Positions 1 to 64,000 of a stretch of DNA of 64,000 nucleotides are shown here, one piece after another; position 1 is the stretch's first letter, and the number at the start of each line of letters is the position of its first letter. Origin of the DNA: an uncultured Clostridia bacterium. GTDB taxonomy: Bacteria; Bacillota; Clostridia; RUG12999. The notes under the pieces were generated by a model, which saw only the letters and a list, made by a program, of their open reading frames with translations, was not told the DNA's origin and made no database searches. The stretch spans positions 1 to 64,000 of the forward strand of contig CAMNSU010000007.1 of the NCBI GenBank assembly GCA_946555455.1. Direction: 5' to 3'. A program made the position numbers and the translations under genes.

Positions 1-20
1 TGTTATGCAATGAACAAAGA

Positions 21-63
21 GAAAGACCGAACGCTCCACATTCGTTCGGTCTTTCATTTTTTT
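21..63 (+). terminator. Rho-independent terminator of an upstream gene
   Basis: A 13-bp perfect stem (positions 21-33 with 43-55) encloses a 9-base loop and is followed by a run of seven T. It would end a plus-strand transcript that begins before the window. Confidence 0.85.
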
Positions 64-234
64 ATAAGGAAAAATAGGGGGATACAAGACGCAAAACAGT
101 AGAATTATTTTGGGGAAAGGAAAAACGGAAGGTCAGCTAAGGAAAAGTAGATTTTATAGAGAGTGCGCTTTTTTATACAAAGCGTATTTTTTATGTATCT
201 ATAAAAGAAGCATATACACGGAAGCAGAGATGTT

Positions 235-603
235 TTAGCGTGATTTTGCGGCAAGTGCCGTATGGAACCATGAAATTTGTTCATCTACTTGCTGTAAATG
301 CTGCTGCAACACCTGTAATTCATTCAAAATCTTTGCGCGGTGTTGTAAAAACAGTTCCAGTTGGTCGGATAACGATTCCTCACCAAGAGAACAGAGGTCA
401 AAAAAATGCCGGATTTCCCGAATGGTCATACCGGTGTTTTTCAGACAACGCACCGTTTCAATCCGTGATAGGTCTGTATCCGTGAAATATCGAATTCCCT
501 TTTCTGTGCGCCCGGGAGAGAGCAGCCCCTCCTTGTCATAATAGCGAAGAGTGAACGCGGTTAAATTGGTTTTTTTTGCGGCTTCAGAAATGGAATAATA
601 CAT
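235..603 (-). CDS. MerR-family transcriptional regulator
   Basis: This 122-residue protein starts with the MerR winged-helix signature (residues 1-70, including FTLRYYDKEGLL and a GIRYF wing) followed by a long amphipathic helix that would form the dimer coiled coil (about 80-115). The size and the lack of a large C-terminal domain fit small drug- or stress-sensing MerR proteins. No cysteine pattern for metal sensing is seen in the C-terminal part. It is divergent from the MATE exporter, and a MerR-type promoter lies in front of that exporter, so it most likely controls the exporter. The inducer cannot be told from sequence. Confidence 0.9.
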   Translation of the reverse strand: MYYSISEAAKKTNLTAFTLRYYDKEGLLSPGRTEKGIRYFTDTDLSRIETVRCLKNTGMTIREIRHFFDLCSLGEESLSDQLELFLQHRAKILNELQVLQQHLQQVDEQISWFHTALAAKSR

Positions 604-741
604 GGTAGTTCACCCACTTTGCGTTTTTTCTCAGAGTACCACGAAACCACTGTATTGTCAATCAGAAACCGGAAAAAATAATTCACAAATTTTAAGTGAA
701 ATTACTGGTAATTCTGATTGAAATTTTTTTCAGAAACCCCC

Positions 742-772
742 TTGACTTAGAGTGTACTGTAAGGTTTACAAT
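742..772 (+). promoter_or_regulatory. MerR-type promoter with operator in a 19-bp spacer
   Basis: A -35 TTGACT (742-747) and a -10 TACAAT (767-772) are separated by 19 bases. The spacer carries a dyad at about 746-763, CTTAGAGT-GT-ACTGTAAG, with one mismatch. An over-long spacer with a central dyad is the hallmark of promoters that MerR proteins activate by untwisting DNA. It reads towards the MATE gene, 45 bases before its start codon. Confidence 0.8.
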
Positions 773-816
773 AGGGAAACATCCTAAAAATCAGGGAGAA
801 AAAGGGGGCGGTTTGA

Positions 817-2283
817 ATGGTAAAAGATTTGACAACGGGCAGTCCGGCGAGACGGATTGTACTTTTTACCATTCCGATGATGTTGGGAAATTTGTTTCAA
901 CAATTATATAACATGGCAGACACATTAATTGTTGGGAGAACCATTGGGGTGCAGGCGCTCGCGGCGGTGGGCTGCACAGGCAGCATTATTTGGCTGATTA
1001 TTGGGTTGGCGCAGACCATTACCTATGGATTTTCCCTTGTCACAGCGCAGCATTTCGGCGCGCATGACGCAGCGCGTGTGCGCAGAAGTTTTGCAACCAG
1101 TCTGGTAATCAGTATGACGCTTGCGATTTTGCTCACGCTTGTCAGCGTACCTATGACAACGACGATTTTAAAGTGGATGCATGTGCCGCCGGAAATTTTA
1201 CAGCAGGCGCATCACTATCTGATCGTGATATTCAGCGGGATTGCCGCGTCAGTGTTGTTCAACCTGTTTTTTAACATGATACGGGCGTTGGGCGACGGCA
1301 AGACCCCGCTGTTATTTTTGGGTATCACTTGTTTGCTGAACATTGCGCTGGATTTTTTATTCATTTTGCGGTTCAACATGGGCGTGGTGGGCGCGGGTCT
1401 GGCAACAGTGGTATCCCAAGCGATTTCAGGCATTTTATGTATTTTTTATATCAGGAAAAAGCTGCCAGGATTGCAGCTGCAAAAGGAAGATTGGAGAATC
1501 ACGCCGCAAGATGTGAAGGTGCACCTAAAAGTAGGACTGCCGGTAGGATTCCAAAATTCCATTATTGCGATAGGTGCTTTGGCACTGCAAATTGCGTTTA
1601 ATCAGTTGGGCGCGGGGGCGGTCACAGCGTATACGGTACAAGCAAAAATCGGGAGTTTCGCTACGTTGCCGCTGAATGCATTTGGTACGTCTATGGCGAC
1701 CTACGCGGCGCAAAACTACGGCGCGTGCAATCTGGAGCGAATTCGCCGTGGGGTGCGTCAATGCATGGCAATGACAATTCCGATGGCTGTGTTGCTCAGT
1801 ATTACAATTATTTTGGCAGGACGACCGCTCGCATGGATATTTTTAGGCAGCGGTGAGGAAGCAGTTTTTGCGCTGGTGCAAAAATATTTGCGAATGGTCT
1901 GCCCGTTTTATCTTGGTCTGCAGGCATTGTTGGTCTATCGCGGCGTATTGCAGGGACTCGGAAAAGGGTTGGTACCAACCATTGCAGGAGTCATGGAGTT
2001 GGTCGGACGCTTTGTCGGCGCGTTGGTTTTGGTGCGGATATATGGGTTTGCCGGTGCATGTATTGCAGAACCGGCAGCATGGCTTGGCGCCGCGGTTCCG
2101 GTTGTCATTTCCTATTACTATACCATGCGGGAACTGCGTTGGCGTATGCAAGTTGGAAAAAATGCTGTCCTGTTGCTGCCCGGAAATATTGCTGAATGTG
2201 CAGAGGGAACAGTAGCGGCGGGGGGACAGAACAGCGGGGAAAAGGCGATGGATAATGAAGTAATAGAAGATAACGGAATATAG
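817..2283 (+). CDS. MATE-family multidrug efflux transporter
   Basis: The 488-residue product is a polytopic membrane protein with the two-fold repeated arrangement of about 12 hydrophobic segments typical of MATE transporters. It contains the family's N-terminal LFTIPMMLGNLFQQLYNMAD region and the matching ALGDGKTPL and second-half QNYGA segments. MATE proteins export cationic drugs and metabolites in exchange for sodium ions or protons. The last 40 residues are a hydrophilic tail. The start at 817 has a purine-rich ribosome site (GGGGGCGG) just upstream. The gene sits alone downstream of a MerR-type promoter and ends at a strong hairpin, so it is a single-gene unit. The substrate is unknown. 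Confidence 0.92.
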   Translation: MVKDLTTGSPARRIVLFTIPMMLGNLFQQLYNMADTLIVGRTIGVQALAAVGCTGSIIWLIIGLAQTITYGFSLVTAQHFGAHDAARVRRSFATSLVISMTLAILLTLVSVPMTTTILKWMHVPPEILQQAHHYLIVIFSGIAASVLFNLFFNMIRALGDGKTPLLFLGITCLLNIALDFLFILRFNMGVVGAGLATVVSQAISGILCIFYIRKKLPGLQLQKEDWRITPQDVKVHLKVGLPVGFQNSIIAIGALALQIAFNQLGAGAVTAYTVQAKIGSFATLPLNAFGTSMATYAAQNYGACNLERIRRGVRQCMAMTIPMAVLLSITIILAGRPLAWIFLGSGEEAVFALVQKYLRMVCPFYLGLQALLVYRGVLQGLGKGLVPTIAGVMELVGRFVGALVLVRIYGFAGACIAEPAAWLGAAVPVVISYYYTMRELRWRMQVGKNAVLLLPGNIAECAEGTVAAGGQNSGEKAMDNEVIEDNGI

Positions 2284-2301
2284 ATAGAATAAAAGTAAAA
2301 C

Positions 2302-2331
2302 AGCCGAAGCGGGAATATTCCCGCTCCGGCT
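2302..2331. terminator. Bidirectional terminator between convergent genes
   Basis: A 13-bp stem (2302-2314 with 2318-2331, one mismatch) has T-rich sequence on both sides. It serves the MATE gene on the plus strand and the converging gene ending at 2357. Confidence 0.8.
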
Positions 2332-2356
2332 TTGTCTGTTCGTCCGGAAAAGGATT

Positions 2357-3472
2357 TTAAGCCTGTTCCGACGGAACGGTTTGTGACCGTTTTTCCAGTT
2401 CCGCCAGTTTATCCTCCAAAAATTTAATCCGAATTTTTAATTTTTCCAGTTCCAAATTTTCAGGAACAGCCGCTTGTTTGCCGGAAAAACGGCAAATTTC
2501 ATCGCTCAAATTGACCGTGGCGTTGCTGCTTGCAGCAGGTGCAGCACAAGCGGCGGACGCTGCTGCCTGTTGCGGCGCGGCGGACGGCTGCTCGGTCTCT
2601 TCATATAAAAAGGTCATTTGGCTGCCTGAAACATCCTGCAATGTGGCAGCGGGACTTTTGAGCCATGCAAGCTGTGTTTGCGGCGGCACCTCCTGTTTTT
2701 GAGAGGAGAGGTTTTGCAGCGTGATATGGAAGATGGTGCTGTCCTGTAAAAAAGAAACCTTTAATCCGTTTTCGTCTTTCCAAAGGACGGGACGCGTTTG
2801 GTTTGTGCAATATTGGTAAATGCAAAACGGTTTTCCTTCCGGCGGACAATAGACAAGGGCGTTGCTGTTTTTGTCCTTTGCAAGATAAGAGATGTGCAGT
2901 CCGTCGTCATAGAGACAACTGGGATATTTGGTGCCGATTGATTTTTGATCCAGCGTCACAGTTTCGCTGAGCGATTTGCTGCTCCAAATCAGCCGGCGCG
3001 TTAAAACATTGCCAAACGGAGAGATATATGTAATTAAAATATCTCGGTTGTCAGGGTCGGTGCAAATGGAAAAGGGCGCGTCCAAATTGCTGCACGCGTC
3101 AATGAAAAAAGGTTTGCCGTCACCGGACAAAAACGAAAGATAGAATAGTGTGCGTGCATTTTGTGTGACGGTGTAAAACAGAACGGGTATATTCCCATGC
3201 AGCATTAAATGAAAATTGCGCGCGCCGCAAACGGATTGCAGTGGGACAATATCAAAGGCGTTTTGAAAAAAACGTGCAAGATAGGTAGCAGAGGGGTTGC
3301 AATAAACAATATAAACGGTGTCGTTTGCGCTAATAGCTGCGTCAAAAGATGGGTAACAGTCGTGGCTTAGCTCTTTTTGGAACTGATTGGTTGTCAAGGT
3401 GAGCGTAGAACCACGCATTTCGAGATGAATATCGCCGTGGCGGGTGGTGTTCAGAATGATTTTTTGACTCAT
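2357..3472 (-). CDS. Uncharacterised protein with C-terminal coiled coil
   Basis: I do not recognise this 371-residue protein. Residues 1-285 are a run of short beta-strand-like segments with repeated aromatic and hydrophobic pairs (ILITYISPFG, LHISYLAK, LKVSFLQD), which looks like a beta-propeller or similar all-beta fold. Then follows a low-complexity Ala/Ser/Pro linker (about 290-320). The end (about 335-365) is a heptad-patterned helix, LEKLKIRIKFLEDKLAELEK, so the protein may be oligomeric. There is no signal peptide or membrane segment. It is divergent from the cysteine-rich gene at 3712 and might share its role, but this is a guess. Confidence 0.7.
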   Translation of the reverse strand: MSQKIILNTTRHGDIHLEMRGSTLTLTTNQFQKELSHDCYPSFDAAISANDTVYIVYCNPSATYLARFFQNAFDIVPLQSVCGARNFHLMLHGNIPVLFYTVTQNARTLFYLSFLSGDGKPFFIDACSNLDAPFSICTDPDNRDILITYISPFGNVLTRRLIWSSKSLSETVTLDQKSIGTKYPSCLYDDGLHISYLAKDKNSNALVYCPPEGKPFCIYQYCTNQTRPVLWKDENGLKVSFLQDSTIFHITLQNLSSQKQEVPPQTQLAWLKSPAATLQDVSGSQMTFLYEETEQPSAAPQQAAASAACAAPAASSNATVNLSDEICRFSGKQAAVPENLELEKLKIRIKFLEDKLAELEKRSQTVPSEQA

Positions 3473-3561
3473 GGAAATCCCTGCCTTTCACTGATTCCTT
3501 CAATAGTTATCTTATGAAGAGAAAAGAGAGGGTATACCGCAGGGAAATGAAAATTATAGGA

Positions 3562-3588
3562 ACATAAAAAGCCGTGTAACATATTATA
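3562..3588 (+). promoter_or_regulatory. Possible sporulation (sigma-K/sigma-E-like) promoter
   Basis: CATATTATA at 3580-3588 fits the mother-cell -10 pattern CATANNNTA, and an AC doublet lies 16 bases upstream (3562-3563). No TTGACA/TATAAT-type promoter is apparent before the gene at 3712. A short motif in AT-rich DNA can match by chance. Confidence 0.3.
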
Positions 3589-3711
3589 GTAGTGAAACAG
3601 CATAAAATTCTATAGATACCGGGCACGGAGGCTCTGAAAACAGAAAACAGTCCATGTTGCTTGCCAAACTGGGAAACGGTAAGGGTTTCATTAAAAAAAG
3701 GAGGTTAAACA

Positions 3712-4545
3712 ATGGCGGAAACAAAAAATTGCAATAATTTGAATGAAGCTGTGTGTATACAAACAGATAAAATTTATGACTCGTGCAGAGAAAAAGAGTG
3801 TCTCGAAAACTTAAGAGTCTATTTTTCGGAAAGTGCACAGAGTGTGATTGACCGCGCAACGTCTGTCCGGTTTAAAAAAGCAGAAATCATTTGCTGTAGT
3901 TCAGACGTAGAAGAGGTTGGATTCAACCGCGGATTCTTCAGCGTGGATATTAAATTCTATTTCAAGATATTCTTAGAAGCCTGCGGCTGCGGCGGACGTC
4001 CGATTGAAATAGAAGGACTTGCTACATATTATAAAAAAGTGATATTGTTTGGCTCAGAAGGAAGCGCGTTTACGTTTACCTCTGACATGGACACGAATTT
4101 CTGTGATTGTATGCGGCCGGAGAAAAACAATCTGCCCAAAGCGGTGATTGAAACGGTGAATCCTGTTGCCTTGGGCGCAAAAATCGTAGATGTATGCTGT
4201 GACTGTTACTGCGGAGAAGAATCTGTTAGTGTGGCGAGCTGCGGCTGCTGCGATATCAACGATATCCCGGGCTGCATTTGTAACCTGTTTGACGGACCGG
4301 TTGGCAACTATGACTGCAAAAAACGCATTTATGTAACGCTGGGAATTTTCGTGATTGTTCGTCTGCAAAGAAGCGTGCAACTGCTGATTCCTTGCTATGA
4401 CTTCTGCATTCCGGAAAAAGAATGTATTGAACAGCCGGAGGACGATCCGTGCAAACTGTTTGAAAAAATTAAATTCCCTGTGGACGAATTTTTCCCACCC
4501 AGCAGCTATATGGCGCAAAACGATTGTGACTGCGGCTGCAAATAA
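3712..4545 (+). CDS. Cysteine-rich conserved Clostridia protein, possibly spore-associated
   Basis: The 277-residue product contains 27 cysteines, many in doublets and CxC clusters (ACGCGG, VCCDCYCG, SCGCCD, DCDCGC). It has no signal peptide. Such density is known from disulphide-cross-linked spore coat and exosporium proteins, and the gene has a possible mother-cell promoter upstream. Between the clusters are regular beta-rich stretches (FFSVDIKFYFKIFLEACG; IYVTLGIFVIVRLQRSVQLL), which suggests a folded domain of two similar halves rather than a simple repeat. The start has a perfect ribosome site (AAAGGAGG at 3698-3705). A metal-binding role is the alternative. I cannot name a specific family with certainty. 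Confidence 0.75.
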   Translation: MAETKNCNNLNEAVCIQTDKIYDSCREKECLENLRVYFSESAQSVIDRATSVRFKKAEIICCSSDVEEVGFNRGFFSVDIKFYFKIFLEACGCGGRPIEIEGLATYYKKVILFGSEGSAFTFTSDMDTNFCDCMRPEKNNLPKAVIETVNPVALGAKIVDVCCDCYCGEESVSVASCGCCDINDIPGCICNLFDGPVGNYDCKKRIYVTLGIFVIVRLQRSVQLLIPCYDFCIPEKECIEQPEDDPCKLFEKIKFPVDEFFPPSSYMAQNDCDCGCK

Positions 4546-4557
4546 GAATATAACCAT

Positions 4558-4589
4558 AAAAGACCGGAACAATACTGTTCCGGTCTTTT
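4558..4589. terminator. Bidirectional terminator
   Basis: A perfect 14-bp stem (4558-4571 with 4576-4589), a 4-base loop and A/T tracts on both sides. It lies between the convergent genes ending at 4545 and 4619. Confidence 0.9.
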
Positions 4590-4618
4590 GAAATTTCAAA
4601 AGATTTTATCCCAAGTCG

Positions 4619-5368
4619 CTATTTCACTGCTCTGGTTGCAATGAAACAGGGAATGTTCATTTGGTGCAAACGCCCGTCGCCGTTGGTATCTTCATATAAA
4701 TCTGTTAATCGAAATCCCGCTTCAAGCTGACCGCCTATCTGTTCTTCTAAGGTATGGGAAAACTGCACGCCGTCATTGTCTTGCTCCAATTGTTTCATTT
4801 GTTCTGTGTTTTTTAGTGGGTTAAACGGCAATGAATTTACCACCTCTGTTTCATCATCACCGGCAAATAAAAAGTTGATTCCGTTGTCCATTCCTGCAAG
4901 AAGTATGCCGGAGCGTTTTAATACACGGTAGCATTCCTGCCATATCGGCTTTACTTCCTCAACATAGCAATTTGCTACAGGGTGAAAGATAATATCGAAA
5001 GATTCATTCTCAAAAGGCAGCTTTTTTGTCATGTCTCCTCTGATAATTTCAATATTGTATTGCTCCCTTCCCGCAACGAGTCTTTCACTGTTTATCTGTT
5101 CTTCGGAATAATCAAGTACGGTACATACTGCGCCGAGAGCAGCAAAAATCGGCATTTGCTGTCCGCCGCCGCTCGCTAGTCCTAATATTTTTTTGCCTTT
5201 TAAGTTGCCAAACCATGCGTGAGGGACATATTTTGTCGGCGTCAATTTTACGTTCCATACGCCATTTTGTGCAGCTTCATAAGTAGAATGGTCAATCGGT
5301 TTTCCCCATTCCCAGCCATTTTTGACCCACCTGTCAATTGTTTTTGCATTGATATCCTGATATGACAT
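4619..5368 (-). CDS. Class I SAM-dependent methyltransferase
   Basis: The 249-residue protein has the Rossmann-type methyltransferase signature: motif I ILGLASGGGQQ (about 61-71), an acidic end of beta-2 (VLDYS), GDMTKKLPFENESFDIIFHPVA for motifs II-III and YRVLKRSGILLAGM for the next strand. It belongs to the Methyltransf_11 group. The N-terminal NGWEWGKPIDHSTYEAAQNGVW segment is typical of a Firmicute subfamily with no known substrate. It is a single gene with a good ribosome site (GGAGGG) and no informative partner. Confidence 0.88.
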   Translation of the reverse strand: MSYQDINAKTIDRWVKNGWEWGKPIDHSTYEAAQNGVWNVKLTPTKYVPHAWFGNLKGKKILGLASGGGQQMPIFAALGAVCTVLDYSEEQINSERLVAGREQYNIEIIRGDMTKKLPFENESFDIIFHPVANCYVEEVKPIWQECYRVLKRSGILLAGMDNGINFLFAGDDETEVVNSLPFNPLKNTEQMKQLEQDNDGVQFSHTLEEQIGGQLEAGFRLTDLYEDTNGDGRLHQMNIPCFIATRAVK

Positions 5369-5481
5369 CGTATCCCTCCTTACATAACAGCGCCCGCAGA
5401 CAAATTTTTTGCGGTTAAAATATATTCTATATATTTCCGTACCGAAGGCGAGTATGCCACCCCCAAGCGCTCCGCTTTTTT

Positions 5482-5521
5482 AAAAAAAAGTCGCCGCAAG
5501 CGATATGAAGCTTGCGGCGAC
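5482..5521 (-). terminator. Terminator of the tRNA-Val gene
   Basis: On the minus strand a perfect 12-bp stem (5521-5510 with 5501-5490) is followed directly by eight T (5489-5482). It begins right after the CCA end of the tRNA. Confidence 0.9.
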
Positions 5522-5522
5522 G

Positions 5523-5600
5523 TGGTGGAGACAACTGGAGTCGAACCAGTGACCTCCTGCATGTCAAGCAGACACTCTAACCAGCTGAGCTATGCCTCCA
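5523..5600 (-). tRNA. tRNA-Val (anticodon GAC), CCA encoded
   Basis: The minus strand folds into a full cloverleaf. The acceptor is TGGAGGC/GTCTCCA. The anticodon stem TCTGC/GCAGG holds loop TTGACAT with anticodon GAC. The T-arm is ACTGG-TTCGACT-CCAGT. The terminal CCA (5525-5523) is encoded. GAC reads GUC, a valine codon. It is a solitary tRNA with its own terminator. Confidence 0.95.
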
Positions 5601-5644
5601 TAAAGTTTTTACAAACAAAATTATAGCATAGAAAAGGGCAGGTG

Positions 5645-7504
5645 TCAATTGTTTATTATATTTTTTGTTTTCAGCGCGCGCATAGCGTTTAAAATCGCTA
5701 TCACAGAGACGCCGACATCTGCGAAAACGGCTTCCCACATGTTTGCCATGCCGAGTGCGCCGAGAAGCAAAACCAAAAGTTTCACGCCTAAGGCAAAGAC
5801 AATGTTTTGCCGCACAATGCGCAGCGTTTTTTGAGAAATTTTCATGGCAACAGCGATTTTGGAAGGACTGTCGTCCATGAGCACCACGTCTGCGGCTTCA
5901 ATGGCGGCGTCGGAACCAAGCGCGCCCATTGCAATACCGATATCCGCGCGGGACAATACAGGCGCGTCATTGATACCGTCGCCGACAAATGCCAGTTTGC
6001 CGCGCGGCGTTTTTTCCTGCAGCAGTTTTTCCACTTGTTCCACTTTGTCTGCCGGAAGAAGCTGCGTATAAACAGCGTCCAGTCCGAGTTGCTGCGCGAC
6101 TTGTTCGCCGACCGCTTTGGAATCGCCGGTCAGCATAACAGTTTTGCGGATTCCCTGTTTTTTCAGCGCGCGCACAGCGTCCGCGGCATCTGCTTTGATT
6201 TCGTCGGAAATCACAATATGACCGGCATAACGGCTGCCGACAGCCACATGAACAATGGTGCCGGTATGATGGCAGTCACGCCACGCCGCGCCGATTTCTT
6301 TCATTAGTTTATCGTTGCCGGCATAGACTGTCACGCCGTCTACGACAGCGCGGACGCCGCGACCTGCCAGTTCCTCCGAATCGGTGACGCGTGCAGCGTC
6401 AAGCGGCTGTCCATATGCCGCTTTGAGCGACAGGGAAATGGGATGGTCGCTGTAGTGTTCCGCCAGTGCGGCAAATTCCAAAAGCTGCGATTCCGAAATA
6501 TCGTCCGGATGGATTGCAGTTACCCGAAACGTGCCATGCGTCAGCGTTCCGGTTTTGTCAAACACAATAAGTTCCGTTTGCGCCAATGCTTCCAGATAAT
6601 TGCTGCCTTTCACCAAAATACCGCATTTGGACGCGCCGCCGATACCGCCGAAAAAGCTGAGCGGCACAGAAATCACGAGTGCACAGGGGCAGGAAATGAC
6701 CAAGAAAATGAGCGCGCGCTGTACCCAATCGCCCCAGCCGCCGCCAAGAAAGAGAGGCGGCAACAGTGCAAGCAACGCCGCGAAAATAACGACCACCGGC
6801 GTATAATAACGGGCAAATTTCGTAATAAAATTCTCGCTTTTCGCTTTTTTACTGCTGGAGTTTTCCACCAAGTCCAGAATTTTAGAGACAGTAGATTCTC
6901 CAAATACACGGTTCACACGAATGCGCAGTAGCCCGCTTTGGTTGATACAACCACTGATCACATTGTCGCCCGGCTGCACATCGCGCGGCAGGGATTCGCC
7001 GGTCAGCGCAGAGGTGTTGAGGGCGGAAACACCGTCCAGCACAACGCCGTCCAGCGGCACTTTTTCGCCGGGCTTGACCACAATCGTGTCGCCGACAGCA
7101 ATTTCGTTTGGGTCAACCTGTTTGAGTTCGCCGTTCACTTCTATGTTCGCATAGTCAGGACGAATGTCCATCAATGAGGCAATCGACTTGCGCGAACGTC
7201 CCACGGCATAGCTTTGAAACAGTTCGCCGATTTGATAGAACAACATCACGGCAACGCCCTCGGGATATTCTCCTAGGAAAAACGCACCAACGGTGGCAAG
7301 CGCCATGAGAAAGTTTTCGTCAAAAATTTGTCCGTGCGCTATATTGCGGACAGCGCGCCACAAAACGTCCCAGCCAACAAGCGCAAACGGCGCCAGAAAC
7401 AACAGCAGCCGAAGGAATCCTTCCGCCGGAATGCACAGAGCAACGGTAAACAGCGCAGCGGCGGCAATAATGCGCAGCAGCATCTTTTTTTGTTTTCGAT
7501 TCAT
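5645..7504 (-). CDS. Heavy-metal P1B-type ATPase (Zn/Cd/Pb exporter type)
   Basis: This 619-residue ATPase has all the marks of the group that exports zinc, cadmium and lead: the TGES actuator loop (about 168-171), the transmembrane metal site CPC (272-274), the phosphorylated aspartate in DKTGT (D316) and GDGINDAPVL near the C-terminus, within about eight membrane segments. It has no N-terminal metal-binding domain; that domain is a separate gene just upstream. The start at 7504 has the ribosome site AGGTG; a longer reading frame to 7573 lacks one and runs over the HMA gene. It is the last gene of the ArsR-controlled operon. CPC with an ArsR/CadC-like regulator favours Zn/Cd over copper. Confidence 0.92.
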   Translation of the reverse strand: MNRKQKKMLLRIIAAAALFTVALCIPAEGFLRLLLFLAPFALVGWDVLWRAVRNIAHGQIFDENFLMALATVGAFFLGEYPEGVAVMLFYQIGELFQSYAVGRSRKSIASLMDIRPDYANIEVNGELKQVDPNEIAVGDTIVVKPGEKVPLDGVVLDGVSALNTSALTGESLPRDVQPGDNVISGCINQSGLLRIRVNRVFGESTVSKILDLVENSSSKKAKSENFITKFARYYTPVVVIFAALLALLPPLFLGGGWGDWVQRALIFLVISCPCALVISVPLSFFGGIGGASKCGILVKGSNYLEALAQTELIVFDKTGTLTHGTFRVTAIHPDDISESQLLEFAALAEHYSDHPISLSLKAAYGQPLDAARVTDSEELAGRGVRAVVDGVTVYAGNDKLMKEIGAAWRDCHHTGTIVHVAVGSRYAGHIVISDEIKADAADAVRALKKQGIRKTVMLTGDSKAVGEQVAQQLGLDAVYTQLLPADKVEQVEKLLQEKTPRGKLAFVGDGINDAPVLSRADIGIAMGALGSDAAIEAADVVLMDDSPSKIAVAMKISQKTLRIVRQNIVFALGVKLLVLLLGALGMANMWEAVFADVGVSVIAILNAMRALKTKNIINN

Positions 7505-7533
7505 GGAACACACCTCATTTCTATAAAAATACG

Positions 7534-7752
7534 TTAAAGAACGATGGTGCAGTCCGGTTCCACTTTGCGGCAAACCTTGACGACTTCTTTCATGATTTCA
7601 TCAAAACGGTCGTCTGCTGCTTCCAGCGTGAGTTTTTGTGAGAAAAAACTCACAGAAGCGTCCTGTACGCCGTCAATTTTTTGAATTGCCGTTTCCATTT
7701 TTGCCGCGCAGTTGGCGCAGTCGAGGTCTATCATTTTAAATTGCTTTTTCAT
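7534..7752 (-). CDS. Free-standing HMA-domain metal-binding protein
   Basis: The 72-residue protein is a single heavy-metal-associated domain with a ferredoxin-like beta-alpha-beta-beta-alpha-beta pattern. The metal site is DLDCANCAAKME (C12, C15). It matches the N-terminal domain usually fused to CadA/ZntA ATPases. It ends 29 bases before the ATPase start and has its own ribosome site (AAAGGATG before 7752). It probably delivers metal to the ATPase or replaces the missing domain. The C-terminal CRKVEPDCT adds two more cysteines that may take part in binding. Confidence 0.9.
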   Translation of the reverse strand: MKKQFKMIDLDCANCAAKMETAIQKIDGVQDASVSFFSQKLTLEAADDRFDEIMKEVVKVCRKVEPDCTIVL

Positions 7753-7781
7753 CAAAAAACATCCTTTCTGTTTGAAATGCA

Positions 7782-8144
7782 TTATTCCGCCAAATGTTCC
7801 ATACCCTGATTGATAATGGTATGCACATGGTCGTCCGCCAAAGAATAGAACACGGTTTTTCCCTCGCGGCGGTATTTGACGAGTTTGCTTTGTTTGAGTG
7901 CGCGAAGCTGGTGCGAAATGGCGGACTGCGTCATATTCAAAAGCTGGGCAATGTCGCAGACACACATTTCAGATTCAAACAAAACATATAAAATTTTGAT
8001 ACGCGTGGAATCTCCAAAGATTTTAAACAACTCCGCAAGGTCATATAGAATCTCGTCATCCGGCATGTTTTGATTCACCTGCGCAATGATTTCGTCATGC
8101 GCATGAATATATTCGCAGCGTTCCACGTCATTTTGAGCAGACAT
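7782..8144 (-). CDS. ArsR/SmtB-family metal-responsive repressor (CadC-like)
   Basis: This is a winged-helix repressor of about 120 residues. The recognition helix region reads ELFKIFGDSTRIKILYVLF...MTQSAISHQLRALKQSKLVKYRREGKTVFYSL. It has the ELCVCDLA-like motif (EMCVCDIAQ) of CadC/ArsR proteins and a DDHVHTIINQGMEH alpha-5 segment like the zinc site of SmtB/CzrA. It should repress its own operon until bound by Zn or Cd. The start at 8144 is preferred because an in-frame ATG at 8162 lies inside the operator and only about 15 bases from the expected transcription start. Confidence 0.9.
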   Translation of the reverse strand: MSAQNDVERCEYIHAHDEIIAQVNQNMPDDEILYDLAELFKIFGDSTRIKILYVLFESEMCVCDIAQLLNMTQSAISHQLRALKQSKLVKYRREGKTVFYSLADDHVHTIINQGMEHLAE

Positions 8145-8160
8145 GATATCACATTCTTTC

Positions 8161-8212
8161 ATATGAATTATTGTTCATATATTATTATATGCAAAATGAA
8201 GAATTTTGTCAA
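8161..8212 (-). promoter_or_regulatory. Promoter and ArsR-type operator of the metal operon
   Basis: On the minus strand TTGACA (8212-8207) and TATAAT (8189-8184) are separated by 17 bases, a consensus sigma-A promoter. Just downstream, over the expected +1, lies the inverted repeat ATATGAA-6-TTCATAT (8161-8180), close to the known SmtB/CzrA/CadC operator form. Confidence 0.88.
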
Positions 8213-8253
8213 TACTTTTTTCACAAGATTTTCAAAAAATTTCAAAAAAGGTA

Positions 8254-8284
8254 TTGACTTAAAGTTAACTTTAACTTGTATAAT
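8254..8284 (+). promoter_or_regulatory. MerR-type promoter (19-bp spacer) of the DUF362 cluster
   Basis: TTGACT (8254-8259) and TATAAT (8279-8284) are 19 bases apart, and the spacer contains the perfect 12-bp palindrome AAAGTTAACTTT. The geometry matches MerR-activated promoters. The nearest candidate regulator is the MerR gene at the far end of the same cluster (11893-12351). Confidence 0.75.
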
Positions 8285-8368
8285 GGTGTCAATAAGAGCA
8301 AAACTTTAATACGTTTTATTGCGGAGGAATTTCAATTTCATGTGGATTGGAAGGAGGAAATACAAACT

Positions 8369-9298
8369 GTGGAAATTACAACATCTAACACAACACAAAC
8401 GACAAACTTGGAACATCAAACAACGGCAGAAACCGCTCCGGTGGTCTATATGACAACGAAAATCACGCCGGAAGCCATGATGGAAATCTACGGAAAACTG
8501 GATAAAAAAGTGGAAGGCAAGGTAGCCGTGAAACTTTCCACCGGCGAAGCGGGCAATACGCATTACTTAGACCCGAATCTCATCAAAGACTTGGTGCAGT
8601 CGGTAAACGGAACCATTGTGGAATGCAACACTGCCTATGGTGGTTCCCGCGCAAGCACGGCAATGCACAAACAAGTTGCCGACGACCACGGTTTCACTGC
8701 GATTGCTGATGTGGACATCATGGACGAAAACGGCGACATTTCCATTCCGGTAACGGGCGGCGACAATCTCAAGGAAAACTTTGTCGGTGCGCATCTTGCA
8801 AACTATGACAGCATTTTGTGCCTGTCCCATTTCAAAGGTCATGCCATGGGCGGTTTTGGCGGCGCGATTAAAAACATGTCGATTGGTATTGCGTCAAGTG
8901 AAGGGAAAGGCTGGATACACACGGCAGGGAAATCGAAAACGGACATCTGGGGCGGCGTGCAGGACAATTTTCTGGAAGCAATGGCGGAAGCAACCAGAGC
9001 GGTAGTGGATTATATGGACGGAAAAGTTGTCTATATCAACGTGATGAATCACCTGTCCGTGGACTGCGACTGTGACGGCAATCCTGCAAAACCGGAAATG
9101 GACGACGTGGGCATTTTGGCATCGACCGACCCTGTTGCATTAGACCAGGCGTGCGTGGACATTGTCTATCACACCGACCGCGCACAAAGCGGCGCATTGA
9201 TTGAGAGAATGGAATCCAGAAACGGAATGCATACGCTGGAGCAGGCAGTGAAAATGGGACTTGGCAGCAGAAGCTACAGACTGGTAGATATAGACTAG
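8369..9298 (+). CDS. DUF362 domain protein
   Basis: The protein of 309 residues belongs to the DUF362 family, a set of uncharacterised proteins often linked to iron-sulphur chemistry. Visible family features are KVAVKLSTGE (N-terminal strand), LSHFKGHAMGGFGGAIKNMSIG and the C-terminal DPVALDQACVDIVY segment. A short cysteine cluster, DCDCDG, lies between them. There is no classical 4Fe-4S CxxCxxCxxxCP motif. A longer open frame reaches 8276 but would start inside the promoter. The GTG at 8369 with AAGGAGG 11 bases upstream fits better. It is the first gene of the cluster. Confidence 0.85.
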   Translation: MEITTSNTTQTTNLEHQTTAETAPVVYMTTKITPEAMMEIYGKLDKKVEGKVAVKLSTGEAGNTHYLDPNLIKDLVQSVNGTIVECNTAYGGSRASTAMHKQVADDHGFTAIADVDIMDENGDISIPVTGGDNLKENFVGAHLANYDSILCLSHFKGHAMGGFGGAIKNMSIGIASSEGKGWIHTAGKSKTDIWGGVQDNFLEAMAEATRAVVDYMDGKVVYINVMNHLSVDCDCDGNPAKPEMDDVGILASTDPVALDQACVDIVYHTDRAQSGALIERMESRNGMHTLEQAVKMGLGSRSYRLVDID

Positions 9299-9334
9299 GC
9301 GTTGATACAGGTATTGACAAGACGCTGAAAAAAT

Positions 9335-9364
9335 TTGACATTGCTATGTTCTTAGAGGTATAAT
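9335..9364 (+). promoter_or_regulatory. Internal promoter of the membrane/ECF part of the cluster
   Basis: TTGACA (9335-9340) and TATAAT (9359-9364) are separated by 18 bases and lie 39 bases before the start at 9403. The second half of the cluster can therefore be transcribed apart from the DUF362 gene. Confidence 0.65.
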
Positions 9365-9402
9365 AAAAAGGTAATTATTTTAAAACACAGGAGGAACATA
9401 TA

Positions 9403-9783
9403 ATGGCATGTTTTGTAGTACCAACAGCAGAGGCAATCGTTACGACGATTGTTCAGAAAAAAGTTGACAAAAAAGCAAAAAGAGAAAACACGGAAATCAA
9501 AAATCCGTTTTTGAAAAAGATGAATTGGCTCAACACCATGTTGTGGGGCGGCAGCGCACTGCTGGCGTTTGAACACGTGTGGCACGGCGAAGTGACGCCA
9601 TGGTTCCCGTTTTTGACCAATGCGGCAAATCCGGCGGACGCAGCGGCAATGCTGTTTGAAATGGCGACCTCCGGCGTGGCAATGGCGGCGCTGGTGACTG
9701 CGGTATGGGTGGGGCTTGTCGTGGTGACAAACGCGCTGGAGAAAAAGCCGTTTGCGGCAAACGCAGGAGGAACAGAATCATGA
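9403..9783 (+). CDS. Small membrane protein of the ECF cluster
   Basis: The 126-residue protein has a cytoplasmic N-terminus with a basic stretch (KKVDKKAKREN) and two predicted membrane segments (about 45-60 and 85-110). I do not recognise the family. A strong ribosome site (AGGAGG) precedes it. It overlaps the next small membrane gene by the 4-base ATGA, so the two are translationally coupled and probably act together, perhaps as an accessory to the ECF S component that follows. Confidence 0.75.
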   Translation: MACFVVPTAEAIVTTIVQKKVDKKAKRENTEIKNPFLKKMNWLNTMLWGGSALLAFEHVWHGEVTPWFPFLTNAANPADAAAMLFEMATSGVAMAALVTAVWVGLVVVTNALEKKPFAANAGGTES

Positions 9784-10091
9784 CATTGCTGATAACGGTT
9801 TTTGCAGCGGTGACCGCAACAATCCTTTGGTATCAGTACGCAAACAGCAATAAAAAATTGGGAATGCTGGCGTTGATGTATTGGGGCGCGGCGCTGATGT
9901 GGTTTGTGGACGCTGTGGCGGAATATATAGAAGTAGGCGCAGCATATTTCACGCCCGCGCCGGCGGATTTGCTGAGTGATGCATACCTCGGTTTGTCCGT
10001 GGTTGCGCTGGGACTTGTTATTTGGCTCGCCCGGCTGCTGGTAAAAGACCCGGACGGCACCTTGCGCGCGGCACTGGCAAAAAAGAAATAG
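9780..10091 (+). CDS. Small three-span membrane protein of the ECF cluster
   Basis: The 103-residue product is almost wholly hydrophobic with about three membrane spans: the N-terminal LLITVFAAVTATILW, a middle ALMYWGAALMWFVDAVAEY and a C-terminal LGLSVVALGLVIWLARLLV, then a short basic tail. It starts within the stop codon of the preceding gene (ATGA). The family is unknown. The acidic residues inside the second span (DAVAEY) suggest a functional polar site rather than simple anchoring. Confidence 0.75.
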   Translation: MTLLITVFAAVTATILWYQYANSNKKLGMLALMYWGAALMWFVDAVAEYIEVGAAYFTPAPADLLSDAYLGLSVVALGLVIWLARLLVKDPDGTLRAALAKKK

Positions 10092-10153
10092 AACAGGCGC
10101 TGTTTTGGCAAGCACAATAGAATTCTATTTTAAACGTAAAGGAGATTTTTAGA

Positions 10154-10708
10154 ATGACGAATACAAGAACACTCGTAAAACCACGTCTTTCAGTGAAAGC
10201 GCAAATCATAGCGACAATTTCAGCGATTGTGGCGGCAGTTGCCGTTCCGCAGCTGCTTCATGTCATGGGCGCCGTTTCCGGTTTGGGAACCGCGCTGGGC
10301 GAAACATTTTTACCCATGCACCTGCCAATTTTGTTGGTAGGACTTTTGGCAGGACCTTATGCCGGAGCAATCGCGGGACTGCTGGGGCCGCTTGCAAGTT
10401 TAGGACTTTCCGGTATGCCGGTGGTTACCATGCTGCCGTTCATGATGATTGAACTGTGTGCATATGGACTGTTTGCGGGACTGCTGAGAAACGTCAACAT
10501 GCCGACCGTGGCGAAAGTGTTGGGCGTGCAGATTGCCGGACGGCTGGTTCGGGCGGCGGCGATTTTGACCGCTGTTTATGCATTTGGCAACGCGTCAGTG
10601 AACGTGGCGGCTATTTGGATGAGCAGTGTAACAGGTATCTTTGGGATTGCACTGCAATTGGTATTGATTCCGCTGATTACTTACCGCGTAGAAAATTTGA
10701 AAAAATGA
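10154..10708 (+). CDS. ECF transporter S component (substrate-binding membrane subunit)
   Basis: This 184-residue integral membrane protein shows the S-component pattern of energy-coupling-factor transporters: six hydrophobic segments and the GETFLPMHLPILLVGLLAGPYAGAIAGLLGPL region that resembles other S components near the first loop. S components bind a vitamin or similar small molecule and share a common ATPase/EcfT module coded elsewhere. No EcfA or EcfT is in this window. The substrate is not evident. The next gene starts inside its stop codon, so S component and DUF1893 protein are coupled, which hints that the DUF1893 protein acts on the imported compound. Confidence 0.85.
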   Translation: MTNTRTLVKPRLSVKAQIIATISAIVAAVAVPQLLHVMGAVSGLGTALGETFLPMHLPILLVGLLAGPYAGAIAGLLGPLASLGLSGMPVVTMLPFMMIELCAYGLFAGLLRNVNMPTVAKVLGVQIAGRLVRAAAILTAVYAFGNASVNVAAIWMSSVTGIFGIALQLVLIPLITYRVENLKK

Positions 10709-11136
10709 AAAACGATTTAGAAAAAGCAAAAGAACTTTTGTCGCGCGGCGGATATACCTGCGTTTTGTGCAAAGGCGAAACGGTTTATACCGCCACAGAA
10801 CGCGGCGTGAAACCGCTGGTCGACTGGATTTTGGAACATCAGGAGACGGCGGGCTTTTCTGCGGCGGATAAAGTGGTGGGGAAAGCGGCGGCGCTGTTGT
10901 ATGTACGTATGGGCGTTGCGGCGGTATATGCCAAAGTAATGAGCCGCGCGGCAGCCGAAACACTGCAAAAGTGCGGCATTGCGGCAGTCTATGACGTTAT
11001 GACGGAAGCGGTGCGAAACCGTGCGGGCACGGGTCTGTGCCCAATGGAGCAAACCGTGACGGATATTGAGGAACCAAACGCGGCGCTGGATGCCATCCGC
11101 GCGAAAATGAAACAGATGAGTGAACAACTGAAATAA
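10705..11136 (+). CDS. DUF1893 protein (TM1506-like)
   Basis: The 143-residue protein matches the DUF1893 family, for which Thermotoga TM1506 is the structural type. Diagnostic stretches are YTCVLCKGETVYTATERGVKPLVDW (N-terminal) and KVVGKAAALLYVRMGVAAVYAKVMS (central helix), then TGLCPMEQTV. The family has been placed near the cytidine-deaminase-like fold, but its reaction is unknown. Cysteines in CVLC and GLCP could be functional. It overlaps the S-component gene by four bases (ATGA), so the pair is likely to work on one substrate. Confidence 0.87.
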   Translation: MKNDLEKAKELLSRGGYTCVLCKGETVYTATERGVKPLVDWILEHQETAGFSAADKVVGKAAALLYVRMGVAAVYAKVMSRAAAETLQKCGIAAVYDVMTEAVRNRAGTGLCPMEQTVTDIEEPNAALDAIRAKMKQMSEQLK

Positions 11137-11219
11137 CCGAATATAGAGAGGTTAGGCATATTCGACTTTTGTTTGCCTATGCAGGGCAGTTTGTGGATAG
11201 AAAGGTCGGTGACAGTTTC

Positions 11220-11630
11220 ATGAAAATCATTGAAGAAAGTATTTTTCCGATAGGAAAGAAAAATGATGCATTTGCGGACTATTTTGTGGGACAGAGTTAT
11301 CTTGCCATGCTGTCGACAGAACAGGTAGCGATTGGCAATGTCACGTTTGAGCCCGGCTGCCGTAATAATTGGCACATTCATCACGCCAAAAGCGGCGGCG
11401 GACAGATTTTGCTGGTGACAGCGGGCAGAGGATATTATCAGGAATTTGGGAAAAAGCCCATGGAAATCCATGTAGGTGATGTGATTAACATTCCTGCGAA
11501 TGTGAAGCATTGGCACGGCGCAGCGCCGGATAGTTGGTTTCAGCATTTGGCGGTGGAGGTGCCGGCAGTGGAAGGACGCACGGAATGGTGCGAACCTGTG
11601 AGCGACGAGGAATACCATGCGTTGAAATGA
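11220..11630 (+). CDS. Cupin-domain protein
   Basis: The 136-residue protein is a single-domain cupin. The first metal motif is visible as NNWHIHHAKSGGGQILLVTAGRGYYQ and the second as VGDVINIPANVKHWHGAAPDSWFQHL, giving the usual His/His/Glu-like/His metal site, although a glutamine stands where the motif-1 glutamate is often found. Members act as small-molecule isomerases, oxygenases or sensors. It follows the DUF1893 gene by 83 bases on the same strand. The start at 11220 was chosen over a TTG frame at 11169. It ends before a strong terminator. Confidence 0.85.
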   Translation: MKIIEESIFPIGKKNDAFADYFVGQSYLAMLSTEQVAIGNVTFEPGCRNNWHIHHAKSGGGQILLVTAGRGYYQEFGKKPMEIHVGDVINIPANVKHWHGAAPDSWFQHLAVEVPAVEGRTEWCEPVSDEEYHALK

Positions 11631-11772
11631 GACAGGGCAACTTTATATGAAAACATGACCTGTTTGGACGGAACTCATGTTTGCCTGCAAAACATGAAAA
11701 TATGAGTTTTTGTTAGAAGGCAAAGTGGTATTTGATGATTTAAGTAGTGTCTCAAACATGATAATAAAAAGT

Positions 11773-11816
11773 AAAACCGGTTGGCGTCTGCTGCATGGCA
11801 GATATCAACCGGTTTT
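11773..11816. terminator. Bidirectional terminator of the ECF/cupin cluster
   Basis: Outer perfect 11-bp stem (11773-11783 with 11806-11816) with an inner TCTGC/GCAGA stem. A/T tracts flank it. It separates the cupin gene from the convergent MerR gene. Confidence 0.8.
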
Positions 11817-11892
11817 GTATGAATTTCTATTTCGAAAGGGAAGTATTCTTTTGAAAAACGGCAGAAAACGAATCTAGATGACCGGAACAAGG

Positions 11893-12351
11893 TCATTTCA
11901 CTGCTTCCGCCGGTTTCAGTTTTTTGAAAACAGAGCGCAGATTCTGCGGCAAATCTTGTTCGCTGATATCTTTTAAAACCTCTGTGGTGCCGGCTTTTTT
12001 GGCCATTCCATAATACCAGCATTTATAGTCTATCACATCCAGCGTGTTTTGCAGTTCGCGCATTTGTTCTTCCACGACGGCGCGCTGTTTTTGAAACAGA
12101 GCAAGACGGGCGTCAATGGTGCTGTCGCCCTGCGCCGCCATATCCAAAAATGTTTTGATATCTTTCAATGACATACCTGTTTTTTTCAAACATTCAATGA
12201 TATTTAAGCATTCAATGTCAACGTCTTTGAACATGCGCACACCGCCGCCGGAGCGTTCCACAAACGGCAATAGCCCTTCTTTGTCATAGTAGCGCAGCGT
12301 TGACGGCGCAACGCCTATCAATTTGGCTGTTTCTCCGACTGTATAAGTCAT
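11893..12351 (-). CDS. MerR-family transcriptional regulator
   Basis: This protein of 152 residues has the MerR winged helix (MTYTVGETAKLIGVAPSTLRYYDKEGLL, RMFKDVDIECL) and a long dimer helix, followed by an extra 35-residue C-terminal segment. The true start is taken at 12351, where the MerR fold begins. A longer frame to 12507 has no family similarity and covers the promoter. It converges on the ECF/DUF1893/cupin cluster. The 19-bp-spacer promoter at 8254-8284 is the obvious target within this window. Confidence 0.9.
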   Translation of the reverse strand: MTYTVGETAKLIGVAPSTLRYYDKEGLLPFVERSGGGVRMFKDVDIECLNIIECLKKTGMSLKDIKTFLDMAAQGDSTIDARLALFQKQRAVVEEQMRELQNTLDVIDYKCWYYGMAKKAGTTEVLKDISEQDLPQNLRSVFKKLKPAEAVK

Positions 12352-12478
12352 AATCATACCCCGCTTGATATCAGTAAATTTTCCGAATCGTTTTGTAAAC
12401 AGTATTTTCCTATAAGGGCTGCCCGCTCGCAGCGATTCCCCTTTGGAAACCGTTTTTTTCGATACATTTGATACTTTT

Positions 12479-12507
12479 ATTATAGCGGAAATAGGAGGAA
12501 ATGTCAA
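12479..12507 (-). promoter_or_regulatory. Promoter of the second MerR gene
   Basis: On the minus strand TTGACA (12507-12502) and TATAAT (12484-12479) are separated by 17 bases, a perfect sigma-A consensus. The leader to the start codon is about 120 bases. Confidence 0.85.
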
Positions 12508-12540
12508 CGATAGCCGCCTATTCCTTTAAGGCATAAGATG

Positions 12541-12888
12541 TTTGCGCCATGCATGGAAAATTCCGTCCGAAAATCAACAAGTAGTCGCGCACTTTTATAT
12601 TAAAAAAAGAGACCCATGTCGGCGAAGAAAACCGGCACGGGTCAGACTGATACAATGGCTAGTATACTATAGTGTTTTAGAAAAGTCAATAGATGTCATA
12701 GAATTGTAAAATAAAAGAAAAACAGTTTTCATAGTTCCCTTGGCAGGGCGGCATGTTTTTATGAAAAACAGCGTGCATTTTGCGGCAGAGAAAAAAATAT
12801 CTCTTGCACATTTCTAAAAACGTGATACAATAGATGTAGAGGGTGATAGTCACAGAGCGGAACAGCTTTCAAAAAGGGCGGTGAGCGA
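12541..12888. other. Intergenic region with hairpin and AraC-gene promoter
   Basis: No gene is seen. A 12-bp imperfect stem at 12611-12643 has its T-run on the minus side, but no minus-strand gene feeds it, so it may be a relic. TTGCAC (12804-12809) and TACAAT (12826-12831), 16 bases apart, form a reasonable promoter for the regulator at 12889. Confidence 0.55.
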
Positions 12889-13785
12889 ATGGAAAAAAAG
12901 CAGCTTCAGGATTATATGCGCGGTGAGGAAACCATTTTCATGAACCGTTTTGTGGAGCCGGTTGTTCAGCCGCCGCATACGCATGGGTTTCTGGAACTGG
13001 AATATGTGATTTCCGGCGAAGGGATTCATCAGGTGGGCGGCGCGGAAATTCCGGTCAGCAGCGGGTATGCGTTTTTCACCAATTTCGGCACGCCGCACTG
13101 CTTTTTATCTGCAGACGAAAACAATCCCATCACGCTCTACAATTGCGTGTTTACGCCGGAATCCCTAAAAGGCGCGGGTCTGGATTTCCGGGAGTTCGCC
13201 GCAGTGGCAAACGACATGCTCTATCAAATTATTTTTCCGCAGGAATTTAAAAACACGCCGTTTCTTTCGGTGTTTGACGGCGATTTAAAACTCAAACGGC
13301 TTTTTGAAACCATGTATCAGGAATATACACAGGCGCAGGGCGGTTATAACAGCGTGCTGCTGGGGTGTCTGATGCAGCTTTTGGTGTATTTCATGCGTGG
13401 GTATGAACGTCAAAACGTCGCGGTGAACCATGCGAAAGCGGCGCAGGCAAAATATATCGCCGGCGTGATGAAATATATTGAAAACAACTATGCGGAAAAA
13501 ATTTCTCTGCAAGAGCTGGCGCGGATTGCCCTGCTCAGCCCCAACCATTTATGTAAAGTCTTTAAAGAAGCGGCGGGAATCACTGTTTCGGAATATATTC
13601 AAAAACTGCGTCTGGATAAGGCGTGCAGACTGCTTTCGGATACCGACATGACGCTGGCGGAAATTGCCGTTGAAGTGGGGTATCAGGACGTGGGCTATCT
13701 GCGGCGAATGTTCAAAAAAGAACTGGGACAAACGCCGTCAAAATACCGCGCGCAAAAAACGGAAAATCAACATGGCACATCGTAA
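12889..13785 (+). CDS. AraC-family regulator of the rhamnose locus
   Basis: The 298-residue protein has an N-terminal cupin-type sugar-binding domain (PHTHGFLELEYVISGEGIHQVGG, about 28-55) and a C-terminal double helix-turn-helix of the AraC/XylS type (about 195-290), with the family signature MTLAEIAVEVGYQDVGYLRRMFKKELGQTPSKYR. Such proteins activate sugar-use genes when their sugar is present. It lies directly upstream of the alpha-L-rhamnosidase gene on the same strand, separated by a terminator, so a role as activator of the rhamnose genes is the simplest reading. Confidence 0.9.
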   Translation: MEKKQLQDYMRGEETIFMNRFVEPVVQPPHTHGFLELEYVISGEGIHQVGGAEIPVSSGYAFFTNFGTPHCFLSADENNPITLYNCVFTPESLKGAGLDFREFAAVANDMLYQIIFPQEFKNTPFLSVFDGDLKLKRLFETMYQEYTQAQGGYNSVLLGCLMQLLVYFMRGYERQNVAVNHAKAAQAKYIAGVMKYIENNYAEKISLQELARIALLSPNHLCKVFKEAAGITVSEYIQKLRLDKACRLLSDTDMTLAEIAVEVGYQDVGYLRRMFKKELGQTPSKYRAQKTENQHGTS

Positions 13786-13800
13786 GATAGTGCCTTTTTT
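13774..13800 (+). terminator. Terminator of the AraC-family gene
   Basis: A GGCAC/GTGCC stem (13774-13778 with 13790-13794) is followed by six T. It overlaps the last codons of the regulator. The short stem makes it a moderate terminator. Confidence 0.6.
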
Positions 13801-13910
13801 CTTTGCCCTGAATTTGTTACAATCTAAGTAGAAAATTCCCCGCGGAGCGCGCGCCGATGTGAAGGGGAATGCGTAAAATGAACGGAAAATGCCAAAGGAG
13901 ATGGGGATTT

Positions 13911-16406
13911 ATGCTGCATTGCAAAGAGTTATGCTGTGAGTATTTGACGGACCCAATCGGCATTGACGAACCGCTTCCGCGTTTTGGCTGGAAGCTGGGG
14001 AGCGACAGGGAAAACGTTTTGCAAACCGCCTATGAAATCAAGGTGGACGGTATGTGGGAAAGCGGCAAAGTGGCAAGCGGCGAGAGCGTTCATATTGTCT
14101 ATGACGGTGCGCCGCTGCAACCGTTTACGCGTTACCGGTGGTCGGTGCGCGTGTGGGACAATCACGGAGAAGTGTCTGATTGGTCGCAGGGCAGCTTTGA
14201 AACCGGGCTGATGGACAGCAGCAACTGGACGGCAAAATGGATTGCGGCAGGAGATAGCAATGATGACATTTTGCCGACATTTCAAAAAACATTTTCATTG
14301 GAGGGAACTGTAGAGACGGCACGTATCTATGCAACTGCGCTGGGTGTTTACGAAATCACGTTGAACGGACAGCGTGTGGGAGACGCTTGGCTTGCGCCCG
14401 GTTTCACGTCGTATCACAAACATTTGCTCTATCAAACCTATGACGTCACTGCGCTGCTGCAAGCGGAAAACACACTTTGTATCACGCTGGGCAAAGGCTG
14501 GTGCTGCGGACGACTGGGCTGGAAGCAGGAACGGAATTTGTTTGGGTGTACGCCGGGCGTGCTGGCACAACTGCGGCTGGAAAAAGCGGACGGGACGGTT
14601 CAAACGGTTGCAACCGACGAAACATGGCAGTGGGCGCAAAGTCCCTATCGGTTTTCGGATATCTATGACGGTGAGACCTATGACGCGCGGTTGGAGGAAG
14701 AAAACAGCCGCAAACGGCAGCCGGTGCACCTGCCGGACTATCCGGTTTCCCATATTTACGCACAAATGCATGAGCCGGTGCGTATCACCGAACATTTACA
14801 GCCTGTGCAGATTATCAAGACGCCCAAAGGGGAAACGGTGATTGATTTCGGACAAAACATGGTGGGCTGGGCACAGGTGCAAGTGCACGGACAGCGTGGC
14901 GAGCGTGTTTTGCTGTCCTTTGGCGAGGTGCTGGACAAGGACGGTAATTTCTATAACGAAAACTACCGTACGGCGAAAAACCGTGTGGAATACATATTAA
15001 ACGGCAATGGAGAGGAATGCTGGCACCCGCATTTCGCGTTTCAGGGATTCCGATATGTGCGTGTGGAGGAATTCCCATGCGAAGTTCGGTTGGAACATTT
15101 CACGGGCGTGGTAATCCATTCCGACATGAAACGGACAGGCAATTTTTCCTGCGGCAATGCGGAAATGAATCAATTGTTTCAAAACACCATGTGGGGACAG
15201 CGCGGCAATTTTGTTGACGTGCCGACCGATTGTCCGCAGCGGGACGAACGTCTGGGCTGGACAGGGGACGCGCAGGTGTTTATCAAAACCGCTGCGCTGA
15301 ATTATGGAGTTGCACCGTTTTTTGAGAAGTGGCTCACAGATTTGAGAAGTGACCAATGGGAGAACGGCGGTGTGCCGATTGTGATTCCAAGTGTTGCGGG
15401 AGATGTAACCTCCAGTGCATGGAGCGACGCGGCAACGATTTGTCCCTGGGAACTCTACCGTGCTTATGGCGACAAGCGCGTTTTGGAACGGCAATATGAC
15501 AGTATGCGAGCGTGGGTGGACTATATCCGTGCGCAGGGCGAAGAAGAATATTTATGGAATACCGGATTCCACTACGGTGATTGGCTGGCGCTGGACGCGG
15601 CGGAGGGGTCTTATAGCGGACGCACCGCGACAGATTTTATTGCAACCGTATTTTTTGCGCATTCTGCGAAACTGCTCTATCAAGCCGCGGAGGTTTTGGG
15701 AAAAACAGAGGACGCAAAGACATATCAGCAGTTATATGACAATATCCGCCGGTGTTTCGGGGAGGAGTTTGTAACGCCGCGCGGCAGATTGACGGAGGAT
15801 ACCCAGACGGCTTACGTGTTGGCGCTGCACTTTGATTTGGTGGAAAACCGGCAGCGGGCAATCGAACGTTTGGCGGAACTGGTACGCGAAAACGATAACA
15901 AGCTGACAACCGGATTTGTAGGAACGCCGTATCTTTGCCATGCTTTAGCGGACAACGGGCAGGCGGAACTGGCATATTCTTTGGTGCTGCAAACAGAATA
16001 TCCCTCGTGGCTGTATTCCGTCCGGCAAGGTGCGACCACCATTTGGGAACATTGGGACGGTATCAAGCCGGATGGAAGTTTTTGGAGTACGGATATGAAT
16101 TCCTATAATCACTATGCCTATGGCGCTGTTGTGGATTGGCTGTATACCAAGGCAGCGGGCATTCACTATGATGAAACGGCGCCCGGCTACAAAAAAATCC
16201 GATTCCGCCCTGTGCCGGACAAACGCTTCGGCAATGTGGAGGCGTCTGTGGATACTGTCTATGGAATGGTGGAATCCACATGGCGGTATGAAGGAGAACA
16301 GATTCGCTTCACAGTGACGGTACCGCCCAATACCACGGCAGTATTTGAAACGCCAGATGGGAAACAGACAGAACTTGGTTCGGGTACACATCAAATTTTG
16401 ATATGA
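13911..16406 (+). CDS. Alpha-L-rhamnosidase, glycoside hydrolase family 78
   Basis: The protein of 831 residues has the multi-domain layout of GH78 enzymes: N-terminal beta domains (KELCCEYLTDPIGIDEPLPRFGW; then an ARIYATALGVYEITLNGQRVGD domain), a concanavalin-like domain (VIDFGQNMVGW) and the (alpha/alpha)6 catalytic barrel starting near NTMWGQRGNFVDVPTDCPQRDERLGWTGDAQ, whose glutamate/aspartate cluster forms part of the active site. A C-terminal beta domain closes it. It releases terminal L-rhamnose from plant glycosides or rhamnogalacturonan. No signal peptide is present, so it acts inside the cell on imported oligosaccharides. The start at 13911 has AAAGGAG 10 bases upstream. It is followed after 25 bases by the ASRT-like gene. 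Confidence 0.93.
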   Translation: MLHCKELCCEYLTDPIGIDEPLPRFGWKLGSDRENVLQTAYEIKVDGMWESGKVASGESVHIVYDGAPLQPFTRYRWSVRVWDNHGEVSDWSQGSFETGLMDSSNWTAKWIAAGDSNDDILPTFQKTFSLEGTVETARIYATALGVYEITLNGQRVGDAWLAPGFTSYHKHLLYQTYDVTALLQAENTLCITLGKGWCCGRLGWKQERNLFGCTPGVLAQLRLEKADGTVQTVATDETWQWAQSPYRFSDIYDGETYDARLEEENSRKRQPVHLPDYPVSHIYAQMHEPVRITEHLQPVQIIKTPKGETVIDFGQNMVGWAQVQVHGQRGERVLLSFGEVLDKDGNFYNENYRTAKNRVEYILNGNGEECWHPHFAFQGFRYVRVEEFPCEVRLEHFTGVVIHSDMKRTGNFSCGNAEMNQLFQNTMWGQRGNFVDVPTDCPQRDERLGWTGDAQVFIKTAALNYGVAPFFEKWLTDLRSDQWENGGVPIVIPSVAGDVTSSAWSDAATICPWELYRAYGDKRVLERQYDSMRAWVDYIRAQGEEEYLWNTGFHYGDWLALDAAEGSYSGRTATDFIATVFFAHSAKLLYQAAEVLGKTEDAKTYQQLYDNIRRCFGEEFVTPRGRLTEDTQTAYVLALHFDLVENRQRAIERLAELVRENDNKLTTGFVGTPYLCHALADNGQAELAYSLVLQTEYPSWLYSVRQGATTIWEHWDGIKPDGSFWSTDMNSYNHYAYGAVVDWLYTKAAGIHYDETAPGYKKIRFRPVPDKRFGNVEASVDTVYGMVESTWRYEGEQIRFTVTVPPNTTAVFETPDGKQTELGSGTHQILI

Positions 16407-16431
16407 TTTTAATGGATAGGAGGAGAAAATT

Positions 16432-16800
16432 ATGCTCGGTAAAACGGAATGGGCAATCGGCGACGGGTTTATGAGCGAGACTAGCTGCGGCGGCTATGAC
16501 AGTCATGAAGCTGTTTGTGTGCTGAATCTTTCGGATAAACCGGCGGCTATTGCCATCACAGTCTATTTTGAGGACAGCGAACCGCTGACCGGATTCACTG
16601 CCCACTGCGGCGCGGCGCGGACGAATCACATTCGGCTGGACAAAATCAAAAATGCGGACGGGGTGCAGATTCCCAAAGAAAAACCCTATGCGCTGCTGGT
16701 GCAGAGCGATGTGCCTATCGTGGTGCAGCACAGCAGAATGGACGTGACACAGGCGGAGATGACGCTGATGTCCACCATTGCGTATACAACAAACGGATAA
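16432..16800 (+). CDS. Sensory-rhodopsin-transducer (ASRT) family protein
   Basis: The 122-residue protein aligns closely by eye with the Anabaena sensory rhodopsin transducer: WAIGDGF...SHEAVCVLNLSDKPAAIAITVYFEDSEP in the first half and VPIVVQHSRMDVTQAEMTLMSTIAYTTNG at the end. The fold is a small beta-sandwich that forms tetramers and has been proposed to bind carbohydrate or DNA. No rhodopsin is present here. The place between a rhamnosidase and rhamnose isomerase supports a sugar-related role for this family outside phototrophs. A good ribosome site (AGGAGG) precedes it. Confidence 0.88.
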   Translation: MLGKTEWAIGDGFMSETSCGGYDSHEAVCVLNLSDKPAAIAITVYFEDSEPLTGFTAHCGAARTNHIRLDKIKNADGVQIPKEKPYALLVQSDVPIVVQHSRMDVTQAEMTLMSTIAYTTNG

Positions 16801-16877
16801 AAAAATTTGTGCCGCCGCCTTATTTGCCCACGGATAAGGCGATGGAAAATATTGTGGGCAGAAAGGCTATGGTTAAA

Positions 16878-18122
16878 ATGATGCAAAATTATGAAGAGGC
16901 AAAAAAAGCGTATGCCGCAGTGGGAGTAGATACCGAAGCGGCGATTCAGGCGGTGCTGGATAAACCCATATCCATTCACTGCTGGCAGGGAGATGACGTC
17001 CACGGATTCGAGGGCGCAGGAGAACTGAGCGGTGGTATTGCCACAACGGGCAACTACCCTGGCTGCGCCCGCAATCCGCAGGAATTGATGGCGGACTTTG
17101 ATGTGGCGCTGTCCCTGATTCCGGGCAAACACCGTATCAATATTCATGCATCCTATGCCATCACGGAGGAAAAAGTTGACCGTGACGCGCTGAAACCGGA
17201 ACATTTTCAGGCATGGATAGACTATGCAAAGCAGCGCGGTTTGGGAATTGACTTTAACCCCACGCTGTTTTCCCACCCCAAAGCAGCGGACAGCTTGACG
17301 CTTTCCCATCCGGACAAAGAAATTCGCGACTTTTGGATTCGCCATGTCAAGGCGTGTCGGGAAATTGCCGCGTATATCGGAAAAGAGCTGGGAACGCCCT
17401 GCTTGAACAATATTTGGATTCCCGACGGATATAAAGAAATTCCGGCGGACAGACTCGGACCGCGTATGCGCCTGAAAGCGGCGTTAGACGAGATTTTTGC
17501 TGTGAAATATGACCCGAACTGCTTGATTGACTGCGTAGAATCAAAAGTGTTTGGTATCGGCGTGGAGGCGTATACAGTCGGTTCCAATGAATTTTATCTT
17601 AGCTATGCGGCAAAAAATGATATCTATTATTTACTGGACAACGGACATTTTCACCCGACGGAAATGGTTTCGGACAAAATTCCGGCGCTGCTGACCATGT
17701 TTGATAAAGTACCGCTGCACGTGACAAGACCTATGCGCTGGGACAGCGACCATGTGGTTCTTTTGCAGGACGAAGTGCGGGAGATTGCCAAAGAGATTGT
17801 GCGCAACGATGCCATGGATAAAGTGTTGATTGGTCTTGACTATTTTGACGCAAGCATTAACCGTGTGTCGGCATGGGTGGTCGGCGTGAGAAACATGCAA
17901 AAAGCGTTGCTGGAAGCGCTGTTGCTGCCGGGCGCGAAGTTGAAAAAATTGCAGGATACGGCACAGTTCTCGGAAATGATGATGTTAAGCGAGGAAATGA
18001 AGATGTTTCCTGTTGGCGCTGTTTGGCAAGAACTTTGCCGCCGCGCGGACACACCGGCAGGTATGGAGTGGTTTGATACTGTAAAACAATATGAAAAGGA
18101 CGTTTTGCTAAGCCGCGGATAA
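16878..18122 (+). CDS. rhaA: L-rhamnose isomerase
   Basis: The protein converts L-rhamnose to L-rhamnulose, the first step of rhamnose breakdown. It shows the family's conserved sequence throughout: PISIHCWQGDDVHGFE (about 30-45), INIHASYAIT, DFNPTLFSHPKA, WIPDGYKEIPADRLGPR and the metal-ligand region LLDNGHFHPTEMVSDKI. From the chosen ATG at 16878 it is 414 residues, matching the usual 415-420. Open frame continues back to a GTG at 16809, but AAAGG lies 11 bases before 16878. RhaB kinase and RhaD aldolase are not in this window. A terminator follows. Confidence 0.93.
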   Translation: MMQNYEEAKKAYAAVGVDTEAAIQAVLDKPISIHCWQGDDVHGFEGAGELSGGIATTGNYPGCARNPQELMADFDVALSLIPGKHRINIHASYAITEEKVDRDALKPEHFQAWIDYAKQRGLGIDFNPTLFSHPKAADSLTLSHPDKEIRDFWIRHVKACREIAAYIGKELGTPCLNNIWIPDGYKEIPADRLGPRMRLKAALDEIFAVKYDPNCLIDCVESKVFGIGVEAYTVGSNEFYLSYAAKNDIYYLLDNGHFHPTEMVSDKIPALLTMFDKVPLHVTRPMRWDSDHVVLLQDEVREIAKEIVRNDAMDKVLIGLDYFDASINRVSAWVVGVRNMQKALLEALLLPGAKLKKLQDTAQFSEMMMLSEEMKMFPVGAVWQELCRRADTPAGMEWFDTVKQYEKDVLLSRG

Positions 18123-18151
18123 CAGATAAAGCGGCAAGACGTGTATGAAAT

Positions 18152-18198
18152 AAAAAAGTAACTGCTGTTTCCGGAGCGAAAACAGCAGTTACTTTTTT
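18152..18198 (+). terminator. Terminator of the rhamnose operon
   Basis: A long stem of about 18 bp (18152-18170 with 18179-18198) with an 8-base loop ends in a T-run. It follows the rhaA stop codon by 30 bases. Confidence 0.9.
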
Positions 18199-18200
18199 TA

Positions 18201-18245
18201 GCAAAGGAAGTCTGAGCTCCGCACACGGAGTCGGACTTCCTTTGC
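18201..18245. repeat. Strong inverted repeat without T-tract
   Basis: A perfect 12-bp outer stem (18201-18212 with 18234-18245) plus an inner CTCCG/CGGAG stem. It directly follows the rhaA terminator and lies downstream of the broken nuclease gene coded on the other strand. No T-run follows on either side, so its role is unclear. Confidence 0.6.
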
Positions 18246-18346
18246 TGATAAATTGCGCTTGGCGCAGAAAAATTTTTTCAAATCATACAGGCTATAACAG
18301 CGGCACTTGGCATGATGCGCTGTTTAGTTGTCGAAAAGAAACTCTA

Positions 18347-18408
18347 TTAATCGTCAGCCAAAACGGAATCAAAACCAGATTTTTGCAGACGATTGTTTTT
18401 GTGCCTGT
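18347..18408 (-). pseudogene. Stranded C-terminal codons of the DUF262-HNH gene
   Basis: Read on the minus strand from the prophage edge, this segment continues the nuclease gene in frame: after the AGG codon shared with the target duplication come 18 codons (HKNNRLQKSGFDSVLADD) and a TAA stop at 18349-18347. Joined to 49469-50680 it restores a protein of 422 residues ending in CNRHKNN, a normal HNH tail. It no longer has a start or promoter of its own. Confidence 0.88.
18404..18408. repeat. Target-site duplication CCTGT (left copy)
   Basis: The 5 bp CCTGT abut the TGTA terminus of the prophage. An identical copy lies at 49469-49473. Five-bp duplications are the product of Mu-type transposition. 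Confidence 0.92.
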
Positions 18409-18459
18409 TGTAGCTTTGCACGCAAAATGAGAAAATTTTGCATATAAAATGAGAAAATT
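18409..18459 (+). repeat. Prophage right-end transposase-binding repeats
   Basis: From the TGTA terminus, two identical 14-bp sites AAAATGAGAAAATT start at 18424 and 18446, exactly 22 bp apart (two helical turns). The first 30 bases match the other phage end at 21 of 30 positions. These are the likely MuA-like binding sites of the end. Confidence 0.8.
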
Positions 18460-18463
18460 CTAT

Positions 18464-18518
18464 AAAAAAAACGGACGTTTAAACGGCTGGAAAAAGCCAA
18501 ATAAACGCCCGTTTTTTT
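18464..18518. terminator. Terminator at the prophage right end
   Basis: A stem of 14-15 bp (about 18464-18480 with 18502-18518, one mismatch) encloses an inner GGCT/AGCC hairpin and has A/T tracts on both sides. It ends the minus-strand XRE gene, whose stop codon overlaps it. Confidence 0.8.
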
Positions 18519-18732
18519 AATGGTTTTTGCTATTTGGAGTCCTCTCAATAATGTCAGTAATTTCGCATTGTAATACTTCGCAAATTCTGTCCAGGTGCTC
18601 CAAATTTACTCGTTCGACAAAATCATGATACCATTCATTTATCGTGCTTGGTCTGATACCAGTTCGCCGGGCGAGTTCTGCCTGATTGATACGTTGTTCA
18701 CCCAAAATACGTGATAAACAAATTTTAATCAT
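18517..18732 (-). CDS. Small XRE-family (Cro-like) regulator at the phage right end
   Basis: The 71-residue protein is a single helix-turn-helix domain: LSRILGEQRINQAELARRTGIRPSTINEWYHDFVERVNLEHLDRICEVLQCEITDIIE. The start at 18732 has AGGGG 7 bases upstream. The operator-like motif TTTGTTAGAAAATAAC upstream is also found in the immunity region at 47367-47382, so this gene may be controlled by the phage repressor or share its site. It is the last phage gene before the terminus, a place where Mu carries accessory genes. Confidence 0.85.
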   Translation of the reverse strand: MIKICLSRILGEQRINQAELARRTGIRPSTINEWYHDFVERVNLEHLDRICEVLQCEITDIIERTPNSKNH

Positions 18733-18783
18733 ATGCATGCCCCTGTATGTCATTGTACAACAAATAATGGAATTATAGTGGTT

Positions 18784-18814
18784 TTTGTTAGAAAATAACG
18801 CATTACGTTATTTT
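18784..18814. promoter_or_regulatory. Operator-like palindromes upstream of the XRE gene
   Basis: TTTGTTAGAAAATAAC (18784-18799, a GTTA-5-TAAC dyad) is followed by AAATAACG-5-CGTTATTT (to about 18814). The first motif is identical over 16 bp to 47367-47382 near the repressor gene. Confidence 0.6.
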
Positions 18815-18891
18815 ATCGTAGGAACATAGCAAGACAATCTTTTAGTTTATAATATTATATACTTAAAATTGTCAGTTGTCAAACATAACCA

Positions 18892-19653
18892 TTAGAAGTT
18901 TTTAATAATTATTTCTTGATAGGCGTTTTTACGAACACCCTTTGACAGATTATTTGAACGGGATATAGTTGTTATATTATATCCCTCATACATCTGACGT
19001 ATGGTGCTGTTATCATTATATGATAAAATAAAACGTCCTGTCAAGTCCTTTAGACTGTCTCGCAGCAGCATATGGTCATGTATAGTGAATGATACATTAT
19101 ACTCTCGTTCCGCACCATAATACGGTGGATCGCAGTAGAATAATGTGGTCGAACTATCGTAAAGCCGTATAATGTCTGTAAAATCTTTATGTTCGATGAC
19201 TACACGTTTAAGCCGCTGCTGTACCTCCGTTAAATAAGGAATAATGTCTACCACATTTTTACCACCGCTTGAAGCAAAATATTTATATTTGCTGCCGAAA
19301 CTCTCTTTTATAAGGAAAAAGAAACGTGCGGCACGTTGAATATCTGTCAAACCACCACCTGCCATTTGTGCGCGATAATCAGCAAACTGCTCCCTTGAAT
19401 TCAACATAAATGACAACTCTTTTTGAACCTCACTACAGTGGCATTTCACACACCGAAATAGATTTACTAAATCACTGTTTATATCGTTGTATACCTCTAA
19501 ACATTTACTTCCCGGACAAATTTTTCGGAATAATACCCATGCTGCTCCGCCAAATACCTCGACATATTTTTTCACTTCTTCCTGCGGAAACTCTCCTAGA
19601 ATTTTGTCCCTTAATAATTTTTTACCACCTAACCAGCCGATAAAACTGTCCAT
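18892..19653 (-). CDS. D12-class DNA adenine (N6) methylase
   Basis: The 253-residue protein has the alpha-group adenine methylase order: AdoMet motif I IGWLGGKKLLRDKI and VEVFGGAAWVLF near the N-terminus and the catalytic DPPYYG (about residue 170). It is a Dam-type, stand-alone enzyme that likely recognises a short sequence such as GATC. It would modify phage DNA against host restriction. Mu carries its own DNA-modification gene, mom, at the same right end, so the position is telling. The start at 19653 uses AAAGGAT eight bases upstream. Confidence 0.9.
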   Translation of the reverse strand: MDSFIGWLGGKKLLRDKILGEFPQEEVKKYVEVFGGAAWVLFRKICPGSKCLEVYNDINSDLVNLFRCVKCHCSEVQKELSFMLNSREQFADYRAQMAGGGLTDIQRAARFFFLIKESFGSKYKYFASSGGKNVVDIIPYLTEVQQRLKRVVIEHKDFTDIIRLYDSSTTLFYCDPPYYGAEREYNVSFTIHDHMLLRDSLKDLTGRFILSYNDNSTIRQMYEGYNITTISRSNNLSKGVRKNAYQEIIIKNF

Positions 19654-19703
19654 CTTTACATATCCTTTCACATGTTTTAGGGGCATGCGTAGGATTGTTA
19701 GAT

Positions 19704-20006
19704 TTACTTATCAATCCGTGAAGAACGGATTTTTTCCACGAATTCGTGAATCGGTGCTGCTCCGGCTGATAAAATCAGTCCGGTTACCGCCGTAGATACC
19801 AGAGGATACTGGGCGGCATAGCCCAGTATAGAAAACGCATCCAACCGGAAAGTAAAAGCAAATATCACGCCAAACAGAAGTGACCAGACGGGTGCTGGTA
19901 TGTATGCCATAATGCGTTCTCCAACAATCTTTTTAATAATTTCTACGCAAAATTGCACCAATGTTGCGAACAGCAGAATTAGCGTAATTGCCTGTGATGT
20001 ATCCAT
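19704..20006 (-). CDS. Phage holin
   Basis: The 100-residue protein has an N-terminal membrane segment (ITLILLFATLVQFCVEII), a second hydrophobic region (WSLLFGVIFAFTF) and a third (STAVTGLILSAGAA), then a charged C-terminus (EFVEKIRSSRIDK). Size, topology and location six bases after the amidase gene mark it as the holin that would let the amidase reach the cell wall. Confidence 0.82.
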   Translation of the reverse strand: MDTSQAITLILLFATLVQFCVEIIKKIVGERIMAYIPAPVWSLLFGVIFAFTFRLDAFSILGYAAQYPLVSTAVTGLILSAGAAPIHEFVEKIRSSRIDK

Positions 20007-20012
20007 AATTTT

Positions 20013-20723
20013 TCATCTCCTCAATAAATCTTGATATCTTTTTAAAATAGATCGAATATAATCGGCACGGGCAGAAGTATTGCCTGCCAGAACCTGCTCC
20101 CAGTATGCCATATTGTCTGTGGTTGTGACACCGTCTATCACCATGTTATTGACGGTATCGTCATAGCTGTACTGATTGGTCATCTCTAATGGAATACCTG
20201 CATATAGTTTGATGCCTTCTACGATTGCTGTGGAAACCTGATCCTGATAGTCATATGTTTTCATGATTTGTTCCTCCTGTGGATTGCTGATGAATCCCAG
20301 TTCTACAAGAACAGCAGGCATTTTAGTAAGTCGCAGCACAGCAAGATTATCTTGCTTGGTGTAGCGATTTTTGAATCCTGTACGTTCCACAATCTTTTGT
20401 AATATACAATCTGCAAGGCGGTGGTCTTTATCCTCACGTGGGAAGACCCACGCTTCGGTTCCACACGCCTCTGGTGAACTGCTATTACAATGAATAGAGA
20501 TAAAGATATCTGCACCTTTACTATTTGCAATTTTTGCCCTGTCATCTAAGGCTACAAACTGGTCACTATCTCGTGTCATAACTACATCAATACCACTATT
20601 CTGTAGTTTTACTGCTACCCGCATCGTCACGTCCAGCGCAACCCATTTTTCTTCTACCGTTGAACCAACCGCGCCAGGGTCTTTGCCACCGTGTCCTGCG
20701 TCAATACATACTTTCACAATCAT
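20013..20723 (-). CDS. N-acetylmuramoyl-L-alanine amidase (phage endolysin)
   Basis: The 236-residue protein starts with an Amidase_3 domain: the zinc ligands are seen in IDAGHGGKDPGA (His), the following WVALDV-adjacent glutamate, SIHCNSS (His) and the catalytic VELGFISNP glutamate. It cuts the amide bond between muramic acid and L-alanine. The C-terminal 60 residues (NMVIDGVTTTDNMAYWEQVLAGN...) resemble a small repeated wall-binding module. ATG at 20723 follows AAGGGGTG. With the holin it forms the lysis cassette. Confidence 0.92.
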   Translation of the reverse strand: MIVKVCIDAGHGGKDPGAVGSTVEEKWVALDVTMRVAVKLQNSGIDVVMTRDSDQFVALDDRAKIANSKGADIFISIHCNSSSPEACGTEAWVFPREDKDHRLADCILQKIVERTGFKNRYTKQDNLAVLRLTKMPAVLVELGFISNPQEEQIMKTYDYQDQVSTAIVEGIKLYAGIPLEMTNQYSYDDTVNNMVIDGVTTTDNMAYWEQVLAGNTSARADYIRSILKRYQDLLRR

Positions 20724-20729
20724 CACCCC

Positions 20730-21794
20730 TTAAATATTTATATATGCAGCACGAAAAGCAGTTGTGTTGCTCATTGCTACATTATCATCTTTTGAACCTG
20801 TCCCAATGTTAAATATACCACATTTATTTTTTCCAGAAGCGGTGCCACCACGAGTGAAATACGTTGGCGTTGAATCGACTATGTATATATACGCTTCGCC
20901 GTCTAAGTCTCCATAATCCTCTTTAGGGTTAGCTGGATATAACGCCAAATTTTTAAAGATATCCGGCACAGTTAAACCAGATGATACAACAATCTCCGAG
21001 AATGCACTTTGAGCGGGACCTTCATCGTAACTATGATTTACGCTTAACATCATATGATAATCGGCACTACTAGAGCGTCTATACCTCCATGGATTGCCCC
21101 CCGTTTTAATAAGCGAACCATCTCCATCTATCATGTGCCACATATCACTGCTTATTGTTTTATCAATTTGTGCCCCCAGCGCCGCATCATTATTTGGCAT
21201 AACATAAATAATTCCACGTTTGTGGTATATTCCAGCAACAAAATCAGCGTAGTTGCCGTTAAGATCATATATGCCAGCAATGGTGTGGTCGTGTGACCAT
21301 GTGACTGGACCCGTACCAGTTAAAGTATGTTTCGTATAGGCTGTGGGATTAACAAGCATCCCATGTTCATGTGGGAATCTATATGATTTACCATTATCAC
21401 TATTCCCGTGTGGCAAGGTACTGTTCTTTACGCACCATAAAGCAATTGCAGACCATTCAGCGTTTGTCATCACATGCCAACCTGTTCCTTTGTTTTCTGC
21501 ATAACTATACGCCTCAATCGGTTTAAAAACAGTCTTTGGTGTAATGCCTGGAAGCGAATATGCTCGGTTGTTATAAACCATATTTTGATACTTTGACACA
21601 TAAATTTCCGGTATTTCTGTATCTTGTACAATAAATGCTGGATGGGGCGTATGTGGCGCACCGTCTATAACTTCATCTAAGTAGAATTTTGGAATACGAA
21701 CCATAAGACTTGGCAATCCTACATCATCATATAGATAGACATTATTGGGCGCAAGGGACTGCACTGCTAAATTTGCAAGGTCAAAATGTTCCAT
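20730..21794 (-). CDS. Tail-fibre/receptor-binding protein with FGE-like C-type-lectin fold
   Basis: The 354-residue protein looks like phage tail-tip proteins with a formylglycine-generating-enzyme/C-type-lectin fold: IPEIYVSKYQNMVYNNRAYSLPG, then GTGWHVMTNAEWSAIALWC, the DLNGNYADFVAG motif and a C-terminal GIFNIG...TTAFRAAYINI. This fold is used to display variable receptor-binding loops. It lies between the fibre genes and the lysis cassette, the usual place for a receptor-binding protein. The start at 21794 has GGGAGGTG upstream. No reverse transcriptase or template repeat is seen, so variation by a diversity-generating element is not supported. Confidence 0.75.
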   Translation of the reverse strand: MEHFDLANLAVQSLAPNNVYLYDDVGLPSLMVRIPKFYLDEVIDGAPHTPHPAFIVQDTEIPEIYVSKYQNMVYNNRAYSLPGITPKTVFKPIEAYSYAENKGTGWHVMTNAEWSAIALWCVKNSTLPHGNSDNGKSYRFPHEHGMLVNPTAYTKHTLTGTGPVTWSHDHTIAGIYDLNGNYADFVAGIYHKRGIIYVMPNNDAALGAQIDKTISSDMWHMIDGDGSLIKTGGNPWRYRRSSSADYHMMLSVNHSYDEGPAQSAFSEIVVSSGLTVPDIFKNLALYPANPKEDYGDLDGEAYIYIVDSTPTYFTRGGTASGKNKCGIFNIGTGSKDDNVAMSNTTAFRAAYINI

Positions 21795-21796
21795 TA

Positions 21797-22135
21797 TTAC
21801 ACCTCCCAAAGGTATAGAATCACTTGACTTGTATCTAATGGTAACACATTCAACTGTTCTGATGTTCTGTTTTCTTCATCAGCCGCATTATCTATAGGCT
21901 CTTCCAACAATTCATATTGTGCGGCTGGTATAACGATTTGTGCCACATAATATAATCCGGTTCCAGTACCGATTACCAGCATATTATCCTTGTTCCGACA
22001 AATATCAATTGTTACATCCCAGTCCCGCCGATACCGTTCGAGATCAAGTGTGAGTTCACCATCATTAAATGATATTTTTGTTTTTGTCAATTTATATGGT
22101 ATTTTAGAACCATCGTTTTTATTAATCACTTGCAT
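21797..22135 (-). CDS. Small tail-fibre-associated protein
   Basis: The protein has 112 residues and is rich in beta-strand-like segments (ISFNDGELTLDLERYRRDWDVTIDICR; GLYYVAQIVIPAAQYELLE). It overlaps the end of the gene before it, and GGAGGT stands seven bases before its ATG at 22135. I do not recognise the family. Its place between fibre genes and the receptor-binding protein suggests a fibre tip, chaperone or BppU-like connector. Confidence 0.65.
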   Translation of the reverse strand: MQVINKNDGSKIPYKLTKTKISFNDGELTLDLERYRRDWDVTIDICRNKDNMLVIGTGTGLYYVAQIVIPAAQYELLEEPIDNAADEENRTSEQLNVLPLDTSQVILYLWEV

Positions 22136-22532
22136 TTTCCATACCTCCAATCACATAGTATTTGATTTCCGCCGCTGTTGCCGCTCCATCATAGCGCACC
22201 TTGAAACCATTTAATTGTTTGTCATAAAACTCTATTGTACCAGTGTACCCTACACAGCTTATTACATCAAAAATAACGATATAATCCAGCGTTCTGCGGT
22301 TCTGCACAAGCGCTACCGTTGCCATACTATTATTGAATGGATACTGTGCTGTATTGGTGAGAGACACTATTCCGGTTTCGATATCTGACTGCGATTTCAC
22401 CGCGGCAACATTTGATACAATCTGTTGTATAAGTGGATTTACCACCTTTTCAGCATCCACAGCATCACCCTGTTCTAACGCCCGAATAGCAGCGTTATAT
22501 GTTGGGTTATCCGGTATAATATAGTTTGCCAT
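22122..22532 (-). CDS. Phage tail-fibre region protein
   Basis: This 136-residue protein starts MANYIIPDNPTYNAAIRALEQGDAV, a helix followed by LIQQIVSNVAAVKSQ, typical of short trimeric fibre or baseplate-wedge connectors, and ends in a beta-rich domain (DVISCVGYTGTIEFYDKQLNGFKVRYDG). The family is not recognised. It is part of the left-going tail operon. Confidence 0.65.
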   Translation of the reverse strand: MANYIIPDNPTYNAAIRALEQGDAVDAEKVVNPLIQQIVSNVAAVKSQSDIETGIVSLTNTAQYPFNNSMATVALVQNRRTLDYIVIFDVISCVGYTGTIEFYDKQLNGFKVRYDGAATAAEIKYYVIGGMENASD

Positions 22533-22543
22533 GATTCCACCTC

Positions 22544-22933
22544 CTAAAATTCGTCGTCCACTGTAACAGCGAACAAAATACCATTATCTTTATACTTCGG
22601 TAAGGTATTCTGTATCGCACACAAGTCACCGTTTTCATCCAGCAATCCAATTTCAGATATTGCAATCCCCACCAACTCGTTTTCCGGGATGGTTACTACA
22701 TACCTCACAGTAGTCGGAATAGGATAGGTTACTGATTCAAGGGCATAACGTCCTACCTCATGATTGAGAGCGGTTGCGTTACCATCGGGCGGAATAATTT
22801 GCCCTGTGTCGTGGTTATATCCGCCATCGCCGAATGCCATGTGCGTAATTTTAGGTATGGTGGATACCGTGCCGGATGTTATCTTTGCCAGGTTGATTCG
22901 CCTGGTTGCGGTATGTGTTTTGGTTGCATTCAT
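22544..22933 (-). CDS. Phage tail-collar fibre protein
   Basis: The 129-residue protein resembles the N-terminal tail-collar fibre domain (DUF3751): LAKITSGTVSTIPKITHMAFGDGGYNHDTGQIIPPDGNATALNHEVGRYAL, then IPENELVGIAISEIGLLDENGDLCA. This domain fixes fibres to the baseplate in P2- and PBSX-like contractile tails. It overlaps the preceding tail gene by four bases. The variable fibre shaft normally fused to it is absent, so the following genes probably supply it. Confidence 0.8.
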   Translation of the reverse strand: MNATKTHTATRRINLAKITSGTVSTIPKITHMAFGDGGYNHDTGQIIPPDGNATALNHEVGRYALESVTYPIPTTVRYVVTIPENELVGIAISEIGLLDENGDLCAIQNTLPKYKDNGILFAVTVDDEF

Positions 22934-23697
22934 AGGTCTTCCTCCTCTTGTTCGGCGGCAAATTTTACGCCGCCGTCAAATGTATATCCGCCGTTGAACT
23001 TAATAGCCGATATCTTGGCAAGTTGCGCCTGTAGCTGCTGTGTATTATTGATTGACATACTCATATTGATACGCACTACATGGGCGCATTTCGTAGGCTG
23101 GGATAAAAATGGAAATGTCCCGTCAAATTTGCGCCGCCCATCAAAAAAGTATATATCCGCGCCAAAGTTATAGATACGGGTGGCGGCGCCAAACACAGGA
23201 ACATTAACCGTGAACTGGCTGGTGATGTTGTCCGTTTCAACCGCTGCCGCAACGCCAAACAATAAATGCGCCGGACGGATATCATGCAGCACGGGGATAA
23301 TTGACGCCAGTTGATCAGTTGGCGCACCGGGCGGGACGTGCACCGAAACCAGGAAGTAATACCGCGCGAAATACTCTATGATGTCCGAATCATATCCTGT
23401 CATAATCCGGACGATATCCTGCAAGTCGCGTGGGCGGTTGGTCTGCTTCATGTTCTTACGGATGATTAAGGTCTGCCGCCGTTGCTCCAGCGGCACTGTG
23501 TTGTTGACTGGGACGCCATATATCCGTTCTAGGCGCGGTATTTCGGTCGTCGCACTGTGAATGTGTAACTGTGCCGCCCGGTCCTGGATATGCGCCGCCA
23601 CACGGTCAAGTTCCGCCTGCTCTGTCTGGAGAAGGTCTGCCATGTCGGTCATGGCGAGCGTATGCGCTGGCAGCATGGACCTATCATTGACCGCCAT
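22930..23697 (-). CDS. Baseplate/tail protein of the YmfQ (DUF2313) type
   Basis: The protein of 255 residues begins MAVNDRSMLPAHTLAMTDMADLLQTEQAELDRVAAHI, then RRQTLIIRKNMKQTNRPRDLQDIVRIMTGYDSDIIEYF, which is the pattern of YmfQ/DUF2313 proteins that follow baseplate J in PBSX- and Mu-like phages (Mu gp48). The ATG at 23697 lies within the end of the baseplate J gene, with GGAGGTG upstream. A longer frame to 23802 is only overlap with that gene. Confidence 0.8.
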   Translation of the reverse strand: MAVNDRSMLPAHTLAMTDMADLLQTEQAELDRVAAHIQDRAAQLHIHSATTEIPRLERIYGVPVNNTVPLEQRRQTLIIRKNMKQTNRPRDLQDIVRIMTGYDSDIIEYFARYYFLVSVHVPPGAPTDQLASIIPVLHDIRPAHLLFGVAAAVETDNITSQFTVNVPVFGAATRIYNFGADIYFFDGRRKFDGTFPFLSQPTKCAHVVRINMSMSINNTQQLQAQLAKISAIKFNGGYTFDGGVKFAAEQEEEDL

Positions 23698-24736
23698 TGA
23701 TACGCACCTCCTGTAGCCTATAAAACTGTCCAGGCTCTTTATGCAGCGACACCTTACCACCGTTGACGGTATGGTCCGTGATATCCTGGACGCCTGCGAC
23801 ACCGAATATGATATCCGCCACGCGGTAATAACTTAATACGGCAGCAGTCCTAAATGGTAAAGATATTAGATATTTGCGGATTTCTTCCGCTGCTGCTTGT
23901 TGCACGTCAGCGGCACTGTATCCGTCGGCAAGGTCAACCGCTGCAGTAATTGATACATCAACCGAATCAGCAGGAGCAATGGTCACCTGTGCACCTGTGG
24001 GGCGGTTGTCCTCTATGTACTTTTTGACATTTTGAATAATAGTATCATCTGGAATACCATTATCATCCGACAACACGATCACCTTGACTGTACCACCACC
24101 TGCCCAGCAATCCAAACATTTGGCGTCCCCAACGCCCGGCACCTCCAGTGCCCATTGTTCATAATGGGCTATATTCCCACCCGTGATAGGACGCTGTAAG
24201 CGCTGTAAAAGCCGCGTGCGGTAGTGGTCGTCCGTCTCCGTGTCAGTGCCGCCAGTAAACGGCTGGTCGTTGGTAACGGACACGCCGCTAATCGTTGGAC
24301 GGAGCGTGTCCACCGTACCCGCTGCAACATTTCCGGCACTTCCTGCAGAAATGCAATGAGCAGGTGCGCGGCATGTACCATCCTCTGCTATAGCTGTCTC
24401 CATCTGTGTTTGAAATCCTACTTTATCCGCATAAGCTACTGTCCCGGCTGGGATGATGGTATCAGCTGAACCAGAAAACACCAATGTACCAACCGCTGCC
24501 CGTGCCTGGTTGCGTGGTAATTGCAGGTCATAGGCTGCGCGGTCCAGGTCTGCACCTGCTGCCGTATCTATAAAATATCGATCCGGTATCGTCTGGACTT
24601 CCATGGCAATCATCCGTGCAATCTCTTCGGCGACCGCACTTGCGTTGTCCATGGAAAACGTCCCCTCAATGGTGCTGGACGGGAGTTTTAATCCATCTTT
24701 TATGCGCTGTAAAATACCATTTGAAGACCAGTCCAT
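23684..24736 (-). CDS. Baseplate J-like protein
   Basis: The 350-residue protein matches phage P2 gpJ/PBSX XkdT. It has GTLVFSGSADTIIPAGTVAYADKVGFQTQ, a GGTDTETDDHYRTRLLQRLQRPITGGNIAHYEQWALEVPGVGDAKC core and C-terminal VADIIFGVAGVQDITDHTVNGG. It forms the wedge of the baseplate. Its start overlaps the stop of the DUF2634 gene upstream. Confidence 0.92.
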   Translation of the reverse strand: MDWSSNGILQRIKDGLKLPSSTIEGTFSMDNASAVAEEIARMIAMEVQTIPDRYFIDTAAGADLDRAAYDLQLPRNQARAAVGTLVFSGSADTIIPAGTVAYADKVGFQTQMETAIAEDGTCRAPAHCISAGSAGNVAAGTVDTLRPTISGVSVTNDQPFTGGTDTETDDHYRTRLLQRLQRPITGGNIAHYEQWALEVPGVGDAKCLDCWAGGGTVKVIVLSDDNGIPDDTIIQNVKKYIEDNRPTGAQVTIAPADSVDVSITAAVDLADGYSAADVQQAAAEEIRKYLISLPFRTAAVLSYYRVADIIFGVAGVQDITDHTVNGGKVSLHKEPGQFYRLQEVRINGGQ

Positions 24737-25182
24737 TACATCATCACCCCTTTTTGCTGCGCTGAAATCTGCATACTACCGTACACCGTGGTACAACCAA
24801 AATGTACAGTCACGCTGCTGCCATCTTGCACAAAGTTGAAATTGTCGACTCCCGTAATATATGGATTTACCATAAGTGCCTCCGTGATATACCGCCGCAA
24901 CTCCGACAATACAATATCGCTGTGCAGCGTCTTGCCAATCAGCTGCTCTGCTTCATTACCGTATGTGCGTGAATAGGCGGTGTATCGGTAACGTTGCGTA
25001 TAAAGCGCTTTGTATATCCAGATTTCAAGTGCCTCATTGCCTTCAACAAGATAGGTTTTCCCGTCTTTTTTTAACAAACAATTATTTTCAAAGTCATAGG
25101 CGTATTCCTTAAATAGTGGTAGTTCTTTTTTTTCTTCGGTTGCAGCGACTGCAGCCGAATCTATAAACGGAAGGATACTCAT
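24736..25182 (-). CDS. DUF2634 (XkdS-like) baseplate protein
   Basis: This 148-residue protein shows the XkdS/DUF2634 pattern: KEYAYDFENNCLLKKDGKTYLVEGNEALEIWIYKALYTQRYRYTAYSRTYGNE and RRYITEALMVNPYITGVDNFNF. It is the equivalent of the gp25-like lysozyme/wedge protein of other contractile tails. It overlaps both neighbours by a few bases in a tightly coupled baseplate operon. Confidence 0.88.
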   Translation of the reverse strand: MSILPFIDSAAVAATEEKKELPLFKEYAYDFENNCLLKKDGKTYLVEGNEALEIWIYKALYTQRYRYTAYSRTYGNEAEQLIGKTLHSDIVLSELRRYITEALMVNPYITGVDNFNFVQDGSSVTVHFGCTTVYGSMQISAQQKGVMM

Positions 25183-25523
25183 GCTCGCACCACCTTGCTT
25201 AGAATATAGAAGGAAACACCGGACTGTTTAACCACCACGGTATCACCTATGTGCAGCACTGCCATATCATGGTATTGCTTTAAAAAATCAAATAGTTCCG
25301 GCGGCGCGGGAGCGGACTGAAATAACTGCGCAATCCGCTCCGATTCCAGTATATAGCATGGATTGACGTATAGATTCTTCGATATGACAGTATCATGTGT
25401 TTTGATGGACAGAGGATTGATGGATTGTATGGTTGCAGTCATAATTCCGCTGTCTTGCGCCGCCGAACCTCCCGAACTGTCCCGAATTGCTTCTATAATA
25501 TTACTTGCCCAACGCTCTGCCAT
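25179..25523 (-). CDS. DUF2577 (XkdR-like) baseplate protein
   Basis: The protein of 114 residues starts MAERWASNIIEAIRDSSGG and contains a beta-barrel region (ATIQSINPLSIKTHDTVISKNLYVNPCYIL; HIGDTVVVKQSGVSFYILSKVVRA), as in XkdR/DUF2577 spike-associated proteins. GGAGGTGG precedes the ATG at 25523; a longer frame to 25598 overlaps the gene before it and is very basic, and is unlikely to be used. Confidence 0.85.
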   Translation of the reverse strand: MAERWASNIIEAIRDSSGGSAAQDSGIMTATIQSINPLSIKTHDTVISKNLYVNPCYILESERIAQLFQSAPAPPELFDFLKQYHDMAVLHIGDTVVVKQSGVSFYILSKVVRA

Positions 25524-25536
25524 GGTTCCACCTCCG

Positions 25537-26544
25537 TCATCTCTGTTTTTCATCATCGGCTTTGGTTTCTTCTTTTTTCTTTTCGAGTTCTTTTTCATCC
25601 ATCAAATTTTCAAACGCCAACGTCAATTGCATTTCTTCCTTTGCGCCTGAAAAAGTGTGGGTGTCGCTCTCAATATAAAACTGACCGTATAGTCCGGTCA
25701 CGGAATCTTGTATCAAGATAGAGTAGCCGGACACAGCACAGGGGTCGCTGGTTGCCGTGACACTGGCGGTTTGGTCTATACCATTGAGCAGGTTGTGCGC
25801 TTCGGCGTATACATCTTTGTTATCCTCTTGTTTCAATACTTTTTGAACAGTCCCATTAATCTGGGTATCGAAATCCTGCACAAAATCTAAAATATTACCG
25901 TCTTTGTCGGTAATCACGATTTTGTTCACCATCTGCTGCAACGTCTGTTTGTAGCTTTCTTCTATAGTATTGTAGCTTCCATCTATCACTACGCCGCACA
26001 GGGTGCCTTTTTCAACTATAGATACATGATTGATGTCTGTGATGACTGGAATATACTTTTTGCCGTTTTGCCGCGCCGCCTGAGTATATGCCATCATGAT
26101 ACCCTCGTATGCTTTTTTACCCATGCAGGGCATATAGACGGTGATACCTGTTTGGGCGATGCTGCCCTCCAGAACGCCGACATCCCGAAGGATGTTACGT
26201 GTGACATCCTCCACCAGCCCCTCATACACATTGTTGACATCTGATTGATTAACGTAGTACATCATATCGTAGGCAAGGTAGGATACCACACGGGATGATC
26301 CTGTCCGGTCGTCGTCAAAAACCAGCCCGAAAAAGATTGTGCTGCCCTCATCAGTCTGCAGTAGCACCCTGTCCCCAATACGGGGCAGAACCTGCGGCAT
26401 GATAGCGTCATAAGGATTATGTACCACCGTAAACTGTAGCTTACGCGCCACCTGCTTGGTATCCCCAGACCATGTGATTTTTTCTACATATTCTGAAATA
26501 TTTTTAAGGAAGATGAGGTTTGCATCACCAACTAATAGTTTCAT
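25537..26544 (-). CDS. XkdQ-like tail hub protein
   Basis: The 335-residue protein is of the XkdQ/YqbQ family, the hub (gp27-like/gpD-like) of PBSX-type tails. Visible features are KITWSGDTKQVARKLQFTVV, IGDRVLLQTDEGSTIFFGLVFDDDRTGSSRVVSYLAYDMMYYVNQSD and the C-terminal FYIESDTHTFSGAKEEMQLTLAFE. A charged Lys/Glu tail ends it. It starts within the stop codon of the LysM gene. Confidence 0.88.
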   Translation of the reverse strand: MKLLVGDANLIFLKNISEYVEKITWSGDTKQVARKLQFTVVHNPYDAIMPQVLPRIGDRVLLQTDEGSTIFFGLVFDDDRTGSSRVVSYLAYDMMYYVNQSDVNNVYEGLVEDVTRNILRDVGVLEGSIAQTGITVYMPCMGKKAYEGIMMAYTQAARQNGKKYIPVITDINHVSIVEKGTLCGVVIDGSYNTIEESYKQTLQQMVNKIVITDKDGNILDFVQDFDTQINGTVQKVLKQEDNKDVYAEAHNLLNGIDQTASVTATSDPCAVSGYSILIQDSVTGLYGQFYIESDTHTFSGAKEEMQLTLAFENLMDEKELEKKKEETKADDEKQR

Positions 26545-27188
26545 GGAATTATCAACTCCGTTCCAGCATATATCAGCGATGGATTGCCGCCGATGAGAGC
26601 CTTGTTGGCATCGTAGATAATAGTATATAAGTTACCGTCCCCATAGTAGCGTTTGGCGATATTCCAGAGATTGTCACCACTTTTGACCGTGTACTTTGTC
26701 GGTTGTGGCGCCGTATCCGGGCGCTCTTGCAGACCGTTGTCCTGTTGTTGTACTACTGTCACTTGCTGCGCTGGGACATTTAGAAAACGGTATTCGGTCA
26801 TCTCAAGTTTGTAGTAAATGTCCTGATCTCCTTCCACATACCGTGGCGTGAACTTATCAATTGCCATGGCAAGATTGATTTCTGTACCAGATACGATCAC
26901 TCGAACAGGCTTTTTATTGTTTTCCATCGTTTGCAATGTCTTGATATATTCAGCCGGTGTTCGGTCTGCAAAACGATAGAATGGGGATAGTATAGATGGG
27001 AAAAAACTATCTATTGCTGTTGAGATTAGTCCGCGGTGACCTAGTAACAAAACCTCTCCAATATTCAATAGTGTTATTTTTTCGTGGTTTACCGTGTCAG
27101 AAAACTCTATATCTTTTGGATTGATTGGTATGATCAGAGACACTGCGTGGTTATCCTGGCTGATTTCAATAAATCTTGTTTTACCCAT
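26541..27188 (-). CDS. LysM-domain tail protein (XkdP-like)
   Basis: The 215-residue protein has a tail-tube-initiator-type N-terminal part (SQDNHAVSLIIPINPKDIEFSD) and a C-terminal LysM module (YTVKSGDNLWNIAKRYYGDGNLYTIIYDANKAL, about 165-212) that binds peptidoglycan or clamps onto the hub, as in XkdP. A strong AGGAGG site stands before 27188. Confidence 0.9.
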   Translation of the reverse strand: MGKTRFIEISQDNHAVSLIIPINPKDIEFSDTVNHEKITLLNIGEVLLLGHRGLISTAIDSFFPSILSPFYRFADRTPAEYIKTLQTMENNKKPVRVIVSGTEINLAMAIDKFTPRYVEGDQDIYYKLEMTEYRFLNVPAQQVTVVQQQDNGLQERPDTAPQPTKYTVKSGDNLWNIAKRYYGDGNLYTIIYDANKALIGGNPSLIYAGTELIIP

Positions 27189-27201
27189 GTATTTCTTCCT
27201 C

Positions 27202-29637
27202 CTATGCCATGTTTCCCGCGACCTCGACAATTTTTCGCGCTACTGCCTCGCCAATCCGGTCAATGTCCGCGTCTTCGCGGACAATAATCTGGTCCGCCAG
27301 TTTGGCAATCGTGACATTGATTGCACCTTTCATTCGCTCTACCATTCCTGTTGCACCTGCAGCGTTTGGCTGCGGGGAAGGAGATGGAGGAAACGGGAAA
27401 GGAAATGGCAGCGGTGGTGGCGGTGTCGAACCCTGTGGCTCTGGTTTGTCTGACTGCTCTGGCTTGTCGACATTTACTACATTTTTTATTCGCTGTACAA
27501 CAGGTTGCGCTTTGGTTCTTTGCATCAATCCCTGCTTGAGTACCGACAAAAATCCTACGATACCAGATTGTACTTCTGAGGTTGCTGATTTTATTGGTAA
27601 TGCTGCAGGCTGTGCAAGTTTTGTAACGGGCTGTGCTACAGTTGCCTGTTGCTGAACGTATTTGGTGCTATCACGGTTAGACAATATTTGTGTGCCGCGT
27701 GGTAGATTGATAAGCTCCGGTCCTTGTTCACCTACCCATGTTAATCCGCCACGCCACGACTGTGTTCCATTTGCATTGCTGCCAATATTTATGTCAGCAC
27801 CGCCGCCCGATATCTTGTTGGCAATCCAATTCCATCCTTTTGCGACAGTATTTAAAGCGCTGCCAATGCCTTCTATGATTGGTTTGATTGCATTCCATAC
27901 TGTTGTTATAACTGCCTTAATACCCGGAAATACTTTTTGTACAACAGCAAACAATATTTTGAACGTACTGATTGCAATATCCATAACCGGACCTATTACA
28001 GTCCATGCGGTGGAAAGTATATCCCTTACCATTGGCACCGCCCAATTAATAACACTTGTTATGAAACCCATGCGTTCGCCGACAAAACTCACAACTGACC
28101 CGACTTTTTCACCAATTGACTGAAATATTGTTTGAAAAACCGGAGCAAGTGTGGTGACCGCATAACTAATACCGGATACCAAACCAGATATGATGGGCGC
28201 AGCAGCAGATAACACACCACTAATAGATGACACAACAGTAGACAAAACTGGAATAATAGATGGTAACATATCTTGAACTGAAGATACTACAGTCTGAAGT
28301 ACTGGACCCACTGCACCCGCAAGTTGCTGCAGGCTTGACGATACCGTTGTTTTAAATGAACTGAATTGTACCATGGTTTCCTGCAGTTTTTCAGTGTCTA
28401 TGTTGCCAAACATTGTACTGAACAAGGAACCTATATTTTTTGTACCAGTGCCGATTTTTGTCAGCATATTTTCGAGTGCCGGACCTGCCCATCCTATCAC
28501 TCTGTCCAGCACAGGCATGATATAGTCCGCCGCCCTCGAAATGGATGTCATAATCGTTGTTCCCAATTTTTGTAAAACCGGAAGGTTTTTCATGACGACC
28601 GTCGACAACTTTGCTTTGAGTGATAGTGTTACTTTGCCGACTTCTTCGCGCATGTCGCCAAAGGCGTTTTTTACTTGCTGTATTTTACCTTGGTCTGTTT
28701 CAGCAAGTGCTTTATTAACACCTCCAACATTTTGCTGGAGGATTTCAGCAAGCACCGCAGCCCTTTGTTCTGCAGTGCCAGTTTTTAATGCTTTTTCCTG
28801 GACTTCATCAAACGTGATTCCGACCCTAGAAAGTGCGCTGGTCTGCCCTTGCATAACCTTACCAATCATGTTGCCAATGCCTACCGCGTCCTCCTGGGTA
28901 GCATTAAGCCCTTTTTGCTGTGCCAGCAGGTCCGTCATGCCACCAGATAAGGTCTGTATCTCCTTATCCGATAGCTGGAAGGTTGCAAGCTGTTGCATCC
29001 CAGCCAATGTAACTTCATCGCCAATGACTCCAACCTGTTGTAGGCTGCTGGCGACACCCATTAGATTTTTTTTGGCGTCTGCCGCCGCTCCGGCGCCGCG
29101 CGCTTGTATGCTTTTGACATTATTCAGCACGGCACCTAGTTTTGTCTCTGCCTCAATTTGGTCTTTTGCAGCATCTTCACTACCAGAATATAAAGCAGTA
29201 AGAGCCGCACCTCCGGCAGCAGCTGCGGCTCCTAATCCGATAGCAGCAGCTTTTCCAACTTTGGCAATACCCGCTCCAACTTTGGATAACGCTTCCGCGC
29301 CTTTGACCGCCACATGAATAACAGGCTTACCAACATAAGAGCCTATCTGTTTCAGCTTGTTACCCAGTGGCTTTATTTTTGCCGTTGCACTATCCTTCAG
29401 CTTAACTGCTGCCGTTACTCCTTTTTTAATCGTATCAAATTTAGATTTTAGACTACTGGCGGCTTTTGTTGCCGCAGTGGTATCCACATTGACTTTGTGG
29501 GTCTTATCATATACTTGCTTCATTTGGGACTGCGTCTTTTTGACATCGTCCCTAAAACGCTTCTGCTCTTTGCAGATGGTTTGCAGTACGGGCGTCACGC
29601 TGTCTTTGATACCGAGTTCTCCTTTAACTGCTCCCAC
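27202..29637 (-). CDS. Tail tape-measure protein
   Basis: The 811-residue protein sets tail length. It has an N-terminal coiled coil (KEQKRFRDDVKKTQSQMKQVYDK), a hydrophobic Ala/Gly-rich stretch (about 130-160), a TP901-type core (DQIEAETKLGAVLNNV..., LQQVGVIGDEVTLAGMQQLATFQLSDKEIQTLSGGM) and alternating hydrophobic helices with aromatic residues. The C-terminus has a Pro-rich linker and a helix that may bind the tail tip. The start is GTG at 29637, one base into the stop codon of the frameshifted chaperone and after GGAGGTGG, so translation of the two is linked. Confidence 0.92.
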   Translation of the reverse strand: MGAVKGELGIKDSVTPVLQTICKEQKRFRDDVKKTQSQMKQVYDKTHKVNVDTTAATKAASSLKSKFDTIKKGVTAAVKLKDSATAKIKPLGNKLKQIGSYVGKPVIHVAVKGAEALSKVGAGIAKVGKAAAIGLGAAAAAGGAALTALYSGSEDAAKDQIEAETKLGAVLNNVKSIQARGAGAAADAKKNLMGVASSLQQVGVIGDEVTLAGMQQLATFQLSDKEIQTLSGGMTDLLAQQKGLNATQEDAVGIGNMIGKVMQGQTSALSRVGITFDEVQEKALKTGTAEQRAAVLAEILQQNVGGVNKALAETDQGKIQQVKNAFGDMREEVGKVTLSLKAKLSTVVMKNLPVLQKLGTTIMTSISRAADYIMPVLDRVIGWAGPALENMLTKIGTGTKNIGSLFSTMFGNIDTEKLQETMVQFSSFKTTVSSSLQQLAGAVGPVLQTVVSSVQDMLPSIIPVLSTVVSSISGVLSAAAPIISGLVSGISYAVTTLAPVFQTIFQSIGEKVGSVVSFVGERMGFITSVINWAVPMVRDILSTAWTVIGPVMDIAISTFKILFAVVQKVFPGIKAVITTVWNAIKPIIEGIGSALNTVAKGWNWIANKISGGGADINIGSNANGTQSWRGGLTWVGEQGPELINLPRGTQILSNRDSTKYVQQQATVAQPVTKLAQPAALPIKSATSEVQSGIVGFLSVLKQGLMQRTKAQPVVQRIKNVVNVDKPEQSDKPEPQGSTPPPPLPFPFPFPPSPSPQPNAAGATGMVERMKGAINVTIAKLADQIIVREDADIDRIGEAVARKIVEVAGNMA

Positions 29638-30217
29638 TACATACCACCTCCAAAGATTTCCTGCATTTGCTGTGCCTTGTCTTCCTGTGCCACCTCCATG
29701 GAGGCGGCATAAAAAATCTTACTGTACGGTCCCAGAGTGAGGATATCCTCAGCGCCATGACTGCTATTTTGCGTATAGTAGTGTAGCAGATTGGCTTCCC
29801 AGTCCCGCCTAATTAGTTTTTTATCTGTTCTATTACTGTTACAGGCTTTGTGCCAATCACGCCGGATAGCTTCATGATCTCAGTTGCAATCTGCGTTTGT
29901 TCACTAATGTCAAAAATATCTACCACTTCTATTGGTTCGGTAATTTCGCCTGCTTTTTTAAGTTCTGCAGCAACTGCTTTTAAATCAGGTTTTTTACATG
30001 CCAAATAGATAGCGTACCTATCACAACGATTTGGATCGTTTTCATCCTCTATGCTTGTGCATTCAACAATTTCTGTATTCAATAAACTGCGAATAACAAT
30101 TTCCTCGTCCAAACTGGGCACATACAGCGTGACTGTTTTACATTTTCGTTTATCTTGAAGACGCTGCAGTGCTTTTTTTGTAAACTGTTCAAGGGTTGTC
30201 TTGGTATTTTTATCCAT
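29637..30217 (-). CDS. Tail assembly chaperone with -1 ribosomal frameshift product
   Basis: The first frame (30217-29813) codes 134 residues of an XkdN-like chaperone (KNTKTTLEQFTKKALQRLQ; TLYVPSLDEEIVIRSLL). Its last codons are ATA-AAA-AAC-TAA, which contain the slippery heptamer A-AAA-AAC (29822-29816). A -1 shift there opens 59 more codons (LIRRDWEANLLHYYTQNSSH... to IFGGGM) with no stop until 29637. The extension ends on the tape-measure start, exactly as in lambda G/GT. The fused product would have about 193 residues. RBS AAAGGA lies before 30217. Confidence 0.88.
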
Positions 30218-30231
30218 GTTTGCTATTCCTT

Positions 30232-30675
30232 TCATTTCATTTTAATAGCGTCCAGATTAACCATATCAGATGGTGTAAACCCAAACGGATACTCTTCTTC
30301 AATAATGGCACCTTTTTCAATTTGCGCCAGCATGAGTTCGGTAAACCAGACGTTATCAATAGAATATCGTTCCACCTGTCCGCCAACTGCGTCAGGGTCC
30401 GCCAATTTGGTGATAATCTGACCGCGCACATCGTTGCCTTTAGCGTAGGAGGCAACAATGTCCGCCGCTCGGGTATATACTTTCTTGATTGCCAGCGTAC
30501 CTTCGCCAACCAATCCAGTCATCTTGCTATCCACGTCAATGCCGAGCTGTACATCTTCACGGTTGACGGTCACTTTGACCTCAATTTTTGACATTTCCAG
30601 GATTTTGTCGCCGTTAAGCCAAACCTCGCCCCATGTACCGGATAGGGTTTGGTTGCCCCTGATTTTCTCTGCCAT
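30232..30675 (-). CDS. Tail tube protein (XkdM-like)
   Basis: The 147-residue protein begins MAEKIRGNQTLSGTWGEVWLNGDKILEMSKIEVKVTVNREDVQLG, typical of XkdM/DUF2001 tail tube subunits, which stack into the inner tube of the contractile tail. It follows the sheath gene, as in all myophage clusters. Confidence 0.9.
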   Translation of the reverse strand: MAEKIRGNQTLSGTWGEVWLNGDKILEMSKIEVKVTVNREDVQLGIDVDSKMTGLVGEGTLAIKKVYTRAADIVASYAKGNDVRGQIITKLADPDAVGGQVERYSIDNVWFTELMLAQIEKGAIIEEEYPFGFTPSDMVNLDAIKMK

Positions 30676-30688
30676 TTTACTGCCTCCT

Positions 30689-31753
30689 TTACATGTCGAC
30701 TACCATGTCCATATCTTCCATGGCGTCAACAAATTTAATGTTGCTGCGAACGAATACGCGGCTGCCCGTGTTGGCTTTGGCGATATCAATGTCCGCCATG
30801 TTTGTCGTGTCGGTTCCGCTGCTCTCTAAATAGGTGCGCTGCGCCTCCACATCTACCACCGCCGTATTGTCATAGCTGCGGTCCAGTACGTTGCCCTCTA
30901 GCTGCTTGATATAGCTGCCAACTGCCGCCACGAACAGTTGCTTGTTGTCGTAGTCGTTGATATAGTTACCGACATAGCGGTCCTCGAACGTTTGCCTGAT
31001 GTCGTCCCGGTATAGGTCCATACCTTCCACAATTTTGATTTTCGCCAGGTCTGCCCTTTTGTCGCCTGTAAAAGTTGTAAGGCTGTTGACCGCGCGTCCC
31101 AGCTTGTAGCTGTCTCCGTCATATACGACAATGAGTTCGCCCGCATCAATTCGCGCGTCTGGGTCGTCTGGTGTATCTGCCGCCGAAATATCCGTCAGCT
31201 TATAGTAAGTCGCGCTGCGGTCCAGCGTCAGTCCCGCCAATACTCCCGCAATGCGCGGACAATACTGCGCTGCTGTGAGTGTCTGCTGGGAAAAAGATGA
31301 GACAATGCCACCTGTTGTAAAATTGATGATTCCTTCGTGGTCCGCTTTTATGTTTGGCAGGATCGCTTTAAATGTCTTTTTGTACTGGTCGCGTTGTTCC
31401 TTAATCCAAGCAGTAACCACCGTTACGCCCTCTTCATCAATAGAAGGTATCGTCAAATAATTAAACTTGATATCCTTTAGCACTTTCAGCGCTGCCGTAT
31501 AGTCCGGCGTTTTCGCCGCTACGCGAACCACGTGGACCTTGCTGGGCGCTCCCGCAAAAATCATCTGCAAGTATGTATAATTCTGTTCGGTGTATTTGGT
31601 AAAGTCTACATCAGCCACGCTGGTGTAGGTCGCAAACGCCGCGCCGCCCTCTGTGGCATCTGCCATAATACAAGCAACAACACCACGCCCGCTGCGGACG
31701 ATTGCCGTCGCACCTTTCGCAATAAATTCTATATTAATGTTTGGTAATCCCAT
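30689..31753 (-). CDS. Tail sheath protein (XkdK-like)
   Basis: The protein of 354 residues is the contractile sheath subunit. It has the N-terminal GLPNINIEFIAKGATAIVRSGRGVVACI domain, a central YDGDSYKLGRAVNSLTTF beta region and the C-terminal IKIVEGMDLYRDDIRQTFEDRYVGNYINDYDNKQLFVAAVGSYIKQLE handshake segment, and ends in SRVFVRSNIKFVDAMEDMDMVV. GAAAGGAG stands before 31753. Confidence 0.92.
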   Translation of the reverse strand: MGLPNINIEFIAKGATAIVRSGRGVVACIMADATEGGAAFATYTSVADVDFTKYTEQNYTYLQMIFAGAPSKVHVVRVAAKTPDYTAALKVLKDIKFNYLTIPSIDEEGVTVVTAWIKEQRDQYKKTFKAILPNIKADHEGIINFTTGGIVSSFSQQTLTAAQYCPRIAGVLAGLTLDRSATYYKLTDISAADTPDDPDARIDAGELIVVYDGDSYKLGRAVNSLTTFTGDKRADLAKIKIVEGMDLYRDDIRQTFEDRYVGNYINDYDNKQLFVAAVGSYIKQLEGNVLDRSYDNTAVVDVEAQRTYLESSGTDTTNMADIDIAKANTGSRVFVRSNIKFVDAMEDMDMVVDM

Positions 31754-31766
31754 GTTTTCGCTCCTT

Positions 31767-32198
31767 TCATTTTTCATCTATTTCTAATGATTCCATGAGT
31801 GGTGGCTGTGCAGGTACTGATTGGCTATCACGAAATCGCAACGTAAACACATAATGTAACATTCCATCACTAATGCGTATATCCACATTTTCCACTGTGA
31901 TAGCACGATCATCAAACCGGACTATCGGACGGATAGCACTATCCAGTTTGCCCGCCATCTCCCAATATGCCGCGTTCTTTTCGCCGTCCAGATGGGCGGT
32001 AATGTCCAATAGTACGGCATGGTCTGTGTGATACGGTCCGGCAGTTGTACAGGAGGCAGGCTGTAGTCCGATAAATACCCAATCTTTAATTGGGGGATTA
32101 TCTTTTGTTTTGCTGATTTGTTCCGAAAACACATAAATGTCCGGATATATGCTCTTTACCGTACGCACGACACTGTTTTTAATATCCTCGTATATCAC
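31767..32198 (-). CDS. Tail terminator-type protein
   Basis: The 143-residue protein (MIYEDIKNSVVRTVKSIYPDIYVFSEQISKTKDNPPIKDWVFIGLQPAS...) matches the small family of tail terminators found between the HK97-gp10-like gene and the sheath gene in PBSX-like phages. It would cap the tail tube and join it to the head. The assignment rests on position and overall pattern. Confidence 0.78.
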   Translation of the reverse strand: MIYEDIKNSVVRTVKSIYPDIYVFSEQISKTKDNPPIKDWVFIGLQPASCTTAGPYHTDHAVLLDITAHLDGEKNAAYWEMAGKLDSAIRPIVRFDDRAITVENVDIRISDGMLHYVFTLRFRDSQSVPAQPPLMESLEIDEK

Positions 32199-32210
32199 GG
32201 CATCTGCCTC

Positions 32211-32612
32211 CTAAAAAATATCATGTCTGGACAAAAAATCACTCATCCACGCGTCCAGATATCCCGGTAGGTGTTCGGCAGCTTCCGCTAAAGATAATTC
32301 CAGCATATGCTGACCCGGAACAAAAGAGCCGCCGCGTGTCCTGTGACCGTATTCTACCGGCTCCGCATAATCTACTTCATTGATAATCTCGACTACCCAT
32401 TCACTGCCGCGCTGATGGACGTTTCCGACCCGCCACGCGTCCTGTAGCCGTCCCGTTCTCCGTTTCGTTCGCTCCTTTGCGCGGTTACAGATTTCGTGCG
32501 CCATGTCAAGCAATAGCTGTTTAAATTCCTCCGGAAAATCCTGCTGAATCATTTTCAGCAGCTTTTTTTCCATGTCATCCAACCCGTCAATGCGGTAATA
32601 GCTGCCACTCAT
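32211..32612 (-). CDS. HK97 gp10-like neck/tail completion protein (XkdI-like)
   Basis: The 133-residue protein contains the gp10 family features: DMEKKLLKMIQQDFPEEFKQLLLDMAHEICNRAKERTKRRTGRLQDAWRVG and EVDYAEPVEYGHRTRGGSFVPGQHML. Such proteins close the neck between connector and tail. It overlaps the preceding gene by four bases. Confidence 0.88.
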   Translation of the reverse strand: MSGSYYRIDGLDDMEKKLLKMIQQDFPEEFKQLLLDMAHEICNRAKERTKRRTGRLQDAWRVGNVHQRGSEWVVEIINEVDYAEPVEYGHRTRGGSFVPGQHMLELSLAEAAEHLPGYLDAWMSDFLSRHDIF

Positions 32613-32971
32613 ACGGTATCGCTATCCAATATCAGTGGCACATTGTTGTGAGAGGGCTTGCGGTCCGGTAACCCTGCCTGTGCCACAGTGACTTTGCCTA
32701 ACTGTGTAATCTCCAGCGTATCACCCTGTTGTATATCAACTTCCGGTCGCGTGAATAATCTGTAGTCGGTAGGTGTATGCGCCACTGTCTCTGTTCGATT
32801 GAGTTTCCCACCAGAGGGACGGGCAAATGCACACGGAATATCCTTGTATACTAGCCGCCCGTCCAACCCATCCAGAAACGCACTTTCGCCCGTTTCTAAT
32901 GTATTTATGACTGGTCTGTAAACATTGCAACAGTCGTCATATGTTGCTGCCAAAATATCTGCTTCAGTCAT
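32609..32971 (-). CDS. Head closure protein (XkdH-like)
   Basis: The 120-residue protein (CCNVYRPVINTLETGESAFLDGLDGRLVYKDIPCAFARPSGGK...) has the short beta-barrel pattern of XkdH-type head closure proteins, with CxxxR near the start as in related head-tail stoppers. Located between the adaptor and gp10-like genes, as expected. Confidence 0.8.
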   Translation of the reverse strand: MTEADILAATYDDCCNVYRPVINTLETGESAFLDGLDGRLVYKDIPCAFARPSGGKLNRTETVAHTPTDYRLFTRPEVDIQQGDTLEITQLGKVTVAQAGLPDRKPSHNNVPLILDSDTV

Positions 32972-32975
32972 GATA

Positions 32976-33347
32976 TCACGCCCTTTCTGCCGGGCGCGGA
33001 ATCTTCATCCGCCGAAATCGTTGCAACATACTGAGATAGTCTCGCAAAAATTCTGTACTTTTAAGATATTCCGTTGTACCGTTCTTATAGCTGATACTGG
33101 TATCCCCACGTGATACGCTGGCAACTTTATCATCCACAGGTACTACCTGTCCGGCACGCAACGTATCTTCGGCAATCTGTGCCGCGATGCTCTCCAACTG
33201 CCGCGGAAGATCGTCACGGCAGCAATAAATGAGTATTCCATTCACCGCCCGCCGCGCGTGTAGTTCCGCCTCCGCCATTTGTTCATCCTTTAGCTTTAGT
33301 GCCTTTCTTATTTCCTCCACGATTCTGCTTATCTGCTCCGGTGTCAT
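32976..33347 (-). CDS. Head-tail adaptor protein (gp6/YqbG-like)
   Basis: The helical protein of 123 residues (MTPEQISRIVEEIRKALKLKDEQMAEAELHARRAVNGILIYCCRDDLPRQLESIAAQIAED) looks like gp6-type connector adaptors that dock beneath the portal. The ATG at 33347 is preceded by GGTGAGG; a GTG at 33356 is an alternative. It overlaps the small gene after the capsid by about 65 bases in another frame. Confidence 0.8.
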   Translation of the reverse strand: MTPEQISRIVEEIRKALKLKDEQMAEAELHARRAVNGILIYCCRDDLPRQLESIAAQIAEDTLRAGQVVPVDDKVASVSRGDTSISYKNGTTEYLKSTEFLRDYLSMLQRFRRMKIPRPAERA

Positions 33348-33483
33348 ATTCCTCACCGCCGCTTTCTTCTGGTTCTACTTTTTCTTCTTTTACACGCCGG
33401 AAGCCTATGGCTTCCAGACGTTCCGCCTCCGCCTCTGAATTTTTGATTTTTACTACATTATCGCGTTCTAATGTAATCATCAT
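33283..33483 (-). CDS. Small charged protein following the capsid gene
   Basis: The 66-residue frame (MMITLERDNVVKIKNSEAEAERLEAIGFRRVKEEKVEPEESGGEEYDTG...) starts six bases after the capsid stop with AAGGTG upstream. Residues 1-32 look like the short domain found after capsid genes in many Firmicute phages; the rest is low complexity and overlaps the adaptor gene. It is plausible but short. Confidence 0.6.
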   Translation of the reverse strand: MMITLERDNVVKIKNSEAEAERLEAIGFRRVKEEKVEPEESGGEEYDTGADKQNRGGNKKGTKAKG

Positions 33484-33488
33484 GCACC

Positions 33489-34427
33489 TTACCCTTCTGT
33501 CGGCAACGACTGCTGCACGTTGACAAATATGTTATTGACCTTGTTTTTCGGCACCCAGAGGTCGTGGAATTTGCGGTAATCCATTGCCCACGCCCGTTTT
33601 TTCTGGTAAGTGTTCGGGTCAAAAATGCGCATATTGTCTGTTTTAGACACAGCGATAGCAGTGTCAGCCGGACAAATAATCCAGTTTATATCTTGTGCGT
33701 CTGTGGCGGCAGCAAACCCACCCTTTTCTTGTCCAGATGTCTTCCCATCATTAAATATATATTTGGTCTTGAAACGTCCGCCGCCAACACGTATAATGGG
33801 ATGTTGTCCATTCAGTGATTTAACCTTCAGCGTCACATCGCCTTTAGTAAAATTACTTGTATCCAGTATTTTTTTTGTTTCATCTGCCAGATCTAACATC
33901 ATGGCAGCAGTCATGGACATTGTAATGATAAGCGGTTCATCATCACCGACAACATCTTGTACCTGAGCAATATCATAGAGCAATTTGCTGTAGATATCCT
34001 TTGCTGTAGGGATGTATCCCCCTGATGCATGTTTTGCTGTGATACCTTTCGCAGCAAGTGTACTATAACGATACGCATCAATCTCCGGTACCACTTGTTT
34101 CCGTTGGAATTCGCCCATCATGGTCGCCGCTGTGAGGACAAAGTTTGTTTCGTCAACGTCATTTTCGTCAATCGTAAATCGCCGTGCACGATCCATGGTC
34201 ATGGTCTGCGTTTCCCATTTTAAATCTACGGTCCCGTCAACAAACCCATTATCACGATCATAGTCTGCCAGACCATCCATGACGATGGACGGAATTTTCA
34301 CTTCATTTCCGCCGTTATACTTGACCATATCGCTATTAAGTTCCATCCAGCCAGATGTTGCTTTTTGCACCGCTGCGCGGTCAAGTTCATTCTGAAATAC
34401 TTTTGCATATTCAATTGTATTTGCCAT
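33489..34427 (-). CDS. Major capsid protein
   Basis: The 312-residue protein is of the XkdG/SPP1-type major capsid group with an HK97 fold: MANTIEYAKVFQNELDRAAVQKATSGWMELNSDMVKYNGGNEVKIPSIVMDGLADYDR, a FTIDENDVDETNFVLTAATMMGEFQRKQVVPEIDAYRYS spine helix and C-terminal IICPADTAIAVSKTDNMRIFDPNTYQKKRAWAMDYRKFHDLWV. It directly follows the scaffold gene. Confidence 0.92.
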   Translation of the reverse strand: MANTIEYAKVFQNELDRAAVQKATSGWMELNSDMVKYNGGNEVKIPSIVMDGLADYDRDNGFVDGTVDLKWETQTMTMDRARRFTIDENDVDETNFVLTAATMMGEFQRKQVVPEIDAYRYSTLAAKGITAKHASGGYIPTAKDIYSKLLYDIAQVQDVVGDDEPLIITMSMTAAMMLDLADETKKILDTSNFTKGDVTLKVKSLNGQHPIIRVGGGRFKTKYIFNDGKTSGQEKGGFAAATDAQDINWIICPADTAIAVSKTDNMRIFDPNTYQKKRAWAMDYRKFHDLWVPKNKVNNIFVNVQQSLPTEG

Positions 34428-34429
34428 AT

Positions 34430-35056
34430 TTATTTACCTCCTCTGATACGCTGTGCGATTTGGTCCTGCAATGCGTTTTCGGCTTTCGCCGCGCCGCCTA
34501 GCCCAGCAGGTGTCTTGCCACGCAATTTGTAGTTGACAGCTTCCTCCAGGCATTTTTTAAACACGTCCGTAACTTTTTCAAGATGAGTGGTCATGGTAGA
34601 CTCGTCTTGGTAATTCAGCACATCTGCCAGCCCTTCAGGTAACCCTTCTTTTGCCAGTTTTTTTCTGACATCCTCACTAAGTTTTTTTTGATTGAGTTCT
34701 GCCCGTAGTTTCTCTAGTTCTTTGTCTTTTGCTGCCTGTTCTTCTTTTTCCAGTTCCTCCGGTGGGAGTTTCTTTTTTCGTTCTTCCTCTTTGGATTCAT
34801 CCTCCCATTGCTGACGCTTTTCTTCCAGGAGTTTTTGGATGTCATCTTCGGTGTAGGTTTTGCCTTTCTTTTCTTCTTTCGCAGGCTCATCCTTCGCCTG
34901 TTCATCTTTTGTGGAATCTGTGTTTGATTTAGCAGTATCGCCCCCGCTGAAAATCCCCGTCAGCAGTTTTTTGATTCCGCTGATGTCCTGGTTGTCGTCT
35001 GTTTGTTGCATTTCTTCGGCTTTGGTTTTTTCCGTTGCCATTTTAGTTTCTTCCAT
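34430..35056 (-). CDS. Scaffolding protein (DUF4355-type)
   Basis: The 208-residue protein is highly charged with a long coiled coil (about 70-130, rich in Lys/Glu) and the DUF4355 pattern KEGLPEGLADVLNYQDESTMTTHLEKVTDVFKKCLEEAV. It would guide capsid assembly and then leave. GGAGGT precedes 35056, and it lies just before the capsid gene. Confidence 0.88.
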   Translation of the reverse strand: MEETKMATEKTKAEEMQQTDDNQDISGIKKLLTGIFSGGDTAKSNTDSTKDEQAKDEPAKEEKKGKTYTEDDIQKLLEEKRQQWEDESKEEERKKKLPPEELEKEEQAAKDKELEKLRAELNQKKLSEDVRKKLAKEGLPEGLADVLNYQDESTMTTHLEKVTDVFKKCLEEAVNYKLRGKTPAGLGGAAKAENALQDQIAQRIRGGK

Positions 35057-35107
35057 GGTTTTACCTCCATTCGCTTATCATTTTATTTAACCCCACTAGT
35101 CAGGGAG

Positions 35108-36118
35108 TTACACAATGCCTTGACGGCGTGTCCACTCAATATATTTAGGATTGTCTTTGAGTGGTGTCACATCCGGATTGTCTCGAAACATCTTGATATT
35201 AACTTCTGCCTCTATTGTGCAGAGGCAGTTCGGGTGCAGCGGTGGCAGATTAACACCCGGTTCCGCTGCATCCAGCGCAATAACTTCACCATTCCACCGC
35301 GCACAATCGCACGATTGTCCCTCACTGCCACCGATAAACCGATACTGTTGGATATTGTGTGCCCGGTAGGTCTCTAGTTCCCCGCGGCTGGCAAAGTATT
35401 TGCATTCGGTACGCACCAGCCGTTCAGCGGCGTAGCGCCCTTTATCCATAACGCTATTGATTTGCCGTGCCATGTCCTGTACACTACTGCCCTTGATGAA
35501 CCCATATGTAATCTCCCGCTTTGCGGTTGCCGCCAAACGATCCACGTTGTCCCATACAGTACTTGAAAAGTGTTTGTTACTCCACGGATAGCTGATGATA
35601 TCCCGCACGGTCTTGACGTTAATTTGGGCGACCTGCCACTGTAGCCCCATACCACGCTGCAGTTCATACGCGCCGCGGTAATAACTGACGCGCAAAATAT
35701 CTCCCAACAGGTCCTCCAGTTTGGTGTTGCTATCGTGGGCGAGGTTTATCATCTGCTGGTAAATACCAGATAGCAGCGCTTCCTTTCGGCTAATACGGCT
35801 TTTTGCTGACAACGTATTGAGTTCCAGTAAGGTCTTTGAACCCTTTGCATCCTTTGGTATCTCTTTGAGATATTCCTCCATGGATTTTCGCCATGTACCG
35901 TACTCTTTTCCTGTTAGCAGCCGTTCAGCTTCTGCATTGGTCAGTTCATTGTCTCTGGCATAGCGGGCAAATATAGCGCCGATTTCTTTTTCCACCTCGT
36001 TCGCTGCTTCATCATACAAAAATAGCAGTTCTTTGGTTGCATTGTCGGTGTTGCGTTGGGTAAAGAGGACTTTCTCTTTGGTTTGCTCTATCCAGCGGTT
36101 CCGGTTCCTGCTACTCAT
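35108..36118 (-). CDS. Minor head protein (Mu F / SPP1 gp7-like)
   Basis: The 336-residue protein carries the Phage_Mu_F domain in its C-terminal half: DMARQINSVMDKGRYAAERLVRTECKYFASRGELETYRAHNIQQYRFIGG, a CDCARWNGEV segment and the diagnostic LPPLHPNCLCT. It is injected or helps head assembly beside the portal. Its start overlaps the portal stop codon. Confidence 0.92.
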   Translation of the reverse strand: MSSRNRNRWIEQTKEKVLFTQRNTDNATKELLFLYDEAANEVEKEIGAIFARYARDNELTNAEAERLLTGKEYGTWRKSMEEYLKEIPKDAKGSKTLLELNTLSAKSRISRKEALLSGIYQQMINLAHDSNTKLEDLLGDILRVSYYRGAYELQRGMGLQWQVAQINVKTVRDIISYPWSNKHFSSTVWDNVDRLAATAKREITYGFIKGSSVQDMARQINSVMDKGRYAAERLVRTECKYFASRGELETYRAHNIQQYRFIGGSEGQSCDCARWNGEVIALDAAEPGVNLPPLHPNCLCTIEAEVNIKMFRDNPDVTPLKDNPKYIEWTRRQGIV

Positions 36119-37464
36119 ACACCATCATCACCCGCGTCTATTCTTTTTCCTAATTCCTCATATCCGCTGCCGAATTCCGCCATATCACGTTTCCGTTCTT
36201 CAGCCTTTTTGGCTATTTCCTCCTGTACATTTTCTACCGCCGGAATCATTTTAAGAACCGTTTCCTCTGATAGATATGGAGACAACATTCCGGCAACTTG
36301 TGCGATTTCCAGCAAATTTTGTGGGACATTGCGGCGGAACTGCATGGTGATGTCCCTATAATCATAGTTGCCACCCTTAATGTTGAGGATATTGGTAATG
36401 AGTTCTATCCGACGTTGCAAGCCTCGTTTAAATTTGCGCTCTTTTGTTGCCGCGACCTGTTCCATGCCCCAAAGTTTGTAGCCCATGGCAACGCCGGAAG
36501 CATTAGACGCAAAGGATTCATCGCCCATATATGGCACACTAGCAAACGTGTGCATATCCGAGCGCAAGCGGTTTTTGTGGTTTTCCATGGCTGTATCATT
36601 GATTTGCTTGATTAGCCAATCAATGTCGCCGCCGTCCTCCAGGATTACTGCTCCAGCTTCCTTCATTGCCTTAATATCTTCTGCGGTTACGGCACCCATT
36701 TTAAGGATTTTTAGCAAGGCATCATCATTGTATTGGAATAAGTTTGCTGTATTAGATACTGCCTTGTTATAAGCATCAATTTGGGTGATAATACCCTCAA
36801 AATCTCCAATTCGCTCGGCATTATTTGGATATTCTACAAATGGTACATCTTTCCAGTAATGTTCCTCAATTTCTTCCAGATTGAGATTTCCACCATTAAT
36901 TGATTTAAAATATATAACATTTTCCGCATCCCAAAATTCCACCTTACGAATACGATTTTTATTTTTATCCACCGAATAAATTGTGCGCATGACTGCCATT
37001 GGTTCGGTTTCTCCAGTGGCATATATCATGATAAGATTTTCTGGTGCAACTGTTGCAAACCGTATATTCGCCCGTTCATCAATATAAAGCATTTCAAATG
37101 ATGTTCCCTTGATACTGCCTTGTTTAACAAGTTCAGCATTGTGGTCTTGTTCATCGTTATATTCGTAGACAGACTGCAGCTCCTGCAGATAATTCTCATT
37201 GCCATCGCGCGACCCATATATGACGGGCTTGCCGATAAAATATCCGGTCATGGTATCTGTCACGTATTTTGCCATGTTGTGCACGACCCGATTATTGGGG
37301 CTGGTGCGGTCCTGTTTGGTGTAGTGGAGGATATCATGCTTGCCACGGTAGTAATCTTCCAGGTGTTGATACTTGGTTCCTATGCTGTTTTCGTCGACTA
37401 TCTCCTTGATGTCTTTTTCATTCAGACTATCAATCGACGATTTTTCCATATAGAGCACTGGCAA
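36115..37464 (-). CDS. Portal protein (SPP1 gp6-like)
   Basis: The 449-residue protein forms the DNA-entry ring. It matches SPP1-type portals: YQHLEDYYRGKHDILHYTKQD, a TDTMTGYFIGKPV motif, DAENVIYFKS and QIDAYNKAVSNTANLFQYNDDALLKI, with a C-terminal acidic tail. Located after the terminase. Confidence 0.92.
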   Translation of the reverse strand: MPVLYMEKSSIDSLNEKDIKEIVDENSIGTKYQHLEDYYRGKHDILHYTKQDRTSPNNRVVHNMAKYVTDTMTGYFIGKPVIYGSRDGNENYLQELQSVYEYNDEQDHNAELVKQGSIKGTSFEMLYIDERANIRFATVAPENLIMIYATGETEPMAVMRTIYSVDKNKNRIRKVEFWDAENVIYFKSINGGNLNLEEIEEHYWKDVPFVEYPNNAERIGDFEGIITQIDAYNKAVSNTANLFQYNDDALLKILKMGAVTAEDIKAMKEAGAVILEDGGDIDWLIKQINDTAMENHKNRLRSDMHTFASVPYMGDESFASNASGVAMGYKLWGMEQVAATKERKFKRGLQRRIELITNILNIKGGNYDYRDITMQFRRNVPQNLLEIAQVAGMLSPYLSEETVLKMIPAVENVQEEIAKKAEERKRDMAEFGSGYEELGKRIDAGDDGV

Positions 37465-37478
37465 TCTTTACACCTCCT

Positions 37479-39227
37479 TTAAAGCCCCAATAATGAACGG
37501 TTAAACACGGTAAACCGCCTGGTTTTTTTTGCGAGCCGACAGCAGCCCTCCAGGGCGTCTGGTCCGTCGTCATGTGCCGCCATTGGGTATTGTGTCAGCT
37601 GCTCTATCAGCCGTTTATGACGTCGTGAAAATTTGATGTATTTGTTTTTGATATCTGGTTGCAGCGTCTGGATACGCATATATTTATCACTGGTCTGCTG
37701 GACTTCTTCAATGGGGAGATATATTCCTGCTGCCGCTGCGTCTTTGGCGAGTTGTTCTTTCAAAAACCATTGAAACTGGTTGGTTTCTGCGCCAAACTTT
37801 TGGTATCCGGCGCCAAAGGTCTTTTTCAGCCACTTTGCCTTTTCGAGTATATCGGCGATAATCCTGTCTGGGTGCCGCCGCTCGATGTCCGCGTCCACTA
37901 TGTACATGTACCCGGTAGACGTCTCTTTCGCAATAGTGATAATTGCTGAAAAGTCCGACGCCTTGGATTTGCCCAGCGAGGGGTCAACAAACCCAAAAAA
38001 CTGATATCCTTTGGAAAAGTCTATATCCACCTCATTGTAATAGTCAAACCATTCCTCAATAAACAAGCAATCGTCTGGGTTGATAGGTTCATTCTGTTCT
38101 TCACTGTTAAACGCAGCTTCGCCTTCCGACACCCGCATGACCATAAGGTCGTAATAAGAGAGCTTTTCCTCCCATAGAACTTTTGTCCCCTCCAGCATTT
38201 CCACCCGGTGGGCTTTAAAAAATGCTGCGGCATCTTCTTGTCGCTGGCTATTGTCTAGGTCGGTATAGAGGGCTTCCCACTGGTCCCATAGCGGGGACGG
38301 CGAAAACGCCATGACCGCCTTGTATTTGATGGACTGGTACGCTGGGTTTGCCAGGGTATGTGCGAGCAGGCTGTCATAATGCAGCAGCGTGCCAATATAG
38401 ATGATATCCGTGTAATCGTCGCCTGCCTTGGAAACCGCTTTCAAAAACCAGTTTTCTAACTTCCTACGTTGCTCTGGTGTGCGGACGTTTTCATCATTTT
38501 CCACATCGTCCAATACCAGCAAGTCCGGACGCCAGTTCCGGTGTTTACGTCCACGGATTTTTTTGCCGCTACCGATTGCTTCTACCTTGATTCCTGTTGA
38601 CGTCAATAGCACGTTGCTACGCCATACCTTGCCTTGCTGTGTCCCAAAGTCCTCCATGATGGCAGTGTTTTCTTCCAATTCTTCACGGATATTGTCCAAA
38701 AAACTTTCGGCTTGTTCAGAACTATCAGAAATAAGGATGAGGTAGTGCTTATATTGGTACAGTATCGCGTGCAAGGCTCCCTTAAAGGTCAGACAGGTGG
38801 ATTTCGCGTGTCCACGCGGGGCGGCAGTCGCCCGGCGGGTGCCCATCTGTTTGTTGACTTTGTCCGCCTGCTGCTGCGTATCCGGCACAATACTTTTGAG
38901 GACGCCGTCGCGCCAGATTTTATCTAAATCCCTGTGGAAATCCGGCGCGGGTCTGGAAAAGTAGTGGGCAAAATATGCCCGCCCGAAAAACTCCATGTCC
39001 AGTGCGCCCAGCTTACGACGGAGACCATCCGGTCCGGTCAGTGCCGCGCCGGATTCATATTCCTGCCGCAACGCCACGCGGCGGGGTGTATCATCCAGGT
39101 ACAAAAACCGCTTGAACAGGCTGACTAAATCATTCAAGTCCGCTTTAACTGCGGTTTCCAGCGATTTTTCGGTATCTTGTATGACCCCGAATAATGCCTC
39201 CACACTGCGCCGTTTTCGTCGTTTCAT
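37479..39227 (-). CDS. Terminase large subunit (Mu gp28-like)
   Basis: The 582-residue packaging motor has an N-terminal ATPase (Walker A PRGHAKST, about 138-145; Walker B DLLVLDDVEND, about 235-245) and a C-terminal RNase-H-like nuclease (FVDPSLGKSKASDFSAI and a late DDGPDALE). The start at 39227 has GGGAGG 13 bases upstream. As in Mu it would cut DNA by headful packaging. It lies 125 bases after the NusG-like gene. Confidence 0.92.
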   Translation of the reverse strand: MKRRKRRSVEALFGVIQDTEKSLETAVKADLNDLVSLFKRFLYLDDTPRRVALRQEYESGAALTGPDGLRRKLGALDMEFFGRAYFAHYFSRPAPDFHRDLDKIWRDGVLKSIVPDTQQQADKVNKQMGTRRATAAPRGHAKSTCLTFKGALHAILYQYKHYLILISDSSEQAESFLDNIREELEENTAIMEDFGTQQGKVWRSNVLLTSTGIKVEAIGSGKKIRGRKHRNWRPDLLVLDDVENDENVRTPEQRRKLENWFLKAVSKAGDDYTDIIYIGTLLHYDSLLAHTLANPAYQSIKYKAVMAFSPSPLWDQWEALYTDLDNSQRQEDAAAFFKAHRVEMLEGTKVLWEEKLSYYDLMVMRVSEGEAAFNSEEQNEPINPDDCLFIEEWFDYYNEVDIDFSKGYQFFGFVDPSLGKSKASDFSAIITIAKETSTGYMYIVDADIERRHPDRIIADILEKAKWLKKTFGAGYQKFGAETNQFQWFLKEQLAKDAAAAGIYLPIEEVQQTSDKYMRIQTLQPDIKNKYIKFSRRHKRLIEQLTQYPMAAHDDGPDALEGCCRLAKKTRRFTVFNRSLLGL

Positions 39228-39277
39228 GAGTGCATATCCTCCCATTCATCAAAATAACCCATTTATTTGCGTTTTAC

Positions 39278-39297
39278 GGCTATGTAGGTTCACAGCC
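39278..39297 (-). promoter_or_regulatory. RNA hairpin between the NusG-like gene and TerL
   Basis: On the minus strand a 7-bp stem GGCTGTG/CATAGCC (one G-U pair) encloses the 6-base loop AACCTA, about 50 bases before the terminase start. There is no T-run, so it is not a terminator. LoaP-type NusG paralogues are known to act through a small RNA hairpin in the leader of their target operon, which makes this a candidate site. Short hairpins can arise by chance. Confidence 0.4.
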
Positions 39298-39352
39298 TAG
39301 GAATTTAACCAGAAATTCATCTACGAAAAATTTAAACGGCTTTTGAACGCGT

Positions 39353-39871
39353 TTAAACGGTATCTGTTATATCAATATCACTTTCTTTTGATTTTTGTTT
39401 TGAAACTGCTGTTTTATCCTCATTTTTGACATAACACAAGTCAAAAGTTCGCTCTTTCCCGTTAAGGGTAATACTGACTGTGACATTTTGCACTTTCCGG
39501 TTTACTTTAGTAATGCGACTCTTAAACGCCTTCAGAATTCCGGACACAATTTTGATTTCTCGTCCGTTTTCTTGGATAATGGACGGTTCCAACACATTTT
39601 CAAGCAACCGCACCCATGATTCTTCTGTGTATGTTAACGGTTTATGCGTAAACTCAACAATGTGTGGAATAGATTTAATCAGATAATATGTACGGGCATT
39701 GTATGGTATATCTGCAAAAACTAATCCCGGGAAGAGAGTTTCAATCTCCGTTTTGGTTTCTTTTTTTCGCCACTCCTGTGGTACAATTGCCTTTACATGT
39801 TCTTTCTGCATTGCTGCTTTAACGATACATTCTTTCCCTTTTTCTACTCCAATCGCATATAACACCGTCAA
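39353..39871 (-). CDS. NusG-paralogue (LoaP-like) transcription elongation factor
   Basis: The 172-residue protein has the two-domain NusG layout. The NGN domain (1-110) reads MTVLYAIGVEKGKECIVKAA, ETLFPGLVFADIP, a YYLIKSIPHIVEFTHK segment and LTYTEESWVRLLE. A C-terminal KOW domain (about 115-150) reads REIKIVSGILKAFKSRITKVNRKVQNVTVSITLNGKERTFDL. Specialised paralogues such as LoaP and RfaH bind RNA polymerase and let it pass terminators in long operons. Here it is coded inside the phage, between small and large terminase, ahead of about 20 kb of structural genes, so it is a likely antiterminator of the late operon. A tail of 20 polar residues follows KOW. Confidence 0.82.
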   Translation of the reverse strand: MTVLYAIGVEKGKECIVKAAMQKEHVKAIVPQEWRKKETKTEIETLFPGLVFADIPYNARTYYLIKSIPHIVEFTHKPLTYTEESWVRLLENVLEPSIIQENGREIKIVSGILKAFKSRITKVNRKVQNVTVSITLNGKERTFDLCYVKNEDKTAVSKQKSKESDIDITDTV

Positions 39872-39880
39872 TGCCCCTTT

Positions 39881-40429
39881 CTATTCTGTTTCTTTTTTAC
39901 TTTCCAAATACTGTGCCACCTGTCGGTACAGATCCGGTCGTTCCTTCGCCATGGCTTCAAATACCATGTTTTTCACTGCTTCCAGACCAGTTTCTGTTGT
40001 ATTTTGGTCTTGCACTTCAATATGTTTTTTATATGCCGCCGCGCGAATCAGCCCGTTGGTCTCTTTTAGTAGCTTGGCAATATTGACATCCGACCAGTCG
40101 GCTTCTGTTGTATTTGCAAGCGCGTTGAAGATGTGCTGACTACTAAGCCGGATGATGGCTTCCGTCGTATCCAGGTCTGGGTATTTTTCCATTTCATCCA
40201 TCATACGCCGAAAATTTTCTTGCGCTATATTGAGCATTTCTAGATTGGCGTTGTAATTTTTCGCGTACCTGCAGATGGACGCTGTGGATATCCCCACACC
40301 TTGTTCTTGTAGGTAATCAACAATTTCCGCATAGGTACATCCGCCCAGCAACATTTGTTCCACGGTTTCCTTTAATTCCGGTGTCAGGCTGTCAATTTTG
40401 CTATGCTTCCTGTTTTGCCGTTTTTCCAT
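39881..40429 (-). CDS. Terminase small subunit (DUF3486, Mu gp27-like)
   Basis: The 182-residue protein has the DUF3486 pattern: an N-terminal helix-turn-helix (LTPELKETVEQMLLGGCTYAEIVDYLQEQGVGISTASICRYAKNY) that would bind phage DNA, then a helical body (ATEAIIRLSSQHIFNAL..., KLLKETNGLIRAAAYKKHIE). It matches Mu gp27, the partner of the large terminase. Confidence 0.88.
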   Translation of the reverse strand: MEKRQNRKHSKIDSLTPELKETVEQMLLGGCTYAEIVDYLQEQGVGISTASICRYAKNYNANLEMLNIAQENFRRMMDEMEKYPDLDTTEAIIRLSSQHIFNALANTTEADWSDVNIAKLLKETNGLIRAAAYKKHIEVQDQNTTETGLEAVKNMVFEAMAKERPDLYRQVAQYLESKKETE

Positions 40430-40432
40430 GGC

Positions 40433-40765
40433 TTACACCTCAATCATATTGTCGTCAATACCGCCTGCCAGTAAGCGGATTCCTTTAGAAGTCAGTTTAG
40501 CTTCCAGTTCAATGTAGTCCACATCCGCAAGATTCGCATCTTCTTTGCCTGCCACTGTACGTAGATGGATGTATTTTTCTTCTGTTAAAAAATTGATACT
40601 GTCCAAAAATTCATCTTCCGCGATTCCGGCGCCCTGCAACGCTGTTTGTACGCCCTTTAATTTGTTATACTTATGGCGTAAAATATTGATGGTACGCAGT
40701 ACTTGCCCATTATTACGCACAAAATTTCCGGCATTTAAAAGTCGTTTTTCTATACTGCTATTCAC
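40433..40765 (-). CDS. Small winged-helix-like phage protein (Mu gp26 position)
   Basis: The 110-residue protein has a helix-rich start and a C-terminal part resembling a winged helix with a beta wing (EDEFLDSINFLTEEKYIHLRTVAG...DYIELEAKLTSKGIRLLAGGI). It holds the place of Mu gp26, just before the small terminase. The function is unknown. It overlaps the preceding gene by eight bases. Confidence 0.7.
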   Translation of the reverse strand: MNSSIEKRLLNAGNFVRNNGQVLRTINILRHKYNKLKGVQTALQGAGIAEDEFLDSINFLTEEKYIHLRTVAGKEDANLADVDYIELEAKLTSKGIRLLAGGIDDNMIEV

Positions 40766-41060
40766 CTTTCATTTCTCCTTTCATTTCCAGCAAAATATCC
40801 ATAATACGATCCAGCTTTCTGTCCGTCTTATTTTGTTCCCTGTAAAAATCTTCTTTTGTGATGTAGTCCTCTTTAATTTTTTTTATGTCCATACGCAGTT
40901 CGTCGATATCTTTACCATGTACAGCCCTGGGAGAATAATCCCCTTTGATTTTAGCAATGTCATCCTCGTTTTTATCTACACGTGAAATAGTGCGCTTCAA
41001 GAAAAACGTTATGACTCCAATAATCGTTGTGACTGCAATTGATATAATGGTCGTTCCCAT
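40758..41060 (-). CDS. Membrane-anchored coiled-coil protein (Mu gp25 position)
   Basis: The protein of about 100 residues has one N-terminal membrane segment (MGTTIISIAVTTIIGVITFFL) and a long charged coiled coil (RVDKNEDDIAKIKGDY..., RMDIKKIKEDYITKEDFYREQNKTDRKLDRIMDILLEMKGE). Mu gp25 has the same design and position, and XhlA-type proteins are also similar. The start at 41060 is preferred to 41117, which lies inside a hairpin. Confidence 0.7.
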   Translation of the reverse strand: MGTTIISIAVTTIIGVITFFLKRTISRVDKNEDDIAKIKGDYSPRAVHGKDIDELRMDIKKIKEDYITKEDFYREQNKTDRKLDRIMDILLEMKGEMKGE

Positions 41061-41086
41061 AGTTGGATAATTTCCCCCTTTGCAAA

Positions 41087-41131
41087 AAAATAAGGTATGA
41101 CTGAGTTTGTATCTCAATCATACCTTATTTT
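41087..41131 (-). terminator. Hairpin between the mor-like gene and the middle/late genes
   Basis: A perfect 14-bp stem (41087-41100 with 41118-41131) plus an inner TGAG/CTCA stem has T-rich sequence on both sides, as in a bidirectional terminator that ends the early operon. Only 27 bases separate it from the next start codon, so any transcript of the late genes must pass it or begin within it. A -10-like TATATAA just upstream (about 41130-41137, minus) would be the place of a Mor-dependent promoter. Confidence 0.7.
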
Positions 41132-41164
41132 TATATAGTCCTCAAACAAAGTAGTTATACAGGC

Positions 41165-41497
41165 TTATTCATTACTGAGCAAGTCGAAAGCAGTGATTTG
41201 ACCATCTAACGGCTTGGCTTTAATTTCCGCTGTTTTATCTGCAACAATATTTCTAATCCATGTGTCCGTCAATCCGTATTTGAGTGCCAACGCTTTTGTA
41301 TTATATCCGTTGTACTCCGCCTTGATACGGGCGTCCCTTTCCACTTTCGATAACCACTCATATTTCGGCACATATATGGCGGTACCGCCATACGTTTCGA
41401 CTATTTTTCGATAGTTCTCCAGCCCAATCAGTTCTGCAAGCTGCCGCTGTCCTTCATCCATATCGTCTAAAGTGACAAGTTCTGCATTATTCACCAC
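41165..41497 (-). CDS. Mor-family middle-operon activator
   Basis: The 110-residue protein has the Mor/C family signature: QRQLAELIGLENYRKIVETYGGTAIYVPK (dimer strand region) followed by a helix-turn-helix (YNGYNTKALALKYGLTDTWIRNIVADKTAEI). In Mu, Mor switches on the middle promoter just downstream of itself. Here a GTG start at 41497 overlaps the GemA-like gene. Confidence 0.9.
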   Translation of the reverse strand: MVNNAELVTLDDMDEGQRQLAELIGLENYRKIVETYGGTAIYVPKYEWLSKVERDARIKAEYNGYNTKALALKYGLTDTWIRNIVADKTAEIKAKPLDGQITAFDLLSNE

Positions 41498-41984
41498 TCA
41501 CACCCGCCTTTCGTTTTTCAGCGCTATCAACATAGTTTTTTAAAATTTCAATAAGCCTGTTTCCTTGCCTAAAATTGACCCATCGGAACGGGTCACTGCC
41601 AAGTACATCAATTTTCAGTTGTCGTTTAATGATGCCGCATAATCTATCGCCCAGTGCCGCATGGGACGGAACTCTATCATAGCTTTGCAGTTTATACATA
41701 AGCGCCCACACTTTTTTCTGCTGTGCTGCTGTGATTCCGCCTGGCGTTTGCCGTGTGGCGTTTTTGCGGGTAGAAGTAGGCTTATAGTCACCTTGACGCT
41801 GCCGCAATTCCACAATAACCTGATTTGCTTGGGCATAGGTCAGTTCCTTGATGGACGACTGCCCCGTGATTCCACCGACCAGCGCGTGCAGGTCATCATC
41901 CTTAGTGCCGTGTTCCACAATGCCCAGCGCGTTCCCAATAGCGTATATCTTACGTATTTGCTGTTGATTGATATTCACGTCCAT
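41487..41984 (-). CDS. GemA/gp16-like phage regulatory protein (DUF1018)
   Basis: The 165-residue protein matches the Mu gp16/GemA family: QIRKIYAIGNALGIVEHGTKDDDLHALVGGITGQSSIKELTYAQANQVIVELRQRQ and a C-terminal RLCGIIKRQLKIDVLGSDPFRWVNFRQGNRLIEILKNYVD. In Mu it affects host gene expression and DNA relaxation. It lies just before the Mor gene, as in Mu. ATG at 41984 and GTG at 41978 are both possible. Confidence 0.88.
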   Translation of the reverse strand: MDVNINQQQIRKIYAIGNALGIVEHGTKDDDLHALVGGITGQSSIKELTYAQANQVIVELRQRQGDYKPTSTRKNATRQTPGGITAAQQKKVWALMYKLQSYDRVPSHAALGDRLCGIIKRQLKIDVLGSDPFRWVNFRQGNRLIEILKNYVDSAEKRKAGVSGE

Positions 41985-41993
41985 CCCTCCATC

Positions 41994-42060
41994 CTATTTT
42001 CTCCACTCTGCATTTTATCACGGGCTTGTGACCGTCGCCGATGGGCGGCTGCATTAGAGG
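41994..42060 (-). repeat. Intergenic repeat, copy 1
   Basis: Minus-strand bases TAATGCAGCCGCCC, then CGACGGTCACAAGCCCGTGA and AAATGCAGAGTG, are shared with copy 2 at 43046-43115. In this copy they open a 34-codon frame starting at 42054 that runs into the GemA gene. Both copies stand in the gap upstream of a gene (GemA here, AbrB there). Confidence 0.7.
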
Positions 42061-42076
42061 GGCGCTCCTGCGCCCG

Positions 42077-42718
42077 TTATTCGGCAGTTGTGCCGACTTT
42101 GATTCCTTCATCGACAATGATTCCTGCTTTGATGCGGTCAATCGCTTCCTCTGTTGACCCATCCCATTCAGCGGCATCTAAAATCTGTTTCAGACGTTCC
42201 CAATTGACGATTTCTTCAAACATATACGCCCAGTAGTTAGCCGCTGTTTCGTCAACACCTGCCACATTGATGATGGTTTCGCGGTCTTTGTCATACTTGC
42301 CTTTCAATTTTTTTGCCAGCGTCTGCTGGTCATTTTTGTTATCTGTGATTTGCTGAATAACTTCATGGCGGCTCCCTTCCGTATAATCGCCCATGAAAAC
42401 GGCGGTCAATAGTCGCTTGAACGGGTCTGATATACGGTAAGTTTTATCCTCTTTGACCATATCACCATAGACGTCACCCAGCAGGTCTTTGATGATACTC
42501 ATGGCAATCGGTTTGACCGTTGCGCTGCGCGTGACTGTCACCTTGGCGTTGTTCGTGCCCCAGTATTCGGCGGTCTTTTGCTTGCTGTCTTTGAGTTCCT
42601 CAGCAGCCCATTTCTCAAACCGTGCTTTCTGTTCATCCGCCTGGGCTTTCAATTCTTCAATTTTGCGTATGGTGTTTGTGTACTCATCCACAGCCTGTTT
42701 GATGATGTCGGTTTTCAT
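42077..42718 (-). CDS. Early phage protein of unknown function (Gam position)
   Basis: I do not recognise this 213-residue protein. It begins with a coiled coil (VDEYTNTIRKIEELKAQADEQKARFEKWAAEELKDSKQKTAEYWG), then an alpha/beta part (KVTVTRSATVKPIAMSIIKDLLGDVYGDMVKEDKTYRISDPFKRLLTAVF) and a helical C-terminus. It lies between MuB/AbrB-type genes and GemA, where Mu has the Gam end-protecting protein, and Gam also starts with a coiled coil, but the later sequence shows no clear Gam similarity. It is probably an early replication or protection protein. Confidence 0.6.
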   Translation of the reverse strand: MKTDIIKQAVDEYTNTIRKIEELKAQADEQKARFEKWAAEELKDSKQKTAEYWGTNNAKVTVTRSATVKPIAMSIIKDLLGDVYGDMVKEDKTYRISDPFKRLLTAVFMGDYTEGSRHEVIQQITDNKNDQQTLAKKLKGKYDKDRETIINVAGVDETAANYWAYMFEEIVNWERLKQILDAAEWDGSTEEAIDRIKAGIIVDEGIKVGTTAE

Positions 42719-42733
42719 GTATTCACTTCCTCT

Positions 42734-43030
42734 CTACGCGTGCCGCAAGGTGTCTTGCGACGCATATTCTCCTCCAGCTCTCGCCGCTGTTTTGTCGGCA
42801 CAAAAGTATTTGCGTCCGATATCTTCCCAGCAGTCCATGCCCTTGTAACTGATTACTTTCTCCACGTTACCGCAAAACCTGCAGGACGGAACATGTTTTT
42901 TAATGGTTACGCCACCGTCTTTGGTTTCTTCCAATTCCAGTGGCGCACCCGGCTGTAACCCGATTTTGTGCCGTAACTGCTGTGGGATAGTAACACTCCC
43001 ATTTTTTGCTAATTTTTTGTGCAATGCCAT
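42734..43030 (-). CDS. AbrB-type DNA-binding protein with zinc ribbon
   Basis: The protein of 98 residues joins an AbrB/MazE/SpoVT swapped-hairpin domain (1-46: KKLAKNGSVTIPQQLRHKIGLQPGAPLELEETKDGGVTIKK) to a ribbon with CRFCG...CADK-like cysteines (about 50-80) that may bind zinc. AbrB-type domains dimerise and bind AT-rich DNA. Its place in the early operon suggests a regulator of phage or host genes. Confidence 0.82.
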   Translation of the reverse strand: MALHKKLAKNGSVTIPQQLRHKIGLQPGAPLELEETKDGGVTIKKHVPSCRFCGNVEKVISYKGMDCWEDIGRKYFCADKTAARAGGEYASQDTLRHA

Positions 43031-43045
43031 AATATCACCTTCTTT

Positions 43046-43115
43046 CCATTTACCTCACTCTGCATTTTTATCACGGGCTTGTGACCGTCGCCCTGACGGG
43101 CGGCTGCATTAAGGC
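43046..43115 (-). repeat. Intergenic repeat, copy 2
   Basis: This copy shares TAATGCAGCCGCCC, CGACGGTCACAAGCCCGTGA and AAATGCAGAGTG with 41994-42060; a few inserted bases (GTCAGGG against ATCGG) end its short frame early. It lies between the small membrane gene and the AbrB-type gene. Confidence 0.7.
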
Positions 43116-43129
43116 GGGGCAGGATGCCC

Positions 43130-43414
43130 CTAATCACCAAACGTATCTATATGTACCGTTGTCGCTTCGGCATGTTTTATGCCCCAGTAGTATCCATTTC
43201 TATACGATTCCCAGAGTTTGTCTTTCCGTGCTATTTTGCCAAATTCATGTCCCAAAACAAAACATAGAATCAGCGCGGGTAAAATGAGCACTTCGCCACC
43301 AAACATTCCGCATCTCCCCATGATTGTTATAACTCCATACATCAACATAACACCGCATAATAACCCCGTAATCACCCCAAGAATCAATCTGATTATTTCA
43401 GCTTTCTTTTTCAT
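43130..43414 (-). CDS. Small phage membrane protein
   Basis: The 94-residue protein has two to three hydrophobic segments (IIRLILGVITGLLCGVMLMYGVITIM; VLILPALILCFVLGHEFGKIA) and a charged C-terminus. It starts right after the MuB-like gene. The function is unknown; superinfection exclusion or membrane tethering are possibilities only. Confidence 0.65.
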   Translation of the reverse strand: MKKKAEIIRLILGVITGLLCGVMLMYGVITIMGRCGMFGGEVLILPALILCFVLGHEFGKIARKDKLWESYRNGYYWGIKHAEATTVHIDTFGD

Positions 43415-43415
43415 T

Positions 43416-44366
43416 TCATATCACCCCGATTCCCATTTGCTGCGCCATGACTTCCAGTCCGGCGCAGGAAATATCTTCATTGTTGACCGCATTGTTATAC
43501 ACATTTACTGCGCCGCGAATTCCCCATTTACTTTTGCTGATTCCCAACAAAAATCTGGTTTCTTGTTTACTGCGCAACGCTGGGAAAAGTTGAATTATAT
43601 CACTCTCCTGAACCTTATCAGTGGAGTAGTACCGATTCATGCGTATTCGGCTGAAAAGCTGCGCAAACCTCGCTTCCTGTTTCCCTGTCATACGACTGTA
43701 TACTTCGGAATTGCCTATTAAAACAATTCCCGTCCCGCTTTGCCCTGTGATAGTATTTGGGTCAGATAACGTGCGGATTTCCTCCAGTGCAGCAAGTTTT
43801 AAGTGCTGCGCTTCATCTATTATTATGACTTTATTGGTATTATCCAGCTTTTTTCGGATATCTAACATAAGGTCCAGCTTGCTGCGGCTCTCCGGTACCT
43901 TTAATGCCCGTGCAAGCAGCCGTAAAATACTGTTTAACGTTCCGCTGCTTGGCGTCGCCTGGATGTAGATGGTGGATGACGGGTTTTCGCGAGCAAACTT
44001 TTCAGCTGCTTTGGTCTTTCCAATGCCTGCGTCCCCATGCGCCACTACCATACCGCGTTCCAATTGACAGTACCTAATCAAATTATATACATCCTCCGAA
44101 ATTGTTGTCGGCACATAAGCGTCGGCTGGCACAAATGGCAATCCTTTTTCTTCAATCTCTTCCTTCGCCGACTGTGCGCGGAAAAATTCTTCCAGTTTAC
44201 TTTCCAGTTCATTAATGTTACCTTTTTCATAGGTGCTGCGCCGCCATTGACTGATGGCGGCAGAACTAACACCAATCATTCCGGCAGCTTTCGCCTGGCT
44301 AATATTCTCCTTGATTAAAAACTGTTCTAGTTTACTTTGTAAATCCTTGTTGTACTTTTTACTCAT
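43416..44366 (-). CDS. Mu B-like AAA ATPase (transposition target selector)
   Basis: The 316-residue protein starts with a helix-turn-helix (LIKENISQAKAAGMIGVSSAAISQWRRSTYEKGNI) and continues with an AAA ATPase: Walker A HGDAGIGKTKAA, Walker B KVIIIDEAQHLKL, sensor region GIVLIGNSEVYSRM. This is the layout of MuB, which binds target DNA and delivers it to the transposase. GGAGGACAGG precedes 44366. The start overlaps the transposase stop. Confidence 0.92.
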   Translation of the reverse strand: MSKKYNKDLQSKLEQFLIKENISQAKAAGMIGVSSAAISQWRRSTYEKGNINELESKLEEFFRAQSAKEEIEEKGLPFVPADAYVPTTISEDVYNLIRYCQLERGMVVAHGDAGIGKTKAAEKFARENPSSTIYIQATPSSGTLNSILRLLARALKVPESRSKLDLMLDIRKKLDNTNKVIIIDEAQHLKLAALEEIRTLSDPNTITGQSGTGIVLIGNSEVYSRMTGKQEARFAQLFSRIRMNRYYSTDKVQESDIIQLFPALRSKQETRFLLGISKSKWGIRGAVNVYNNAVNNEDISCAGLEVMAQQMGIGVI

Positions 44367-46302
44367 TGTCCTGTCCTCCTCGTTTTCGCGCAGCATTACG
44401 CGTCATAGTTGATAGGTTCACTCCGCCGACCGCTTGTTTATATATAGGCTGTTCATCAGCCCGTTGTACCCGTATGACTTTAGGCTGTTTGATGGGCTTT
44501 GGATTGCTCTCCTTGTTTTCCCGCGCCTGCTGCATAACCAGTTCCAGCGCGGTCTTACGTCCGTATGCGGGCAATCCGCTGCGCCGCAGCGCTTCCTTCG
44601 TGAGCCGCTCCGCCTTGCGAACTTCCTGCATAGCTGCCTTAACTTCATCTTTACTTGCACCGTATTTCAGTACTGCGGTATTATCTACAGGTACAGTCAT
44701 GATATAGCGGTCTTCAAGGTCATAAATGCGGACTTCACTGAGATCGTCCGGGTCGTATCTAAAATACACCTGCTTACCCAGCAGCGTCATGAGCATTTCG
44801 TGGTTCCAGTAATCCAGCCGCTGCCCCGAAATATCCAGATGGACGCCGCGGCGTGTAACCTTTTGTGGTCTTGTTGACCGCATGAGCATAAGCGTGAGTT
44901 CGTCTGCTGTTGCCTTGCGTACACTGTGCAGGTTGTCATTGTAGACCTGTATGCGTGTCTTGCCGCGATCTGCCGCAACTGCACCGCCATATGGCTGCTG
45001 ATTAAAATACCAGTCCAGCAATTCTTCCACTGCTGCGGTTAACTCTGCATCCGTCGGAATTTTTCCACTCTTCAGCACGCTCTTCAATTGTTCCGGACGC
45101 TCCACCACATTTCCGCCTGTGTAGGTCTCAAACAGGCGGGACAGATGGTCCTTTACATCTCTAAACCGCCGCTCTATGATTTTGGCTTTTGCGTTTCTTA
45201 CAATAGCGTTGGTCATTTTGATTCCCAGCCGTGCAAAAACGGGCGGCGGCGAAAACGGTTCCGTTCCGTCTTTCCTCTTTTTCTTACGATGTCCCAATCC
45301 GCCGATGTCAAAGGTCAAAAATTCTCGCCCGTTATCCACATAAATGTTGTCCGGTATACCGTATTTCAGGATACCCTTTCGCAGTGCGATGAGCGTCGCC
45401 TGCGAACAGGGAGCATTTGTTACATAACATCCGGTAAAAATACCGGATCGTGCGTCAAAAAATGCCGTCAAATACAGTCTGTGCGTCTGTCCATTGTCCC
45501 CTTGAGATATAATGTCAAAGGTATGATTGTCTGCTATCCACCATTCATTGCTTGCCATATCATCATAAATACGTTTGATATACGGTGCGCAGCGGTCTTT
45601 GTAGGCTTTTTCACCATAGCGTCCCAACACTTCCACTGCTTCGGGCACCTCTTGTCGTACCCTACGGTAGAAAGTAGTATAGGTCGGAATATCTGCCACT
45701 AAGTCCGGACAAACTGTTTGTGCCCACATGAGCGTATATTCATAACATTTTTTGATAGGGTGCTGCGCTTCATCCAGATAGTAGGACAAAAACGCCTGCC
45801 ATATTTGTTCATCTATGCCGCTCTTGCCCTTGACATGTTGTCCACGTTTATCCAGTAGGCTGTCCATGTCACCCGTTTTCAACGCCCTGCGCTTTCGGTA
45901 GAGCGTCTTGCAAGAGATATTCCGCTCTGGATAACGTAAACGACACAGCACTTCAAATTCACGGTCTATGTCCATTTTCTTGCGCCCCGTGTCTGCTGTT
46001 CGGTACCCGTCCCATTCTTCAATAAGATTTCTCCAGAAATCTATCTCCAGCCGCTCCGATGCGGTGTATGTATCCATGACATTCCGGCGTATTGGTTTGT
46101 CTAAAGTAACGACTTTTTGGCGTTGTAGATACTCCTGCAGCTGCTTGCCGCTAAGCACATCCTCTGGCGCAAATGCATATTGCTTTCGGTTGTTTTTATT
46201 GGTTGTAATAGTGCATTTTAACTTTCCGGCTGTTGCCATCATCTGAACGTATCTAGTTGACCAGCCCTTTAATTCCGCCACATCTTTTACTGATAACGTC
46301 AT
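44359..46302 (-). CDS. Mu A-like DDE transposase
   Basis: The 647-residue transposase has N-terminal helix-turn-helix DNA-binding modules (SVKDVAELKGWSTRYVQMMATAGK; the segment around YPERNISCKTLYRKRRALKTGD), then the RNase-H-type catalytic core with D258 (ADNHTFDI), D323 (YVDNGREF) and E377 (NAKAKIIERRF), and a C-terminal beta barrel with RYDPDDLSEVRIYD, as in MuA. It cuts and joins the TGTA ends. ATG at 46302 follows GAGGGTG; the longer frame to 46440 is not supported. Confidence 0.94.
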   Translation of the reverse strand: MTLSVKDVAELKGWSTRYVQMMATAGKLKCTITTNKNNRKQYAFAPEDVLSGKQLQEYLQRQKVVTLDKPIRRNVMDTYTASERLEIDFWRNLIEEWDGYRTADTGRKKMDIDREFEVLCRLRYPERNISCKTLYRKRRALKTGDMDSLLDKRGQHVKGKSGIDEQIWQAFLSYYLDEAQHPIKKCYEYTLMWAQTVCPDLVADIPTYTTFYRRVRQEVPEAVEVLGRYGEKAYKDRCAPYIKRIYDDMASNEWWIADNHTFDIISQGDNGQTHRLYLTAFFDARSGIFTGCYVTNAPCSQATLIALRKGILKYGIPDNIYVDNGREFLTFDIGGLGHRKKKRKDGTEPFSPPPVFARLGIKMTNAIVRNAKAKIIERRFRDVKDHLSRLFETYTGGNVVERPEQLKSVLKSGKIPTDAELTAAVEELLDWYFNQQPYGGAVAADRGKTRIQVYNDNLHSVRKATADELTLMLMRSTRPQKVTRRGVHLDISGQRLDYWNHEMLMTLLGKQVYFRYDPDDLSEVRIYDLEDRYIMTVPVDNTAVLKYGASKDEVKAAMQEVRKAERLTKEALRRSGLPAYGRKTALELVMQQARENKESNPKPIKQPKVIRVQRADEQPIYKQAVGGVNLSTMTRNAARKRGGQDNE

Positions 46303-46381
46303 GGACACACCCTCTTTCTTGACCTGCCTCATCAGCTGCAGTAGGTCATTTCTGCAGGACGGAGCCACGCTCCGTTTCGGC

Positions 46382-47077
46382 TTATGCTTCTGAAAAATGC
46401 CGTTGATAATACCGTTTAACAGATGGACTAGAAATAGCATATCCGTTCATGGTGCAATAACGGGCAATCATGCTGAAATTCAATGCTTGCTGCCGAATCA
46501 TATCGTCTAGCATTTCATCCACCTGCGTTGTAATTTCAGATGGGAAGGTTTCCAGCTTGCATTTAGCAGCAGAGGGAAACAATTCAATAGAAACTGGCGG
46601 CAAAACCAGTTCTTTATTAGTTGCACGGTATTCCAGTTGTTCCGCTACACCAGTCAGCTTTTCCGCCACAACAATCAGCGAGGTTGTTGCTTGCATAATA
46701 GCTGTAGTAGTGTTTGTCATCTGTTCAACCATTTTTATTAGTATTTCAATCTGATTCCCATATCCGCCTGTCTTGCGGATAGAAGGTAGAACCTCATCAA
46801 ACACCCAATGTTCAAACTTCTCTGCAGATGGAAGTTTACTGTGCGTAATTAGGCGGTATAAATCTCCTTCTGGAATGAATTTTAATCTTTGCTCTCCGCC
46901 ACCTGTAGGGACTCGGTATTTTACCGACCCCTTGCAGTGCATCGTTATTGCGTCAGCTGGACGTTTGTATCCCAATTTTTTTGCACATGCCGTGGCTGGA
47001 AAATATGATTTCCCATTAACCTCCAATACCCCTAATTCTCCGAATTCGCTGTTTTGAAATACCTGTAGTTCATTCAT
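46382..47077 (-). CDS. Phage antirepressor (Bro-N domain)
   Basis: The 231-residue protein begins with a Bro-N domain (LQVFQNSEFGELGVLEVNGKSYFPATACAKKLGYKRPADAITMHCKGSVKYR...FIPEGDLYRLITHSKLPSAEKFEHWVFDEVLPSIRKTGGY), followed by a coiled coil and a distinct C-terminal domain. Antirepressors of this type block the phage repressor. It lies in the early operon between the Ner/Cro-like gene and the transposase. Confidence 0.88.
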   Translation of the reverse strand: MNELQVFQNSEFGELGVLEVNGKSYFPATACAKKLGYKRPADAITMHCKGSVKYRVPTGGGEQRLKFIPEGDLYRLITHSKLPSAEKFEHWVFDEVLPSIRKTGGYGNQIEILIKMVEQMTNTTTAIMQATTSLIVVAEKLTGVAEQLEYRATNKELVLPPVSIELFPSAAKCKLETFPSEITTQVDEMLDDMIRQQALNFSMIARYCTMNGYAISSPSVKRYYQRHFSEA

Positions 47078-47312
47078 TTGACTCACGTCCTTTCACAAAA
47101 TCTTTTATGTTGCCTCCTAGTGCTTGCACAATTTTGGGTATCAGCTTTGCACTGTATGGTTTTCCGTGAATTGCTTCGCTGATTTTAGGACTGTGCGTAC
47201 CGATAATCTTACTAAACTGTTCCTGCGTCATCTCACGCATCGCCAGTTCAGATTTAACCCAGCGGCGTAGATGCCTAATGTTCCAGTATTCTGGTCTCTC
47301 TTCCGGTTTCAT
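47070..47312 (-). CDS. Ner/Cro-like early regulator
   Basis: This 80-residue protein has a helix-turn-helix of XRE type (VKSELAMREMTQEQFSKIIGTHSPKISEAIHGKPYSAKLIPKIVQALGGN). It is the first gene of the leftward early operon, opposite the repressor, the position of ner in Mu. A strong site AAAGGAGG precedes 47312. Confidence 0.82.
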   Translation of the reverse strand: MKPEERPEYWNIRHLRRWVKSELAMREMTQEQFSKIIGTHSPKISEAIHGKPYSAKLIPKIVQALGGNIKDFVKGRESNE

Positions 47313-47366
47313 TCCAACAACCTCCTTTGTATTTGTTATATCATAAGTTGTTTCACTAGTCTTATG

Positions 47367-47382
47367 TTTGTTAGAAAATAAC
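47367..47382. promoter_or_regulatory. Operator-like dyad shared with the other phage end
   Basis: TTTGTTAGAAAATAAC, a GTTA-5-TAAC dyad, is identical to 18784-18799. It lies in the leader of the early operon. Confidence 0.55.
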
Positions 47383-47399
47383 ATTTTTACGAAATTTTC

Positions 47400-47513
47400 G
47401 TGACATGCTCTGATTTTTGTGATATAATTTGAGCAGTAAGAATCTTACGAGTTATATTATAATATGGGAAGTTATATTTGTCAATAGGAAATTATAATAA
47501 AATTATTATTTCC
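47400..47513. promoter_or_regulatory. Immunity region: facing early and repressor promoters with operators
   Basis: Plus strand: GTGACA (47400-47405), 17 bases, TATAAT (47423-47428), towards the repressor. Minus strand: TTGACA (47484-47479), 17 bases, TATAAT (47461-47456), towards the early genes. The two promoters face each other. Between them is the palindrome GTAAGAATCTTAC (47436-47448), and next to the early -35 is GGAAATTATAAT-3-ATTATTATTTCC (47487-47513, one mismatch). Confidence 0.75.
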
Positions 47514-47531
47514 CATAATTGGAGGGTCTTT

Positions 47532-48080
47532 ATGTCATCAGTAGCAGAAAGATTTAAGCAAATACGTCTTGCCTTAAATATGAATCAACAAGCCTTTTCA
47601 TCTCAACTAAACATGTCACAAGCACATATATCCAAAATTGAAAATGGAAAGGACTATCCATCGGATAAATTCTTAAAACAAATATGTGAAACATTTGAGA
47701 TAAACTTTGATTGGTTGAAGTTTGGAAATGGAGACATGTGGAAAGAGGATAATGAATTAAATGAAGCACTAGATGACAACGCCGTTCTTTTTGCAGATAT
47801 AAAGCAATTGATTAGTAATCTGGATTTGAATGAAAAACAGGATGCTTTTGATATCTTAATATGTTTAAAATCTGCTCTCAAACTAAAATATAAAACTCCA
47901 TTATATAAGAGCCTTTCTATTAAAAGTATGAGAGATATATTTTGTTCTACTTTTTTGTATTTGATAGAATGTTATAATAATTCAACTAATTTAGAGGTAA
48001 TCAAACAAAGTGAACGGAAGTGGAGAAGGATTTGCGCGGAAATCCTAGAGAACATTGAAGATGAAACCTTACTAAAATGA
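47532..48080 (+). CDS. Phage immunity repressor (XRE family)
   Basis: The protein of 182 residues has an N-terminal helix-turn-helix (FKQIRLALNMNQQAFSSQLNMSQAHISKIENGKDYPSDKFLKQICETFEINFDWLKFG) and a helical C-terminal half without the LexA-type Ser/Lys peptidase, so release would not depend on self-cleavage; the antirepressor is a likely trigger. It is the only sizeable plus-strand gene of the phage, opposite the early operon, as c in Mu. GGAGGG stands 5 bases before 47532. Confidence 0.88.
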   Translation: MSSVAERFKQIRLALNMNQQAFSSQLNMSQAHISKIENGKDYPSDKFLKQICETFEINFDWLKFGNGDMWKEDNELNEALDDNAVLFADIKQLISNLDLNEKQDAFDILICLKSALKLKYKTPLYKSLSIKSMRDIFCSTFLYLIECYNNSTNLEVIKQSERKWRRICAEILENIEDETLLK

Positions 48081-48100
48081 TTAACAAAACATATATAGAA

Positions 48101-48132
48101 GAGAGAGACGGCTAAAAATGCCGTCCCTCTTA
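48101..48132. terminator. Bidirectional terminator after the repressor gene
   Basis: A 10-bp stem (48103-48112 with 48120-48129, one A-C mismatch) with T-rich sequence on the plus side and A/T on the other. It would end the repressor transcript and also the leftward transcript of the small peptide genes. Confidence 0.7.
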
Positions 48133-48162
48133 TTTTGCTAGAGTTTTCACTTTTCCACACTA

Positions 48163-48267
48163 TCACGCCATCAATCCTCCGATCAGTTTGCTTGCAAGTG
48201 TTGCAAATGCTGTACCTAATCCTATCAGTTTCAGTATTCCTACTACTAATACTTTGTATTTTAACAT
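48163..48267 (-). CDS. Possible second hydrophobic peptide, 34 residues
   Basis: The frame reads MLKYKVLVVGILKLIGLGTA then FATLASKLIGGLMA, a single hydrophobic, glycine-rich helix with lysines spaced along it. It lies downstream of the 37-residue peptide on the same strand and before a terminator. It has no Shine-Dalgarno sequence, and its upstream DNA forms the promoter of the antisense RNA, so expression is doubtful. Confidence 0.4.
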   Translation of the reverse strand: MLKYKVLVVGILKLIGLGTAFATLASKLIGGLMA

Positions 48268-48270
48268 TGC

Positions 48271-48299
48271 TTGACAAAATGGAGGTATTTTGATATACT
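48271..48299 (+). promoter_or_regulatory. Promoter of the antisense RNA
   Basis: TTGACA (48271-48276), 17 bases, TATACT (48294-48299): a strong sigma-A promoter. No open frame follows it; the transcript would run into the terminator at 48392-48430. Confidence 0.75.
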
Positions 48300-48305
48300 A
48301 TTCAT

Positions 48306-48430
48306 GGGATAGGGGCTTACGCCCCCGTCCCTAAGTAAATAGTTTGATGAGTATTAATAGCCAGCCTGCAAGCGCTATTAACTCAACAGCCAGCTGATTA
48401 AGTAACCTTACGTTCTTAATCAGCTTTTTT
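48306..48430 (+). ncRNA. Predicted antisense RNA (type I antitoxin-like), about 125 nt
   Basis: The RNA would begin about seven bases after the -10 at 48294-48299. It starts with a GC-rich hairpin (48305-48331) and ends at a strong terminator: an 11-bp perfect stem (48392-48402 with 48415-48425) followed by six T. It is complementary to most of the 37-codon gene on the other strand (48331-48444), missing only its first codons and ribosome site. The arrangement is that of TxpA/RatA and BsrG/SR4 toxin-antitoxin pairs, where an antisense RNA covers the 3' part of the toxin mRNA. Confidence 0.65.
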
Positions 48431-48444
48431 ATTTTGTCCTCCAC
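48331..48444 (-). CDS. Hydrophobic small peptide, type I toxin-like (37 residues)
   Basis: The peptide MEDKIKKLIKNVRLLNQLAV then ELIALAGWLLILIKLFT has a charged start and one membrane helix. The GTG at 48444 follows AGGAGG by ten bases. Its promoter on the minus strand is TAGACA (48501-48496), 17 bases, TATAAT (48478-48473), with a palindrome inside the spacer. Almost the whole gene is covered by a predicted antisense RNA. Membrane-acting peptides of this size and layout are typical type I toxins on Firmicute prophages. A leaky holin-like or regulatory peptide is the alternative. No named family is recognised. Confidence 0.62.
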   Translation of the reverse strand: MEDKIKKLIKNVRLLNQLAVELIALAGWLLILIKLFT

Positions 48445-48472
48445 AAGTCGTTCACCTCCTTTCTATAATTAA

Positions 48473-48534
48473 ATTATATCATATAAGTGCTCTTATGTCT
48501 ATTGTCATATCTAACAATTATAAGCGCGCTTATA
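48473..48534. promoter_or_regulatory. Peptide-gene promoter with two related palindromic operators
   Basis: ATAAG-TGCT-CTTAT (48483-48496) lies inside the 17-base spacer of the leftward promoter, and TATAAGCGCGCTTATA (48519-48534), a perfect 16-bp palindrome, lies between that promoter and the rightward gene at 48601. Both share ATAAG-4-CTTAT, as expected for one dimeric regulator; the ribbon-helix-helix protein next door is the natural candidate. Confidence 0.65.
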
Positions 48535-48600
48535 TGTTTATTTTGTCAATAGTTTTGCATTCGCTTTTATGATATAATAGCACAAAAGGAGGTGAGTGGC

Positions 48601-48786
48601 ATGGCTAAAACTCCGGATTCTATGCTAGAAGCCATACGCCGCTATCAGAGCAAACACGACGAAATAAGATTCCGCGTTCCGTCGGGTCAAAAAGAGCAAA
48701 TTCAAGAGCAGGCGAAAAAACGTGGTTTTTCTAGTTTGTCTGCCTATCTCAAACATCTTGTCGATAAGGATATGCATAATGCATAG
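48601..48786 (+). CDS. Ribbon-helix-helix (Arc-type) DNA-binding protein
   Basis: The 61-residue protein has a ribbon strand (DEIRFRVPSGQKEQIQEQAKKRGFSSLSAYLKHLVDKDM) preceded by a 20-residue arm, the layout of Arc/MetJ-type repressors. AAAGGAGG lies eight bases before the ATG. It is divergent from the hydrophobic peptide gene, with two palindromes between them, so it probably represses that gene and itself. It lies beyond the repressor, in the accessory zone at the early end of the phage. Confidence 0.85.
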   Translation: MAKTPDSMLEAIRRYQSKHDEIRFRVPSGQKEQIQEQAKKRGFSSLSAYLKHLVDKDMHNA

Positions 48787-48834
48787 TTTCCCTTTACAAG
48801 CACTCAATATTATAGTATAATAGAATAAAATAAG

Positions 48835-48867
48835 AGAAGCAGGACGCAAAATTGTCTTGCTTCTTTT
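48835..48867 (+). terminator. Terminator of the ribbon-helix-helix gene
   Basis: An 11-bp stem (48835-48845 with 48854-48864, one G-T pair) with an 8-base loop and a short T-run. Confidence 0.75.
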
Positions 48868-49434
48868 ATACCGATTTTCCGTTAGTAATATTGTCTCTTT
48901 CGGTTGTGATTTATTATACTAAAAAACACAATAGCAGATTTCATTCATTTTGCATTTGACAATATTATGTACACAATTTTTAATGCGAAATAAAATTCAA
49001 TAGAAAAACCGTTGAAAACCGCATGAAAAGTGAATGCGAAGTAGTTCGCATTAAAATCAAAAATTACTTCGCATTGAATTTCCAATATATAACATATTTT
49101 TCCTGTTATATGCGTGATGTTATGCTTTTATTTAAGCGTACCTTTTAAAAACCGTTTAAACTCACATATAATAACTGTTTCAGCCGTTTTTTATGCGTGT
49201 TTTTGAACGATTTTTTGAACGTTTAAACGCTCTTAAAAGGTAAATTTAAAAATTTTTTACCAGCCCGAAATAATACGTCTTTTTGGTTAAAAATCGCAAA
49301 AAAATTTTGCAAGCCCACCTTTCGCGAGATTGCAAAATCTATCAATTTCTTGCACTTGTGTAACGCCTTAATACCGCATTATTTCTATATATTACGGTTT
49401 TTTACGGTTTATTTCACACTACAAATTTGACCAT
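48868..49434. other. Gene-free AT-rich left arm of the prophage with short repeats
   Basis: No gene is supported. The motif AATGCGAA occurs near 48980, twice as the perfect palindrome AATGCGAA-GTAG-TTCGCATT (about 49034-49053) and again inverted as TTCGCATT near 49068. GTTTAAAC occurs near 49152 and 49216; the same core is found near 18477 and 39350. Such sites could bind the transposase, the repressor or a host factor, as the internal enhancer and end sites of Mu do. Confidence 0.55.
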
Positions 49435-49468
49435 GTCTCATTTTTCTCATTTATCATGAAAACTTACA
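49435..49468 (-). repeat. Prophage left-end terminal sequence
   Basis: Read inwards on the minus strand it begins TGTAAGTTTTCATGAT and carries two overlapping ATGAGAAA/ATGAGAC sites. It matches the right end (18409 onward) at 21 of 30 positions when aligned from two bases before the TGTA. Confidence 0.82.
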
Positions 49469-50680
49469 CCTGTTACAATATCGATGTAACAATTGGGCGT
49501 TTGAAATATCCGTGGAACCACCTTTTGAAAAAGGAATGATATGGTCAATTTCACAGTCCTCATATTGCAAAATTTCATTGCCACAATAGCTGCATCGATA
49601 GCCCGGATAGAATAGCTGCTGCTTCATATTGTTTTCAAAAAAACGATTTTCAGGAGTCATGCCGTTCTTACCGGTGACATGAATCAGCAAATCCCATATT
49701 TTGCCGATTCTGGCAAAGACTTTGGGACGCGCGTTGGTACCTGCATATACATTTTCCTGATATTCTTTATCCGTCATTTTAATATTCGCTATTTCAGAAC
49801 GAATGATATCTGCTTTTGCAATTAATTCAACTTTTTCATAGAAAGAAAATGGTATCATAATAGAATCATAAACAGCGCCGTTAAATTTTTTTCTCTTCTT
49901 GGAACCACAGGAAAAGAATGCATCTTCCCCTAATATTTGTTTCACAATATCAATTGTCCCATTAAATAGTGCCTTTGCTTTATGGATATCTGATTCTTTG
50001 TCGTTCTGGTGAATTTCCATATATTGATTCATGGCGTTGACATAAGTGTTGTCTAGAATCATAGACTCACGGAGTACAAAAAAACGTAGAATTCTTTCTT
50101 CGTAGGAACTTCTTGTATTTTTGTCATGGAACAAAAGCGGCAGTAACTTATTATTTCGAGCGATATCTTTTAACATATCATTAAAACTGCCGCGGTATAT
50201 GCAATTACGCAGTTCTTGGGGACGCAGAGATATGGAACCTTGATTGAGACGGGAAAAAATTTCATATTTCAGTTCTTGTGAATCTTTATCAAGACAGATG
50301 GCTCTCAAAGAACTAAAATTTAGTTTTCGCTGAACGTCTTTCTCCAAAGCCTTAAAATATTTACCGTTTAATTGACTGAGCTCAGTTAAACCTGTCAGGC
50401 GATATTCATTTTTCAAATAACTGACAAATGATGTGATACGCTGCTGTCCGTCAATGACAGAATAAGTACCGTTTTCTTCTTCGGATAAATAAACAACAGG
50501 GATAGGGATTCCCAATAAAATAGACTCAATTAAACTGGAAGCACGCTTTGTATCATAAACATAATTACGCTGATAGTCAGGATTTGTTATGATATCATTC
50601 GCGTCACACATGTCTTTTAATTGGGATAAAGGCAAGTCTTTTGTCACTGTATGTACTTTTATGCCGGTATAGCCATCCAT
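49454..50680 (-). pseudogene. DUF262-HNH nuclease gene truncated by the prophage
   Basis: The protein has an N-terminal DUF262 (ParB-like) domain with the DGQQR motif (about residues 76-80, YSVIDGQQRITSFVSYL) and a C-terminal HNH nuclease (CSYCGNEILQYEDCEIDHIIPFSKGGSTDISNAQLLHRYCNR). This pairing is found in GmrSD-like and other defence nucleases. The last four codons (CKFS) and the stop come from the phage end; the native gene continued with 18 codons now at 18347-18408. The final HNH residues (NRHKNN) are lost, so activity is probably impaired. Residues 1-404 are intact. Confidence 0.9.
49469..49473. repeat. Target-site duplication CCTGT (right copy)
   Basis: Identical to 18404-18408. On the minus strand these bases are part of the AAC-AGG codons of the broken nuclease gene. 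Confidence 0.92.
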
Positions 50681-50948
50681 ATTCCATACACGCCTCCTTA
50701 AATTTTTGTATTATTATATCATAAAATATATAAAAATGCAAATATTTATCAAATTTTTGATGTTAAATATATAAAATATTCAAATTTATGGAGAGATAAT
50801 AAAAGAAAAATGGAATATAAGTCAAAGGAATTTGAACTAATAAAATTCGTTGCAACATAAGAGGATTTAAAATATTTTAGTGACAAGAATAATGCGCAAC
50901 AAAAATGGTAAAACTAAGAACAAATGCAAATAGATTGGAGCGGAGACT

Positions 50949-52655
50949 ATGAATGTCACATTGCAGCAAGTGCAGGACGATGTATATGACCTTGTACTGC
51001 GTTTTGATAAATTTGATACAGAGTTTGCGCGGGAGTTTCTGGCGGGGCGTAAAAAATATCCTGATATCGTCCGCATTCGGATGGTGAAATTTGTGGTGGC
51101 GGGCGCTCTTGCGCTCACCATTCCCTTTTCGCAGATTACGGCAAAAGGGCCGCGCTATGCCATGAGTTATCTCTATTTTGGGTCACTTGCCGACCAGATT
51201 GAATATATTTCACTGTCGCAGGACACCTTGGCAGTGGTGTCGCCCAGCTATTTTGATATTACACAAACCGGCGCGCTTCAAATCAACACGATTCATGCGG
51301 CATTTGTGCAAACTATGCATCAAAAAGGAATCAAAGTTGTACCGTTTCTCAGCAACCACTGGGACAGGCAAGCGGGGGTGGCGGCGCTGAACCGCGCGGA
51401 ACAATTGGCACAGCAGATTGCAGAAGCGGTGGAAACCTATGATTTGGACGGCGTGAATGTAGATATTGAAAATGTCACGCAGGAACAGCGCGCGCAGTAC
51501 ACCCGCTTGGTGCAGTTGCTGCGGGAGAAAATTCCGGCAAATAAAGAAGTGTCTGTTGCGGTAGCGGCGAATCCCAACGGCTGGCAAACAGGCTGGCAGG
51601 GGTCCTATGACTATCGAGCGCTGGGCGAGGCGGCAGACCATCTGTTTATCATGAGTTATGACGAGCATTATCAGGGTGGACCCAGCGGACCTGTTGCCAG
51701 TCTGGATTTTGTGGAACAGTCCATTCAATATGCTTTAAAATATGTGCCGGCGGACAAAATTGTGTTGGGGATTCCGTTTTTCGGCAGAATCTGGGCGGAA
51801 AACGGAAGCGTGACAGGGTATGGTGTATCCAACAACCGCGTGGAGGCGTGGATGAATCAATATGTCCATACCAAAACCTATGACCGCACTGCGCACAGTC
51901 CCAAGCTGGAACTAACGATACGTCCGCAGGACAAAAAGCCGGTGGTAGGTGGAAAAGAATTGGCGGCAGGAAACTATACCATTTGGTATGAGGACAGTGA
52001 TTCCATCAAAGAAAAATTAGCGCTGGTGGATAAATATCAGCTCAAAGGAGCAGGGAACTGGAGTGCAGGACAGGAGACGCGAGACGTTTGGGAATATTAT
52101 GATTTGTGGCTGAACGGAAAATATTTTTCGGATATTTACCGGCATTTTGCCAAAGATGATATCGTATATTCTGCCAAGATGGGAATCATGAAAGGCGTTA
52201 GCAATACGCTGTTTGAACCGGAGGGAACGCTTACACGCGCGCAGGCGGCGGCAGTGGCAGTGCGTATGCTGCCGCAGCTCAGCACACGTGCGGTGCGCAC
52301 GTTTTCTGATATTGACGGACACTGGGCGCAGGCAGAAATTGAGCAGGCAGTAGGGACAGGAATTTTGCAGGGATATCCGGACGGGACTTTTCGTCCCGAG
52401 GAGCATATGAGCCGAGAAGAAATGGCAGTTTTGCTGGCACGCATGATTCAGATAGACGCGGGCGGCAGTCAAAAACCGGTGTTTTCAGACGTGGCGCAAG
52501 ACCGCTGGTCATATGCAGAAATTACGGCGCTTGCCGGCGCAGGAATTTTGCAGGGATATGAAGGCAGCTTCCGACCGGAGCAAGGACTCACGCGCGGCGA
52601 AATGGCGGCGTTGGTACGACGGACATTAAAGCAGCAAACAGGAGAGGAATCATAG
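50949..52655 (+). CDS. GH18 glycosidase with three SLH domains
   Basis: The 568-residue protein has an internal hydrophobic export segment (about 45-62), a GH18 barrel with the catalytic DLDGVNVDIEN (DxxDxDxE) near residue 160 and FIMSYDEHYQGG and GIPFFGRIW strands, like the YaaH/SleL spore-cortex and cell-wall hydrolases, and three C-terminal SLH repeats (from about 385) that anchor it to secondary wall polymer. LysM domains usual in YaaH are missing; SLH replaces them. An amino extension of 44 residues precedes the export segment; a start at 51081 would remove it but has no ribosome site, whereas 50949 has GGAGCGGAG. Confidence 0.9.
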   Translation: MNVTLQQVQDDVYDLVLRFDKFDTEFAREFLAGRKKYPDIVRIRMVKFVVAGALALTIPFSQITAKGPRYAMSYLYFGSLADQIEYISLSQDTLAVVSPSYFDITQTGALQINTIHAAFVQTMHQKGIKVVPFLSNHWDRQAGVAALNRAEQLAQQIAEAVETYDLDGVNVDIENVTQEQRAQYTRLVQLLREKIPANKEVSVAVAANPNGWQTGWQGSYDYRALGEAADHLFIMSYDEHYQGGPSGPVASLDFVEQSIQYALKYVPADKIVLGIPFFGRIWAENGSVTGYGVSNNRVEAWMNQYVHTKTYDRTAHSPKLELTIRPQDKKPVVGGKELAAGNYTIWYEDSDSIKEKLALVDKYQLKGAGNWSAGQETRDVWEYYDLWLNGKYFSDIYRHFAKDDIVYSAKMGIMKGVSNTLFEPEGTLTRAQAAAVAVRMLPQLSTRAVRTFSDIDGHWAQAEIEQAVGTGILQGYPDGTFRPEEHMSREEMAVLLARMIQIDAGGSQKPVFSDVAQDRWSYAEITALAGAGILQGYEGSFRPEQGLTRGEMAALVRRTLKQQTGEES

Positions 52656-52922
52656 ATGTGCCTAGGTAAAAGGAGCGCGGTCATATGTGGCATTCAGCGT
52701 TCAAAGTTTTTTTGGTTCGCTAGCTAGGCATGAAATTCAACTTTTATTTGCCTACCGCACGGTTTCAACCATACGGATACTTTTTAGAATGGAGACAGCA
52801 AAAGGAGCAGTGTGGGACGGCAGCAGATTGCGTGTATATACACAGTGCACAGATATGTAAACAGTCTGTATGAGGGCGTAGGGCGGATATCACGAAGAAG
52901 GATATTTTTAAGAAAATAATAA
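52656..52922. other. Gene-free interval
   Basis: Between the SLH-hydrolase gene and the ribonuclease Y terminator I see no gene, promoter or clear repeat. Confidence 0.5.
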
Positions 52923-52946
52923 AGCCTCCGGCATTTGCCGGAGGCT
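52923..52946. terminator. Terminator of ribonuclease Y gene
   Basis: An 11-bp GC-rich stem (52923-52933 with 52936-52946) with AT-rich sequence on both sides; it follows the minus-strand stop codon at 52969. Confidence 0.85.
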
Positions 52947-52968
52947 ATTTATCTGTTTTGGATAAAAT

Positions 52969-54522
52969 TTATTTTGCATATTCAATCGCACGTACTTCGC
53001 GAATCACATGCACTTTAATTTGACCTGGATATTCCATTTCCTGCTCAATTTTCTTCACAATGTCTTTTGCCAGCAGAATGATGGTTTCATCGTTCACATC
53101 ATCAGGTTTCACCATGATACGCACTTCGCGTCCCGCCTGAATCGCAAACGATTTTTCAACGCCGTCAAAACTGGTCGCAATTTCTTCCAATTTTTGCAGA
53201 CGTTTGATATAGGTTTCCAGATTTTCACGTCTGGCACCCGGACGCGCTGCGGATATAGCGTCTGCTGTCTGCACAATGCAAGCAATCAGCGTCGTCGGTT
53301 CAACATCGCCGTGGTGCGCCATGATAGCATGAATGACGTCGTTGCCTTCGCGGTATTTACGCGCAATGTTCGCACCGATATCAACATGGGAACCTTCCTG
53401 TTCGTGGTCTACGGCTTTACCGATATCATGCAGCAGACCGGCACGTTTTGCCATAGCAATATCCACGCCAAGTTCTCCCGCCATCACGCCGGAAAGCTGT
53501 GCCACTTCAATGCTGTGCATAAGCACATTTTGTCCATAACTTGTCCGGTATTTGAGTTTCCCAAGCAGTTTAATAATTTCAGGATGCAGCCCATGAACGC
53601 CTGTTTCAAAGGAAGCGCGTTCACCCTCTTGCTTAATGGTGTTTTCCACTTCGCGGCGGGCTTTTTCCACGGTTTCTTCAATTCTGGCAGGATGGATACG
53701 TCCGTCCTGAATCAGTTTTTCCAGTGCAATTCTGGCAATTTCGCGGCGAATCGGGTCAAAACCGGACAGCACCACAGCTTCCGGTGTATCATCAATAATG
53801 AGGTCAATACCCGTCAGCGTTTCCAGCGTACGGATGTTACGACCTTCACGACCGATAATACGACCTTTCATTTCATCGCTTGGCAGCGATACTACCGATA
53901 CCGTTGTTTCTGCAACATGGTCGGCGGCACATTTTTGAATCGCCATACCAATAATCATGCGGGCGCGTTTTTCCGCTTCGTCTTTGGCTTCCGTTTCAAT
54001 CGCTTTCACCAATTTCGCAGCGTCATAGCGCGCTTCTGTTTCAATGTTGCGAATGAGATAGTCTTTTGCTTCTTCCACACTAAGTCCGGAAATTTTTTCT
54101 AATTGTTCCAACTGGCGTTTTTGGATTTGCGCCACATCTTCCTGCATTTGTTCCAGTTCTTTGTTTTTCTTTGTCAACACTTCGTCCTTTTTTTCAAGGG
54201 CGTCCATTTTTTTGTCCAGGCTTTCTTCTTTTTGCTGAAGGCGCCTTTCCTGTCTGGTCATTTCATTACGCCGGTCACGGATTTCCCGTTCCATTTCATG
54301 GCGGTTTTTCTGAATTTCTTCTTTCGCCTCAACCAATGCCACTTTTTTAGAAGAGGCTGCTTCTTTTTTTGCGTCATCTATAATTTTAGTAGCTTGTACT
54401 TCGGCGGAACCTGTGATTTTTTCCGAAATATTTTTCCGATAGACAATTCCTAGAAAAAATGCTGCGATTCCCACGACAACTACTGCAATAACAGCAACGA
54501 TCATAATAGGCAAAAAATCCAT
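52969..54522 (-). CDS. rny: Ribonuclease Y
   Basis: The 517-residue endoribonuclease starts mRNA decay in Firmicutes. It has an N-terminal membrane anchor ([28 protein letters not shown]), a long charged coiled coil (about 40-190), a KH domain ([26 protein letters not shown]) and an HD metal domain ([10 protein letters not shown]...[15 protein letters not shown]). Length and all domains are normal. The start at 54522 fits the membrane anchor; an upstream extension to 54573 does not. Promoter TTGACA (54811-54806), 17 bases, TAAAAT (54788-54783) stands about 260 bases upstream. Confidence 0.96.
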
Positions 54523-54573
54523 TCTTGACCAACACCTCCCTTTCCTATTCATTCTGCGCAAAAGCGCAGTCAT

Positions 54574-54947
54574 CCCAAAATAAAAATATTCTTGTGCGCT
54601 GTGCCCGCCGCCCGCCTTACCGAACCATGCAGGATAGGGCTATGCGTCCGAAATTTGTTTCGGAAACAGGCGCAGCAGTATATAGGGTTTCAGCGAATTT
54701 CATAGATGATTGAAAATCCAACAAAACGTAATAATTTCCAGAGATTTCCAATGTTTTGAAAACGCAACTTATACACTATTTTATTTTATACGAAAGGGAG
54801 GTTGATGTCAAGAGAATTACATAAAAAAATATGATTTTCGCGCAGTAAAAAGCTGGTTAAATTTTAGACGAACGGAGATAAATTGTGATACGCCCCATAT
54901 TTACTAAATTTTTAGCCGTCAGTCTCTATGCGTTTGCAGGGGGGCGT
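54574..54947. other. Leader and promoter region of rny
   Basis: The interval holds the rny promoter (54783-54811, minus strand) and a leader of about 250 bases without a recognisable riboswitch. No gene is seen. Confidence 0.6.
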
Positions 54948-55751
54948 CTAGTCAAGCGGCAGCGCGCTTAAAATACTGTCTTTTATCTCTTCCACCTTGC
55001 CAAAATCCATATGCGGCACATAACAAGTTTCCAGTAAATCGTGTGTCGCCTTTGCTTTACGGATGGTTTGGACGCTGGTATCCAGAAGCTGCCGGAGCAA
55101 CGCGTTATTTTGTGTGACTGTCGCCGCGATATCCTCCGGCAGAGAGAGTTCCATCGGGAGAGAAACTGCGCCCTGCGGCAGTGGAAATTGGTTTACCGTG
55201 TCATGTGTGGCGAACAGCAAAGACAGCGCCGGAATATACAGATGGTCAATTTGCGTGTCGGGATTCAGCGGACTGTAAAACGCTTCCACATCATATCCTT
55301 TGGCGAGATATTCCTTGCACAGCGTTTGCAGAATTTCAGCGGTAACGAAGCCGTCCCCTTCCAGAACACAGGTTGTTGCGCCTGCAAACGAGGGAACCTG
55401 ACAGAGAATACCGGCAGGCGTGATGGCAGTTAAAAACAGTTTGCGCAGGAATCCTTCATTGTTTCCGGCAGGCGCTAATGGTTTAATATAGGTTTCCACA
55501 AGCTGATGCAGCGTTTTTTGTACGACTGGTTTGGCGTAAGGTGCGCTGCATACGGCAGTGTCTAGATATATCTGTGCCGCCGCCGCTAAATAACGGTAAG
55601 CGGAGGCAAAATAGCCGCTGATTTGACGGTTGTAGTGAATAATATCGTGTTTGTGCGGCACAATATCCTCTTTCCGCCAACAATCGCCCAGATGGATAAT
55701 GGTATCCACTGCGCCCGGTGTTTGGGGGTCAACTACATGGGGGAAGGTACC
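54948..55751 (-). pseudogene. C-terminal part of a split PRK06851-type P-loop ATPase gene
   Basis: The reading frame enters from the element edge as GGT-ACC-TTC-CCC-CAT-GTA-GTT-GAC and codes VDP...PGAVDTIIHLGDCWRKEDIV and then a helical body with a second nucleotide-binding-like stretch. The matching N-terminal half is at 58974-59240. Rejoined at GGTAC the protein has about 354 residues, the normal size for this family. Alone, this half lacks a start with a ribosome site (GTG at 55709 is possible). Confidence 0.85.
55747..55751. repeat. Attachment core GGTAC, left edge of the trpB element
   Basis: GTACC on the plus strand occurs here and at 58975-58979. Crossing over at this shared core restores the ATPase reading frame. 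Around it TTTGTAGA also occurs on both sides, with one base of difference in spacing. Confidence 0.75.
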
Positions 55752-56224
55752 CCTCTACAAACAGGAGGGATAAACTACAAAAAAATATTGATTCCCGCAA
55801 TGCCATGTGATATAATAGTCACAGAGTGACTATTATAGAATTAAAAGCGCCGCCGAATTGTTTCATCGCTTCGCTCGAAACCGGCGATGCGCAAAATTAT
55901 ATCAGTCCGCTTTGCGGACATGATATAATATTTTTCGAAGAAGGGATTCATTCCGGCGTTGCCGTCATTTCATCCCCTCTTCGGATTTCCCCTGCCGCCG
56001 TTCTCCGCTCACGCGTCGCACCTCGTACCTCGGCACTCCGAACGGCGAGAGGTATCCAAAGACGCGGCACGTGTCCGCGCTTTGGATGATTGGAGAATAT
56101 AGAAAGTGCCTACGTCTCTCCGTGCATAAAACACGCGGGCCGGCGGAGATGCACGAAATGATATCAATTGAAAACAATGAATATAACCCGCCGGAAGCGG
56201 CGGGAAACATAGGAGGAATTCCAA
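55752..56224 (+). other. Structured leader of trpB with operator-like palindrome
   Basis: TTGATT (55788-55793), 17 bases, TATAAT (55811-55816) form a promoter. TATAATAGTCAC-AGA-GTGACTATTATA (55811-55837) is a perfect 12-bp-arm palindrome over the -10. A second dyad with ATTATATCA and TCCGC arms lies at about 55893-55932. CCAAAG-CGCGG/CCGCG-CTTTGG (about 56056-56085) and CCCGCCG/CGGCGGG (about 56189-56207) form further hairpins before the trpB ribosome site. No T-box core sequence was found. Confidence 0.6.
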
Positions 56225-57442
56225 ATGGATTTTAGAAATTACACAAAAGAATATCCGTCAGAGGACGGACGGTTTGGCGCATATGGCGGCTGCTACCTGC
56301 CGGAGGAATTGGTGCCGGCATTTGAAGAAATTAACGAAGCCTATCAAACCATTTGCCGTTCTGCACAGTTCATCAATGAACTGCGCCGTATCCGCAGGGA
56401 GTTTCAGGGACGACCCACGCCGGTATACCACTGTGAACGGTTGAGCCGTAAACTGGGAACCTGTCAGATTTATTTGAAACGGGAGGATTTGAACCATACC
56501 GGAGCGCATAAATTGAATCACTGCATGGGAGAGGGACTGTTGGCGAAATTTATGGGCAAAAAACGCTTGATTGCGGAAACGGGCGCAGGACAGCACGGTG
56601 TTGCGCTGGCGACGGCGGCGGCGTTTTTTGGTTTGGAATGTGAGATTCATATGGGCGAAGTGGATATTGCCAAACAAGCGCCCAATGTGACGCGCATGAA
56701 AATATTGGGCGCAAAAGTTGTGCCTGTGACGCATGGACTGAAAACATTGAAAGAGGCGGTGGATTCAGCGTTTGAATCCTATGCGCGTAATTATAAAGAT
56801 TCCATTTACTGTATTGGTTCCGCATTGGGACCGCATCCGTTTCCGTTGATGGTGCGTGATTTCCAAATGGTGATTGGAGAGGAAGCACGCGAGCAGTTTT
56901 TGGATATGACAGGAATTTTGCCGGACGTCGTTTGCGCCTGCGTGGGTGGCGGAAGTAACTCCATTGGGATGTTTCTGCCGTTTTTAAACGATCCTGTGAA
57001 AATTGTCGGCGTGGAACCGCTGGGACGCGGCGCCAAAGACGGCGACCACGCGGCGAGTATGTCCTATGGAAAACGCGGTATCATGCACGGATTTGAAAGT
57101 TATATGCTGCAAGACAAAGAAGGGCAGCCCCTGCCGGTCTATTCCATTGCCAGCGGTCTGGACTATCCGTCGGTGGGGCCGGAACATGCATTTTTGCATG
57201 ATGCAGGGCGTGTAGAATATGAATCTGTGACGGATGAAGAAGCGGTTGACGCATTCTTTAAATTGTCGCGTTATGAAGGCATTATTCCGGCACTCGAAAG
57301 TTCTCATGCCATTGCCTATGCCATTAAAATGGCGAAACAAAGCAATGCAAAATCCATTTTGGTCAACTGTAGTGGACGCGGCGACAAAGATGTGGACTAT
57401 GTGGTTGAAAAATATGGATATGGCGAGGAATATCAGTTCTAA
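56225..57442 (+). CDS. trpB: Tryptophan synthase beta chain (orphan, element cargo)
   Basis: The 405-residue enzyme joins indole and L-serine to L-tryptophan with PLP. It carries the PLP lysine in [10 protein letters not shown] (about residue 94), the catalytic glutamate in AETGAGQHG (about 116) and the phosphate loop VGGGSNSIG. Size and motifs are of the TrpB1 type. It has a strong AGGAGG site. No trpA or other trp gene is near, and it is carried by a recombinase element, so it may salvage free indole, as stand-alone TrpB enzymes can. COMM-domain residues for binding TrpA look conserved in general form. Confidence 0.92.
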
Positions 57443-57553
57443 ATATAATGAAATGAATACTTTGGGGCTTTCTACAAAAGGAAAGTCCCTTTTCTTTTGG
57501 TGTCATATCCCTTTCTCATTGCCGCATAAAATGGTACAAAGGGGGCGGCAAAG

Positions 57554-57703
57554 ATGAAACGGGAATTTGTGGTGCACGAAATTTATATCAATCAACAAGC
57601 GGACAGAAAGAAGGCGGCGTTAGAACTTTGGCGCAGAGCGAATGCGGAGGTACAGCGCGGGGAGGGAAGCGAGCCATGCGATGCGCCATTTATTGCAGAC
57701 TGA
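57554..57703 (+). CDS. Small helical protein upstream of the recombinase
   Basis: The frame codes 49 residues (MKREFVVHEIYINQQADRKK then AALELWRRANAEVQRGEGSE), mainly one charged helix. It overlaps the recombinase start by 28 bases, so the two may be translationally coupled. Similar short proteins precede serine integrases in other Clostridia elements and may act as a recombination directionality or accessory factor, but I do not recognise the family. Confidence 0.55.
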   Translation: MKREFVVHEIYINQQADRKKAALELWRRANAEVQRGEGSEPCDAPFIAD

Positions 57704-58845
57704 GCAAGGAGGACGAGGAAAAACAACTGGAAAGCGAAAGTATTCAAAATCAAAAAGCCCTGCTGCTGCGTTATGCGGCGCAGAAAAATTGGGACGTTGC
57801 AGCAATTTATGTTGACAGCGATTATAGCGGCGCGGACAGAGACCGTCCGGCATTTTGCACCATGCTGCGGGAGGCACGGGCGCGCAGTTTTGACATTGTG
57901 CTATGCAAAACACAGTCCCGTTTTACGCGGGACATGGAATTGGTGGAAAAATATATCCACTATTTGTTTCCGCTGTGGGGGATTCGGTTTGTGACAGCAG
58001 TAGACCATGTGGATACGGCGCAGCGGGGCAATAAAAAAGCGCGGCAAATCAATGGGCTTATCAATGAATGGTATCTGGAAGATTTGTCGGAAAATATCCG
58101 CGCGGTGTTTGCGCACAAACGGCGTACAGGACAATATATTGGGGCGCTGGCGGCGTATGGCTACCGGAAAGACGTGTCAGACCGTCACCGGCTTTGCGTG
58201 GATCCGCCGGCTGCGGCGGTTGTGCAGGACATTTACCATTGGTATCTGGAAGGCATGGGAAAACAAAAAATCGCCGACAAACTGAACCGGCGTGAGATAC
58301 CAAGTCCGGCGGCATATCGGGAAGGGACGCAGAGAAGCGTTTGGACGAAAACCGCAGTGGGAAGAATTTTGAAAAATGAGATATATACCGGCGTGATGGT
58401 GCAGGGAAAGCGGCAGAAGGTGAGTTATAAATCCAAACAGATGCGGCAAGTACCGCCCGAAGAATGGGTGCGGGTAGAAGGGACGCATGAAGCAATTGTA
58501 TCGCAGCAGGATTTCCGGCGCGTGCAGGCACTGCTGCGTTGTAAAACAGCCGCACAGCAGCCGGCGCAACAGATTCTATTAGAAGGAAAACTATTTTGCG
58601 GCGTTTGTGGGGAAACGCTGAATCAAGTGCGGGCGAAATCGGGAACCTATCTGCGCTGTAAAAATTGCAGGGGCGTATCCGTCACATGGGAATGTTTGCG
58701 AAAATTGCTTTTGGAGAAAATGCACCCTTGGCTGCCGGCGGAAGAAAACGAAAAGTGGCTGCCGGTTTTGATAGAAAAAATAGAATTGGAGCCGATAGAC
58801 AGGGAAACAAAACAACAAGAAATGACAATTTATTGGAAAATATAA
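57676..58845 (+). CDS. Large serine recombinase
   Basis: The 389-residue protein has the resolvase catalytic domain (CAIYCRLSKEDEEKQLESESIQNQ, the nucleophilic serine probably in YCRLSKE; then YVDSDYSGADRDRPAFCTML and KTQSRFTRDM), a Recombinase domain (GYRKDVSD..., NRREIPSPAAYREG, WTKTAVGRILKNEIYTGVMVQGK) and a C-terminal zinc ribbon (FCGVCGETLNQV...LRCKNC). It is shorter than most phage integrases because the C-terminal coiled coil is small. GGGAGG precedes 57676. It probably inserted the element and may excise it. Confidence 0.93.
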   Translation: MRCAIYCRLSKEDEEKQLESESIQNQKALLLRYAAQKNWDVAAIYVDSDYSGADRDRPAFCTMLREARARSFDIVLCKTQSRFTRDMELVEKYIHYLFPLWGIRFVTAVDHVDTAQRGNKKARQINGLINEWYLEDLSENIRAVFAHKRRTGQYIGALAAYGYRKDVSDRHRLCVDPPAAAVVQDIYHWYLEGMGKQKIADKLNRREIPSPAAYREGTQRSVWTKTAVGRILKNEIYTGVMVQGKRQKVSYKSKQMRQVPPEEWVRVEGTHEAIVSQQDFRRVQALLRCKTAAQQPAQQILLEGKLFCGVCGETLNQVRAKSGTYLRCKNCRGVSVTWECLRKLLLEKMHPWLPAEENEKWLPVLIEKIELEPIDRETKQQEMTIYWKI

Positions 58846-58849
58846 GAAG

Positions 58850-58893
58850 ACGTCTTTTGCCAAACGGAGTGGTAAAGAGACGTCTTTTTTTGT
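58850..58893 (+). terminator. Terminator of the recombinase gene
   Basis: An imperfect 16-bp stem built on AAGACGTCT/AGACGTCTT with a 7-base loop and a final T-run. Confidence 0.8.
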
Positions 58894-58973
58894 ACACGGA
58901 ACAAAAGACTTCACCTCCTAGACTGAATGAAAAATTGCGAAAAAAAGAAAAGGGGTACGCCAGCCTGTGGTGA

Positions 58974-59240
58974 CGTACCATCTACAAAAGCAGTTTTGAG
59001 TTTGGGGATGATCAGTCCGTCCAAAGAATCAGGGTCGGAGGAACAATGAATCAGGTCGGTATCCAGTCCCCTTTTTTGCGCTTCTGCGGCAATGGATTTC
59101 ATTAACGAAGATTTTCCGGTGCCGGGCCCTCCCTTGATACAGTAAATAGTCGCGGCGTCCTCTTGACGCATGAGATAGTCATAATAGGAAAAAAATCCTT
59201 TCGCGGTGTTGCCGCCTAAAAAATACTCCCGCTGTTGCAT
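58974..59240 (-). pseudogene. N-terminal part of the split P-loop ATPase gene
   Basis: Residues 1-89 are intact: YFLGGNTAKGFFSYYDYLMRQEDAATIYCIKGGPGTGKSSLMKSIA has the Walker A motif (GGPGTGKSS, about 37-45), and LIHCSSDPDSLDGLIIPKLKTAFVDGT follows. This is the conserved start of PRK06851-type ATPases of unknown function. After FVDGT the frame runs 20 codons into the element and stops at 58911. AAGGAAGG stands before the ATG at 59240, so the fragment is still translated. Confidence 0.87.
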
Positions 59241-59442
59241 AAATAACCTTCCTTTCTATGTTACAATTTGGACAATTTTGAAAAAGAATGTGCTGGGAAC
59301 AGTAGAATATATGCAGGAAAGAAACGGAATATGCACCATCGGACGGATGGGCAATTTCGGTAGTGATTTCCACAAAATAAACGCATTGGAAGGGCATTCC
59401 TGCAATATAAGAATTTGCATAGAAAAAGTGAGAAAGTGCACA

Positions 59443-59471
59443 TTGCAATCAAAAAATGCCGCTGATATAAT
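59443..59471 (+). promoter_or_regulatory. Promoter of the SLH protein gene
   Basis: TTGCAA (59443-59448), 17 bases, TATAAT (59466-59471), followed by a 43-base leader and the GGAGG ribosome site. Confidence 0.75.
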
Positions 59472-59514
59472 AGAATCACAGAACAATTATTTTTGTATTT
59501 GGAGGTAGTTGACT

Positions 59515-62178
59515 ATGGTGAAAACAGCAAAAAAGGGAATCCTGTGTTTACTCGTATTTTGCATGTTGCTCGGAACGATTCCGAGTTTTGCGGCGGGTAT
59601 GGAAAAGGAGCTGTTTGATTTAACATCACTTGGCATTATGCAGGGAGATGAAAATGGTGACATGCATTTGGAGGGCGAAGTAACGCGTGCGGAATTTGCG
59701 GCAATGATACTGCGCCTGACAAAAATGGAAGATTTAGCGGAACTTTATAAAAATGATGTGGTATTTTCTGATGTACCGGCGGGAGAATGGTATACCGGTT
59801 ACATCAATGGTACGGTAAATGCCGGCTATATGAACGGATATTCCGAAGGAACGTTTGGCCCGAATGACCCGGTGCTGTTTGAACAGGCGGCAAAGGTGCT
59901 GATCACCATTTTGGGATATGAACCGGTTGCGCAGCAAAATGGCGGATATCCAAACGGATATACCATGACGGCAACCACAACAGGGCTGACGAAAGGAGCG
60001 GCAATTGCAGAGCCGTTCACACGCGGTATGCTTGCCAAAATGTTGTATAATGCGCTGGACATTGACAGAATGGGTATGACGACCACTGCCGGCGGAATGC
60101 TGGGCTATGAAGTCGTCAAAGGAGATACACTGCGGGATAAACATGAAAATGATAATGTGAACGGCAACGTATATAAAGAAAGAGGTATCGTGACAGCAAA
60201 CAGTACCATTTGGCTGGACAGTCCCGTTGCAGGTATGCGTGACGACGAGGTGCAAATTGCAGGCACTATCTATAAAGTGGGAGATACCGATGCGGCGGAT
60301 TACATAGGACAGGAAGTTGATTTTTATGCGGAACTGGATAGCGCAGACCGGCTGGTGCTCCGGGCAGTGAAAGCGTCTAAAAACACAAATGTGCAGACCT
60401 TTGACGCGGGCGATATTGAACTGTTTGACGCAGACCGCCTGCAATATTATGATAACGAGACAAACAAGAGCAACAGTTATATCAAACTGGGCGGCGCGCA
60501 GGCAACGTTTGTCTATAACAGCAGCCGTATGCTGGAATCAGACGCATCCATTTTTGACATTCAAAACGGAACGGTGACGGCAATCGACAATACGGGCGAT
60601 GAAATATATGATGTGATTTTGATTGAAGAATTTGAATCCGCACGGGTTGACCATGTCAATGAAGGCGGGCTGACGCTGGTCAAAGGCGAAACCATTTTTG
60701 GCGATAATAAAATTGTCTATGACGCAGACAACCGCGATAAATCTTATGATATCCGTAATAGCAAGGGAGAGAAAATGGCGTTTAGCGATATCAAAGAGGA
60801 CAACATTGTTTCTGCCAGCATCAGCGGCGACAAAAATACGCTGCGGCTGCGGGTATCGGACGCACGCGCGGAGGGAGATGTGCAGGAGTTGCTGGAGGAC
60901 AGCATGGTCATTGACGGAACAGAATATGACATAGAAGACGGAAAAATCTTTGACGTGCAGCCGGGCGACAGCGTGATTGCGTTTTTGAACTATCAGGGCA
61001 AGATTTCCGACATCAAAAAAGGCGATACCAAAGCGGAATATGGATATGTGGTGGAAGTCGGCAACGCAGGCGGCATGGGCAATATGCAAATGAAAATTTG
61101 TCTGGGCGGACCGATTCGCGAAGATGTTGAAGTGGACGATTCCAATGAAGACAACGTCACTTCAAAACCAATTTTGAAGGTGCAGAATAAAGAAGTTGTT
61201 GTGTTAAACGCCGCTGCCGGAATGACGGTCAACGGAAGCAAAAAATCGCAGGAAGAACTGCGGGAATATTTTTCTTTGGATGTGAACAGACTGATTCGCT
61301 ATATGACCAATGCAAACGGTGAGGTCAGCCGGATTGAATCACCACAGCGGGACGGTATCGGCGAATATGTCTATTATAATGCCTATGAGAAAGTGTTCGG
61401 CGGACTCAATAACCGTGTGTTTGCAGTAGATGATACAACGAAAGTCATTTGCGTTTCGGCAAACGGCGCGCCGGTGGAAAAGGATTTGGACTATTTATCC
61501 ACCATGGAACTGAACAACGGACAGCGGTATTCCGCCCTGGCATATGACGTGGATGAAAAAACAAAAGTGGCGGGCGCAATTGTGGTTGCCATTGCCATGG
61601 ACTACTATGCGCCGGGCGTGATTAACACGCTGAGCAAAGCGGCGGTTGCGTCTAAAATCACTTCTGTTACAAACGAAGATTTCACGCAGATGAAAAAAAT
61701 CACCTTCTACAGTGAAGGCAAGGAAATGTCATACAATACGGCGGAAATATTTGCGAGCGAGGAACGCCGCCGTAATGTGGACAATTTGCAGGTTGGCGAT
61801 GTATTTTTCTATTCGCTCAATCAGTTAGACCAGATTGACAATGTGCAGGTGCTGAAAAACGTGAAAAACAATCCGGTTTATGGCAAAGAAGAAAGCGAAG
61901 GCAAACAGATTTACGGAAAAATCACCGATATTGAATATAACGAACTGAATATGCAGAACTACCGCAGGGTGCACCGCGTGACCATTCAGACCAACCAGAG
62001 CGGCAGCCAGACGGAAGTGGTGGATATCAACGCGAGAAATACGCCGTATATCTATCTGTATGACACCATGGAGAAAAAAGTCAGTGTGATTAGCATTTAT
62101 GATATCACAGCGGGACTGGATGAAGAAATGTTTATCTATGACAATGGCGGAATCAAAGCGGTTGTTGTTGTGAAATAG
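59515..62178 (+). CDS. Large SLH-domain surface protein
   Basis: The protein of 887 residues starts with a signal peptide (MVKTAKKGILCLLVFCMLLG then TIPSFAA), followed by two clear SLH repeats (about 28-190: VTRAEFAAMILRLTKME..., FSDVPAGEWYTGYINGTVNAGYMNGYSEGTFGPNDPVLFEQAAKVLITILGYEP) and a third, weaker one. The remaining 690 residues are repeated beta-rich segments with many acidic residues and no enzyme motif I can name. It is probably an S-layer or wall-anchored structural protein. The ATG at 59515 has GGAGG nine bases upstream. Confidence 0.9.
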   Translation: MVKTAKKGILCLLVFCMLLGTIPSFAAGMEKELFDLTSLGIMQGDENGDMHLEGEVTRAEFAAMILRLTKMEDLAELYKNDVVFSDVPAGEWYTGYINGTVNAGYMNGYSEGTFGPNDPVLFEQAAKVLITILGYEPVAQQNGGYPNGYTMTATTTGLTKGAAIAEPFTRGMLAKMLYNALDIDRMGMTTTAGGMLGYEVVKGDTLRDKHENDNVNGNVYKERGIVTANSTIWLDSPVAGMRDDEVQIAGTIYKVGDTDAADYIGQEVDFYAELDSADRLVLRAVKASKNTNVQTFDAGDIELFDADRLQYYDNETNKSNSYIKLGGAQATFVYNSSRMLESDASIFDIQNGTVTAIDNTGDEIYDVILIEEFESARVDHVNEGGLTLVKGETIFGDNKIVYDADNRDKSYDIRNSKGEKMAFSDIKEDNIVSASISGDKNTLRLRVSDARAEGDVQELLEDSMVIDGTEYDIEDGKIFDVQPGDSVIAFLNYQGKISDIKKGDTKAEYGYVVEVGNAGGMGNMQMKICLGGPIREDVEVDDSNEDNVTSKPILKVQNKEVVVLNAAAGMTVNGSKKSQEELREYFSLDVNRLIRYMTNANGEVSRIESPQRDGIGEYVYYNAYEKVFGGLNNRVFAVDDTTKVICVSANGAPVEKDLDYLSTMELNNGQRYSALAYDVDEKTKVAGAIVVAIAMDYYAPGVINTLSKAAVASKITSVTNEDFTQMKKITFYSEGKEMSYNTAEIFASEERRRNVDNLQVGDVFFYSLNQLDQIDNVQVLKNVKNNPVYGKEESEGKQIYGKITDIEYNELNMQNYRRVHRVTIQTNQSGSQTEVVDINARNTPYIYLYDTMEKKVSVISIYDITAGLDEEMFIYDNGGIKAVVVVK

Positions 62179-62207
62179 GCGAATGATTGAAAAAGAAGGT
62201 GAAAACG

Positions 62208-64000
62208 ATGAAACAGAAACGCCTACTGTGTCTGCTTTTGGCAGCGCTGATGATGTTGGCGGGAGCAGCAGTTCCGGCGAGTGCAGAAGCCGGTGAGGTT
62301 ACAGTATTTGAAGAGCAAGTGTTTGGGGCGGCGGCGGAACTGCGTCAGGTATATACAACGACCGGCGAGTCGGAGACAAACGGAGAAATGCTTTTGGAGA
62401 ATGGCAAACCCTCATTGAAACGGACAGGGACAATCAGCGCAGGCGACCCTGTTTATATGATACGGAATATTCAGCCGATGAATAATGGGAAATATACGGT
62501 TTATATTGATACCAAGCAAATCTATCAAGGAAATTACCGGATTCATTTGCAAAATGCGGAGGGAAAAGATAAATTTATTGTGACCCGTTCCTATTGGGGT
62601 GACGTCCAAGTGCAACAAGAAGCGGGAACGCTGAAAACTTGGGGACCGGAATTTCGCAATACCGGTGACGGAACGGCAGAAAAAGCGCTGTTTCAACTGA
62701 AACTTGTTGTGGATGCAGACGCAGGAACCGTCAGCGCCTATGCGAAAGGCGTACCGTCCAACGCAACAAAAAATGCAGCAGGTTCGTTGTTAGCGGATTA
62801 TCATGCGGGAGAAAAAGACGGCGAAGGCTATGTTAAAATGTTGGAAAACGCCGTGCTGAGCGGCAGTGGCGGAATCGCAAAAATTGCGTTCCGCCTGGAT
62901 AAATCGACAAAAGACACGCCGGCAGGTGCGCAAATGACGGTGGAATCCGTGCGTATCAAACAGGAGGTGGAAGATACGTTTCTGTTTGATAAAGACTATT
63001 TAACGGAAGAGGTTGTGCTAAGCGGTCAGAATGGGGAAGCGGTGACGGGTGCCTTAAATCTGCCCAAGACACTGCCGGGCGGCACGACGGTAACATGGGA
63101 AGCAAGCCCTGTCGGAACCGTTGATACCGATACAGGGGAAGTGACGCCGCCGGAAAAAGGTAGCGTGGCTGTGACACTGACAGCGCATTTAACAGAAAAT
63201 GTGCAGGAATCTCCGCGGACGGAGACAAAAACATTTCAGATGACAGCGGTTGCCACAAAAGAAAGTTTGCTGAAACAGACGACTTATGGCAGCGAAGCGG
63301 ACTTTTTAAACGACTATACGGTGACAGGTTCTGATACAGACGCTGTGGTACGTCTGGCAGATGGGAAACCAACTGTGACCCGCGTTGCTGCAAACAGCGG
63401 CGGCACTGTGGAAATCACAAGAAATCTGCCGGAAATGACAGACGGTGTGTTTGCCATTTATGCGGACGTCCGCCAGGCATACCGCAGTGTACATACCATT
63501 GGACTGCTGCAGGATGGGCAATCACGTTTGGCAGTCACCCGCAACCATTTCGGGAATATACAGTCGGCGCAATATTCCGGATTCACCTATCCGTGTCAAT
63601 TCCGTGGCACAGCGGGATTTGACGGTGCAAATGCGCTGCTGCAATATAAATTTATTTATGCGGCGGACACAGGGCGGCTGCAAATTTATTTAAAAGGAAC
63701 GCCAACGAGCAATGCGGACAAATATACTGCAGCGGAAAAGGACGAAGAAGGCTATGTCCTGTTCCACGAGGATATCGTGAACCTTGGCGCGGGAAATACC
63801 ATCAATCAAATCATGTTCCAAAGTACAAAAGGTGCGAACGATACAGCGGGACAGTCTGGTATTCAGGTGGAACGCGTGCAAGTGGACAAAATTGATTTTG
63901 ATACTTTTGCAAAAGATGTGGAATCCTTAACGGAAAGCATGATATTGAATGACCAGCCCAAGGAGGAAGTGCGTACGGCATTGCATCTGCCGCAGACATT
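62208..64000 (+). CDS. Large secreted protein with Ig-like domain, partial at window end
   Basis: An open frame runs from 62208 off the end of the window (597 codons seen). It begins with a signal peptide (MKQKRLLCLLLAALMMLAGA then AVPASAEA). Residues 40-250 and again about 345-560 look like two copies of a beta-sandwich carbohydrate-binding-type domain (YTVYIDTKQIYQGNYRIHLQ; compare GVFAIYADVRQAYRSVHTIGLL). Between them lies an atrophied bacterial Ig (aBig_2-type) domain with LPGGTTVTWEASPVGTVDTD and VTLTAHLTENVQE. It follows the SLH gene by 29 bases, so they are probably co-transcribed. Confidence 0.85.
   Translation, partial: MKQKRLLCLLLAALMMLAGAAVPASAEAGEVTVFEEQVFGAAAELRQVYTTTGESETNGEMLLENGKPSLKRTGTISAGDPVYMIRNIQPMNNGKYTVYIDTKQIYQGNYRIHLQNAEGKDKFIVTRSYWGDVQVQQEAGTLKTWGPEFRNTGDGTAEKALFQLKLVVDADAGTVSAYAKGVPSNATKNAAGSLLADYHAGEKDGEGYVKMLENAVLSGSGGIAKIAFRLDKSTKDTPAGAQMTVESVRIKQEVEDTFLFDKDYLTEEVVLSGQNGEAVTGALNLPKTLPGGTTVTWEASPVGTVDTDTGEVTPPEKGSVAVTLTAHLTENVQESPRTETKTFQMTAVATKESLLKQTTYGSEADFLNDYTVTGSDTDAVVRLADGKPTVTRVAANSGGTVEITRNLPEMTDGVFAIYADVRQAYRSVHTIGLLQDGQSRLAVTRNHFGNIQSAQYSGFTYPCQFRGTAGFDGANALLQYKFIYAADTGRLQIYLKGTPTSNADKYTAAEKDEEGYVLFHEDIVNLGAGNTINQIMFQSTKGANDTAGQSGIQVERVQVDKIDFDTFAKDVESLTESMILNDQPKEEVRTALHLPQT

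Follow-up and report, generated by a model that had tools for sequence, protein, structure and literature searches.

In Mu-like phages of Firmicutes, a gene for a LoaP-type NusG paralog often separates the genes for the small and large terminase subunits, and the RNA element RAGATH-28 that follows it in these phages most likely acts, judging from sequence comparison, as an element of LoaP recruitment and attenuation and thus as the switch to late genes. The phage in the 64,000-nucleotide stretch of Clostridia DNA analyzed here (the window) has kept the gene in the same place and has lost both the RNA and an arginine predicted to contact it. We hold it to be reasonably probable that these phages have a LoaP-type late-gene switch and that the window protein still promotes late elongation with a different recruitment.

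The cassette of the window is on one strand (−). A single gene for a Mor-family activator (41165..41497; Pfam and PHROG) is upstream of o119, o110, gp27, and the loaP-type gene. The gene for the gp27-type small terminase subunit (39881..40429; Pfam Phage_Mu_Gp27, 1.5e-16; PHROG) precedes the loaP-type gene, which as an open reading frame with a TTG start spans 39353..39871 and encodes 172 amino acids with NGN and KOW domains. The GTG at 39865 appears the more probable start because the spacing of the ribosome-binding site fits and relatives begin there. A gap of 125 bases (39228..39352) separates this gene from terL, which encodes the large terminase (37479..39227; PHROG 38, 1e-109), provided that terL starts at 39227, where the alignments of relatives begin. 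terL is the first gene of a putative late operon, followed by late genes (18892..37464) for portal, minor head, major head, sheath, tube, tape measure, and baseplate proteins, fibre-region genes, and a terminal DNA methyltransferase gene, down to about 18.9 kb.

Other features of the window are also on the − strand. Two matches to type-P1 twister ribozymes (43052-43115 and 42000-42060; 55.5 and 53.3 bits, E 5e-10 and 2e-9, below the gathering score of 67.2) flank early-middle genes of the phage. A match to a Type II hammerhead (46318-46382; 38.3 bits, barely over the gathering score) adjoins the transposase gene, and this class is also present in relatives L018, L019, and L171. Adjoining the prophage is a possible defense gene (49454-50680), encoding a nuclease-like protein with PADLOC matches to NsnA (1e-71) and PD-T4-2_A (9e-42), and the product of a second gene (52969-54573) weakly matches Cas10/Cas3-type proteins (E 1e-8).

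Profile searches relate the product of 39353-39871 to NusG and more closely to LoaP. Pfam returns NusG at 5.7e-8 and a weak KOW match (0.5), PHROG 6386 ("transcription antiterminator") matches at 1.1e-14, and in NCBIfam, LoaP (9.4e-19) ranks above nusG (7e-9), with RfaH not among the matches. At 68 bits, the protein does not reach the curated LoaP cut-off of 125 bits; phage relatives L046, L014, and L026 are above it (165, 158, and 136 bits) and L010 and L008 are below (115 and 96 bits). An AlphaFold2 model built on an alignment of phage relatives has an NGN plus KOW fold (pLDDT 92; cores mostly >90). When the model is compared with the PDB using Foldseek, three chains of 8f5g ("NusG-RNA complex") are top-ranked (E 4e-11, TM 0.64-0.75), two of which align over nearly the full length (~170 columns, TM 0.72-0.75), and the remaining matches are mostly single-domain or have a large rmsd. 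By this comparison, the model has the NusG fold and the LoaP-like arrangement of two domains. The same entry is the best PDB match by sequence and we infer, from its title and date, that it is the LoaP complex cited in PMC12691694. The housekeeping NusG of the host is encoded on a different contig of its genome. In the tree, a 100/100 branch splits LoaPs and the window protein from housekeeping NusG, and the window protein is inside the phage-LoaP group (92/88), on the longest branch among phage LoaPs (2.07). The earlier note on this DNA had described an NGN-KOW paralog of NusG between the two terminase genes and ahead of about 20 kb of late genes. That description stands, and two of the checks it named, phylogeny and structure prediction, cluster the protein with LoaP apart from NusG and yield a NusG fold.

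The window gene is, as its sequence indicates, a descendant of a LoaP-type antiterminator. We do not file it as a canonical LoaP because, despite this ancestry, its product scores below the cut-off and it is without the RNA-contact arginine and the UNCG hairpin that are among the defining features. Ancestry, modeled fold, and position give good support to its putative role as a LoaP-like late antiterminator, and relatives in which loaP and a LoaP-type UNCG hairpin are directly before terL support it strongly.

Relatives were collected by their large terminase rather than by the NusG-like gene. The set comprises 39 viral contigs and 27 genome contigs; the named hosts of the latter include Anaerotruncus colihominis DSM 17241, whose locus (L211) has the cassette with loaP, as well as Fervidicella metallireducens, a Paenibacillus, and Lachnospiraceae. 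A LoaP-type gene is located between gp27 and terL in 21 viral and 8 genome loci (~24 distinct loci after de-duplication), and eight distinct loci have gp27 and terL without loaP (L016, L022, L025, L027, L028, L029, L213, and L224). The order of the cassette is constant in relatives, mor-o119-o110-gp27-loaP-terL, with RAGATH-28 between loaP and terL. The pair of loaP and RNA is also seen where no match to the window terL follows. Annotated nusG genes are present in other phages as well (Microcystis phage MaAM05 and Acinetobacter phage records).

In relatives with loaP, the gap before terL has a UNCG hairpin with a two-base bulge, NNNNNGG-UU-GA-UUCG-UC-CCNNNNN. Its stem is paired in 85.5% of cells and covaries (0.485 vs. 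0.142 when shuffled and ≤0.172 when slid), and the variable position of the tetraloop is U, A, or G, matching the expectation for UNCG. A second conserved module, CATAA ... GGATGGCGAAGCATACCC, follows the hairpin, often with an intrinsic terminator; the helices of this module are less certain. The element corresponds to Rfam RAGATH-28 (RF03052), with 13 loci above the gathering threshold of 45.3 bits (L008, L009, L010, L011, L012, L015, L026, L033, L038, L079, L099, L138, and L171); loci with loaP outside this list are matched only by a model built here, R1. All 24 distinct terL loci with loaP are matched by R1, weakly in six (L013, L018, L030, L046, L208, and L210), and none of those without loaP are. 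Many of the 24 were in the training set of R1; those outside it (L018, L019, L020, L023, L030, L046, L205, L208, and L210) agree, as does Rfam's own model. If only loci with gp27 are considered, the difference (24 of 24 vs. 0 of 8) is expected by chance about once in ten million, relatedness ignored.

The association of RAGATH-28 with loaP extends beyond Mu-like phages. Scans of 391 and 399 genomes, class- and phylum-wide, yielded seven RAGATH-28 matches in six genomes, all directly downstream of a loaP. The settings that are not Mu-like include a capsule operon (L245) and two pilus-like operons, one with SAF, T2SSE, and T2SSF proteins (L243) and one with a SAF gene alone in the stretch read (L244), and two fecal phage records likewise carry the pair. 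A scan with the pattern GGTTGATTCGTCCC matched at least 120 viral contigs, 39 with loaP and 81 without loaP in the stretch. In the 39, the pattern is always on the loaP strand, −39 to +345 nt from the loaP stop codon; with only 14 bases in the pattern, the other 81 probably match by chance. It is because of the UNCG hairpin, the absence of the element where loaP is absent, and the position of all scan matches directly downstream of a loaP that we read RAGATH-28 as a LoaP element.

Two observations concern the element outside phages. In L243 (G672:C46, ~4990-5250, − strand), two tandem copies of RAGATH-28, 165 nt apart, are downstream of loaP and before the pilus-like operon. The chromosomal LoaP loci L232, which adjoins capsule genes, and L233 have weak RAGATH-28-like matches (E 0.14 and 0.27) ~110 nt downstream of loaP, which suggests that divergent forms of the RNA may occur outside phages.

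Leaders of relatives have two further features. A terminator is located after or around the conserved module in individual leaders (e.g., L099, L181, L194, L206, L026, L033, and L138). Across 39 leaders, terminator-like folds average −21.7 kcal/mol compared with −14.5 kcal/mol when shuffled, moderately above shuffles (p 0.003, by a crude method). The leaders also have TTTAAA repeats at spacings of 10-11, 21, and 31 nt, which follow the helical turn of DNA (115 occurrences, compared with 11 in shuffled leaders). Such phased repeats may mark a site ahead of terL where the DNA is curved or bound by protein.

The window departs from this pattern in both RNA and protein. RAGATH-28 is present in the loaP-terL gap of relatives and was not found in that of the window, in 38 kb of surrounding sequence, or anywhere in the host genome, neither at the lenient threshold of Rfam nor by our own model with filters off. 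The best candidate for a hidden copy in the window, a match of 12.1 bits inside a late gene, is taken as noise. The window leader before terL likewise has no UNCG hairpin of the LoaP type, and fold prediction found no strong intrinsic terminator in the gap. The protein alignment has a four-residue deletion at residues 34-40 (codons at 39752..39772, − strand) that removes the putative equivalents of the RNA-contact positions E40/R41 of LoaP. The aligned arginine is present in 52 of 54 phage LoaPs, all five chromosomal LoaPs, and 1 of 29 NusG-type rows, and absent from the window protein. From its position in an "ER" motif, it would correspond to R41 of Bacillus velezensis LoaP, a residue needed for RNA binding (PMC12691694). 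The helically phased repeats are retained (39331..39357, − strand; TTTAAA, TTCAAA, and TTTAAA at ~10-21 nt). They begin at the loaP stop codon in the window and after RAGATH-28, 100-240 nt past the loaP stop codon, in relatives, as if the RNA segment had been excised from the window gap.

The gap does have the 7-bp hairpin to which the earlier note drew attention (39278..39297, − strand), GGCUGUG-AACCUA-CAUAGCC, which is not a LoaP UNCG hairpin. As RNA, it forms seven pairs including one G-U (−10.5 kcal/mol), and its stability is only modestly above chance (4 of 200 shuffles of a 41-nt piece fold as well; z of −0.7 over 107 nt of the gap). The hairpin and the length of the gap were thus described correctly, and the survey of Firmicute Mu-like phages proposed alongside found loaP at the same site. 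The hairpin itself is not conserved: it was not found at the loaP-terL site of sampled relatives, a sample without near relatives of the window phage, and RAGATH-28 is there instead. Elsewhere, it is matched only with three mismatches. As the sole notable local structure, it is at most a candidate for a replacement signal.

The absence of a C homolog does not bear on the role of LoaP. Textbook Mu controls its late genes with promoter activators, Mor and C, and the earlier note, seeing no C, suggested that a LoaP-like antiterminator replaces it. Profile searches of the window indeed found no second Mor/C paralog beside the one Mor-family gene. Across all sequences searched, 82 have one Mor-family gene and two have an extra fragment. 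The lack of C is a trait of the whole group and is no argument for LoaP as a stand-in because relatives with and without loaP both have one Mor-type gene. Of that suggestion, the LoaP-like nature of the protein is borne out by ancestry, fold, position, and relatives; the replacement of C was an inference from an absence that does not track loaP, and we reject it.

The comparison suggests how the late genes of these phages may be controlled. Both in vivo and in vitro, read-through by B. velezensis LoaP depends on the UNCG hairpin of the dfn leader; LoaP needs no other factor and antagonizes NusA at intrinsic terminators (PMC12691694). In several phage leaders, hairpin and terminator are arranged in a matching way, and this arrangement is conserved. 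Transcription from the Mor-controlled middle region would read gp27 and loaP and reach the RAGATH-28 leader before terL, where the UNCG hairpin would be the site of LoaP recruitment and the downstream structure has, in many leaders, an intrinsic terminator at its end. RNA polymerase would halt at this leader early in the cycle. Once LoaP accumulates, it would bind the hairpin, join the elongation complex, counter NusA-stimulated termination as the B. velezensis protein does, and take polymerase across the head and tail genes, a stretch of about 20 kb. The protein of the window phage may still promote elongation of the late operon, but its recruitment must differ because both RAGATH-28 and the RNA-contact arginine are lost. 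It might be recruited by the local hairpin (39278-39297) or by the phased TTTAAA repeats, or it might load unaided, as NusG does. This second step we infer rather than compare because of the score of 68 bits against 125, the branch of 2.07, and the loss of both RNA and arginine. Late antitermination in the window phage must either use another signal or be decaying.

That the window copy is a decaying LoaP, its RNA target deleted, the protein without a job, and the late genes read without it, would account for the missing RAGATH-28, the deleted arginine, and the longest branch among phage LoaPs. We nevertheless regard decay as unlikely: the reading frame is intact over 172 codons, the NGN and KOW cores are kept and mostly modeled at pLDDT >90, and the gene still occupies its exact position in a late cassette that is otherwise intact. 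Retention of a NusG core while specific RNA recognition was lost is also compatible with a general phage substitute for NusG that loads with no sequence signal, like housekeeping NusG, and serves as a processivity or anti-Rho factor, and the nusG genes annotated in other phages provide some precedent. Yet the tree groups the protein with LoaP and not NusG, the host already has a NusG, and a position immediately ahead of the late operon suggests a target nearby, making this explanation rather improbable.

A further alternative concerns the relatives, in which RAGATH-28 might be an independent element, for example for mRNA processing or packaging, that merely adjoins loaP and is not its target. 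RAGATH RNAs were, as their name records, collected near ribozyme-associated genes, and these phages also have hammerhead and twister ribozymes, both of which count toward independence. Against it, the RNA is beside loaP in the capsule and pilus-like contexts too (L245; L243 and L244) and never at terL loci without loaP, and it includes the class of UNCG hairpin bound by LoaP (PMC12691694); we consider independence very improbable. A LoaP-type late switch, with altered recruitment in the window phage, remains our preferred reading.

The proposed switch resembles and differs from known systems. Like LoaP of the difficidin and macrolactin operons of B. velezensis, it has a NusG paralog encoded beside its presumed target, a long operon, with a UNCG hairpin and terminator in the leader of the phage relatives and a modeled fold like 8f5g. 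Here, however, the target would be a late operon, loaP precedes its own leader within a single transcript, and the window copy is without hairpin and RNA-contact arginine. As in Mu, a Mor-family gene is in the middle region and the late operon starts with packaging genes, but there is no second Mor/C paralog, and the switch would act at elongation instead of, or besides, promoter activation. Q and N of lambda similarly let polymerase pass terminators into a long operon; they are of unrelated protein families, and here the signal would be an RNA hairpin that follows the gene for the factor itself. RfaH, another specialized NusG paralog, loads at the ops DNA element and has a free CTD that is alpha-helical. 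The window protein is nearer LoaP in sequence and fold searches, and its CTD is modeled as a beta barrel. RF03052 is listed in Rfam without a function; the element of relatives passes its gathering threshold in many loci, and the window genome is without any.

Antitermination by LoaP is already known; what is apparently new is that transposable phages would use it to switch to late genes, with RAGATH-28 as its element. The LoaP literature searched describes secondary-metabolite operons. The search found no use of LoaP at a phage late switch, no paper on RAGATH-28, and no link between the two; the original RAGATH report and two key LoaP reports were outside its coverage, and an earlier remark is possible. 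Tentatively, we go further and suggest that a LoaP/RAGATH-28 switch times the late genes of Firmicute transposable phages, which would give an orphan Rfam RNA a function, and that the window phage has been rewired to use LoaP without a UNCG hairpin via a new signal. The findings would place processive antitermination by a NusG paralog at the Mu-like late switch, where textbook Mu has promoter activators, and provide a testable role for RAGATH-28. Having lost the RNA along with the residue predicted to contact it, the window phage may serve as a natural experiment on how NusG paralogs gain and lose specificity of loading.
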